From Rhodospirillaceae bacterium (GTDB lineage: Bacteria; Pseudomonadota; Alphaproteobacteria; Rhodospirillales; Casp-alpha2), in contig NZRL01000161.1 of the NCBI GenBank assembly GCA_002696205.1, forward strand, positions 1 to 34,843: a stretch of DNA of 34,843 nucleotides. Direction: 5' to 3'. Of the stretch, positions 1 through 34,843 are shown in pieces (within the stretch, counting starts at the first letter, position 1; the number at the start of each line of letters is the position of its first letter). A model generated the notes under the pieces. The model saw only the letters and a list, made by a program, of their open reading frames with translations, made no database searches and was not told the DNA's origin. The position numbers were made by a program, and so were the translations under genes.

Positions 1-1035
1 GACCCGCCGCTCGAACATCATGGCGGCCTTCTCGTCGACCACCGTGCCGACGTCGGTATCCGGATCCATCGGATCGCCGTACTTGATGGCTTCGACCTTG
101 CCCTTGAGAATTTCGACGAAGGCGTCGGCCACGGCATCGACGACCAGGATGCGTTTGACCGCCGTGCAGCGCTGGCCCGAGTTCTTGGTCGCGCCCGCGG
201 CCGCCAGGGTCGCGGCCTTTTCCAGGTCCGCGTCTTCCATGACGATCAGGGGGTCGTTGCCGCCCAGTTCCAGGACCGTCCGCTTGTAGCCGGCCTTCTC
301 GGCGATGTACTTGCCGATCGGCACGCCGCCGGTAAAGGTCACCAGTTCGGCATGTTCGTTGGTGATGAATTCATCCGCGATTTCCGCCGGGTCGCCGGTG
401 ATGATCTGCAGCATCTCCATCGGCAGGCCCGCTTCATACAGCACGTCGGCCAGCAACAGCGCCGTCAGCGGGGTTTTCTCCGTCGGCTTCAGGACCATGC
501 AGTTGTTGGTGGCGACCGACGGCGCGATCTTGTGGGCGACCTGGTTCAGCGGGTGATTGAACGGGGTAATGGCGCTGATCGCCGTCAGCGGATTGCGCGT
601 GGTGAAAATCTTGCGCTTCGGCCCCGAAGGCGAAACGTCGCAGGAAAAGACCTCGCCGTCGTCCATCAGGGTCAAGGCGGCGGCCAGGCTGAAGACGCTG
701 TTCGACCGGCCGGCCTCGTAAAGCGAGTCCTTCTTGGAAATCCCGCATTCGGCGGTGATCAGGTCGGAAACCTCGTTGCGGCGGGAATACAGGATTTCAC
801 CGGTCTTCTTGAGGATTTCCGCGCGCTCGTGACGGGTCAGGGTCGGCTGATAATCGGCCGCCGTCTGAAACGCCTTCCGCACATCGGCGACCGACGCCTT
901 CGGCACCGTGCCGACGACGGCACCCGAATAGGGGTTCAGCACCTCGATGCGTTCATCGCGGTTGCCATCGTCACCGACGATGCGCAGGCGTTCGTGAATG
1001 ACTTCGTCGTTGAGAACGGCGGCGGCAGTATCCAT
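1..1035 (-). CDS. phnY: Phosphonoacetaldehyde dehydrogenase, C-terminus cut by window edge
   Basis: NAD-dependent aldehyde dehydrogenase that should oxidise phosphonoacetaldehyde to phosphonoacetate in the cytoplasm, the middle step of the PhnW-PhnY-PhnA route. The visible 345 residues contain the ALDH landmarks: the ITPFNHPLN segment (about residue 156), [10 protein letters not shown] (about 234), the general base in LELGGNDP (E256) and the nucleophile in [11 protein letters not shown] (C290). The gene runs off the left edge, so about 130 C-terminal residues are missing. The ATG at 1035 was chosen because GGAGGA lies just upstream. It follows phnA by 34 bases on the same strand, so the two are probably one transcript. 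The ALDH call is certain; the phosphonoacetaldehyde substrate is inferred from phnA and phnW next door and from the PhnY-like sequence. Confidence 0.93.
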
Positions 1036-1069
1036 GGGGTTTATCCTCCCGAAAGACAGGTTGTTTGGG

Positions 1070-2341
1070 TCAGGCAGCGTTGGCGGCGAGCGCCGTATGG
1101 TTCAAGGCGACGTCGAAGACGTCGAAATTGCGCAGCCGCTTGCCGGTCTCGATATCGGCATGGCGGGTAACGATCAGCGGCACCTTCTGTTCGGTAACCC
1201 CGCCGTGGGAGCGCAGCGGCTCCTTCAACTGGCTCAAGTCGTGGCGGTCGGCGGAGGTGCCCAGCACCTTCGATTTCTCCGACACCACGATCAGGTCGCC
1301 CAGGCGGTCCTCCGGCAGCTCGAACTCGGCGCAGCCGTGTTTCTTGTCATAGACCTTCTGGATGCCCGGCACGGCCGCCAGCTTGCTGACCACGGACGAC
1401 TGGTCCGCGCCGTCGGGCAGATAGACCGTGGCGAAGGAGCCGAGTGCTCCGTGATGCACCACATAGGGATCGGTGATCGGTAGGATCCCCCGCGCCGCAC
1501 CCGCGCCGACGATGCCGTCCATGACATCCTGCAGGTAGATCACGTCGGGCGCGCCCGCGTCGTTGAACTTGGCGTTCATACCGTGGTCGGCGGTCATCGC
1601 CAGGACGGCGCCCAGCGCGTCCAGCTTCGCCCAGTAGCTATCCATCATCGCATAGAACTGATTGGCGACCGGCGTGCCGGGGGCGTGCTTGTGCTGAATG
1701 TAATCGGTGGTCGAAAGATACATCAGGTCCGGGCGCATGGTTTCCATGAGCTTGACCCCGGCATCGAAAATGAATTCCGACAGGTCCGCAGAATACACAT
1801 CGGGGATAGGGCGGCCGACCATGGCCTGGGCATCGGCGATGCCGTTTTCGGCCACCGTCGTCTCATCCGCCTTCTCCGACGAAAAAGCGACGGCCCGGCC
1901 CGAGGTGAAATCGAGGCCATGGCCCAGCAGCCGGCGCAGCTTGTCCTTGGCCGTGACGATGGCGACCTTGGCACCCGCGTCGTGGAAGGCCTTGAAGATG
2001 GTGTCCGTGCGCAGGAACTTCGGGTCGTTCATCATCACCTCCTCGCCCGTGTCGGGATCGAGGAAGAAGTTGCCGGAAATGCCGTGCACCTTCGGCGGCA
2101 CGCCGGTGACGATGGACAGGTTGTTCGGGTTGGTGAAGCTGGGGACCACGCAATCGGCCCGCAGGTCCGATCCGCCCTTCAGCGCCTTTTCCAGGAACGG
2201 CATATGGCCGCCGGCGATGGCCTGTTCGATGTAATCGGGCTCGGACCCGTCAATGCAGACAACGACCAGCGGCTGGCTGGGCCAGGCATAGGTGCGTCCG
2301 TTGACGGAGACGGTGCTGGGATGCGATTGCGACTGATCCAT
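1070..2341 (-). CDS. phnA: Phosphonoacetate hydrolase
   Basis: Zinc-dependent C-P bond hydrolase of the alkaline phosphatase superfamily, cleaving phosphonoacetate to acetate and phosphate. All seven positions known to form the two-zinc active site in Sinorhizobium PhnA can be found at a constant offset: D31 (CIDGSEP), T70 (SFTNPNN, the nucleophile), D213 and H217 (TTDYIQHKH), D252 and H253 (ADHGMN) and H379 (RSHGG). The 423-residue length fits the family. There is no signal peptide, so it acts in the cytoplasm. It is first in a phnA-phnY operon. Upstream (2425-2455) is a copy of the shared AEP regulatory element, with TTGACA as a candidate -35 box. Confidence 0.97.
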
Positions 2342-2424
2342 GATGCTTAACCTCTGAATTCCTTTGCGGGGCCTGACGGCGGCCCAACCGGTTGGCGGAA
2401 ATTCTCGTGAGAGGCTAAGGATAT

Positions 2425-2455
2425 GTCAAATCGCTAATAACTATGTGATTGATAG
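2425..2455 (-). promoter_or_regulatory. AEP-regulon element, copy A (phnA-phnY promoter)
   Basis: Plus-strand GTCAAATCGCTAAT, a 2-base gap, then CTAT-N7-ATAG (2441-2455), a perfect 4-bp dyad with T-N11-A geometry typical of LysR-type sites. Read towards phnA, the inner end is GATTTGACA, giving TTGACA as -35 and GAGAAT 17 bases on as a weak -10. The dyad centre would lie near -57. Three other copies occur in the window. Confidence 0.75.
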
Positions 2456-2461
2456 GTTAAA

Positions 2462-2514
2462 TCAATATGAAAACGGGCCCGGCGCGATGGCAGCCGGACC
2501 CGTTCTTCTCATTG
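2462..2514 (-). terminator. Intrinsic terminator of phnW
   Basis: The core arms 2472-2483 and 2493-2504 form a 12-bp GC-rich stem; in the minus-strand RNA the one irregular pair is a G-U wobble. It is followed by UUUUC. AT-rich inverted flanks (AATCAAT / ATTGATT) extend it. It lies about 40 bases past the phnW stop and directly abuts the phnA regulatory element. Confidence 0.8.
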
Positions 2515-2542
2515 ATTTATTTAAAGAATTTTACGCGAACGC

Positions 2543-3673
2543 CTACTCGGCGGCCTGCGGCGCGCCGGTCTTGACGCCCATTTCATCGAGAACCTCCGAC
2601 ATCGCCTTCAGTGCCGCCTTCATCTCGTCCGCGCCCAGGTGGCCGATGCAGCCGACGCGGAAACTGGGGGCGACGGTCAGCTTGCCGGGATAGAGCACGA
2701 AACCGCGATCCTTGACCTTGTCGTAGAACACCTGGAAATCGAAGGCCGGGTCGGACGGCATGTGGAAGGTCACGATGATCGGCGCCTGCAGACCTTGCGG
2801 CAGCAGGGTGCGGAATCCGAGCTCGGCCATGCCGTCGACCAGAATCTTGCAGTTGTTGGAATAGCGGGCGAAGCGGCCCGGCTGACCTCCTTCGGCCTCG
2901 AACTGTTCGATCGCCTTGGCGAAGGCGAAGATGACATGGGTCGGCGGCGTGAAGCGCCACTGACCGTTGCCTTCCATGGCTTTCCATTGATCGTAGAGAT
3001 CGAGGGCGAGCGAATGGGCGTTGCCTTTGCAGCCCTCCAACACGCTCTCGCGGATCAGGGCGAAGCCCATACCCGGCACGCCTTCCAAACATTTGTTGGA
3101 TGATGCCATGACGGCGTCGAAGGTGACCTTGGATGCATCCAGTTCGATGGCGCCGAAGGCGCTCATGGCGTCGATGATCAGCGACCGGCCCGCCTCGGCG
3201 ACGACGCGGGAGATATCCTCGATGGGGTTGAGGATGCCCGAGGTCGTCTCGCAATGAACGACGAGAACATGGGTAATGTCGCCGTCGGCCAGCGCGTCGG
3301 CCACGTCAGCGGGGTCCGGCGGCGTGTCCTCCGGCGTTTCCATGATCGTATAGGCGCGGCCGGCATAATCGAGAATCTTGCCCATGCGGGTGCCGTAGGC
3401 GCCGTTGATCAGGATCAACGCCTTGCCGTCCCTGGGGATGAGGGTGCCCAGCGTCGCCTCGACCACGAAGGTGCCGGAGCCCTGCAGCGGCACGCAGACG
3501 TGGCTGCCTTCCGCATTGGCGATCTTCAACAGCGCGGCGCGCACGGTCGCGTTGGCGTCGATGAAGGACTGATCGCGCGAACCCCAGTCGTGCATCATGG
3601 CGTCGCGGGTTTCGGCCGCCGTGGTCAGCGGTCCGGGGGTCAGCAGCAGGGGATCACCGGGTGTCAGGGTCAT
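2543..3673 (-). CDS. phnW: 2-aminoethylphosphonate--pyruvate transaminase
   Basis: PLP-dependent class V aminotransferase converting AEP and pyruvate to phosphonoacetaldehyde and alanine, the entry step of AEP catabolism. The protein opens with LLLTPGPLTT and contains the PLP-pyridine aspartate at D168 (IIDAMSAFG) and the Schiff-base lysine at K194 (ASSNKCLEG); these are the same positions known for Salmonella PhnW. It is 376 residues from the ATG at 3673, chosen because GGAAAGG lies at a good distance. The ORF-track start at 3703 lacks a ribosome site. It is a single-gene unit with its own terminator (2462-2514) and its own copy of the AEP element upstream (3779-3809). Confidence 0.97.
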   Translation of the reverse strand: MTLTPGDPLLLTPGPLTTAAETRDAMMHDWGSRDQSFIDANATVRAALLKIANAEGSHVCVPLQGSGTFVVEATLGTLIPRDGKALILINGAYGTRMGKILDYAGRAYTIMETPEDTPPDPADVADALADGDITHVLVVHCETTSGILNPIEDISRVVAEAGRSLIIDAMSAFGAIELDASKVTFDAVMASSNKCLEGVPGMGFALIRESVLEGCKGNAHSLALDLYDQWKAMEGNGQWRFTPPTHVIFAFAKAIEQFEAEGGQPGRFARYSNNCKILVDGMAELGFRTLLPQGLQAPIIVTFHMPSDPAFDFQVFYDKVKDRGFVLYPGKLTVAPSFRVGCIGHLGADEMKAALKAMSEVLDEMGVKTGAPQAAE

Positions 3674-3778
3674 GGCGTGGCCTTTCCGTTTACAAAGTTT
3701 CATCGGCGCCGGGTCCGTCGTCTCGGCACCACGCGGGGCCGGCGATGGAGCGGAGTTTCCGCCCCCGGGAGGCCGCCC

Positions 3779-3809
3779 GTCAAATCGTTAATTCGGATAT
3801 CATCCATAG
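3779..3809 (-). promoter_or_regulatory. AEP-regulon element, copy B (phnW promoter)
   Basis: Plus-strand GTCAAATCGTTAAT, 2 bases, then GGATATCATCCATAG, keeping the AT-N7-AT core. Towards phnW it reads GATTTGACG, with TTGACG as -35 and only a poor -10 (GAAACT at 18 bases), as expected of an activator-dependent promoter. It predicts a leader of about 70 bases before the phnW ATG. Confidence 0.72.
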
Positions 3810-3859
3810 ATGACAACTATTCGACAACGCGAACCGACCGTTTCGGTTTTCCTGTCGGA

Positions 3860-5569
3860 TCAGCGTTTCCGCCAGGCCTGGGTGCGGCCGAGAATGCCGC
3901 GCGTCAAGCCCGCATGGACGAGACGTACCGCAGCCGCGGTACCGACGATCATCATGCCCATGGCGGCGGCGGGCGCAACGTCCCCGGCATCGTCCATGTT
4001 CAGAATAGCGACGGAGGCCAATGCCGTATCCGGCGAATAGAGGAACACCACCGCCGAGACCGTCGTCATGGCGTTGACGAACAAGTACATGGAGATATCC
4101 AGGATCGCAGGCATACAGACCGGCACCGTGATGCGGAAGAAGGTCTTGTAGAACGGTACCTTCAATGACTGCGAGACGCTTTCAAACTCCGCGTCCAGCT
4201 GTTTCAGCGCCGTCACCGCCGTCAGGTGCGAGACCGTGTAGAAATGCGTGACCGTGCAGATCACCAGGATCGGCATGGTGTGATAGAGAAAGCCCAGCGG
4301 ATTGTCCGGCGCGTTGAAGAAGAACACGTAGGCGAGCCCCAGCACCAGGCCCGGCACCGCCATCGGCACCATGCAGAGCAATTGCATGGCCGCGCGGCCA
4401 GTGTGAAAGCCTTTGCTCTTCTCCACAAGATAGGCGCCGGTGAAGACCATGGCGGTGCCGATCACCGCCGTCCAGGCCGCCATTTCGATGGAGTTGTAGT
4501 AGGCATCCCAGCCGCCGCCGTCCATCATCTCGAAGGCGTAGTGCTTCAACGACAGGGACAGGTTATAGGGCCAGAACGTCGCGAACGACGCATAGGCCGC
4601 CATGGCCAGGATCGAGACCAGGATGAAGCCGATGACCCCGCAGAAGGCCAACATGCCGTAATCGACGCCGGCGTTCTTTTTCGGCTGGTACGGCACGGCG
4701 CGGGCGGACAGCAGGGCGACCTGCTTGCGCTGCACCAGGCGGTCGGCGGCGAAGGCGAACAATGCGGGCAGCAGCAGGACCATGGAGACCACCGCCCCCA
4801 TTTCGAAATCCTGGCGGCCGACGACCTGTTTGTAGATGTCGGTCGCCAGCACGTTGTACTTGCCGCCGACGACCTTGGGCACGCCGAAGTCGGTGATGAC
4901 CAGGGTGAAGCAGACGAAGAAGGCCGAGACCACGCCGTATCGGACGCTGGGCAGGGTCACCGTGAAGAAGGTCTTGATCTTGGACGCCCCCAAGGCGTCC
5001 GACGCCTCGTACAGCCGCGCGTCCGAATTGGCCATGGCGATCAGCATGATCGTCAGGACATGCGGGAAGACATAGAAGCATTCGCCCATGACGATCCCGA
5101 TGGGACCGTAGATTTCATAACCGAACAGCCATTCCTTGATGATCCCCTGGTTGCCGAACAGATAGACCAGCGAGATCGCCGGCAAAAGCGACGGCATCAG
5201 GATCGGCAGCAGCGCCACGCCCTTGAACAATCCTTTCAACGGCATGCAGGTCCGCGTCAGGGCATAGGCATAGATGAAGGCCAAGGTGACGACGATGACG
5301 CAGCAGATCAGCGTCACCGTCAGGCTGTTCTGGATCGACCAGAACAGGGCCGGGGTCGAGAAGAAGTTGACGTAGTTGGCAAGCCCCACGAAAACGCCGT
5401 CGGCGTTCTTGAAGCTTTTCGACAGGATCGCGTAGAGCGGCAGGACGATGGAGATCAGGAGATAGAGCGCGATGCCCATCAGCACCGCGCGCATGATCCA
5501 ATCCTCTCCGCTGACCTTGGGCTTGATCAGCGGGGCCGCGTTCGCCGTCGTGGCGGTGCCGTTTGCCAT
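3860..5569 (-). CDS. aepW: AEP ABC transporter, fused double permease
   Basis: Inner-membrane permease of the putative 2-aminoethylphosphonate importer, Fe3+/spermidine-like family. At 569 residues it is about twice the usual permease length and carries two homologous halves, each with about six membrane segments. Each half has an EAA loop for ATPase docking: DALGASKIKTFFTVTLPS in the first, QSLKVPFYKTFFRITVP in the second. The ATG at 5569 follows GAGGGACC. The track ORF starting at 5668 overlaps the ATPase gene and is an over-extension. It lies 10 bases after the ATPase stop and is last in the binding protein-ATPase-permease operon. The symbol follows the AepXVW naming by analogy. The permease call is firm; AEP specificity is inferred from context and family resemblance. 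Confidence 0.9.
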   Translation of the reverse strand: MANGTATTANAAPLIKPKVSGEDWIMRAVLMGIALYLLISIVLPLYAILSKSFKNADGVFVGLANYVNFFSTPALFWSIQNSLTVTLICCVIVVTLAFIYAYALTRTCMPLKGLFKGVALLPILMPSLLPAISLVYLFGNQGIIKEWLFGYEIYGPIGIVMGECFYVFPHVLTIMLIAMANSDARLYEASDALGASKIKTFFTVTLPSVRYGVVSAFFVCFTLVITDFGVPKVVGGKYNVLATDIYKQVVGRQDFEMGAVVSMVLLLPALFAFAADRLVQRKQVALLSARAVPYQPKKNAGVDYGMLAFCGVIGFILVSILAMAAYASFATFWPYNLSLSLKHYAFEMMDGGGWDAYYNSIEMAAWTAVIGTAMVFTGAYLVEKSKGFHTGRAAMQLLCMVPMAVPGLVLGLAYVFFFNAPDNPLGFLYHTMPILVICTVTHFYTVSHLTAVTALKQLDAEFESVSQSLKVPFYKTFFRITVPVCMPAILDISMYLFVNAMTTVSAVVFLYSPDTALASVAILNMDDAGDVAPAAAMGMMIVGTAAAVRLVHAGLTRGILGRTQAWRKR

Positions 5570-5579
5570 GACCGGTCCC

Positions 5580-6677
5580 TCAGGCCCCGGCCGCCGGCCG
5601 GTAGATGCGCACGAATTCCGGCGGTAGAGCCGCCTGCACGGTGACGCCTTCCTTGATCGCCAGGGCACGCGCGCGGCTGGCCGACAGGTCGATCAGGAAT
5701 GCCTTGCCGCCCGCGTTCCTGGGCTTGACGTGGCATCGCTGGAACGAGCCGAGAAACTCGATATCCGTGATCTCAACCGCGACGCCCGCGTCGCCGTCAC
5801 TGCCTTCGGTGATCTTGACGTCCTCGGGCCGGATACAGACGGTCACTTTCTCGCCCGGCGCCATACCGTCGAGCGCCGAAGCACATTCGACGACCATGCC
5901 CGCCGCCTTCACGGTGCCGCCGGCCTGGACCTCGCCGTCGATGAAGTTGGTCGTGCCGATGAAGTCGGCGACGAAGGGCGACGCCGGCTCGGCATAGATT
6001 TCTTCGGGGGTGCCGACCTGTTCGATGACGCCGTGGTTCATCACGACAATGCGGTCGGCCATGGCCAGGGCCTCTTCCTGATCGTGGGTCACCATGATCG
6101 TGGTGATGCCGATCTTCTCCTGCAGTTCCTTGATCTCGTGGCGCAGGTGAATGCGTACCTTGGCGTCCAGCGCCGACAGGGGTTCGTCCAAAAGCAACAG
6201 GCCCGGGGAGGTCGCGAGCGCGCGGGCGAGCGCCACGCGCTGCTGTTGGCCGCCGGACAGCTGTGCCGGATACTTGTTCGCATGATCCTTGAGCCCGACC
6301 AGATCGAGCAATTCGAACACCCGGGTGTCGATCGCCGCGCGGGCCATCTTCCGGTTTTCCAGACCGTAGGCGATGTTCTTCTTAACGGTCAGATTCGGGA
6401 ACAAGGCATAGGACTGGAAAACGATGCCGAAGTCCCGTTCGTTGGGCGGCAGGGCCGAGATATCGCGCCCGGCCTGTTCGACCGTTCCGGCGGTCTGGAT
6501 ATCCAGCCCCGCGATGGCGCGCAGCAATGTCGTCTTGCCGCAGCCCGACGGCCCCAGGAAGCAGACGAATTCGCCTTCGGCCACGTCCAGCGAGATATCG
6601 TGCAGCGCCGTAAACTCACCGAATTTCTTGAGAACGTTTCGGACCTTCAGATAGGCCCCTTTATCCGTGTCGGTCAC
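5580..6677 (-). CDS. aepV: AEP ABC transporter, ATP-binding protein
   Basis: Cytoplasmic ATPase subunit powering the importer, 365 residues. Motifs in order: Walker A GPSGCGKTT (residues 42-50), Q-loop in IVFQSYALFP, signature LSGGQQQR, Walker B LLLLDEPLSALDAK and switch histidine VTHDQEEA. A C-terminal TOBE-like regulatory region follows, as in the CysA/PotA/FbpC branch. The start is a GTG at 6677 with GGAGGG eight bases upstream; no ATG fits the N-terminus. It lies between the binding protein (116-base gap containing a hairpin) and the permease (10-base gap). Confidence 0.93.
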   Translation of the reverse strand: MTDTDKGAYLKVRNVLKKFGEFTALHDISLDVAEGEFVCFLGPSGCGKTTLLRAIAGLDIQTAGTVEQAGRDISALPPNERDFGIVFQSYALFPNLTVKKNIAYGLENRKMARAAIDTRVFELLDLVGLKDHANKYPAQLSGGQQQRVALARALATSPGLLLLDEPLSALDAKVRIHLRHEIKELQEKIGITTIMVTHDQEEALAMADRIVVMNHGVIEQVGTPEEIYAEPASPFVADFIGTTNFIDGEVQAGGTVKAAGMVVECASALDGMAPGEKVTVCIRPEDVKITEGSDGDAGVAVEITDIEFLGSFQRCHVKPRNAGGKAFLIDLSASRARALAIKEGVTVQAALPPEFVRIYRPAAGA

Positions 6678-6731
6678 TTCCCCAGCCCTCCGGGACGAAT
6701 GGTATCAGATGCACTGATCCCCGAATAGAAA

Positions 6732-6759
6732 GCCCCGGCCCCTTATCAGGAGCCGGGGC
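6732..6759 (-). terminator. Hairpin between binding protein and ATPase genes
   Basis: GCCCCGGC / GCCGGGGC 8-bp stem extended by a few inner pairs. It is followed on the minus strand by UUUCUAUU. Its position 35 bases past the binding-protein stop suggests a partial terminator or 3' stabiliser, so that the binding protein is made in excess over the membrane subunits. Confidence 0.65.
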
Positions 6760-6793
6760 CATCCATTCAATCAGATCAGAATGGGCAATTCCG

Positions 6794-7834
6794 TTACTTG
6801 GGCTCGGATTTGCCGTCGTAGCGCTTGCGCCACTCGTCCAGGATGCGGATGCGGTTGGAGGCCGCCCACTTGAAGTCGTTCTTGATCATCTTGTCTTCGA
6901 TGCCCGGGGGGAAGTTCTTCACCGGCTTGGCGATGCCCGGCATGGCGACGACCGCGTACTCTTCGTTGTAGATTTCCTGGGCCTTCTTGGACACAGACCA
7001 ATCGGCCAGCGCCTGGGCGGCTTTCAGGTTCTTGGTGTTCTTGACGATGCCGAAGGATTCCAGATCCCAGCCGACGCCTTCCGACGGGGCGACGACTTCC
7101 AGCGGCGCGCCGTCGTTCTTGGACTTGGCGCCACGATAGGCGAAGGACACGCCGATCGGGATTTCACCCTTGGCCGCCAGCTTGCAGGGCTTGGAGCCGG
7201 AATGCGTGTAGCGCGCGATGTTTTCGTGCAGCGCGTCCATGTACTTCCAGGCCGCGTCCTCGCCCTTCAGCTGGATCCAGGACGACACGTCCAGGAAGCC
7301 GGTGCCCGAGGAGTTCGGGTTCGGCATGATGACATGGCCCTTGTAGACCGGCTTGGTCAGGTCGTCCCAGGAGGTCGGAACCGGCAGCTTGTATTTCTCG
7401 CCTTCGACCGTGTTGAAGCAGATCGAGGCGATCCAGGCGCGCTGACCGACCCAGAGCGGCGCGGGGTTGGTCGTGTCGTAATATTTCTTCGACAGCTTAT
7501 CCAAGCCCTTGGGCGCGTAGCCCTGGAAATAATCGTAGTTGGAGAGCAGCAGCAGGCTGGTCGCCGCGACGCCCCAGACGATATCGGCCTTGGGGTTGTC
7601 CTTTTCCGCCAGCAGCTTCGAGGTGATGATCCCGGTGGAATCGCGCACCCACTTGATGTTGACGTCGGGATAGTCGCTTTCGAAGGCCTTCTTGAACTTC
7701 TTCAGTTCGTCCGCTTCGACGGCCGTGTAGACCAGAAGATCGGTTTTCGCCTTTGCCTGGGCGGCGCCCAGAACGGAGGCCGTGGCGGCCACCGCCAGCC
7801 CCATGGCGAGGCCGCTGAACCATTTGAATTTCAT
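6794..7834 (-). CDS. aepX: AEP ABC transporter, periplasmic substrate-binding protein
   Basis: Extracellular solute-binding protein family 1, 346 residues. It has a clear Sec signal peptide (MKFKWFSGLAMGLAVAATASVLGAAQAKA), so it is periplasmic. The mature protein begins TDLLVYTAVEADELKKFKKAFE, the opening of the iron/phosphonate-type binding proteins, and resembles the family annotated as putative 2-aminoethylphosphonate binding protein (PhnS2/AepX). The ribosome site is AGGGAG. It is first in the importer operon, and its predicted promoter is element copy D, leaving an unusually long leader of about 180 bases. It would deliver AEP or a related aminophosphonate to the permease. Confidence 0.9.
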   Translation of the reverse strand: MKFKWFSGLAMGLAVAATASVLGAAQAKAKTDLLVYTAVEADELKKFKKAFESDYPDVNIKWVRDSTGIITSKLLAEKDNPKADIVWGVAATSLLLLSNYDYFQGYAPKGLDKLSKKYYDTTNPAPLWVGQRAWIASICFNTVEGEKYKLPVPTSWDDLTKPVYKGHVIMPNPNSSGTGFLDVSSWIQLKGEDAAWKYMDALHENIARYTHSGSKPCKLAAKGEIPIGVSFAYRGAKSKNDGAPLEVVAPSEGVGWDLESFGIVKNTKNLKAAQALADWSVSKKAQEIYNEEYAVVAMPGIAKPVKNFPPGIEDKMIKNDFKWAASNRIRILDEWRKRYDGKSEPK

Positions 7835-8050
7835 CGTGATACTCCCTGTTGGATCGCCGGATTATCGGCACGCGCCGTTACCGGCATGTGACAGTATTAA
7901 CCATTTCTACTGTGTGGGAACAGGATTCGTTCGGCACTGCACCAATTCCGCCCCCCTGCCGGCGCCGATGCCGGCGGAAGCCCTCAAACGCCCCGAAATC
8001 GGGCGGGCATCGGGCTTCCGTATAGACTCAATCGCATTCCGGAAATATAA

Positions 8051-8081
8051 GTCAAATCGTCAGTTTATATAGGTCGTATCG
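8051..8081 (-). promoter_or_regulatory. AEP-regulon element, copy D (importer promoter / LysR leader)
   Basis: Plus-strand GTCAAATCGTCAGT, 2 bases, then ATATAGGTCGTATCG with the AT-N7-AT core; it is also flanked by ATATAA...TTATAT. Orientation towards the minus-strand importer matches copies A-C, giving TTGACT as -35. It ends 9 bases before the divergent lysR ATG, so occupancy could also repress the regulator. The remaining 7835-8050 holds no gene; I see only GC-rich inverted repeats around 7970 and 8010. Confidence 0.72.
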
Positions 8082-8090
8082 GTTTCATCT

Positions 8091-8957
8091 ATGTACTATT
8101 CGCAACTGCGGGCGTTCCATGCGGTGGCCACCCAGGGCGGGTTTTCCAAGGCCGCGGAATTCCTCAACCTGACGCAGCCGACCCTGTCGGACCAGGTGCG
8201 CAAGCTGGAGCGTGATTTCGACGTCCTGTTGTTCAATCGGACCTCGCGTTCGGTTTCGCTGACCGACGCCGGGCGGCACCTGCTCGCGATCACCAACCGC
8301 ATGTTCGAATGCGAGGCCGAGGCCCTGGAGTACCTCAAGGAATCGCAGGACCTGCTGGTCGGCTCCCTGACCCTCGCCGCCGACGCGCCCTTTCACGTGC
8401 TGCGCATCGTCCGCGCCTTCCGCAACACCTATCCGGGCGTGACCGTGAACCTGAAGATCGGCAACTCGGAAGACATCCTGAACCAGCTCTACGATTTCGA
8501 TGCCGACGTCGGCGTGTTCTCCCATGTTCCCGACGACGCGCGGCTGAAGGTGCTCAGCCTCCGCGACGACCCGCTGGTCGCCGTGATCTCCCAGGACCAC
8601 CACTGGGCCGGCCGCCGCGCCGTGAAGTTCCGCGAACTGGCGGGCGAGCCCCTGGTGCTGCGCGAGCGCGGCTCGACCACCCGCCGTCTGATCGAACAGG
8701 AATTCGCGCGCCTGGAACTGCAGATGGGGACGGTGATGGAGGTCGAAGGCCGCGAAAGCATCCGCGAAGCCGTCGCCACCGGCAACGGCGTCGGCTTCGT
8801 CTCGAAGCCCGAATTCGGCCACGATAACCGCCTGGCCATGCTGGAACTGGAAGACAGCAAACTGCCCATGCACGAATACATGGTCTGCCTGGAAAACCGG
8901 GCGGAGACGCGGGTCGTCAGTGCATTCTGGGAAATGGCGGTGGCGGAGCGGGACTAA
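8091..8957 (+). CDS. LysR-type regulator of aminoethylphosphonate catabolism
   Basis: LysR-family transcription factor, 288 residues. The N-terminal winged helix-turn-helix is YYSQLRAFHAVATQGGFSKAAEFLNLTQPTLSDQVRKLERDFDVLLFNR. A periplasmic-binding-protein-like effector domain starts near residue 90. It resembles the LysR subfamily described as associated with AEP catabolism. It is divergent from the importer operon, with element copy D ending 9 bases before its ATG, consistent with autoregulation. No good ribosome site is visible upstream, so translation may be weak. It is the natural candidate to bind all four copies of the shared element. The effector is probably AEP or a breakdown product, which is inference. 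Confidence 0.92.
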   Translation: MYYSQLRAFHAVATQGGFSKAAEFLNLTQPTLSDQVRKLERDFDVLLFNRTSRSVSLTDAGRHLLAITNRMFECEAEALEYLKESQDLLVGSLTLAADAPFHVLRIVRAFRNTYPGVTVNLKIGNSEDILNQLYDFDADVGVFSHVPDDARLKVLSLRDDPLVAVISQDHHWAGRRAVKFRELAGEPLVLRERGSTTRRLIEQEFARLELQMGTVMEVEGRESIREAVATGNGVGFVSKPEFGHDNRLAMLELEDSKLPMHEYMVCLENRAETRVVSAFWEMAVAERD

Positions 8958-9023
8958 GGCACCGCGTCGGCATTCACCCGCCTCATCGGATGGCATTCGG
9001 TATCATTTGTGGTACGATTCCCC

Positions 9024-10799
9024 ATGCGGTTGAAAAACATTAAGAATGCGCTGATCGCAAGCGACGCCATCTTCCACAATTCGCACGATGCGATCGTCTG
9101 CATGACGAGCGATTCGAAGATCGTTTTCGTCAATGAAACGGCCGTCGAGATGTTCGGATACGACACCGCCGAACAGCTGCTGGGCGAGCGCGTTGAACGC
9201 CTGATGAACGATCAGAACGCCGCCGCCCACGGGCAATACGTCGAACGCCACCTGTCGGGCGAAAACACCCCCGTCATGAACCGCCTGCGCCGCATCAATG
9301 CGAAGAAACGGGACGGCAGCCTGTTTCCCGTCGATATCCACGTCTTCTATTGCGCGGTCGAAGGCGAACGCCTCTATACCTCGTTCATCCGCGACATGTC
9401 GGAGGTCGAACAAAAGGAACAGGAGCTCCACCGCCTCGCCTTTTCCGACCTGCTGACGGGCCTGCCGAACCTCAAATCCCTTGAGATGCTGTTGGCGGAC
9501 CTTCTCGGCGACGACAAAGACACCGCCTATCTGCTGGCCGTCCTCGGCATCGACCGGATGCGCTCGATCAACGGATCGTTCGGCTTTGAAGTCGGCGACA
9601 TGGTCATCGATGCCATGGCGCGGCGTCTCGAGGCGGAATTCCGGGAATCCCCCTTCCTCGGAAAAATTTCGGGCGACCAGTTCGTCGTGATCGATCAGAT
9701 CCCAACCGGCCAATCCCCGGAAACCGCGGTCGCGAACCTGCGCGGCCGGCTCGACGAAGTCGTCGCGGTTCCGGTCACCGTAGCCGATGCCCGCGTTCAG
9801 GTTGACATCACGACCGGCGTCATCTGCGTGCCGGACCTTGCGGACACTCCCCAATCCGCGATCAAGCATGCGGAAATGGCCTATGGCGACGCCAAACTGA
9901 ACGCCCGCGGCCGGGTCCGGTTGATGAACGAGGACCGCCTGAACTCCATGGTCTTCACCTCGACGATCACCCACCAGATCCGCGACGCCATCCAGATCGG
10001 CGAATTCGCCATCGTCATTCAACCGAAGATCGACATCAAAAGCGGGCGGGCCAACGCCGGCGAAGTACTCGTCCGCTGGACGAAAAGCGACGGCAGCATG
10101 ATCCCGCCCGACGTCTTCATTCCGATCGCCGAGGACGCCGGCCTGATCAACGCCATCGGGCGATTCGTGTTCCTGGAGGCATCCGCCCTGGTCCGCGGCA
10201 CCCGGCAATCGACGGACCTTTTTCCGAAGCTCGCGGTCAACGTTTCGCCGCGCCAGCTGATCGACGTCAATTTCGTCGATTTCGTCGAGGACACCTTCGA
10301 TCAGTTTTCCATCGACCCGGACCTGATCGAAATCGAAATCACCGAGACCGCCGTCGCCAGCGCGCCAAAGCGCGTGACCGCGGCGCTCAACCGGCTGCGC
10401 GACCTGGGCCTGACCATCGCCCTGGACGATTTCGGCACCGGCTATTCGTCGCTGACCATGCTGCGCGACATGCCGATCGACAAAGTCAAACTGGACAAGT
10501 CCTTCGTCGATCAGATCAACGAGGACGAGAAATCCTTCAAACTGGTCGAGAACTCGATCCGCATGATGCAGGACCTGGGCTTCCTGGTGACGGTCGAAGG
10601 CGTCGAAACCCGCGACATTCACGACATGCTCTACGCGTTGGGCGTCGATGAAGCGCAGGGCTATTTCTATTCCAAACCCCTGCCGGTCGAGGCCTTCCAG
10701 GCCTACAGCTTCGACCTCGACCCGCAACAGAACGACCTGTTCGCCAAACTCAAATCCGAATACGTCCGCTCCCAGGGCGGGGATGATCCGTTGAATTGA
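9024..10799 (+). CDS. PAS-GGDEF-EAL protein, probable cyclic-di-GMP phosphodiesterase with degenerate GGDEF
   Basis: Cytoplasmic signalling protein of 591 residues from the ATG at 9024; a GTG at 9009 is an alternative and neither start has a clear ribosome site. An N-terminal PAS domain (about 10-125) senses an unknown cue. The GGDEF domain has SGDQF where active cyclases have GGDEF, so synthesis is unlikely, although it could still bind GTP. The EAL domain keeps the catalytic set: EVL (a tolerated EAL variant) in GEVLVRW, VNVSP, EITET, DDFGTGYSS, KLDKSF, VEGVET and QGYFYSKPLP. The likely reaction is c-di-GMP hydrolysis. No transmembrane segment is seen. Its link to the flanking phosphonate genes is unknown. 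Confidence 0.93.
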   Translation: MRLKNIKNALIASDAIFHNSHDAIVCMTSDSKIVFVNETAVEMFGYDTAEQLLGERVERLMNDQNAAAHGQYVERHLSGENTPVMNRLRRINAKKRDGSLFPVDIHVFYCAVEGERLYTSFIRDMSEVEQKEQELHRLAFSDLLTGLPNLKSLEMLLADLLGDDKDTAYLLAVLGIDRMRSINGSFGFEVGDMVIDAMARRLEAEFRESPFLGKISGDQFVVIDQIPTGQSPETAVANLRGRLDEVVAVPVTVADARVQVDITTGVICVPDLADTPQSAIKHAEMAYGDAKLNARGRVRLMNEDRLNSMVFTSTITHQIRDAIQIGEFAIVIQPKIDIKSGRANAGEVLVRWTKSDGSMIPPDVFIPIAEDAGLINAIGRFVFLEASALVRGTRQSTDLFPKLAVNVSPRQLIDVNFVDFVEDTFDQFSIDPDLIEIEITETAVASAPKRVTAALNRLRDLGLTIALDDFGTGYSSLTMLRDMPIDKVKLDKSFVDQINEDEKSFKLVENSIRMMQDLGFLVTVEGVETRDIHDMLYALGVDEAQGYFYSKPLPVEAFQAYSFDLDPQQNDLFAKLKSEYVRSQGGDDPLN

Positions 10800-10885
10800 C
10801 CCCGGGCCGGCGACAGCGACGGCGAAAAGGACCAGCGCACCGGCTCAATGGACGCCCGGCACCACTCGCCTCCCGGCGTCCTCTC

Positions 10886-11122
10886 TCACTTGGCCTTGGC
10901 TGCCTTTTCGGCTGCCTTTTCTTTTTCGGCAGCCAACCGCAGCGCTCTCAACGATTCGGTTTTCTGCTGCGCTTTTTCCGTCCGCAGGGCCTTGTCCTTG
11001 ATGAGCTGGACATCCGTGTTCTTGGGCGGCTTCCGATCCTTGAAATCGCCCTGATCCCCCCGCTCGATCGCGGCGAACATCTTGTCGTCGGCGTTGTTCG
11101 GTCGTGTCGATCCTGAGCCCAT
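10886..11122 (-). CDS. Small charged protein of unknown function
   Basis: 78 residues, unrecognised. The N-terminal half is polar (GSTRPNNADDKMFAAIERGDQGDF). The C-terminal half is rich in Lys, Ala and Glu and should form a long charged helix or coiled coil (LRALRLAAEKEKAAEKAAKAK). No signal peptide or cysteines. The start is supported by GGAAAGGGCAGG directly upstream of the ATG at 11122, so I take it as a real gene. It is convergent with the EAL gene and lies downstream of the glutamine-synthetase-like gene. It could be nucleic-acid associated because of its charge, but this is a guess. Confidence 0.65.
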   Translation of the reverse strand: MGSGSTRPNNADDKMFAAIERGDQGDFKDRKPPKNTDVQLIKDKALRTEKAQQKTESLRALRLAAEKEKAAEKAAKAK

Positions 11123-11232
11123 TGGCCTGCCCTTTCCGCTGAATGGCGCGTCCCGCGCATATGCCTATCTTCTACCCTACGTCCGACCCGAGCGGCAGAA
11201 AAAAGCGACCGGGTGCTGCAAACGGCAGCGGG

Positions 11233-12600
11233 TCAGATAATCTCGAAATACCGCTCCATCTCCCAGTCGGTGATGGCGCGGCGGAATTCACGTTCTTCCC
11301 AGTCGCGGGTCGCGGCGTAGTGATCGACAAAGGCGTCGCCGAAGAGGGCCCGGGCGGGCTTTGAGGCCGTCAGGCGACCGGCCGCCTCGCCGAGGGTGCG
11401 GGGCAGGTTCAGCTTCTTCGGCCATTTCCTGTCGTAGGCGTTGCCGTCGCAGGGGGCTTCGGGCTCGATCTTGTTCTCGATGCCCCAGAGGCCGGCGCCG
11501 ACGGCGGCGGCCAAGGCCAGGTAAGGATTGGCGTCGGCGGCGGCGACGCGGAACTCGACGCGCTGCGATTTCTCAGATCCCGGAATGACGCGGATCGCGC
11601 AAGTCCGGTTGTCGATGCCCCAGGTCGCGTCGGTCGGCGCCCAGAAGCCGGGGACCAGGCGGGTGTAGCTGTTGACCGTGCCGGCGATCATCGAAAGGAA
11701 TTCCGGCATCAGTTTCTGCTGCCCGCCGACGAAATGGCGCATCATGTCGCTCATCCCATGGGGCTTATTCTTGTCCAGGAACAGCGGCTTGCCCGCCTTG
11801 GACTGCAGCGACATATGGATATGGCCCGACTGGCCGGGCCAGTCCTCTGACCAGCGCGCCATGAAGGTCGCCATCAGGCCCCGTTTCTGCGCCATGATCT
11901 TGGCGAAGGTCTTGAACAGGGCGGCCTTGTCCGCCGCCGCAAGGGCGGTATCGACCTGGATCGCGGCCTCCATGCAGCCGGGGCCGGTTTCCTCGTGCAG
12001 GCCCTCCAACGCCATGTCCATCTTCACGCAGCCGTCCAAGAGGTCGCGGTAGAGATCGCTGTCGACCGTGTTGCGCAGGACCGAATAGCCGAACCAGCCG
12101 GGCTGGATCGGTTTCATGCCTCGGTAGTTCTTTTCGCGCACGCTATGGGGCGTTTCCTCGAACAGGAAGAATTCGTATTCCAGCCCGGCCAGCACCTTGA
12201 AGCCCATCTGATCGGCCTTCGCCAAGGTCCGGCGCAGGGTCGCGCGGGGGCAGACCTCTTCGTGCTTGCCATCGAATTCGCCGAGGAAAAACAGCATGCC
12301 GTCCTCCCAGGCGATTTCCCGGCAGGTTTCCGGCAGCACGCGCACCGGCGCGTCCGGATAGCCCGTATGCCAGCCGGTGACCGAGACGTTGTCATAGAGT
12401 TGGTCATACGAGTCCCAGCCGAGCACCACGTCGCAGAAGCCGAAGCCCTTATCCAGGGAGGAGACGAACTTGTCGGCCTTCATGTATTTGCCGCGCATCA
12501 CGCCGTCCATGTCGACGACCCCGACCTTGACGTAGTCGAGCTTTCGTTCGGCGACGATCTTCTTGGCGTCGGCCGCCGTCTTGACCTGTTCCGGTTTCAT
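11233..12600 (-). CDS. Glutamine-synthetase-like gamma-glutamyl ligase
   Basis: Member of the glutamine synthetase superfamily, 455 residues from the ATG at 12600 (AGGGGGACC upstream). Recognisable pieces are an N-terminal beta-grasp-like region (KVGVVDMDGVMRGKYM), a metal-site glutamate in LEYEFFLFE, EAAIQVD, the HIHMSL segment, NSYTRLVPGFWAPT and the late active-site stretch VEFRVAAADANPYLALAAA. The housekeeping-type adenylylation tyrosine region is not evident, so this is probably not nitrogen-assimilation GlnA. Relatives of this type glutamylate amines (putrescine, ethanolamine, isopropylamine). It is last in a five-gene operon led by a PbfA-like enzyme, so the amine may be an aminophosphonate or a product of one. 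Substrate unknown. Confidence 0.85.
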   Translation of the reverse strand: MKPEQVKTAADAKKIVAERKLDYVKVGVVDMDGVMRGKYMKADKFVSSLDKGFGFCDVVLGWDSYDQLYDNVSVTGWHTGYPDAPVRVLPETCREIAWEDGMLFFLGEFDGKHEEVCPRATLRRTLAKADQMGFKVLAGLEYEFFLFEETPHSVREKNYRGMKPIQPGWFGYSVLRNTVDSDLYRDLLDGCVKMDMALEGLHEETGPGCMEAAIQVDTALAAADKAALFKTFAKIMAQKRGLMATFMARWSEDWPGQSGHIHMSLQSKAGKPLFLDKNKPHGMSDMMRHFVGGQQKLMPEFLSMIAGTVNSYTRLVPGFWAPTDATWGIDNRTCAIRVIPGSEKSQRVEFRVAAADANPYLALAAAVGAGLWGIENKIEPEAPCDGNAYDRKWPKKLNLPRTLGEAAGRLTASKPARALFGDAFVDHYAATRDWEEREFRRAITDWEMERYFEII

Positions 12601-12643
12601 GCCTGGTCCCCCTGCCTGCCCCGTCGGGCGTGTTTCGATCTGC

Positions 12644-13819
12644 CTAGAATTCCAGACGCCCCCCATGGGCGTCCAGGAACAATGCGGCGTATTGGTCCGC
12701 CGTGAATTGGATCGGGTTGCCGCCGGCGGTCGGATCCTCGATCGCCATGGCGCCGATTTTTTCCGCGTCGTCCGCCGGAATATCCATCTCGACCAGGGTA
12801 TGCGGAATGCCGACCTCGGCCCGCAGGTCGAGAATCCATTGGATCAGCCCCTCCGGCGAATGGCCGGGCACGTCGAGGGCGCGGGCGAGATCGGTCAATT
12901 CGCCTTCGATGGCCGGGCGGTTGGCGGCGACCACGTAGGGCATCAGCACGGCATTCAGCAATCCATGGTGCGCGTCGTAAAGAGCGCCCAGCGGATGGGC
13001 CAGCGCGTGGATGCCGCCAAGGCCCCGCTGAAACGCCGTCGCCCCCGCCATGGCGGCGGCCATGACGTGGGAGCGGGCCTCCAAATTCGATCCGTCCTTC
13101 ACCGCCGTCGGCAGCCAATCCTTGACCAGGATCATGCCTTCCAGCGCGACCCCTTTCGCGAAGGGGTGATAGAACGGCGCGAGGTAGGCCTCCAGGTTAT
13201 GGGCCAGGGCGTCCATCCCCGTCGCCGCCGTGACATGGGCGGGCAGGCCGAGCGTCAGGGCCGGGTCGGCGATGGTCACCGTCGGCATCATCTTGGGATG
13301 GAAGATCACCTTCTTCACATGCCGTTCGGCATCGGTGATGACGGCGGCGCGGCCGACGTCCGACCCCGTGCCCGCCGTGGTCGCGACGCAGATGTTGGGC
13401 GCGATGGCGTCCGCGTCGGCGCGGGCCCAATTGTCGCCCACGTCCTCGAAATCCCACAGCGGCCGCGTCTGCCCGGCCTGGAAGGCGATGGCCTTTCCGG
13501 CGTCCAGCGCACTGCCGCCGCCGAAGGCGATGACCCCATCATGGCCGCCCGCCTTGAAGGCGGCACAACCCGCCTCGACGTTGTCGGACGTTGGGTTGCC
13601 CTTGATGTCGGAAAAGACCTTGATGGTCAGCCCGGCCCCCTCGACCGCCTTTACCGCGTCGCCGACCATGGGCAGGGCCGCCAGGCCCGGATCGGTGACC
13701 AGCAGCGGATTGGCCATGCCCGCCTGTTTGCAGGCCTCGCCCAGTTCGGACAGGCGCCCGGCGCCGAAGCGGATGGCGGTGGGATAGTTCCAATTGCCGG
13801 TCAGGGACATGGTCGTCAT
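12644..13819 (-). CDS. Iron-containing (group III) alcohol dehydrogenase
   Basis: NAD(P)-dependent Fe-ADH family enzyme, 391 residues from the ATG at 13819; ATG 13810 is an alternative and the ribosome site is weak. The nucleotide-binding GGGSALDAGKA motif and TTAGTGSDVGRAAVIT are present. The metal ligands are visible as D and H in GMDALAHNLEAY and two further histidines in GIHALAHPLGALYDAHHG. It starts 5 bases after the aldehyde dehydrogenase stop, so the two are translated together and probably act in series on an alcohol/aldehyde pair. The track ORF starting at 14026 overlaps the upstream gene and is over-extended. Substrate unknown. Confidence 0.9.
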   Translation of the reverse strand: MTTMSLTGNWNYPTAIRFGAGRLSELGEACKQAGMANPLLVTDPGLAALPMVGDAVKAVEGAGLTIKVFSDIKGNPTSDNVEAGCAAFKAGGHDGVIAFGGGSALDAGKAIAFQAGQTRPLWDFEDVGDNWARADADAIAPNICVATTAGTGSDVGRAAVITDAERHVKKVIFHPKMMPTVTIADPALTLGLPAHVTAATGMDALAHNLEAYLAPFYHPFAKGVALEGMILVKDWLPTAVKDGSNLEARSHVMAAAMAGATAFQRGLGGIHALAHPLGALYDAHHGLLNAVLMPYVVAANRPAIEGELTDLARALDVPGHSPEGLIQWILDLRAEVGIPHTLVEMDIPADDAEKIGAMAIEDPTAGGNPIQFTADQYAALFLDAHGGRLEF

Positions 13820-13824
13820 GGGCG

Positions 13825-15216
13825 TCAAACCTGTGTGCGAAGATGAAAGGACATGGGCCGCGTCAGATGGTCGTAGCCCAGGGGGGATAGGGTGCAGCCG
13901 CGCCCGGAATTCTTGACCCCGGTCCAGGCGAGCGCCGGGTCCAGGTAGTCGGCCCGGTTCATGAACAGGGTCCCCGTCTCGATCCGGTCGCCCAATTCGA
14001 GCGCCACCGCTTCGTCCGACGTCCAAATGCTGGCGGTCAGGCCGAAGTCGCTGTCGTTCATCAGGGCGACGGCCTCGTCGTCCGACGCGACCTTCATCAC
14101 GCCGACCACGGGACCGAAGGATTCTTCCGTCATCACCCGCATCTTATGATCGACGCCGGTCAGAACCTGCGGCGCCATATAGGGGCTGCCCGCCGCGTCG
14201 CGGTCGAAGGCCGCCGCGTCGAGATGCGCGGTCGCCCCGCCGGCGATCGCCTCCGCGATCTGGCCGCGCACGAAATCGGCGGCGCGGGCGCGGACCATGG
14301 GGCCGAGGGTCGTCGCGTCGTCCGTCGGGTCGCCCAGGACATAGGTCTTAGCCAGGTCCACCATGCCCGCGACGAAATCGTCGTAGACATCGGCATGAAC
14401 ATAGACCCGTTCGATCCCGCAGCAGCTCTGCCCGGAATTGAAGAAGGCGCCATCGGTCACGTTTTCGATGGCGTGCGGCAGGTTGGCGTCGGCCCGCACA
14501 TAGGCCGGATCCTTGCCGCCCAGTTCCAGGCCCAGGCCGATGAAGCGGCCCGCCGCGGCGCGCTCCATGGCCGCCCCGCCGGGGACCGAGCCGGTGAAGG
14601 CGACGAAACCGATTTCCGGCGATGCCACGACCTGGGCCGTCTGATCGTGGGTCAGGTGCAGAACCTGGAACAATCCGTTCGGCGCGCCGGCGGCCTGGAA
14701 GGCGCGGGCGATGCGCTCGCCGCAAAGCGGCGTCTGCGTCGCGTGTTTCAGGATCACCGCGTTGCCCGCCATGATCGCCGGGACGATGGCGTTGACCGCC
14801 GTCAGATAGGGATAGTTCCAGGGGGCGACGACCAGGACCGTGCCCAGCGGCTGGCGCCGGATGAAGCGGGTGAAGCCGGGCTTGTCCGGCGCCGGGCGGT
14901 CGGCCAGCGACGCCTCGGCGATGGAAATCATATGCCGGGCCCGCTCCTCGAACCCGCCGACCTCCCCGGCGCCATATCGCACGGGCCGGCCCATCTGCCA
15001 GGCGAGCTCTTCCGAAATCGCTTCCTTGTCGGCGATGAAGGCATCGACCATGCGGGCGCAGACCATGGCCCGCTCGGCGATCGGCATGCGCCGCCAGATC
15101 GCCTGGCAGGCGGCGGCGCGGTCAAGGGCGGCACGGATCGTCGCGTCCTCGGCGGCAAGGCGCTCGGCATAGGTCGATCCGTCGATGGGGGAAATACAGG
15201 AGAGAATTTCGGACAT
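13825..15216 (-). CDS. NAD(P)-dependent aldehyde dehydrogenase
   Basis: Class I/II-type ALDH, 463 residues from the ATG at 15216 (AAAGGCC upstream). It carries VVAPWNYPYLT, the base in GLELGGKDP, the nucleophile in FFNSGQSCCGIERVYV (double Cys) and ESFGPVVGV. It differs clearly from PhnY at the other end of the module, so it is not a simple second copy. It belongs to the five-gene operon between the hydroxyacid dehydrogenase (94-base gap) and the Fe-ADH (5-base gap). A semialdehyde or phosphonoaldehyde substrate is plausible, but the sequence does not decide this. Confidence 0.9.
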   Translation of the reverse strand: MSEILSCISPIDGSTYAERLAAEDATIRAALDRAAACQAIWRRMPIAERAMVCARMVDAFIADKEAISEELAWQMGRPVRYGAGEVGGFEERARHMISIAEASLADRPAPDKPGFTRFIRRQPLGTVLVVAPWNYPYLTAVNAIVPAIMAGNAVILKHATQTPLCGERIARAFQAAGAPNGLFQVLHLTHDQTAQVVASPEIGFVAFTGSVPGGAAMERAAAGRFIGLGLELGGKDPAYVRADANLPHAIENVTDGAFFNSGQSCCGIERVYVHADVYDDFVAGMVDLAKTYVLGDPTDDATTLGPMVRARAADFVRGQIAEAIAGGATAHLDAAAFDRDAAGSPYMAPQVLTGVDHKMRVMTEESFGPVVGVMKVASDDEAVALMNDSDFGLTASIWTSDEAVALELGDRIETGTLFMNRADYLDPALAWTGVKNSGRGCTLSPLGYDHLTRPMSFHLRTQV

Positions 15217-15310
15217 GGCGGCCTTTCTTTCAGGCTCGTTGCGCGGCTGCGATGGACGTTCGGACGTTAGCCCCCCGGCCCCGAACGCGCCAGGGGATTT
15301 CCGCACCTGC

Positions 15311-16330
15311 TCACGGATCGACGAAGGTCACGCCCTGTGTCTGCGCGCGCAGGCGCGGGTCCGGCGATTTCACGGTGACCGGGCGGCCGTCGAGGATTTC
15401 ACGGCAGCGCGCCAGGGTTTCCTCCTCCAGCCGTTCCATGGCCTCGTCGGTGAAGAACGTCATATGCGGCAGCAGGATCACGTTATCCATGCCGTAAAGG
15501 GCGCTCATGGGATGGCCTTCGAGGGCAAGGGGCTCCTGGCTGTAGACATCCAGCCCCGCCCCGGCGATGCGGCCTTCGACCAGGGCCTCGACCAAAGCCG
15601 CTTCGTCGACCACCGCGCCACGTGCGACGTTGATGATGAAGGCCGTCGGCTTCATGGCGGCAAGCTCGGCCGCGCCGATCAGGCCCCGCGTCTCGTCGTT
15701 CAGCACGGAATGGACGGAGACCACGTCGCTTTCCGCCATCAAGTCCATCAGGTCGGCGACCGGCTCGATGCCCAATGCCTGCAATTCTTCCGGCGGGGTA
15801 TGGGGGCTGTAGGCGATGACGCGGGCCCCGAAGCCCGCGCCCGCCATCTGGGCGAAGGACCGGCCGATCCGCCCGGCCCCCACGATGCCCACGGTCTTGC
15901 CGGCGATGTCCGATCCGCGCCAGTCGCCGGTCGGCCAGATCCAGCCGTCGGTGTGCATGGCGCGGTCCATGGGGATCAGCCGTTTGGCCAGGGCCAGCAT
16001 CAGGGTGAACGCCCCCTCGGCCACCGTGCGCTCGGCATATTCCGGGACGTTGACCACGGGGATGCCGCGCGCCCGGGCAGCCGGGATGTCGATGGCGTCG
16101 ATGCCGACGCCGTATTTGACGATGCCCTTCAGCTTGGGCGCGGCCTCGATCACCCGTTCGGTGATCGGCGTGTAGCACATCAGGATCAGCTCGGCGTCGG
16201 CGACCGCGTCGATCAACACGTTCTCCCCCGCGCCGTCGGGCACCTTGACCAGATCGACGCCCAAGGCCGCAAGCCCCGCATCGATCGCCGGACATTCCAA
16301 TTCGCGGTCCGTGCGGACGGCTTTCACCAT
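15311..16330 (-). CDS. D-2-hydroxyacid dehydrogenase family protein
   Basis: NAD(P)-dependent D-isomer 2-hydroxyacid dehydrogenase, 339 residues. Substrate loop KYGVGIDAID, Rossmann motif GIVGAGRIGRSFA, catalytic Arg in NVARGAVVDE, Glu in AGLDVYSQEP and His in LLPHMTFFTDEAM are all present, so it should be active. The ATG at 16330 has GGAAAGGGG upstream. It lies 27 bases after the PbfA-like gene. It could be a glyoxylate/hydroxypyruvate reductase, or act on a phosphonate hydroxyacid such as phosphonolactate; the latter is inferred only from the operon and regulon. Confidence 0.9.
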   Translation of the reverse strand: MVKAVRTDRELECPAIDAGLAALGVDLVKVPDGAGENVLIDAVADAELILMCYTPITERVIEAAPKLKGIVKYGVGIDAIDIPAARARGIPVVNVPEYAERTVAEGAFTLMLALAKRLIPMDRAMHTDGWIWPTGDWRGSDIAGKTVGIVGAGRIGRSFAQMAGAGFGARVIAYSPHTPPEELQALGIEPVADLMDLMAESDVVSVHSVLNDETRGLIGAAELAAMKPTAFIINVARGAVVDEAALVEALVEGRIAGAGLDVYSQEPLALEGHPMSALYGMDNVILLPHMTFFTDEAMERLEEETLARCREILDGRPVTVKSPDPRLRAQTQGVTFVDP

Positions 16331-16357
16331 GGCGGGCCCCTTTCCGGGTCTTGAAGG

Positions 16358-17755
16358 TTAGGCGAGACCGGCGGCCTGGGCCGCATCCGCGATGGCGCGG
16401 TCCAGAACGTCGAGGGCTTGGTCCATCTGCGCCATCGTCACCACCAGGGGCGGCGTCAGGGTCAGGGTATTGCCCATGGAAATCTTGAACGACAGGCCGC
16501 CGTCGAGGCAACGGTAGAGAACGTCTTCGGCCAATTCCGGGGCGAGTTCTTTCCCCGCGCGGTCCTTGACCATTTCCGCGCCGAACAGGAATCCGCGCCC
16601 GCGCACGTCGCCGATCACGCCGTGGCGCGCCTTCATGTCGTGCAGGCGGGCCAGCGCATGGGCGCCGACGGTGGCCGCGTTCTCGACCAGGTTTTCGTCC
16701 TCGATGATCTCGATGGTGGTCAGGCCCGCCCGCGTGGTGACGGGATTTTTCTCATGCGTGTAATGGCCGAAGGCGTAGTCGCCCGCCACGTCCAGTTCCG
16801 GCCGGGCGATCACGGCGGCGAGCGGCAGGATGCCGCCACCGAGCCCCTTGCCCATGACCAGGATATCCGGCACGACGCCGTCATGGTCGCAGGCGAACAT
16901 CCGACCGGTCTTGCCCAGACCCGTCGGGATTTCATCGAAGATCAGCAACGCCCCCACGTCGTCGCAAGCCTGGCGCACGGCGGCCCAGAACCCGGGCGGC
17001 GGGATGTAGGGCACAGCCCGCGCCGGCTCGGCGATCACGGCGGCGACGTCGCCTTCCTTTTCCAGGACGTAGCGCAGCATGTTGGCGCAGGTCATCTTGC
17101 ACAGGTCCAGGTCCGGCTGGCCGTCCTGTTCCGGGTACCCATAAGGGCAGCGATAGCAGGCGAAGGGGGCGACGTGTTCCGTGCCCGCCAGCAAGGGGCC
17201 GATGGCGCCGCCGCGGAACAATTGTTCGCCGCCGACCGAGGACGCGCCGAACCCCGCGCCGTGGAAAGCATCCCAGAACGACACGGTCTTGAAGCGGCCC
17301 GTCGCCGCGCGGGCCAGCTTCAACGCGACCTCGACCGCGTCCGACCCGCCCGTGGTGAACAGCACCTTCGACAAATCCCCCGGCGCGATATCCGCCAGCT
17401 TGCGGGCCAGCGCCGTCGCGGGCGCGCAAGCGAACCGCCGGGGTGCGAAGGGCAGTTCGTCCATCTGATCGGCGATGGCTTTCTTCAATCTGGGATGGCC
17501 GTAGCCGATGTGATGGGCGTTGTTGCCGTGAAAATCGAGATAACGCCGCCCCTCGGCATCCTCGATCCAGGGACCTTCGGCCTTGGTGATAACGGACAGG
17601 CAGGGCGTCGAGACGGACTGATGCAGGAACAGCTTGGCGTCTTCGTCGAGTGCTGTCCGCGAGGCGGCGCCCAGCGCCCCCTCTGCCCAATCGCGCCGCC
17701 GGGGCGAGGTATTGCTCTCGCCTTCGGATTGGGCGGGGGGCGTTTCAAAGGGCAT
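16358..17755 (-). CDS. pbfA: Class III aminotransferase-fold PLP enzyme, probable PbfA-type (R)-2-amino-1-hydroxyethylphosphonate ammonia-lyase
   Basis: PLP enzyme of 465 residues with the class III fold: TTGGSDAVEVALKLAR (phosphate-binding region), IFDEIPTGLGKTG (PLP aspartate) and the catalytic lysine in VMGKGLGGG. The segment DFHGNNAHHIGYGHP and a Cys-rich insert CYRCPYGYP...CKMTC are distinctive. PbfA, a lyase of this fold, converts hydroxylated AEP to phosphonoacetaldehyde plus ammonia. I assign it from resemblance to that group, from neighbouring phnY/phnA, which consume the product, and from the shared regulatory element. A true transaminase remains possible. The track start at 17812 lies upstream of the start of transcription predicted from element copy C, so I prefer the ATG at 17755. 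Confidence 0.78.
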   Translation of the reverse strand: MPFETPPAQSEGESNTSPRRRDWAEGALGAASRTALDEDAKLFLHQSVSTPCLSVITKAEGPWIEDAEGRRYLDFHGNNAHHIGYGHPRLKKAIADQMDELPFAPRRFACAPATALARKLADIAPGDLSKVLFTTGGSDAVEVALKLARAATGRFKTVSFWDAFHGAGFGASSVGGEQLFRGGAIGPLLAGTEHVAPFACYRCPYGYPEQDGQPDLDLCKMTCANMLRYVLEKEGDVAAVIAEPARAVPYIPPPGFWAAVRQACDDVGALLIFDEIPTGLGKTGRMFACDHDGVVPDILVMGKGLGGGILPLAAVIARPELDVAGDYAFGHYTHEKNPVTTRAGLTTIEIIEDENLVENAATVGAHALARLHDMKARHGVIGDVRGRGFLFGAEMVKDRAGKELAPELAEDVLYRCLDGGLSFKISMGNTLTLTPPLVVTMAQMDQALDVLDRAIADAAQAAGLA

Positions 17756-17814
17756 GGCCGGGCGCTCGTTCCTGGAGGAAGAAAGAGCGAGTGTCGCCAT
17801 CGGCGTAGCCATAC

Positions 17815-17846
17815 GTCAAATCGCTAATGCCGATGGGATGTATCGG
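17815..17846 (-). promoter_or_regulatory. AEP-regulon element, copy C (pbfA-like operon promoter)
   Basis: Plus-strand GTCAAATCGCTAAT, identical to copy A over 14 bases, then a dyad CCGAT-N7-ATCGG (17830-17846) at the same spacing as copy A. Towards the operon it reads GATTTGACG, with TTGACG as -35 and a poor -10 (GACACT at 18 bases). Predicted transcription start is near 17782. This ties the distant five-gene operon to phnW, phnA and the importer. Confidence 0.75.
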
Positions 17847-17884
17847 CATGGCCTATGGCGCCCTGAGGCGACATGTGACTACCC

Positions 17885-17915
17885 TTGACCTTCCAGCGAC
17901 TGGAACCCTTATGTA
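17885..17915 (+). promoter_or_regulatory. CueR-type copper-responsive promoter of the copA ATPase gene
   Basis: -35 TTGACC (17885-17890), a 19-base spacer, -10 TATGTA (17910-17915). The spacer contains the perfect dyad TTCCAG-CGA-CTGGAA. The 19-bp spacing and CCTTCCAG...CTGGAA sequence match MerR/CueR-activated copper promoters such as E. coli copA. The regulator is encoded two genes on. Confidence 0.92.
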
Positions 17916-17946
17916 GGGCGAGTAACATGAAATTTGGATCCCTGCC

Positions 17947-20346
17947 ATGAGCGATTCCCACGCCCCACACACCCATTCCTCCGACACCGCACCGGCGGGC
18001 GGCTGCTGCCACGGCCATAGCCATGACGGCGCGAAGGGCGATACCGCGAAAGACCCCGTCTGCGGGATGACCGTGCAATTGAACACGGGCAAGCCGACCT
18101 TTGACCACGGCGGCACGACCTATCATTTCTGCTCGCAAGGCTGTCAGACAAAGTTCTCCGGCGATCCGGAGCATTATCTGTCCGGCGCCCATCGCAAGCA
18201 GGCGGAAGAAATGCCGGCGGGCACCAAATACACCTGTCCCATGCACCCGGAGATCGTCAGCGATAAACCGGCGGATTGCCCGATCTGCGGCATGGCGTTG
18301 GAGCCCATGGGCATCCCCAGCGGCGACGAAGGCCCCAATCCGGAACTGGTGGATTTCACCCGGCGGTTCTGGGTCGGCGCGGTGCTGAGCCTGCCCCTGT
18401 TGGTCCTGGCCATGGGGCCCATGGTGGGTCTGGGCATCCGGGGGGCCATCGGCGAAACGGCGGCGCAATGGATCGAATTGGTCCTGGCGACGCCGGTCGT
18501 CCTGTGGTGCGGCTGGCCGTTTTTCCAGCGCGGCGTCAAATCCATCGTCAGCGGCAACCTGAACATGTTCACCCTGATCGCCATGGGCGTCGGCGCGGCC
18601 TATCTGTTCAGTCTGGTCGCCGTCATCGCCCCCGGCATCTTCCCCGACGGTTTCCGAGGGCCGGAAGGCCACGTCGGCGTCTATTTCGAGGCAGGCGCCG
18701 TGATCATCGTCCTGGTCCTGCTGGGCCAATTGATGGAACTGGGGGCCCGCGACCGCACGGGGGCCGCCCTCCGGGCACTTCTGGACATGGCGGCCAAGAC
18801 CGCCCGGCGCATCGGCGCCGACGGCACCGAAGAAGAAGTGCCCCTGGATGAGATCAAATCGGGTGACCGCCTGCGCATCCGCCCGGGCGACAAGGTTCCC
18901 GTCGACGGCGTCGTCCTGGAAGGCCGGTCGTCCATCGACGAATCGATGATCACCGGCGAGCCGGTGCCGGTCGAGAAAACCGCCGGCGATGCCGTCACGG
19001 GTGCGACCATCAACGGCACGGGCAGCCTGATCATGGAGGCCCAGCGCGTCGGTGCCGATACCATGCTGAACCGGATCGTCGAAATGGTCGCCTCAGCCCA
19101 GCGGTCCCGCGCGCCGATCCAGAAAGTCGCCGATTCCGTCGCCGGAATCTTCGTGCCGGCGGTCATCGCCGTGGCCGTCCTGGCCTTCATCGCCTGGACG
19201 ATCTGGGGACCGTCCCCGGCCATGGCCTACGGCCTGGTCGCCGGCGTCGCCGTGCTGATCATCGCCTGCCCCTGCGCGCTCGGCCTGGCGACGCCCATGT
19301 CCGTAATGACGGCGACCGGGCGCGGCGCCGCGGCGGGGGTGCTGATCAAGAATGCCGAGGCGCTGGAACGCTTCGCCAAGGTCGACACCCTGATCGTCGA
19401 CAAGACCGGCACCCTGACCTTGGGCAAACCGAAACTGGTCGCCGTCCAGGCGGCGGACGGTCAGGAGGAAGACACCGTCCTGCGCCTGGCCGCCGGGCTG
19501 GAACGCGGATCGGAACACCCGCTTGCCGAAGCCATCGTCGCAGGCGCCGAAGACCGGGGCCTGAATTTGACCGAAGCCGAGAATTTCGAGGCCGTGACCG
19601 GCAAGGGCGTGTCCGGCCGCGTCGACGGCCGCAAGGTCGCCTTGGGCAACGCCCGCATGATGGACGACCTGGGGCTCGACCGGGGCAGCCTGGGCAGCGA
19701 CGCCGACGCCCGGCGGGACAAGGGCGAAACGGTGATGTTCGTCGCCGTGGACGGGGCGCTGGCGGGCCTGATCGCCGTCGCCGACCCGGTCAAGGAAACC
19801 ACCGCCGACGCCATCAAGGCGCTGCATGCCCAGGGCTTCGCCATCGTCATGGCGACCGGCGACAACGAACGCACGGCCCGCGCGGTCGCGGCCGACCTGG
19901 GCATCGACGACATCCGCGCCGACGTCCTGCCCGAGGACAAGGCGAAGATCGTCAAGGACCTGCAGGCCCAGGGCCGCCGGGTCGCCATGGCCGGCGACGG
20001 GGTCAACGACGCCCCCGCCCTGGCCCAGGCCGATGTCGGCATCGCCATGGGCACGGGTGCGGACGTGGCCATCGAAAGTGCGGGGCTGACCCTGGTGAAG
20101 GGTGATTTGAACGGCATCGTGCGGGCGCGCAACCTGGCCCGCGCGACCATGCGCAACATCAAACAGAACCTGTTCTTCGCCCTGGTCTACAATGCGCTGG
20201 GCGTGCCGGTGGCGGCCGGGGTGCTCTATCCCCTGTTCGGCATCCTGCTGTCGCCGATGGTCGCGGCGGCGGCCATGAGCCTGAGTTCCGTTTCCGTCAT
20301 CACCAACGCGCTGCGCCTGCGCCGCGCCGACATCGGGGAGGCCTGA
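17947..20346 (+). CDS. copA: Cu(I)-exporting P1B-type ATPase with YHS and heavy-metal-binding N-terminus
   Basis: Inner-membrane copper efflux pump, 799 residues. It opens with a His/Cys-rich tail ([11 protein letters not shown]), then a YHS domain (DPVCGMTV...YHFCSQGCQ, about 36-82) and a CPMHPEI...[12 protein letters not shown] metal-binding domain (about 93-122), in place of the usual CxxC HMA domain. The core has TGEPVPVEK, intramembrane CPC (C441-P442-C443), the phosphorylated D485 in [29 protein letters not shown], and the C-terminal YN and [15 protein letters not shown] signatures of the Cu(I) subgroup. The ribosome site is weak (GGATCC). It is the first gene of the copper island, under the CueR promoter. 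Confidence 0.96.
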
Positions 20347-20350
20347 CGCC

Positions 20351-20743
20351 ATGAACATCGGCGACGCCGCCAAGCAATCGGGCCTGCCGGCCAAGACGAT
20401 CCGCTATTACGAAGACATTTCCCTGGTCGTGCCAGCGCGGGGCGAAAACGGCTACCGCGTCTACGGCCCCGACGACGTGCACAAGCTGCGCTTCGTGCAG
20501 CGGGCACGCGGCCTGGGCTTTTCCGTCGAGGATTGCCGCGCCCTGTTGTCGCTTTATGAAGACGAAAACCGTGCGAGCGCCGACGTCAAGGCCATCGCCC
20601 AGGAACGCCTGGCCGAGATCGCGGACAAGATCGCCGAATTGAAAGCCTTCCAGAAAACGCTGAAGCACCTGGTCGACCATTGCCACGGCGACCAACGGCC
20701 CAACTGTCCGATCATCGACGGCCTGGCGGGCCCGGACCATTGA
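20351..20743 (+). CDS. cueR: Cu(I)-responsive MerR-family regulator
   Basis: Cytoplasmic copper sensor and activator, 130 residues. N-terminal MerR helix-turn-helix (MNIGDAAKQSGLPAKTIRYYEDISLV), a dimerisation helix, and the metal loop HCHGDQRPNCPIID with C111 and C119. S76 matches the serine that marks monovalent-metal (Cu/Ag/Au) sensors; E. coli numbering is one higher. The ribosome site is GGGGAGG and the gene begins 4 bases after copA, so it is co-transcribed and autoregulated. Its target is the promoter at 17885-17915. Confidence 0.96.
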   Translation: MNIGDAAKQSGLPAKTIRYYEDISLVVPARGENGYRVYGPDDVHKLRFVQRARGLGFSVEDCRALLSLYEDENRASADVKAIAQERLAEIADKIAELKAFQKTLKHLVDHCHGDQRPNCPIIDGLAGPDH

Positions 20744-20767
20744 GCGCCGGGCGGTCACGCGGCTTTC

Positions 20768-20797
20768 TTGAAGGACACGGAACCCGAATGGTAAAAT
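20768..20797 (+). promoter_or_regulatory. Possible sigma-70 promoter before the His/Cys-rich gene
   Basis: TTGAAG, an 18-base spacer and TAAAAT. The predicted transcription start falls at the annotated ATG, so either the message is leaderless or the gene is read mainly from the upstream operon. Confidence 0.4.
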
Positions 20798-20804
20798 ATC
20801 GGCC

Positions 20805-21245
20805 ATGATGAAAATGAACGGGACATCGCGTTCGATCCGCAGTCTGCGGCGCCTTTGCGCCACGGTGCTGGCCGTCGCCGTCCTGTTCACAAGCGTCGGC
20901 ATGGGTCATGCGGCCCTGGCGACGGACCATCCGGCTCCTGCACCGGCTACTGCCCAGAGCAGCCATCACGGCGGCCATCATGGCGGCACCGCCATGACCG
21001 AACCCGCCGAAGAGCATTGCGACGGCCCCGCCCATAGTGCCAAGGCCGATCCCGCATCGCCCCAGAAGCACGGCGCCATGCACGGTTGCTGCGCCAGCGC
21101 CTGTTTCCCCAGTTTCACCAATCCGGAAATCACCTTCGTCCCGGTCCGTTCCGTCGTTATGGAACGCCTGACGCCGCGCGCCCATCAGGCCGCCGCGTCG
21201 CGCCCCCTGGGCGCCCTGTTCAAGCCGCCCCGGCGCATCCTGTGA
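20805..21245 (+). CDS. Secreted His/Cys-rich protein in copper operon
   Basis: 146 residues, not assigned to a named family. A twin-basic N-terminus and hydrophobic stretch (ATVLAVAVLFTSVGMGHAALA) form a signal peptide or anchor. The rest is rich in His (HHGGHHGG, HGAMHGCC) and has paired cysteines (GCCASACFPSF) before a C-terminus ending LFKPPRRIL. The arrangement recalls small periplasmic copper-binding proteins found in cop clusters (CopL-like), but I cannot place it firmly. The start is uncertain (20805, 20808 or 20814) because no ribosome site is visible. Copper binding is inferred from composition and location. Confidence 0.7.
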   Translation: MMKMNGTSRSIRSLRRLCATVLAVAVLFTSVGMGHAALATDHPAPAPATAQSSHHGGHHGGTAMTEPAEEHCDGPAHSAKADPASPQKHGAMHGCCASACFPSFTNPEITFVPVRSVVMERLTPRAHQAAASRPLGALFKPPRRIL

Positions 21246-21447
21246 TTTCCGTGCGCCCCGACCGGGCGGCGCGACACTCGATTCACACGACACCGACGAC
21301 CCTGATCGAGGGCGCGTGATCCCCTAGGCAACGCCGTTACGGCGGCCCCAGCGATCCCACGGAAATCCATTGCCGGGACGGCGGCATCCTTGTCGCCGTC
21401 GTTCGAAACACCACCCGTGTATTCAACCGACAACCGAGGATCACAAG

Positions 21448-22110
21448 ATGTCCAATTCATTCAATTTCACCACCCGAGGAACCTTTGCCGGGTTGGCCGT
21501 CGCCGCCGGCCTGACGTTCGCCCAACCCGCCCTGGCCGGCGCCGGGCAGCCGGGCCACGGCCATGAAGGCCAAGGCCATATGATGCAAGGCGGCCACATG
21601 ATGCAGGGCGACCAGATGCCGGGCGGGCACGGCCCCGCCGGACATCACGGCGCCATGACCGACGCTATCGGCGGGCCCGGCAAGGCCGCCGACGTGACCC
21701 GCACCATCGATATCGTCATGCAGGACAATTACTACGAACCCGAGGAAATCACCGTGAAGGCGGGCGAGACCGTCCGCTTCAAGATCGTCAACAAAGGCAG
21801 CCTGCTGCACGAATTCGGCCTGGGCACCGCCGCCATGCACGCCGCCCATCAGAAGGAAATGATGGTGATGATGGAGCACGGCATGATCGAGGCCGACCGG
21901 ATCAACCCGGAACGCATGAAGATGGACCACGGCCCCGGTATGGCGCCGATGAGCCACCAGCATGGGGCCGAAAGCGGCAGCGTCCTGGTCGAACCCGGCA
22001 AATCGTCGGAAATGATCTGGACCTTCCCCAAGGATGCGACGCTGGAATTCGCCTGCAACGTTCCGGGCCATTACGAGTCCGGGATGATGGGCCCGATCCG
22101 CATCAAATGA
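21448..22110 (+). CDS. Periplasmic cupredoxin-like copper protein
   Basis: 220 residues from the ATG at 21448 (GAGGA upstream); the earlier track start has no support. A signal peptide ending ALA-GAG precedes a His/Met-rich linker (GHGHEGQGHMMQGGHMMQGDQM). A single cupredoxin domain follows (about 90-220): the first type 1 copper ligand is His in LLHEFGLG, and the others are Cys, His and Met in EFACNVPGHYESGMMG. A second Met/His-rich stretch (MKMDHGPGMAPMSHQHG) interrupts the domain. This resembles CopI-type copper-tolerance cupredoxins. Its stop overlaps the first codon of the ORF-track version of the next gene; the chosen pcoA start lies 26 bases on. Confidence 0.9.
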   Translation: MSNSFNFTTRGTFAGLAVAAGLTFAQPALAGAGQPGHGHEGQGHMMQGGHMMQGDQMPGGHGPAGHHGAMTDAIGGPGKAADVTRTIDIVMQDNYYEPEEITVKAGETVRFKIVNKGSLLHEFGLGTAAMHAAHQKEMMVMMEHGMIEADRINPERMKMDHGPGMAPMSHQHGAESGSVLVEPGKSSEMIWTFPKDATLEFACNVPGHYESGMMGPIRIK

Positions 22111-22136
22111 CGGCGACCGATAAAGGGAGACACCCC

Positions 22137-23969
22137 ATGCGACATCTGTTCCGGGCGGCCCTTGCCGCCGCCCTGACCCTATCCCTGGCCCCGCCGGCCT
22201 GGGCCGGGACCTACGACCTGACCATCGGCAAGGCGGCCATCAACGTCGCCGGCCGGGACCAGACGGCGATGACGATCAACGGCACCGTACCGGGCCCGGT
22301 CCTGCGCTTCACCGAGGGCGAAGACCTGATCATCAACGTCACCAACACCTTGGACGAAGACACCTCGATCCATTGGCACGGACTGATCCTGCCGTACCAG
22401 CAGGACGGCGTGCCGGGCATCAGCTTCCCCGGCATCAAACCGGGCGAGACCTTCACCTACCGGTTCCCGGCGCAGCAGGCAGGCACCTATTGGTACCACA
22501 GCCATTCCGGCGGGCAGGAAGCCGTCGGGATGTACGGCGCCTTGGTGATCGACCCGAAAGCCCGCGAACCGTTCCGCTACGACCGGGAGTACACGGTCGT
22601 GCTGTCCGACTGGCATCCCGACGATAGCCCGCGCGACATCCTGATGAACCTCAAGCGATCCGCCGACTACTACAACTACCAGCAACGGACGCTATCGACC
22701 TTCCTGGACGACGCCGAAAAAATGGGCCTCGGGCGCACCCTCGCCGACCGCGCGGACTGGGGCAGCATGCGCATGGTCCCGGCGGACATCGCCGACGTCT
22801 CGGGCTACGTCTTTTTGATGAACGGCAAGAACACGGATCAGAACTGGACGGGCCTGTTCAAACCGGGTGAACGCGTGCGCCTGCGTTTCGTCAACGCCGC
22901 CGCCATGACCTTCTTCGACGTCCGCATGCCGGGGTTGAAGATGACCGTGGTACAGGCCGACGGGAATAACGTGCGGCCCGTGCCGGTCGACGAATTCCGC
23001 ATCGCCGTGGCGGAGACCTATGACGTCATCGTCCGCCCGACGGATGCGAAGGCGTTCTCCATCCTTGCCGAAAGCATGGCGCGCACGGGCTTCGCCCGCG
23101 GCACCCTGGCCCCGGAAATGGGCATGGCCGCGGACCTGCCGCCCAATCGCCCGAAACAGTTCCTGACCATGGCCGACATGGCCGGGCACGGCGGCATGGA
23201 CCACGGATCGATGGATCACGGATCGATGGACCATGGGGCCATGCCCCAGAAGTCCGCCCCCATGGATCACTCGGCGATGGGCCACGGCCCGACGCATACC
23301 ATGCCCGACGGGTCGACCATGGCGGGGGCCGACCATCAAGGTCACGGCATGACCCACACCATGCCCGACGGCACGGTGATGAAGGGCGAAAGCCACGCCG
23401 GGCACGCAATGCCGCAAGGCCAGTCGATGGCGGGCATGGATCATTCGGCCCATGGCGCGATGGCGTCCGGCGACAAGGACGATCCTTTCTACGCGCCCGG
23501 CAGCGGACTGATGCCGAAGGCGGCGGAGGGCGGCAAGTTCCTGTCCTATGCCGACCTGAAGGCGATCAAGCCGCTATACCCCGACCGCCCGGCGGCGCGG
23601 GAAATCATCGTACGCCTGACCGGCAACATGGAACGCTACGTCTGGTCCATCAACGGCGTGAAATATTCCGACGCCGAACCGATCCGCCTGAAATACGGCG
23701 AACGGGTGCGCTTCAAGTTCATCAACGAAACCATGATGACCCATCCCATGCATCTGCACGGCATGTGGCAGATCCTGGATACCGGATCGGGCAAGTACAA
23801 TCCGGCGAAGCACACGATCTCCATCGCGCCGGGCAAGACGGTGGAAGCCGATATCGAGGCCGACGCCGAAGGCCAATGGGCCTTTCATTGCCATCTGATG
23901 TACCACATGGCGTCCGGCATGTTCCGCAAGGTCGTGGTCGAACGCGAGACGGCCGAGGTCAGCCGATGA
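22137..23969 (+). CDS. pcoA: Multicopper oxidase, PcoA/CopA copper-resistance type
   Basis: Periplasmic Cu(I) oxidase, 610 residues from the ATG at 22137 (AAAGGGAGAC upstream). The signal peptide ends at PAWA-GTYDL; no twin-arginine motif is obvious, unlike many PcoA proteins. Copper-site motifs are all present: IHWHG and YWYHSHS near the N-terminus, THPMHLHGMW and FHCHLMYHMASGM near the C-terminus. Between domains 2 and 3 lies a Met/His/Asp-rich insert with tandem MDHGSMDHGSMDHGAM and two THTMPDG units. The gene ends in an ATGA overlap with pcoB, so the two are translationally coupled. The symbol avoids a clash with the ATPase copA. Confidence 0.95.
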   Translation: MRHLFRAALAAALTLSLAPPAWAGTYDLTIGKAAINVAGRDQTAMTINGTVPGPVLRFTEGEDLIINVTNTLDEDTSIHWHGLILPYQQDGVPGISFPGIKPGETFTYRFPAQQAGTYWYHSHSGGQEAVGMYGALVIDPKAREPFRYDREYTVVLSDWHPDDSPRDILMNLKRSADYYNYQQRTLSTFLDDAEKMGLGRTLADRADWGSMRMVPADIADVSGYVFLMNGKNTDQNWTGLFKPGERVRLRFVNAAAMTFFDVRMPGLKMTVVQADGNNVRPVPVDEFRIAVAETYDVIVRPTDAKAFSILAESMARTGFARGTLAPEMGMAADLPPNRPKQFLTMADMAGHGGMDHGSMDHGSMDHGAMPQKSAPMDHSAMGHGPTHTMPDGSTMAGADHQGHGMTHTMPDGTVMKGESHAGHAMPQGQSMAGMDHSAHGAMASGDKDDPFYAPGSGLMPKAAEGGKFLSYADLKAIKPLYPDRPAAREIIVRLTGNMERYVWSINGVKYSDAEPIRLKYGERVRFKFINETMMTHPMHLHGMWQILDTGSGKYNPAKHTISIAPGKTVEADIEADAEGQWAFHCHLMYHMASGMFRKVVVERETAEVSR

Positions 23970-24694
23970 ATACGTCCATCAGAACCGTCACCCTGGCCGC
24001 CGCCCTGACCGTCGGGGCCATCCTGCAACCCGGTTCGCCGGCCCGAGCCGACGCGATGGACGACGCCATCTACTGGCACGTCCAGGCAGAACAGGTCGAA
24101 ATGCGCACCGGCGAAGGCACGGATACGCTCGCCTGGGAAGCGGACGGCTGGATCGGCAACGACGACCATCGCCTGGCCTTCAAGACGAAGGGCGAAAACC
24201 CGATCGGCAAGCGTCTGGAAAAGGCAGAGGTACAGGCATTGTACCGCCGCCCGATCTCCGACTTCTTCGACATGAATGTCGGCCTGCGGCACAACCTGCG
24301 CCCCGATCCGGACCGCACCTATGCCGTGCTGGGCATTCAGGGCCTGGCGGAACAGTTCATTGAGACCGATGCCAATCTGTTCGTCAGCGAAACCGGGGAC
24401 GTCTCCGCCCGTCTGGAGGCCGAGGTCGAATGGCTGCTGACGCAACGCCTGGTCCTGGTCCCTCAGGCGGAGGCCGATCTGTCGTTCAGCGAAGATCGGA
24501 AGATTCATTCGGGCGCCGGGATCAACACGGTCGAGTTGGGCTTGCGCCTGAAATACGAAATGCGCCGCGAATTCGCGCCCTATATCGGCGTGCATTACGA
24601 GCGCAAGTTCGGCGCCACCGCCAACTTCGCCCGCGACGAGGGCGAGGACACCTCGGCGGTCAAGTTCGTCACCGGGCTGAGCTTCTGGTTGTAA
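23966..24694 (+). CDS. pcoB: Copper resistance protein B, outer membrane
   Basis: 242-residue PcoB/CopB family protein with a signal peptide (TLAAALTVGAILQPGSPARA-DA). The mature part (YWHVQAEQVEMRTGEGTDTLAWEADGWIG, then alternating amphipathic strands) ends in a C-terminal aromatic residue region FVTGLSFWL, typical of outer-membrane beta barrels. The Met/His-rich N-terminal extension of many PcoB proteins is absent here. It overlaps the pcoA stop (ATGA) and is followed at once by the DUF411 gene. The track ORF starting at 23765 is an extension into pcoA. Confidence 0.93.
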   Translation: MNTSIRTVTLAAALTVGAILQPGSPARADAMDDAIYWHVQAEQVEMRTGEGTDTLAWEADGWIGNDDHRLAFKTKGENPIGKRLEKAEVQALYRRPISDFFDMNVGLRHNLRPDPDRTYAVLGIQGLAEQFIETDANLFVSETGDVSARLEAEVEWLLTQRLVLVPQAEADLSFSEDRKIHSGAGINTVELGLRLKYEMRREFAPYIGVHYERKFGATANFARDEGEDTSAVKFVTGLSFWL

Positions 24695-24707
24695 GGAGAT
24701 ATTGCGA

Positions 24708-25160
24708 ATGAAATCAATTTCGTTGGGAGGGGCCGCGGCGGTGTTCGCCGCGGTCCTGATCCTGCTGTCGCTGCTGCCTACGGCCGGAGTGGCCGCGGAC
24801 ATCACTGTCTACAAGTCGCCCTACTGCGGATGCTGTGCCGAATGGGTGACACATATGCGGTCTCATGGCCATGACATGAAGACGGTCGAGATGGAGGACC
24901 TGACGGCGATCAAGAAGATGACCGGCGTCGGCGAACACCTTCAGTCCTGCCATACGGCGGTCGTCGACGGCTATGTGATCGAAGGACATGTCCCCGCCGC
25001 CGACGTCGCCCGCCTTTTGACGGAGAAGCCCAAGGCGCGGGGCCTCGCCGTACCCGGCATGCCGATCGGATCGCCCGGCATGGAAGGCGCCAACCCGGAA
25101 CCATATGAGGTCCTGCTGTTCCAGGCGGACGGATCGGCCAGCGTCTACGCGCGCCACTGA
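24708..25160 (+). CDS. DUF411 periplasmic metal-binding protein
   Basis: 150 residues, start at the ATG 24708 with GGAG nine bases upstream. A signal peptide or anchor (AAAVFAAVLILLSLLPTAGVAA) precedes the DUF411 domain with the signature YKSPYCGCCAEWVTHMRSHG (C40, C42, C43) and LQSCHTAVVDGYVIEGHVPA. These proteins are common in cop/cus clusters and are thought to bind copper or handle thiols in the periplasm. It lies 13 bases after pcoB, so it is in the same operon. Confidence 0.92.
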   Translation: MKSISLGGAAAVFAAVLILLSLLPTAGVAADITVYKSPYCGCCAEWVTHMRSHGHDMKTVEMEDLTAIKKMTGVGEHLQSCHTAVVDGYVIEGHVPAADVARLLTEKPKARGLAVPGMPIGSPGMEGANPEPYEVLLFQADGSASVYARH

Positions 25161-25273
25161 TCCACTGCCACCAATCCTCCGGCCAACGCGGGGCGGGCTT
25201 GACGGCCCGCCCCCCCGGGGCGACAAGAACCGATGGACGCAATTCGAAAATCCAGAACCCAGGAAGGCCGCCG

Positions 25274-25753
25274 ATGACACGGGCCGAGATCAAGGGGACG
25301 CTCGCCGCCTTGGCCGTGGTCACGCTGGCGCTTGTCGGTGCTGCGCTTTGGGCCTGGTACGACGGCAATCGCGGCCCGGCGGAAATTCACCTGCGCCCCG
25401 ACGACGCGCAGGCCGTCGCGCGCGGCGAGGCTATTTATCAGGAGCAATGCGCCGTCTGCCACGGCGCCAACCTGGAAGGCCAGGCCAATTGGCGCGAACG
25501 CCTGCCGACGGGCCGCCTGCCGGCACCGCCCCATGACAGGACGGGCCATACCTGGCACCACCCCGACGCCCAGTTGTTCGACATCACCAAGCGCGGCCCG
25601 GCCGCCGTGGTCGGCGGCGGATACGAAAGCGACATGCCCGGGTTTGCCGATGTGCTGAGCGACGACGACATCATCGCCGTGCTGTCCTATATCAAGAGCA
25701 CCTGGCCGGACGAGGTCCGCCGCCGTCATGACCTGATCAACGGGCCGCAATAA
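25274..25753 (+). CDS. Membrane-anchored c-type cytochrome
   Basis: 159 residues from the ATG at 25274 (AGGAAGG upstream). One N-terminal transmembrane helix (GTLAALAVVTLALVGAALWAW) anchors a periplasmic domain with the haem motif CAVCH (C59-C62-H63). M120 in SDMPGF is the likely sixth ligand. It sits 113 bases after the DUF411 gene and closes the copper island. It could carry electrons from the multicopper oxidase or to a terminal oxidase; the sequence alone does not say which. Confidence 0.9.
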   Translation: MTRAEIKGTLAALAVVTLALVGAALWAWYDGNRGPAEIHLRPDDAQAVARGEAIYQEQCAVCHGANLEGQANWRERLPTGRLPAPPHDRTGHTWHHPDAQLFDITKRGPAAVVGGGYESDMPGFADVLSDDDIIAVLSYIKSTWPDEVRRRHDLINGPQ

Positions 25754-25794
25754 CGGAAGGGCCTTGCGGAATGGCGACGGACGGACCGGCGCCC

Positions 25795-26364
25795 TCAAGG
25801 CTCCAGTTCGGTGTCCCAATAGAGAAAGTCGCGCCAGCTTTCGTGAAGATAATTGGGCGGGAAAGCCCGCCCATTTTCCTGCAACAAGAAGTTCGTCGGC
25901 TGCTCCGGCTCGCGCAGCGGCACCATGCCGCACTGCCTGGGCAGGCGGTGACCTTTCTGAAGGTTACACGGCGAGCAGGCGGTAACCACATTGGCCCAGG
26001 ACGTCCGCCCGCCCCGGGCGCGCGGAATGACGTGATCGAAGGTCAACTCATCGGCCGGGAAATGGTCGCCGCAATACTGGCAATGGAAGGCGTCGCGCAA
26101 AAACACGTTGAACCGGGTAAAGGCCGGGCGCCTGCCCATGGAGACATATTCCTTCAGCGAGATGACGCTGGGCAGGCGGAAATCCAGATTGGGGGAATGC
26201 ACCACGCGGTCATATTCGGAGACCACGTTGACCCGGTCGAGAAACACCGCCTTGAGGGTGTCCTGCCAGGACCAAAGGGAAAGGGGGAAGTAGCTCAGCG
26301 GCCGGAAATCGGCGTTGAGAACAAGAGCGGGACAGCTTTCGGCGGAAGCGCTCACGGGCGTCAT
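25795..26364 (-). CDS. HNH endonuclease family protein
   Basis: 189 residues. The C-terminal half holds a zinc-braced HNH fold: HCQYCGDHF, the catalytic TFDHVIPRARGGRTSWANVVTAC, then SPCNLQKGHR. The N-terminal half (ALVLNADFRPLSYFPLSLWSWQDTLKAVFLDRV) is characteristic of a widespread chromosomal HNH family whose role, possibly repair, is not settled. It is convergent with the cytochrome gene. The 238 bases upstream of it (26365-26602) hold no gene; I see only a weak GC hairpin near 26566-26587 that may end the downstream esterase transcript. Confidence 0.9.
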   Translation of the reverse strand: MTPVSASAESCPALVLNADFRPLSYFPLSLWSWQDTLKAVFLDRVNVVSEYDRVVHSPNLDFRLPSVISLKEYVSMGRRPAFTRFNVFLRDAFHCQYCGDHFPADELTFDHVIPRARGGRTSWANVVTACSPCNLQKGHRLPRQCGMVPLREPEQPTNFLLQENGRAFPPNYLHESWRDFLYWDTELEP

Positions 26365-26602
26365 CCCTCATGTTTCTTCCTGCTGGATCGGAGAATACTA
26401 CATATTGTGATTCAGCGCCAAATGTTCCGGCCGTGAAGTTTTTTTGACAAGCATCCGGACGAACGCCTTACAGACGCATGACCGCCCGCCGGGCCCCGCA
26501 CGCGTGATCACGGCCCGGGACAAGGTGGCACGGCCCCGGGCGAAAGGTCAAAATTCGATGAGAATTCGGTCCCCTCGCCGGGGCCGAAAGGTTCCCTGCC
26601 GA

Positions 26603-27346
26603 TTAGGGTTTCATCCCGGCGACGGAGAGCACGTCGATGCCGAACATCTCGGCCAGGAACTCCATGCCCAACTGAATGCACATGTCATCCAGTCCATGGC
26701 CCAGATTGGGGCAGAGATAAGCCGCCACGGGCACGCCCGCAGCCTTCAACGTATCTTCGGCGTGGTGCATCATGTCCGGCGGCACGATCGGGTCGAGGTT
26801 GCCGTGCATCAGCAGGACCGGCGGTTTCGTTTTGATCTCGTCGGCCAGCAGTTCCCCACCGACAAGAGCACCGGAATAACCGATGATCCCGGCCAGCGGC
26901 TTGACCCGGCGCAGCCCGACATGCAAGCCCATCATGGTGCCCTGGGAAAAACCGACGATCGCCATCTTGCTTTCGTCCAATTCGAATTCGGCCAAGAGAT
27001 GGTTGATCAGCGCGTTCAGGATGGGGGCGGCCATCTTGACGCCCTCGAGCTTTTGTTCCTTGGACGGGTCGGTAATGGAAAACCATTGAAACCCCGACGG
27101 TGCGCCATCGAACCGGAACGGCGCGTTGGGCGCGATGAACACGGCCTTGGGAAGAACCCGGCCGAAATAGGTCGCCAGATTGATCAGGTCGTCGCCGTCG
27201 GCGCCGACACCGTGCAGCAACAGCACGATCTGTTCCGGCTTGGAGCCGTCGGCGGGCATCACCATCGGTCCGGTCAGATGCGGAATATCGTCTTCCGGCG
27301 GCAGGTCGGGTCCGAGATGGTCGGCGGGCTTCTTCGATTTGCTCAT
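26603..27346 (-). CDS. Phospholipase/carboxylesterase family alpha/beta hydrolase
   Basis: 247-residue cytoplasmic serine hydrolase. The oxyanion region is LLLHGVGADGDDL, the nucleophile elbow GFSQG, the aspartate is in GNLDPIVPP and the histidine in NLGHGLDD, giving the full triad of the COG0400 carboxylesterase / dienelactone-hydrolase-like family. The start is taken at ATG 27346; the track start at 27364 is a TTG. The ribosome site is weak. It is divergent from gluQ. The substrate is probably a short-chain ester or lysophospholipid, known only at family level. Confidence 0.88.
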   Translation of the reverse strand: MSKSKKPADHLGPDLPPEDDIPHLTGPMVMPADGSKPEQIVLLLHGVGADGDDLINLATYFGRVLPKAVFIAPNAPFRFDGAPSGFQWFSITDPSKEQKLEGVKMAAPILNALINHLLAEFELDESKMAIVGFSQGTMMGLHVGLRRVKPLAGIIGYSGALVGGELLADEIKTKPPVLLMHGNLDPIVPPDMMHHAEDTLKAAGVPVAAYLCPNLGHGLDDMCIQLGMEFLAEMFGIDVLSVAGMKP

Positions 27347-27485
27347 GGCTCGGGGCTCGTCCAATCAAACGCTCTTTTATTCAAACACGGGGCCGGTTTC
27401 ATCCTGGATACCGGCATGCCATTGTTATCCGAGAATGGTTAACGATTCGTGCCGCCGCCGTCTCTGAGGACTCTATTTCGCCGCC

Positions 27486-28373
27486 ATGCCGACGCCCCCC
27501 GCCCCGACCGTCACGCGCTTCGCGCCCAGCCCGACGGGCCTGCTGCACCTGGGCCATGCCTATTCGGCCTGGTTCGCCTGGGCGGAGGCCCGGCGGGCCG
27601 GGGCCGACGGCCGGTTCCTGATCCGCATCGAGGATATCGACCGGGGCCGCTGCCGCCCCGAATTCGAGGTGGCGATCCTGGAAGACCTTGCCTGGCTGGG
27701 CCTCACCTGGGAGGTGCCGGTGCGCCGCCAATCCGATCATATGGACGATTACGCCCAGGCCCTCGACGATCTGGACGGCCGGGGTCTGATCTATCCCTGT
27801 TTCTGTACCCGCGCCGAGATCGCCCGCGAGATCGAGGCCGCCGGCCATGCCCCCCACGATATTCCGCAGGGGCCCGACGGCCCGCTTTATCCCGGCACGT
27901 GCCGCCACCTGGACCCGGTCGAGGCCAAGGACCGGATCGCGGCGGGCGACGCCCATGCCCTGCGCCTCAAGACCGACGCGGCCTCGGCCCAAGCGGGACC
28001 GCTGACCTGGACCGACCTGGACCGGGGCGCGCAAACAGCCACGCCCGAGATTTTCGGCGACGTGGTGCTCGCCCGGAAGGACACGCCGACCAGCTATCAC
28101 CTTTCGGTCACCCTGGACGACCATATCCAGGGCGTGACCTGCGTGACGCGGGGCGAGGATTTGTTCGCGGCGAGCCATCTGCACCGCCTGCTGCAAGCCG
28201 TGCTCGGCCTGGACACGCCTTTCTATCGTCATCATGGGCTGCTGACCGGGCCCGACGGCAAACGCTTCGCCAAGCGGGACAAGTCGGAAACGCTCCGCAG
28301 CCTGCGCGAGGCCGGACGCACGCCCGGCGAGGTCTGGGCGCTTGCCGGGATCGGCGAAGGGGATCGGCCATGA
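27486..28373 (+). CDS. gluQ: Glutamyl-Q tRNA(Asp) synthetase
   Basis: 295-residue paralogue of the glutamyl-tRNA synthetase catalytic domain. It attaches glutamate to queuosine in the anticodon of tRNA-Asp. The class I HIGH motif appears as LLHLGHAYSAW and KMSKS as KRFAKRD. A zinc site is formed by CFCTRAE and YPGTC. The anticodon-binding domain of GltX is absent and the length is right for GluQ-RS. It is first of a three-gene unit, with its stop overlapping the next start (ATGA). Confidence 0.95.
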   Translation: MPTPPAPTVTRFAPSPTGLLHLGHAYSAWFAWAEARRAGADGRFLIRIEDIDRGRCRPEFEVAILEDLAWLGLTWEVPVRRQSDHMDDYAQALDDLDGRGLIYPCFCTRAEIAREIEAAGHAPHDIPQGPDGPLYPGTCRHLDPVEAKDRIAAGDAHALRLKTDAASAQAGPLTWTDLDRGAQTATPEIFGDVVLARKDTPTSYHLSVTLDDHIQGVTCVTRGEDLFAASHLHRLLQAVLGLDTPFYRHHGLLTGPDGKRFAKRDKSETLRSLREAGRTPGEVWALAGIGEGDRP

Positions 28374-29164
28374 TCCGCTTTTGCCTTGCCGCAATGTTCA
28401 TGATCCTCCTGTCCTGGCCGGCGGCGGCGCTGGAGGGCCTGGACGCCGGCGAGACGGCGAGGGTGATCGAGGTCGTCGACGGCGACACGGTGATCCTCGA
28501 CCGGGAGATCGCCGGGGCGCGTCAGGTCCGCATGACGGGCATCCAGGCGCCCAAATTGCCGCTCGGCCGCAAAGGCTTCGCCGAATGGCCGCTGGCCAAG
28601 GAAGCCAAGGCAGAATTGGAAGCACTCTGCCTGAACAAGACCGTGCAATTGTTTTACGGCGGGTCGCGGATGGACCGCCACGGCCGGTTGCTCGCCCATC
28701 TGACGACGACGGACGGTCTGTGGCTGCAAGGCGAGATGCTGCGACGCGGGCTGGCCCGGGTCTATACCTTTCCCGACAATCGGGAGCGGGCGCCGGAGAT
28801 GTATGCCCCGGAACGAGAGGCCCGCTCGGCCGGGCGCGGGATCTGGGGGCATCCGTTCTACGCGGTGCGCAGCCCGGCACCCTCGGCGCTCGGCCGCGAT
28901 ATCGGAACCTTCCAAGTCGTCGAGGGCCGGGTGGTCGACGCCGCCCAGGTGCGCGGTACGATCTATCTGAATTTCGGAACCGATTGGCGGTCCGATTTCA
29001 CGGTCCGCCTGGCGCCGAAAACGGCGCGCCAGTTCCGCCGCGAGGGCCTGGGCCCCGAAACCTACGGCGGCAAATGGGTTCGGGTGCGCGGCTGGTTGAA
29101 ATCGCGCAACGGCCCGATGATCGAGATCACCCATCCGGAGGCAATCGAGGTTCTGGAAAAGTGA
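28370..29164 (+). CDS. Staphylococcal-nuclease-like (thermonuclease) domain protein, secreted
   Basis: 264 residues with an N-terminal signal peptide (FCLAAMFMILLSWPAAA-LEG). The SNase fold is visible as ARVIEVVDGDTVILD, RQVRMTGIQAPKLP, DRHGRLLAHLTTTDGLWLQGEMLRRGLARVYTFPDN and EREARSAGRGIWG. A C-terminal OB-like extension (VEGRVVDAAQVRGTIYLNFGTDWRSDF) is common in proteobacterial homologues. The ATG overlaps the gluQ stop. The 571-residue track ORF is wrong: its extra 307 residues are an out-of-frame reading of gluQ. Nuclease activity is plausible but unproven for this group. Confidence 0.9.
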   Translation: MIRFCLAAMFMILLSWPAAALEGLDAGETARVIEVVDGDTVILDREIAGARQVRMTGIQAPKLPLGRKGFAEWPLAKEAKAELEALCLNKTVQLFYGGSRMDRHGRLLAHLTTTDGLWLQGEMLRRGLARVYTFPDNRERAPEMYAPEREARSAGRGIWGHPFYAVRSPAPSALGRDIGTFQVVEGRVVDAAQVRGTIYLNFGTDWRSDFTVRLAPKTARQFRREGLGPETYGGKWVRVRGWLKSRNGPMIEITHPEAIEVLEK

Positions 29165-29189
29165 CGCCGTTCGTTCTTATATATTCCGC

Positions 29190-30680
29190 ATGAACCAAGA
29201 CCGTTCCCCCCTCGGCCTTGTGGCCGTATTCACACTGATCCTGCCGCTACTTTCCGTCGCGGCCTGTTCGACCAATCCGGCGACCGGCGAGCAAAGCTTC
29301 ACCGCCTTCATGTCCGAACAGGACGAAATCAGGGTCGGCGCCGAAGAGCACCCCAAGATTCTCAAGGAGATGGGGGGCACCTACAATTATCCGACGATCC
29401 AGACCTACGTCGATTGGGTCGGGGAGAAACTGGCCAAGGTCTCGGACCTGCCAAATCTCAAGTTCACCTTCACGGTCCTGAACGAACCCAACATCAACGC
29501 CTTCGCCCTGCCCGGCGGCTACGTCTACATCACCCGGGGTCTGATCTCGCTGGCCGAGAACGAGGCCGAAATGGCCGGCGTCCTGGCCCATGAAATCGGC
29601 CATGTCACGGCGCGCCACACGGCACAGCGGTATTCCGCGGCCATGGCGACCAATATCGGCCTCTTGGGCGCCAGCATCCTGGGCTCGGTCTTCGGCGTGC
29701 CGGGCGAACTCAATCAGATGGCCGGACATTTCGGGCAATTGTATCTGCAGGCCTATTCCCGGGATCAGGAACTGGAAGCCGACATGCTGGCCGTGCGGTA
29801 CATGTCCCGCGCCGGATACGATCCGCGCGCTTTGGAAAGCTTCTTCCGCAAGCTGCGCCAGGAGGTCTCGATCAGCCAGCGGTTACGTGGCCGCCCCGAC
29901 GAAGACCCGGCGGACAACATCATGTCGACCCACCCGCGGACCTCGGACCGGATCGCCCAGGCGATCCGCCTGGCCCGCGTGCCGCCCAACGCCGATCCGC
30001 GCCTGGGCCGTCAGGACTACCTTGCCCGCATCGACGGGATGCTGTGGGGCGACGCCCCGGAACAGGGCGTGGTGCGGGGGCGGGTGTTCGAGCATCCCGA
30101 CCTAAAGTTCCGCTTCGAAGTCCCGCCCGGGTTTTACCTGAGCAATTCACCCTCTCAGGTCGTCGCCTACGGACCGGACGATACGACCATCGTCTTCAAC
30201 CAATTGAATCAGAAAGACGCGTCCCAGGTCTCGGACGTCCGCGCCTATGTCGCCGGTTGGGGGGGCGGGCGCCTGAAGGGGGTCGAACGCCTGACCGTCA
30301 ACGGCATCGAGGCCGCGACGGGCAGTGCGCGGATCAATACCTCCGAAGGGACGCGGGACGTACGCCTCGTCGCCGCCCGGTTCGCCCGCGACCGCATCTA
30401 CCGTTTCCTGTTCCTGACGCCGCCGGGCGCAACCGCCAAGCATAGCGAGGACCTACGCCGCACGACCTATAGCCTGCGCCGCATGACCGATGCTGAGGCC
30501 GCGGCGGTCAAGGCATTGAAGCTTCGCGTCATCACCGTCAACCGGGGCGACACGGCGGAAGACCTGGCCGCCGGCATGCCCATGGAGTCCTTCAAGATCG
30601 ATTGGTTCCGGGCGCTGAACGGCATGACGCCGGGAGACGCCCTGACTCCCGGCGAAAAGGTCAAGATCGTCACCCCCTGA
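29190..30680 (+). CDS. M48-family lipoprotein metalloprotease with C-terminal LysM-like domain
   Basis: 496 residues. A lipoprotein signal ends at C26 (LSVAACS), so it is anchored to a membrane on the periplasmic side. The zinc site is HEIGH (134-138), with the downstream ELEAD (194-198) giving the third ligand, as in the BepA/LoiP branch. The middle region (about 290-430) is a less conserved beta-rich domain, and the C-terminus (VITVNRGDTAEDLAAG...TPGEKVKIV) looks like a LysM peptidoglycan-binding motif. A role in envelope protein quality control is likely from the family. It starts 25 bases after the nuclease-like gene. Confidence 0.93.
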   Translation: MNQDRSPLGLVAVFTLILPLLSVAACSTNPATGEQSFTAFMSEQDEIRVGAEEHPKILKEMGGTYNYPTIQTYVDWVGEKLAKVSDLPNLKFTFTVLNEPNINAFALPGGYVYITRGLISLAENEAEMAGVLAHEIGHVTARHTAQRYSAAMATNIGLLGASILGSVFGVPGELNQMAGHFGQLYLQAYSRDQELEADMLAVRYMSRAGYDPRALESFFRKLRQEVSISQRLRGRPDEDPADNIMSTHPRTSDRIAQAIRLARVPPNADPRLGRQDYLARIDGMLWGDAPEQGVVRGRVFEHPDLKFRFEVPPGFYLSNSPSQVVAYGPDDTTIVFNQLNQKDASQVSDVRAYVAGWGGGRLKGVERLTVNGIEAATGSARINTSEGTRDVRLVAARFARDRIYRFLFLTPPGATAKHSEDLRRTTYSLRRMTDAEAAAVKALKLRVITVNRGDTAEDLAAGMPMESFKIDWFRALNGMTPGDALTPGEKVKIVTP

Positions 30681-30710
30681 CGGCGGCTTCCGCCCCGTGA
30701 ACACGGCAAA

Positions 30711-30749
30711 AGAAAACGGCCGCCCCCCCGGGGGCCGGCCGCTTTCTTC
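30711..30749. terminator. Bidirectional intrinsic terminator between M48 gene and carD
   Basis: CGGCCGCCCCC / GGGGGCCGGCCG stem (30717-30741) with one bulge. The plus strand continues CTTTCTTC and the minus strand GTTTTCTTTTG, so it can end both convergent genes, and the carD transcript best. Confidence 0.85.
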
Positions 30750-30773
30750 ATCCAATCGAATGCCGGGCGCCGA

Positions 30774-31277
30774 TCAGGCCGCGCGCAGCACCTTTTCCAG
30801 CTTCTCGGTGGCCTTTTCCACGTCCGTCTTGTCGACGGCGGCCAGCTCGGCGGCCAGACGGTCGCGGGCGGCTTCGTAGATCTGGCGTTCGGAGAACGAC
30901 TGATCGGGCTGGCCCACGTTCCGGTGCAGGTCGCGGACGACCTCCGCGATGGAAACGGGATTGCCCGAATTGATCTTGGCTTCGTATTCCTGGGCCCGGC
31001 GGCTCCACATCGTGCGCTTGACGCGCGCCCGGCCTTTCAGGGTGGTCATCGCCTCGTCCATGATCTTGCGCGTCGACAGCTTGCGCAGACCGGAGGTCGG
31101 GGCCTTGGACACGGGCACCCGAAGGGTCATCCGGTCCTTGTCGAAGGAAATGACGAACAGGTCGAGCTTATGGCCCGCGATTTCTTCGGTTTCGACACCA
31201 ATCACCTTGCCGACGCCATGCGTCGGGTAGACGACGTAGTCGCCGGTGCCGATCTGCAGTTCTTCTTGTTTGGACAT
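30774..31277 (-). CDS. carD: CarD/CdnL-family transcriptional regulator
   Basis: 167-residue RNA-polymerase-binding protein. The N-terminal RNAP-interacting Tudor-like domain is TGDYVVYPTHGVGKVIGVETEEIAG...DKDRMTLRVPV. The helical C-terminal domain includes KRTMWSRRAQEYEAKINSG, with the tryptophan that contacts promoter DNA at the transcription bubble. It stabilises open complexes at rRNA and housekeeping promoters. It is a stand-alone gene, with a terminator shared with the convergent M48 gene. Its ribosome site (GGAG) is rather far, about 12 bases, from the ATG. Confidence 0.95.
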   Translation of the reverse strand: MSKQEELQIGTGDYVVYPTHGVGKVIGVETEEIAGHKLDLFVISFDKDRMTLRVPVSKAPTSGLRKLSTRKIMDEAMTTLKGRARVKRTMWSRRAQEYEAKINSGNPVSIAEVVRDLHRNVGQPDQSFSERQIYEAARDRLAAELAAVDKTDVEKATEKLEKVLRAA

Positions 31278-31570
31278 AGGTTAGGTCAACTCCGATATTA
31301 CCCATCTTTTTAATTGGGCCGCCCAAGCCCGCCGCGATCCGTCCTCCTCCCCAGGGTTCTCGAACCGGCGGTTTGCTCCAGGAAGTAAAAAGACCACCCC
31401 GCGGCACACGCTCGGCCGCTGACCGGTCCTCTCCTGAAACGGATGGCTGTCTTCCCCGGCAGGCGGTTTCCGCCTATCCACAGCCGAATGTTGGCCGCAA
31501 AAATCCCCCCGGACGAACGTTTGGGCGAATCCGAGGGGACATAGACCTTTCGGCCAACAATCAGCGATGA
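31278..31570. other. Gene-free region upstream of carD
   Basis: About 290 bases between carD and the ferredoxin terminators. Short ORFs on both strands lack ribosome sites and coding character. I see a short GGCGGAAACCGCC hairpin on the minus strand, near 31463, and no tRNA or recognisable small RNA. It presumably holds the carD promoter and a long leader. Confidence 0.5.
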
Positions 31571-31574
31571 TAAC

Positions 31575-31660
31575 ACAAAAAAGGCTGTAAAACCAGCCCC
31601 ACCCTCGCAGGTGCACAAAAACCCCGAACTCCCCCAGTCTTTCCGGGGGATTTCAGGGTT
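31575..31660 (-). terminator. Tandem intrinsic terminators downstream of fdxA
   Basis: First an 18-bp imperfect hairpin with two mismatches (arms about 31617-31634 and 31644-31661, outer AAAACCC / GGGTTTT, inner CCCCC / GGGGG), followed on the minus strand by TTTTTG. Then GGCTG-loop-CAGCC (31583-31598) followed by TTTTTTGTG. Both are oriented to stop minus-strand transcripts before the carD promoter region. Confidence 0.8.
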
Positions 31661-31693
31661 TTCGCAAGGCTTGAATTCGAGGAGACGCGGATC

Positions 31694-31718
31694 CGCCCCG
31701 CGTCGAAGACACGGGGCG
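31694..31718. repeat. Strong hairpin just after the fdxA stop
   Basis: CGCCCCGCGTC-GAA-GACACGGGGCG, an 11-bp stem with one imperfect pair and a 3-base loop. No T tract follows on either strand, so it is more likely an mRNA 3' stabiliser than a terminator. Confidence 0.55.
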
Positions 31719-31723
31719 TAAAA

Positions 31724-32059
31724 TCAGTTACCGGCGCCCGGGTTCGAACTCAGCATCTCTTTCTTGCCTTCCTTGCCGTTCCAATCCTCGGCATCTTCGG
31801 GGCATTCGCCCTTCGCCGTGATGTTGGGCCATTGGGCGGCGAACTTGGTGTTGATCTCCAGCCATTCCTCGACCCCCGGTTCGGTGTCGGGAACGATCGC
31901 TTCGGCGGGACATTCGGGCTCGCAAACGCCGCAGTCGATGCATTCGTCCGGATGGATGACCAGGAAGTTCTCGCCTTCGTAGAAGCAATCCACGGGGCAG
32001 ACTTCGACGCAGTCCTGAAATTTACATTTAATGCAGTTCTCGGTGACGATGTAGGTCAT
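31724..32059 (-). CDS. fdxA: 7Fe ferredoxin
   Basis: 111-residue cytoplasmic electron carrier with one [3Fe-4S] and one [4Fe-4S] cluster. Cysteines are at 9, 12, 17, 21, 25, 40, 43, 46 and 50 in [21 protein letters not shown] and [16 protein letters not shown]. The acidic C-terminal tail is typical of FdxA. The start is ATG 32059 with GGAG upstream; the track start at 32122 adds an unsupported 21 residues. It is a single gene with strong terminators behind it. Confidence 0.96.
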
Positions 32060-32176
32060 TACGGGCTCCGTAAGGTCGATGAGATCGATAAAGTCAAAAA
32101 GCAGTCGGCTTGAAACAAGCAATAAGTTTGCGAAACCTGTTCAGGGCATCTTAATTACGCGGTATCGCGGGTCTGA

Positions 32177-32659
32177 TCAATGCGGCCCCGCATCCTGTGC
32201 CATGCGGGCGATCGCACGTTTGCGCGCCGCCCCGGCGTCGCGATCCGTCACATGCAATAGGCCGGCGACCCGGCGGGCCAGATTCGATTCGAAATCGTGG
32301 ACCTCGCCGTCGGCATAGGCGACGGACCAGATCATCTCGAGAACGCGGACCCGGTCTTCGGGCGCCATGCGGTCCTTGATGGTCCGGGTCACGCTGTAGA
32401 GTTCGACGGTGGTATCCGTGCGCTCGCGGGCATCGGCCACCAGAGCCGTTGCTTCCGCCGCGTCGATATCGAACTCTCCGATCAGCAGGCGTTCGATGGC
32501 GTCGGCTTCGTCGGCATCGAAATCGCCGTCCAGCGAGGCCGCTTCGGCCAATAACAGTGCCGTCGCGGCAGCCAGTTCGCCTGTATCGGCGGCGGGGGCG
32601 TTGGCGGTTTCGGGGGCCTGGGAGACCCGCTCCGCCCAGGATTTGAGTTTGGCTAACAT
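32177..32659 (-). CDS. TerB-like (tellurite resistance B / DjlA-N) protein
   Basis: 160-residue all-helical cytoplasmic protein of the TerB family: AAATALLLAEAASLDGDFDADEADAIERLL and RVRVLEMIWSVAYADGEVHDFE, with acidic residues that bind metal in related proteins. No other ter genes are nearby, so tellurite resistance is not implied; many alphaproteobacteria have this stand-alone form of unknown role. No clear ribosome site precedes the ATG. Confidence 0.85.
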   Translation of the reverse strand: MLAKLKSWAERVSQAPETANAPAADTGELAAATALLLAEAASLDGDFDADEADAIERLLIGEFDIDAAEATALVADARERTDTTVELYSVTRTIKDRMAPEDRVRVLEMIWSVAYADGEVHDFESNLARRVAGLLHVTDRDAGAARKRAIARMAQDAGPH

Positions 32660-32804
32660 GCAAGTCAGTTAGCATGTGCGGAACGAAGCCTCAACCACAG
32701 CTAAATTACGGGTTTACCACTTGCACCATTCGACCCCCGCCATCCGGCCTTGGAAGTCCGGGTTTTCCTTGCCTCGGCCCGATACAGCCCGTACATGACG
32801 GACC

Positions 32805-33428
32805 ATGCCGAACGACGCCCCCGACCTACGCCTGGATTTTCCCGCGACGCGCCGCAACCGCGACGCCATCGCCGAAGTGCTGACCCGTGTGCTGCCGCCC
32901 ACGGGATGCGTGCTGGAGATCGGGTCGGGGTCGGGCCAACACATCGTGGGGTTCGCCCGGGCCATGCCGCATCTGGATTGGCAGGCCTCCGACATGGAGC
33001 CTCGCTACCGTGCCTCGGTCGATGCCTGGGCGGCGCACGAGGGCCTGGACTTGTCTCCGGCCATCGCCCTGGACGTGACGCAGCAACCCTGGCCGGTCAC
33101 ACAAGCCGACGCGGTGATTTCGTCCAACATGATTCATATCGCGCCCTGGTCGGCCTGCCTCGGCCTGCTGGACGGCGCGGCCGGAATTCTGCCCGAAGGG
33201 GGCCTGCTCTATCTTTACGGCCCCTTCGCCATCGGCGGCCGTCATACGGCGGAAAGCAACGCCCGATTCGATGCGAACCTGCGCGCCGAAGATTCGTCAT
33301 GGGGCGTGCGGAATCTGGACGATGTCGCCATGGAGGCCCGGACGCGCGGCCTGCATCTCGTCGAAACGGTGCAGATGCCCGCCAACAATCTGTCGGTGAT
33401 TTTCCGCAAACGCGCCGGAATGGCCTAG
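32805..33428 (+). CDS. DUF938 SAM-dependent methyltransferase-like protein
   Basis: 207 residues. The N-terminal RLDFPATRRNRDAIAEVL and motif I (VLEIGSGSGQHIVGFARAMP) mark the DUF938 family of class I methyltransferase folds. DMEPR follows as the acidic loop, and SSNMIHIAPW is a conserved family segment. The substrate is unknown. It is preceded by a short non-coding gap and ends one base from the convergent tetR stop. Confidence 0.9.
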   Translation: MPNDAPDLRLDFPATRRNRDAIAEVLTRVLPPTGCVLEIGSGSGQHIVGFARAMPHLDWQASDMEPRYRASVDAWAAHEGLDLSPAIALDVTQQPWPVTQADAVISSNMIHIAPWSACLGLLDGAAGILPEGGLLYLYGPFAIGGRHTAESNARFDANLRAEDSSWGVRNLDDVAMEARTRGLHLVETVQMPANNLSVIFRKRAGMA

Positions 33429-33429
33429 G

Positions 33430-34023
33430 TCAGGCCGCAGCCACCAGGCGCAGGGGCGCCAGGGCCGCGTCCTTGGCCTCGATCAGGGCCTGTTCCTCGA
33501 CCCCCGCCTTGACCAGAACCCGCAAGCCGAGAAACGCCGCAAGCAGCGCCTGCGCCTGGGCGCGGCGGGCGTCCCTATCGCGGTCGAACGGCGGGGTCGT
33601 GGCCAGGGCGCTGTCGAACAGGGTCACGATACGCCCCATCATGGCCTGGACCTTCTGGCCGGTCCCGGCATCGAGGGCCGCCTGATCGATACTGGCGTTG
33701 CACAGGAAACAGCCGCGACGGTCGCCATTCACGGTTCGCGCGGTGATCGCATTGGTAAACAGGGCATCGAACCGGTCATAGGCACTGTCGCCGGTCTTGA
33801 CCAAGGGCGCGATGCGCTCGGCGATGATGTTCTTTTCATATATATCCAAGGCCGCCAGATACATCGCCCGTTTGTCGCCGAAGGCGCGGTAGAGGCTCTG
33901 TTTGTTGAGGCCCGTCGCGGCCTCGATATCTTGCAGCGAGGCCCCTTCGTAGCCTTTCTTCCAGAACACGTTCATGACGTCCTGAAGGGCGGTATCCGGG
34001 TCGAATGCGCGGGGCCGGGCCAT
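33430..34023 (-). CDS. TetR/AcrR-family repressor
   Basis: 197 residues from the ATG at 34023 with a strong GGAGGA site. The helix-turn-helix is AFDPDTALQDVMNVFWKKGYEGASLQDIEAATGLNKQSLYRAFGDKRAMYL. The ligand domain contains RRGCFLCNAS, a Cys pair typical of the branch that controls redox or carbonyl-stress genes. It is divergent from the AhpD-like gene, with paired operator-like repeats in between. The likely role is repression of that gene and of itself. Confidence 0.93.
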   Translation of the reverse strand: MARPRAFDPDTALQDVMNVFWKKGYEGASLQDIEAATGLNKQSLYRAFGDKRAMYLAALDIYEKNIIAERIAPLVKTGDSAYDRFDALFTNAITARTVNGDRRGCFLCNASIDQAALDAGTGQKVQAMMGRIVTLFDSALATTPPFDRDRDARRAQAQALLAAFLGLRVLVKAGVEEQALIEAKDAALAPLRLVAAA

Positions 34024-34049
34024 GGAAATCCTCCATGAGAAAATAATTG

Positions 34050-34078
34050 TTGACTGACTGGTCCGTAACACATATAAC
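34050..34078 (+). promoter_or_regulatory. Promoter P1 with TetR operator copy 1
   Basis: TTGACT, a 17-base spacer and TATAAC. The spacer holds GACTGGTCCGTAACA (34056-34070), repeated exactly at 34129. On the minus strand TTACGG-N17-TATTTT would serve tetR. A repressor bound here would cover both promoters. Confidence 0.7.
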
Positions 34079-34088
34079 CCCCGCCACC

Positions 34089-34110
34089 AGCCGCTTCAAG
34101 CGGCTTTTTT
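34089..34110 (+). terminator. Intrinsic terminator between the two operator copies
   Basis: AGCCGC-TTCAA-GCGGCT followed by six T. It starts about five bases after the predicted P1 start site, so P1 transcripts should end within about 30 bases and only P2 would feed the AhpD-like gene. Confidence 0.75.
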
Positions 34111-34120
34111 CGGGGCCAGT

Positions 34121-34151
34121 TTGTTACCGACTGGTCCGTAACATAGATAAC
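34121..34151 (+). promoter_or_regulatory. Promoter P2 with TetR operator copy 2
   Basis: TTGTTA, a 17-base spacer and TAGATA. It contains the second GACTGGTCCGTAACA (34129-34143). GTTAC-N10-GTAAC makes a 20-base near-palindrome (16 of 20 positions symmetric). It is the probable promoter of the AhpD-like gene, about 55 bases before its ATG. Confidence 0.7.
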
Positions 34152-34205
34152 GGCGCGGCCGAGAGATCGAGCGCCGACCTCACAGATCCCCGAAAGGAGC
34201 CCATC

Positions 34206-34757
34206 ATGTCCCGTTTGAATCAAGTCAATCCCGACCAGGCCGAAGGCAAGGCCAAGGACCTTCTCGATATCGTCAAAAGCAAGCTCGGCGCCGCCATCAA
34301 CCTGACCCAGGTCATGGCCAACCGTCCGGCCGCCCTGGAGGGCTACCTGCAGTTCTCCGGTGCGCTGGCCGGCGGCGCCTTCAGCCCGAAGGAACGCGAA
34401 GCCATCGCCCTGGCCGTGGCCGGGGTCAATGGCTGTGAATACTGTGCTTCGGCCCATACCTTCATTTCCAAGAACCTGAAGGTCGACGACGCCGAATCCG
34501 TCCGCAACCTGCGCGGTGAATCGAACGATGCCCGGACCCAGGCGATCCTGACCCTGGTCCGCCGCATCGCCGAAAACCGCGGTCATGTTTCCGACGCCGA
34601 TATCGCGGCCGCCCGCGCGAGCGGTCTGGACGACGGCGATATCACCGAAGCCGTGGCGCAGGTCGCGCTCAATACCTTCACCAACTACCTGAACAACGTC
34701 GCGAAAACGGATGTCGATTTCCCGGTGGTTCAGTTGACGGGCCGCGAGGCCGCCTAA
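34206..34757 (+). CDS. AhpD-like / carboxymuconolactone decarboxylase family protein
   Basis: 183 residues from ATG 34206 with AAAGGAG upstream; the longer track ORF runs through the promoter region. The CMD/AhpD signature is EREAIALAVAGVNGCEYCASAH, with the redox pair C77-C80 and H84. A second helical segment (QAILTLVRRIAENRGHVSDADIAAARASGLDDGDITEAVAQVALNTFTNYLNNVAKTDVDFP) is typical of the alkylhydroperoxidase-like branch. Thiol-dependent peroxidase activity is likely. It is controlled by the divergent TetR. Confidence 0.92.
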   Translation: MSRLNQVNPDQAEGKAKDLLDIVKSKLGAAINLTQVMANRPAALEGYLQFSGALAGGAFSPKEREAIALAVAGVNGCEYCASAHTFISKNLKVDDAESVRNLRGESNDARTQAILTLVRRIAENRGHVSDADIAAARASGLDDGDITEAVAQVALNTFTNYLNNVAKTDVDFPVVQLTGREAA

Positions 34758-34788
34758 GGGTACCGCCCCCCACCCGAAGGCGCCTGAA

Positions 34789-34843
34789 TTAAGCGCCCCG
34801 CAAACGGTCCGTTTCCCGCCGTTCGCGCTTGGTCGGCCGACCC
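34789..34843 (-). CDS. hslR: C-terminus of an S4-domain RNA-binding (HslR/Hsp15-like) protein, partial
   Basis: Only 17 codons and a stop are inside the window; the last codons read GRPTKRERRETDRLRGA. This basic GRPTK(R/K)-RR ending is characteristic of the S4-domain ribosome-associated heat shock protein Hsp15. The body of the gene lies beyond the right edge. The gap from the AhpD-like stop (34758-34788) shows nothing of note. Confidence 0.55.
   Translation of the reverse strand, partial: GRPTKRERRETDRLRGA

Follow-up and report, generated by a model that had tools for sequence, protein, structure and literature searches.

Four aminophosphonate promoters of a Rhodospirillaceae bacterium share a putative operator of the LysR-type regulator AepR

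Genes and promoters of the locus

The window, a stretch of 34,843 nucleotides from a Rhodospirillaceae bacterium, contains four minus-strand units of aminophosphonate genes and a lysR gene divergent from the importer unit (Table 1). Its LysR protein exceeds the curated cut-off of TIGR03339 (352.6 bits versus 341.1), and both LysR-type domains, PF00126 and PF03466, are over cut-off. Its neighbourhood of phnW, phnA, phnY and phnS2T2U2 is the AEP context characteristic of AepR, so that the regulator which the sequence-only reading had expected in the window is indeed there. The genes of the four units were confirmed at family level. The start of pbfA is more likely 17755 than 17812, because the latter falls inside the promoter. 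Adjoining pbfA is a gene of the 2-hydroxyacid dehydrogenase family. The HAEP racemase PbfF has been described as a pfam02826 family protein encoded beside pbfA in an AEP cluster (PMC12366243), and the product of 15311-16330 agrees in family and context, which makes it a candidate PbfF. Gene order in the remainder of the unit is the same in genus relatives.

Two further features were seen at the locus. Between phnW and operator A, several relatives from the genus have inserted DNA that is absent from the window; in one of them (L083:14801-17254) it encodes an 817-aa FAD oxidoreductase/GcvT fusion, possibly an N-methyl-aminophosphonate oxidase. At 17885-17915, divergent from the pbfA operon and approximately 30 bp upstream of a copper P-type ATPase gene (17947-20346), TTGACC-N19-TATGTA together with a dyad resembling ACCTTCC-N7-GGAA looks like a CueR/MerR-type promoter.

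Table 1. Genes, putative operators and predicted promoters in the window. E values are those of the held-out profile in the whole genome; half-sites are given in the order 1 to 4.
Feature	Position	Strand	Assignment or composition	E
phnY	1..1035 (cut by window edge)	-	Phosphonoacetaldehyde dehydrogenase; TIGR03250	
phnA	1070..2341	-	Phosphonoacetate hydrolase; TIGR02335 over cut-off	
Promoter A	-35 2424-2429; -10 2401-2406	-	TTGACA; GAGAAT; spacer 17	
Operator A (phnA-phnY)	2430..2466	-	ATCG 2430-2433, CTAT 2441-2444, ATAG 2452-2455, CAAT 2463-2466	7.6e-6
phnW	2543..3673	-	2-AEP:pyruvate transaminase; TIGR02326/TIGR03301 over cut-off	
Promoter B	-35 3778-3783	-	TTGACG; -10-like GAAACT; spacer 18	
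Operator B (phnW)	3784..3820	-	ATCG, GGAT, ATAG, CTAT	0.0023
phnU2	3860..5569	-	Importer permease; TIGR03262 over cut-off	
phnT2	5580..6677	-	Importer ATPase; TIGR03265 over cut-off	
phnS2	6794..7834	-	Importer binding protein; TIGR03261 over cut-off	
Promoter C	-35 8050-8055	-	TTGACT; no clear -10	
Operator C (phnS2-T2-U2 importer and divergent lysR)	8056..8092	-	ATCG, ATAT, ATCG, CTAT	2e-7
lysR (AepR)	8091..8957	+	TIGR03339 phn_lysR; HTH_1 and LysR_substrate	
Rest of pbfA unit	11233..15306	-	Aldehyde dehydrogenase, iron-containing alcohol dehydrogenase, glutamine-synthetase-like protein	
Candidate pbfF	15311..16330	-	2-hydroxyacid-dehydrogenase-family protein, candidate HAEP racemase; PF02826, adjoins pbfA	
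pbfA	16358..17755	-	(R)-1-hydroxy-2-AEP ammonia-lyase; NF049939 over cut-off	
Promoter D	-35 17814-17819	-	TTGACG; -10-like GACACT; spacer 18	
Operator D (pbfA operon)	17820..17856	-	ATCG, CGAT, ATCG, CTAT	4.2e-5

Anatomy of the element

The sequence-only reading had described four copies (A to D) of a 31-base element, and these are present exactly where it placed them, at 2425-2455, 3779-3809, 8051-8081 and 17815-17845, all in the same orientation and each ahead of one minus-strand unit. When the genome (3.78 Mb, 84% complete) was searched, GTCAAATCGNYARTNNNNAT with zero or one mismatch was found at these four places only, and about 0.004 exact matches of the 31-mer pattern are expected from base composition. 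A mobile repeat was considered and rejected, since the flanks of the four copies have no evident similarity, and within the genus every site has been conserved at its own position. We also built a profile of 54 positions without the window's genus and without its nearest relative. Its top four matches in the whole genome are the four window sites (E 2e-7 to 0.0023), copy C being the best, and a fifth match (E 0.13) lies directly before a paralogous TIGR03339-like lysR. This paralogue (L287:6500-6551, contig C91 of the same genome) is preceded by a site of its own with the same arrangement, ending at its start codon.

The element itself had to be redrawn. Exactly 7 bp beyond the 31-mer a fourth half-site, CAAT or CTAT, follows in all four copies, and the distance from GTCAAATCGYYART to the first AT is four bases and not two. 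The complete element comprises 37 bp with four half-sites, ATCG-N7-NNAT-N7-ATMG-N7-CWAT; four sites in the window compare with 0.07 expected matches. The CTAT-N7-ATAG dyad reported for copy A near -57 is the inner pair of the four half-sites and not a dimer site, and CCGAT-N7-ATCGG belongs to the fourth copy (17815), not to C. With the -10 box set at -12 to -7 and predicted start sites, half-sites 1 to 4 of copy A occupy -39/-36, -50/-47, -61/-58 and -72/-69, which puts the centre of inverted repeat 1-2 near -43 and that of 3-4 near -65. This is a LysR-type layout of two 15-bp T-N11-A inverted repeats about two helical turns apart; ATAG-N7-CTAT matches T-N11-A exactly, and repeats with a GGAT or CGAT half-site match it in degenerate form. 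All four copies also have OxyR-operator geometry (four half-sites, 7-bp gaps), with tetranucleotides that follow the consensus only in part. In a deduplicated set of 115 sites, almost all of them from other Alphaproteobacteria, the outer gaps are mostly 7 bp; the majority of sites have a middle gap of 6 bp, and roughly a quarter to a third have one of 7 bp. Copies A, C and D, though not B, also have an ATA arm immediately past TTGAC, a further conserved element. An AT-N7-AT activation site centred on TTGAC was discarded except as this third, overlapping arm, which copy B lacks.

TTGAC had been read as a -35 box with poor -10 boxes. This placement is testable because the -10 region was not used in finding the sites. 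The -10 boxes are weak, as claimed, yet they are conserved in relatives at a spacer of 17 or 18 bp: a deduplicated set of 70 promoters has NANNNT 34 times at 17 bp, 14 times at 18 bp and 10 times at 20 bp, and 0 to 7 times at each remaining spacer in the range 10-39. Within the genus the weak -10 boxes of A, B and D are conserved.

At copy C, half-site 4 (8089-8092) overlaps the ATG of lysR at 8091, the A and T of which are supplied by CTAT; the operator thus overlaps the start of the divergent regulator gene, as is typical of LysR-type operators. We saw no Shine-Dalgarno-like sequence before the lysR start. A start codon within the half-site and no such sequence together make a leaderless, autorepressed lysR transcript likely, and copy C itself probably controls the divergent lysR.

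Conservation and association with the regulator

A weight matrix of the four sites was scanned on relatives, as the sequence-only reading had proposed, and the element proved to be kept upstream of phnW and lysR. With the threshold at the 99th percentile of 979 control ORF-upstream regions, 65 of 67 phnW and 64 of 76 lysR upstream regions from other Alphaproteobacteria, outside the genus, scored above it, all phnW matches being in the same orientation; these loci were chosen by similarity to the regulator and are therefore not a random sample of phn clusters. At phnS2, 7 of 39 upstream regions pass, and the remainder have a divergent form (GTAAAATCTATT...) that only an iterated matrix detects. 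Matches outside the genus are rare at pbfA (2/40), phnA (3/61) and phnY (0/60), presumably because those genes lie mostly inside operons there. The iterated matrix finds the element at 69 of 69 phnW genes, a count that is partly circular, so that the four-site and held-out tests are more trustworthy. Within the genus and its nearest relative the operators are 83-95% identical compared with 34-64% for non-coding flanks; the higher value for the flank of C (88%) is that of lysR coding sequence.

The element follows the TIGR03339 LysR, AepR, and not phnW. All nine relatives that have phnW together with an AepR over cut-off carry the element at phnW, and 29 phnW loci lacking an AepR above the cut-off do not have it (none scoring above 20, two above 15). 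One member of the window's own genus (G004) possesses phnW and lacks both regulator and element. An exact test on the 9-versus-29 table gives 6e-9, a figure that overstates the evidence, because the positives are mostly from one genus and were already known to carry the box when the table was drawn up. In a group of loci from Rhodospirillales and Hyphomicrobiales, covering many genomes, the operator core lies at a fixed 40 bp from the lysR start. Many relatives encode several TIGR03339-like LysRs per genome, and which paralogue goes with which operator is therefore deduced from adjacency. A role of AepR has been proposed for Alphaproteobacteria (PMC8316502), and in Pseudomonas putida BIRD-1 mutation of the aepR next to phnWX impairs AEP induction (PMC9311074).

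That the LysR protein encoded nearby activates an AEP/HAEP regulon, in line with the aminophosphonate regulon of the sequence-only reading, is strongly supported by this comparative genomics. From the sequence comparisons we conclude, with a probability of about 0.92, that the four elements are operators of the AepR encoded at 8091-8957. The element ties HAEP degradation (pbfA and the candidate pbfF) to the AEP regulon, and in another genome (G042) it precedes the phosphonatase gene phnX. An AepR-type operator was also seen before a gene for a methyl-accepting chemotaxis protein (G111, L282:6121-6172), possibly an AEP chemoreceptor.

Conservation of the elements merely as a shared -35 or promoter sequence of phn genes would agree with the position of the best conserved part (GATTTGAC), which includes the -35 box, and with the -10 at 17 or 18 bp. 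We consider it very improbable: conservation reaches 37 bp upstream of the -35 box in regularly spaced half-sites, the same element stands before lysR, and relatives having phnW without AepR do not have it. Use of the element by another global regulator, PhoB or NtrC with sigma-54, is less probable still, even though AEP genes of P. putida need PhoBR, NtrBC or CbrAB besides AepR (PMC9311074). The element is unlike the PhoB or sigma-54 consensus, and at the phn promoters of the window neither Pho-box-like nor sigma-54-like sites, and so no sign of a Pho regulon, were found; PhoB may control lysR from elsewhere. The case for OxyR in place of AepR as the protein bound to the element comes from Pseudomonas aeruginosa, where EMSA and DNase I data put OxyR on the phnW (PA1310) element and phnW expression was 80% lower in an oxyR mutant (PMC5720770). 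A cross-match of our profile to a conserved peroxiredoxin promoter in another genus points the same way. That footprint took OxyR at 500 nM, and phnW had not come up in a previous study of OxyR (PMC5720770). Moreover, the element follows the TIGR03339 LysR gene and keeps a fixed distance from lysR, and all four copies in the genome are at AEP genes. OxyR as the regulator here is thus a very slim prospect.

In a Pseudomonas-like family, presumably the Pseudomonadaceae, the element occurs in 29 of 30 phnW upstream regions, again beside a LysR gene. The site assigned to OxyR at PA1310 reads ATCG GCCTGGC TTAT GGCTGGC ATCG GAACAAA CAAT (Panmanee et al., PMC5720770), and its reverse complement, ATTG TTTGTTC CGAT GCCAGCC ATAA GCCAGGC CGAT, can be laid over AepR operators of related genomes in the same register. 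It differs from L224 at 6 of 37 positions and from L292, the single match in 400 genomes, at 1 of 37; this comparison uses the sequence in the paper's table and a near-identical relative, the exact PAO1 sequence being outside the genomes searched. The L292 match sits between phnW and a divergent lysR. In P. aeruginosa the regulator gene neighbouring PA1310 phnW is, we take it, PA1309. The name PA1309 does not occur in the text of PMC5720770. On its sequence the PA1310 site is more probably an AepR operator, to which OxyR would bind weakly because the two operators share their layout; real dual control by AepR and OxyR may also occur. The profile matches before a conserved 183-aa peroxiredoxin gene (L278:5798-5847; L281, L284, L286, L289, L290, L291) are probably OxyR-type cross-matches and not AEP genes. 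In the genome studied here the site does not track peroxide-response genes or oxyR, and the four best sites are at AEP genes.

Proposed mechanism and relation to known systems

In the proposed mechanism AepR would bind as a tetramer, in the form of two dimers, to the two 15-bp inverted repeats 22 bp apart. Half-sites 3 and 4 would be the recognition site near -65 and half-sites 1 and 2 the activation site near -43, abutting the -35 TTGAC; the ATA arm past TTGAC in A, C and D would form a third, overlapping repeat near -32. If AepR works like OxyR, the promoter-proximal dimer would be shifted by its inducer, perhaps AEP or a compound related to it, and RNA polymerase would be brought to the promoters of phnA-phnY, phnW, the importer genes and the pbfA operon. 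The dimer farther from the promoter would, in copy C, lie over the lysR start and could cause autorepression.

The regulator belongs to the same family as AepR of P. putida BIRD-1 and of Alphaproteobacteria (PMC9311074, PMC8316502), with which it shares the neighbourhood of phnW and an AEP importer, and substrate-dependent activation is expected here too. In BIRD-1 each AepR was taken to act on its adjacent operon only, whereas in the present genome four units, among them the HAEP genes pbfA and candidate pbfF, appear to be served by a single regulator. PhnR and PalR, which act in phosphonoacetate and phosphonoalanine use, are likewise LysR-type activators of C-P hydrolase genes, but are phylogenetically distinct from AepR (PMC8316502). 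The OxyR operator is ATAG-N7-CTAT-N7-ATAG-N7-CTAT, with repeats at -66, -44 and -35 at oxyS (PMC5002191). Our element resembles it in its four half-sites, 7-bp gaps and repeats near -65 and -43 with a third overlapping near -32. It differs in half-site 1, an ATCG embedded in GTCAAATCG, in the 6-bp middle gap of many rhizobial sites and in the genes regulated, which are aminophosphonate genes. The PA1310 site, in register with the AepR operators, has been attributed to OxyR (PMC5720770).

AepR and its role were already known. A term search of PMC9311074 and PMC8316502 did not find an operator, nor was a published AepR operator found in the openly accessible literature, which is what the search covered. 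Taken as a whole, it is probable, at a lower confidence than the operator assignment itself, that this is the first description of an AepR operator, that it has OxyR geometry, occurs in Alpha- and Gammaproteobacteria and defines an aminophosphonate regulon of uptake, AEP and HAEP catabolism and, in some genomes, PhnX or a chemoreceptor, and that the 'OxyR site' of PA1310 is an AepR operator which OxyR binds weakly through the shared layout.

No DNA target of AepR had so far been described in the literature searched. With a defined operator its regulon would be readable from sequence alone, flagging phnX, a chemoreceptor and HAEP genes. It also gives the exact bases for mutation and would allow a direct test of why OxyR seemed to control phnW in P. 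aeruginosa.

Follow-up and report, generated by a model that had tools for sequence, protein, structure and literature searches.

TetR-regulated divergent genes and two-way promoters

In the TetR paradigm, two operators lie between tetR and tetA (PMC3511530). In Tn10, the regulator and its target diverge across a short gap that contains both palindromic operators, and both promoters are repressed (PMC3511530). The locus described here belongs to a stretch of 34,843 nucleotides from the metagenome assembly of a marine alphaproteobacterium, a Rhodospirillaceae bacterium (contig NZRL01000161.1; the whole stretch is called the window); it shares this plan, but it has an AhpD-like target, a different operator sequence, and a predicted terminator between the operators. 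To our knowledge, no terminator lies between the Tn10 operators. Among characterised TetR proteins of solved structure, the nearest to the window repressor is CifR of Pseudomonas aeruginosa, which is likewise encoded divergently from its target operon, although this operon specifies an epoxide hydrolase rather than an AhpD-like protein. In work of 2012 by Ballok, CifR is said to repress through two binding sites, and we know of no terminator between them. A pair of operators separating tetR from a divergent target is the classic, ordinary arrangement, common also among the relatives considered below. The initial annotation of the region overlooked this, as it did the overlap between the -10 element of its first promoter and the predicted tetR promoter.

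Overlapping -10 elements on opposite strands constitute a bidirectional promoter (work of Warman, Grainger and colleagues; PMC10268837, PMC12825309), in which the two starts are 7-25 bp apart (PMC10268837). Such two-way promoters occur widely in bacteria, and little work has addressed the handling of the unwanted direction. The window resembles them in that predicted -10 elements overlap on its two strands; it differs in that one direction appears to be closed by an intrinsic terminator and in that its transcription is inferred from sequence. An intrinsic terminator between promoter and gene is also the hallmark of leader attenuators, but here there is no space before the hairpin for an alternative structure or a leader peptide.

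The locus and its operators

The locus consists of two divergent genes with 182 bp between their start codons (34023 and 34206). On the minus strand, 33430-34023 encodes a CifR-like TetR-family repressor of 197 aa, which matches TetR_N (PF00440, 2.1e-10) in a domain search and the CifR chains 6nsn (2.5e-15) and 2i10 (1.1e-16) in a comparison with the PDB. On the plus strand, 34206-34757 encodes the presumed target, a CMD/AhpD-like peroxidase-related enzyme of 183 aa that matches PF02627 (6.7e-14) and TIGR01926 (1.3e-22, slightly below its cut-off); the protein is 99% identical to its nearest named record, from an uncultured Rhodospirillaceae bacterium. A rule used for the divergent target of a TetR-family protein is a neighbour less than 200 bp away (PMC3511530), and the tetR/enzyme pair lies within this distance; the detoxification-enzyme gene is probably under the control of the neighbouring repressor. 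(On the other side of tetR, a convergent DUF938 methyltransferase gene, window 32805-33430, ends at 33428, and a single base separates this end from the tetR stop at 33430.)

The gap contains a 15-mer, GACTGGTCCGTAACA, that occurs exactly at 34056 and 34129 (0.03 expected by chance), within a longer repeat (26 nt, 88%, spacing 73). Each copy is the core of a palindrome, TGTTAC.GAC..GTC.GTAACA, which is near perfect in the second. The two candidate operators are O1 (34049-34070, with an 18-mer core at 34051-34068) and O2 (34122-34143, TGTTACCGACTGGTCCGTAACA), in which most of the 22 positions are matched (9 of 11 position pairs); their centres are 73 bp, or 6.95 turns, apart. The right half is common to both, and the left half of O1 is bent towards TTGACT, which is also the -35 element of the predicted promoter P1. 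Because of this double use, the better promoter is at O1 and the better palindrome at O2. In a search of the genome with the 18-bp core, O1 and O2 had no more than one mismatch and all other sites at least two, and the divergent gap thus appears to hold palindromic operators specific to this locus. The motif also recurs in another family (L147, L149 and L150), as TTAC.GAC..GTC.GTAA, beside tetR genes that are about 50% identical and whose divergent CMD genes are 53-56% identical. Since the genome holds no further close copy and the motif recurs beside related tetR genes, O1 and O2 are almost surely operators of the neighbouring TetR; the recurrence links motif and repressor more firmly than the duplication by itself. 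The duplicated TetR operator of the initial annotation is well supported by this comparison, with both 15-mer positions exact.

Promoters around the operators

Promoters were scored with a σ70 matrix of approximate frequencies, so that only the ranks are meaningful; a scan that requires T at position 6 of the -10 element reports neither of the plus-strand candidates. The first of these, P1 (34050-34078), has TTGACT (34050-34055) and TATAAC (34073-34078) separated by 17 nt, with a predicted start at about 34085. Its score of 11.3 makes it the top σ70-like site in the whole 34.8 kb window, a value that shuffling of the intergenic region attains in 0.6% of cases (p 0.006). P2 (34121-34149; TTGTTA at 34121-34126, N17, TAGATA at 34144-34149; predicted start at about 34156) is a weak candidate, whose score of 5.1 is reached by 84% of the shuffles and is not above chance. 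The registers also differ, as the -35 element begins 8 nt before the 15-mer in P2 and 6 nt before it in P1. Of the earlier claim that a promoter surrounds each 15-mer, both spellings hold, but equal rank for the two is not supported.

On the minus strand, the predicted tetR promoter (34071-34099) has TTGAAG (34099-34094), N17, and TATATG (34076-34071). Its score of 6.7 is, taken alone, not above chance (44% of shuffles); its -10 element overlaps that of P1, its -35 element lies inside the loop of the terminator described below, and the predicted P1 and tetR starts are 21 bp apart, within the 7-25 bp given above for two-way promoters. The layout recurs in relatives. In particular, in L147, L149, L150, L151 and L152-L159 a candidate tetR promoter on the minus strand (score 7.2-12.8 where present) shares its -10 region with a promoter directed towards the target, and in most of the relatives with this layout (L147 and members of L150-L159) the -35 elements of the P1 equivalent and of tetR are 47-49 bp apart, the same layout as in the window. 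O1 thus looks as if it lies within a shared two-way promoter, made up of the predicted P1 (plus) and tetR (minus) promoters. Because these relatives share the -10 overlap between the tetR and target-directed promoters, P1 looks like a descendant of the target promoter rather than a fresh duplicate.

A predicted terminator directly behind P1

Between the operators, an intrinsic terminator is predicted on the plus strand (34089-34110), with AGCCGC/GCGGCT arms, a 7-bp stem, a 3-nt loop and a T run at 34105-34110; folding, shuffles and a sister species all argue for it. The hairpin itself occupies 34089-34105, and the first of the six T's pairs with A34089, which leaves five beyond the full stem. 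With this refinement, the perfect hairpin and T run reported earlier are confirmed. The RNA from 34085 to 34111 folds with -10.9 kcal/mol (z -4.65), and a terminator-like site of equal quality is present in 0.3-1.7% of shuffles of the region. A mobile or repeated origin was rejected, the hairpin being single copy in the genome. A search of Rfam gave no family at threshold; the only hit, isrK (E 0.039; 19.8 bits, threshold 50), was taken as chance.

The hairpin begins 4-5 nt past the predicted P1 start. The reading of P1 as a promoter with a terminator immediately behind it is well supported by the comparison below, and it follows from the sequence that P1 would yield only a tiny RNA. The predicted intrinsic terminator stands in the leader, as in an attenuator, but no alternative structure, leader peptide or sensor is found in the roughly 4 nt upstream of it. 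Because this distance leaves no room for an antiterminator, conventional attenuation is unlikely, as is conventional antitermination; antitermination had been offered as a way for P1 transcripts to escape. Another of the earlier suggestions, interference of P1 with the tetR promoter, is possible.

Occurrence of the arrangement in relatives

The comparison set comprised 28 loci of the window's TetR group, representing about 10 independent lineages. These relatives repeatedly carry two operators in the divergent gap: the spacing is 58-73 bp in many and about 26 bp in L149, and L147 and L150 have a single operator. (Where the TetR at a CMD locus belongs to another subfamily, the operator spacing is 94-95 bp, or about nine turns.) Several other relatives have spacings of 6.3-6.5 turns, so helical phasing is no rule.

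A plus-strand terminator between the operators is found in 3 of the 28 loci, namely the window, a sister species (G003) and a more distant genome (G011). In G003 the stem is kept and the T run is reduced by one, to five. In G011 the operators are likewise 73 bp apart, the hairpin and T tract have the window's offset from O1, and the chance of such a terminator per region is 0.07-0.5% by shuffling. Neither the TetR tree nor the sequence between the operators, in which similarity is barely above chance (p 0.05), supports a common origin for the terminators of the window and of G011. Since the TetR of G011 does not group with that of the window in the tree, a shared terminator would represent convergence. 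One extra case in about 10 lineages is suggestive rather than proof, and it may be coincidence.

A possible role for the terminator

The best explanation, to which we give as a whole a probability of about one half, is that the gap controls both an autoregulated tetR and a divergent AhpD-like gene, that O1 and O2 are candidate TetR sites on the same face of the helix, and that the terminator kills the P1 transcript while the enzyme gene relies on P2/O2. In the absence of an inducer, TetR on O1 and O2 would shut both promoter regions; in its presence TetR would be released, and tetR, P1 and P2 would fire. The O1 region would work in both directions, its -10 region serving tetR on the minus strand and P1 on the plus strand, and O2 would act within the weaker P2, which adjoins the enzyme gene. 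P1 would be hard to lose: its -35 element doubles as one half of O1, and the -10 elements of P1 and tetR overlap. Because these parts are shared and hard to remove, P1 would instead be silenced towards the enzyme gene by the terminator directly behind it, which would end the transcript at about 26 nt. The enzyme gene would then answer to P2/O2 only, with the terminator as an insulator against P1.

A fuller version is quite unlikely to be right in every part: a two-way promoter under one repressor, with one direction closed by a start-proximal terminator, any read-through RNA untranslated, dead-end firing that tunes tetR, and a target placed on a second operator-promoter about seven turns away, the whole having arisen twice. 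The sequence features are real and the duplicate operator is ordinary; a start-proximal terminator behind a shared promoter appears to be an uncommon variant. If insulation is its function, a terminator behind the unwanted start and beside a second repressor site would be a simple solution to the unwanted direction; if the terminator is functionless, the locus would be a routine TetR-regulated detoxification pair.

Alternative explanations

In the main rival explanation, the enzyme gene is transcribed mainly from P1, the hairpin acts in the leader as an attenuator that is either leaky or controlled by a factor acting on RNA polymerase, and O2, lying within this leader, serves as a roadblock or looping partner. 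Of the two predicted promoters, P1 is by far the stronger. Where relatives have two operators, the one nearer to tetR carries the best plus-strand promoter, and in L147 and L150 the sole operator-promoter is the equivalent of P1; in the relatives, this equivalent appears to be the likeliest target promoter. Furthermore, because P2 is at chance level and G011 has no good plus-strand promoter at its O2, read-through from P1 might be the true source of the enzyme mRNA. However, neither an antiterminator nor a leader peptide nor a ligand-binding RNA fits into about 4 nt. In addition, the Shine-Dalgarno sequence of the enzyme gene (AAAGGAG, 34193-34199, plus strand) could pair with the right arm and T tract of the terminator in P1 read-through RNA: 34102-34115 is complementary to 34188-34201 (14 pairs, -25.2 kcal/mol, p 0.0035), and in the predicted folds the Shine-Dalgarno sequence is 3% unpaired in this RNA versus 57% in P2 RNA. 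This argues against P1 as the main promoter, though the masking is not kept in G003, where a substitution undoes it in the full fold (51% unpaired). Complementarity to the Shine-Dalgarno region is absent in G011 (p 0.94). A conserved masking switch was rejected on this pattern, and the pairing is possibly a local feature of the window. On balance we consider P1 as main promoter doubtful; the weakness of P2 favours keeping it in view.

Three further explanations were weighed against insulation of the enzyme gene from P1. The terminator could stop plus-strand transcription that enters from the convergent DUF938 gene and runs antisense through tetR, and no good plus-strand terminator is present between the DUF938 end (33428) and the tetR end (33430). 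In G011, however, DUF938 is not in that place; beyond tetR lies an rhlE-like helicase gene that runs in the same direction as tetR, and no convergent gene feeds the terminator. DUF938 read-through was therefore rejected as a general reason for the terminator, and for the window it is improbable. P1 and the hairpin could also be functionless by-products of overlapping constraints (the operator half-site and the tetR -10 and -35 elements). This agrees with the location of the P1 -35 element within O1 and of the candidate tetR -35 element in the loop, and with the presence of the hairpin in only 3 of 28 loci; it is decidedly improbable given the P1 score (p 0.006) and the terminators at the same offset here (p 0.003-0.017) and in G011 (p 0.0007-0.005). 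Least credible is a short P1 RNA with a task of its own, either pairing with the enzyme ribosome site through the complementarity above or holding RNA polymerase on the shared promoter against tetR, since the complementarity is missing from G011, the masking is gone in G003, and a terminated RNA would keep the pairing bases inside its own hairpin.

Distribution and related loci

Among eight genomes of the same genus (G000-G007), the window-type tetR is present in two at E 1e-22; most of the others have a CMD gene that is about 42-51% identical, several of them with another TetR. This patchy distribution of tetR and CMD suggests horizontal exchange. No copies of tetR were found on plasmids at 1e-20, and no relative was found on viral contigs.

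Some related loci have hairpins of their own. Just past the single operator of L147 and L150, where the CMD mRNA is predicted to begin, there is a GC-rich hairpin without a T tract; the two genomes differ at one of its pairs, which is G-U in one and G-C in the other. At L092, a related tetR is divergent from a glutaredoxin-like gene (identified by eye), and its two operators, 71 bp apart, have a GGCGGC/GCCGCC hairpin between them, again without a T tract. At L093, three operator-like palindromes lie upstream of a related tetR.
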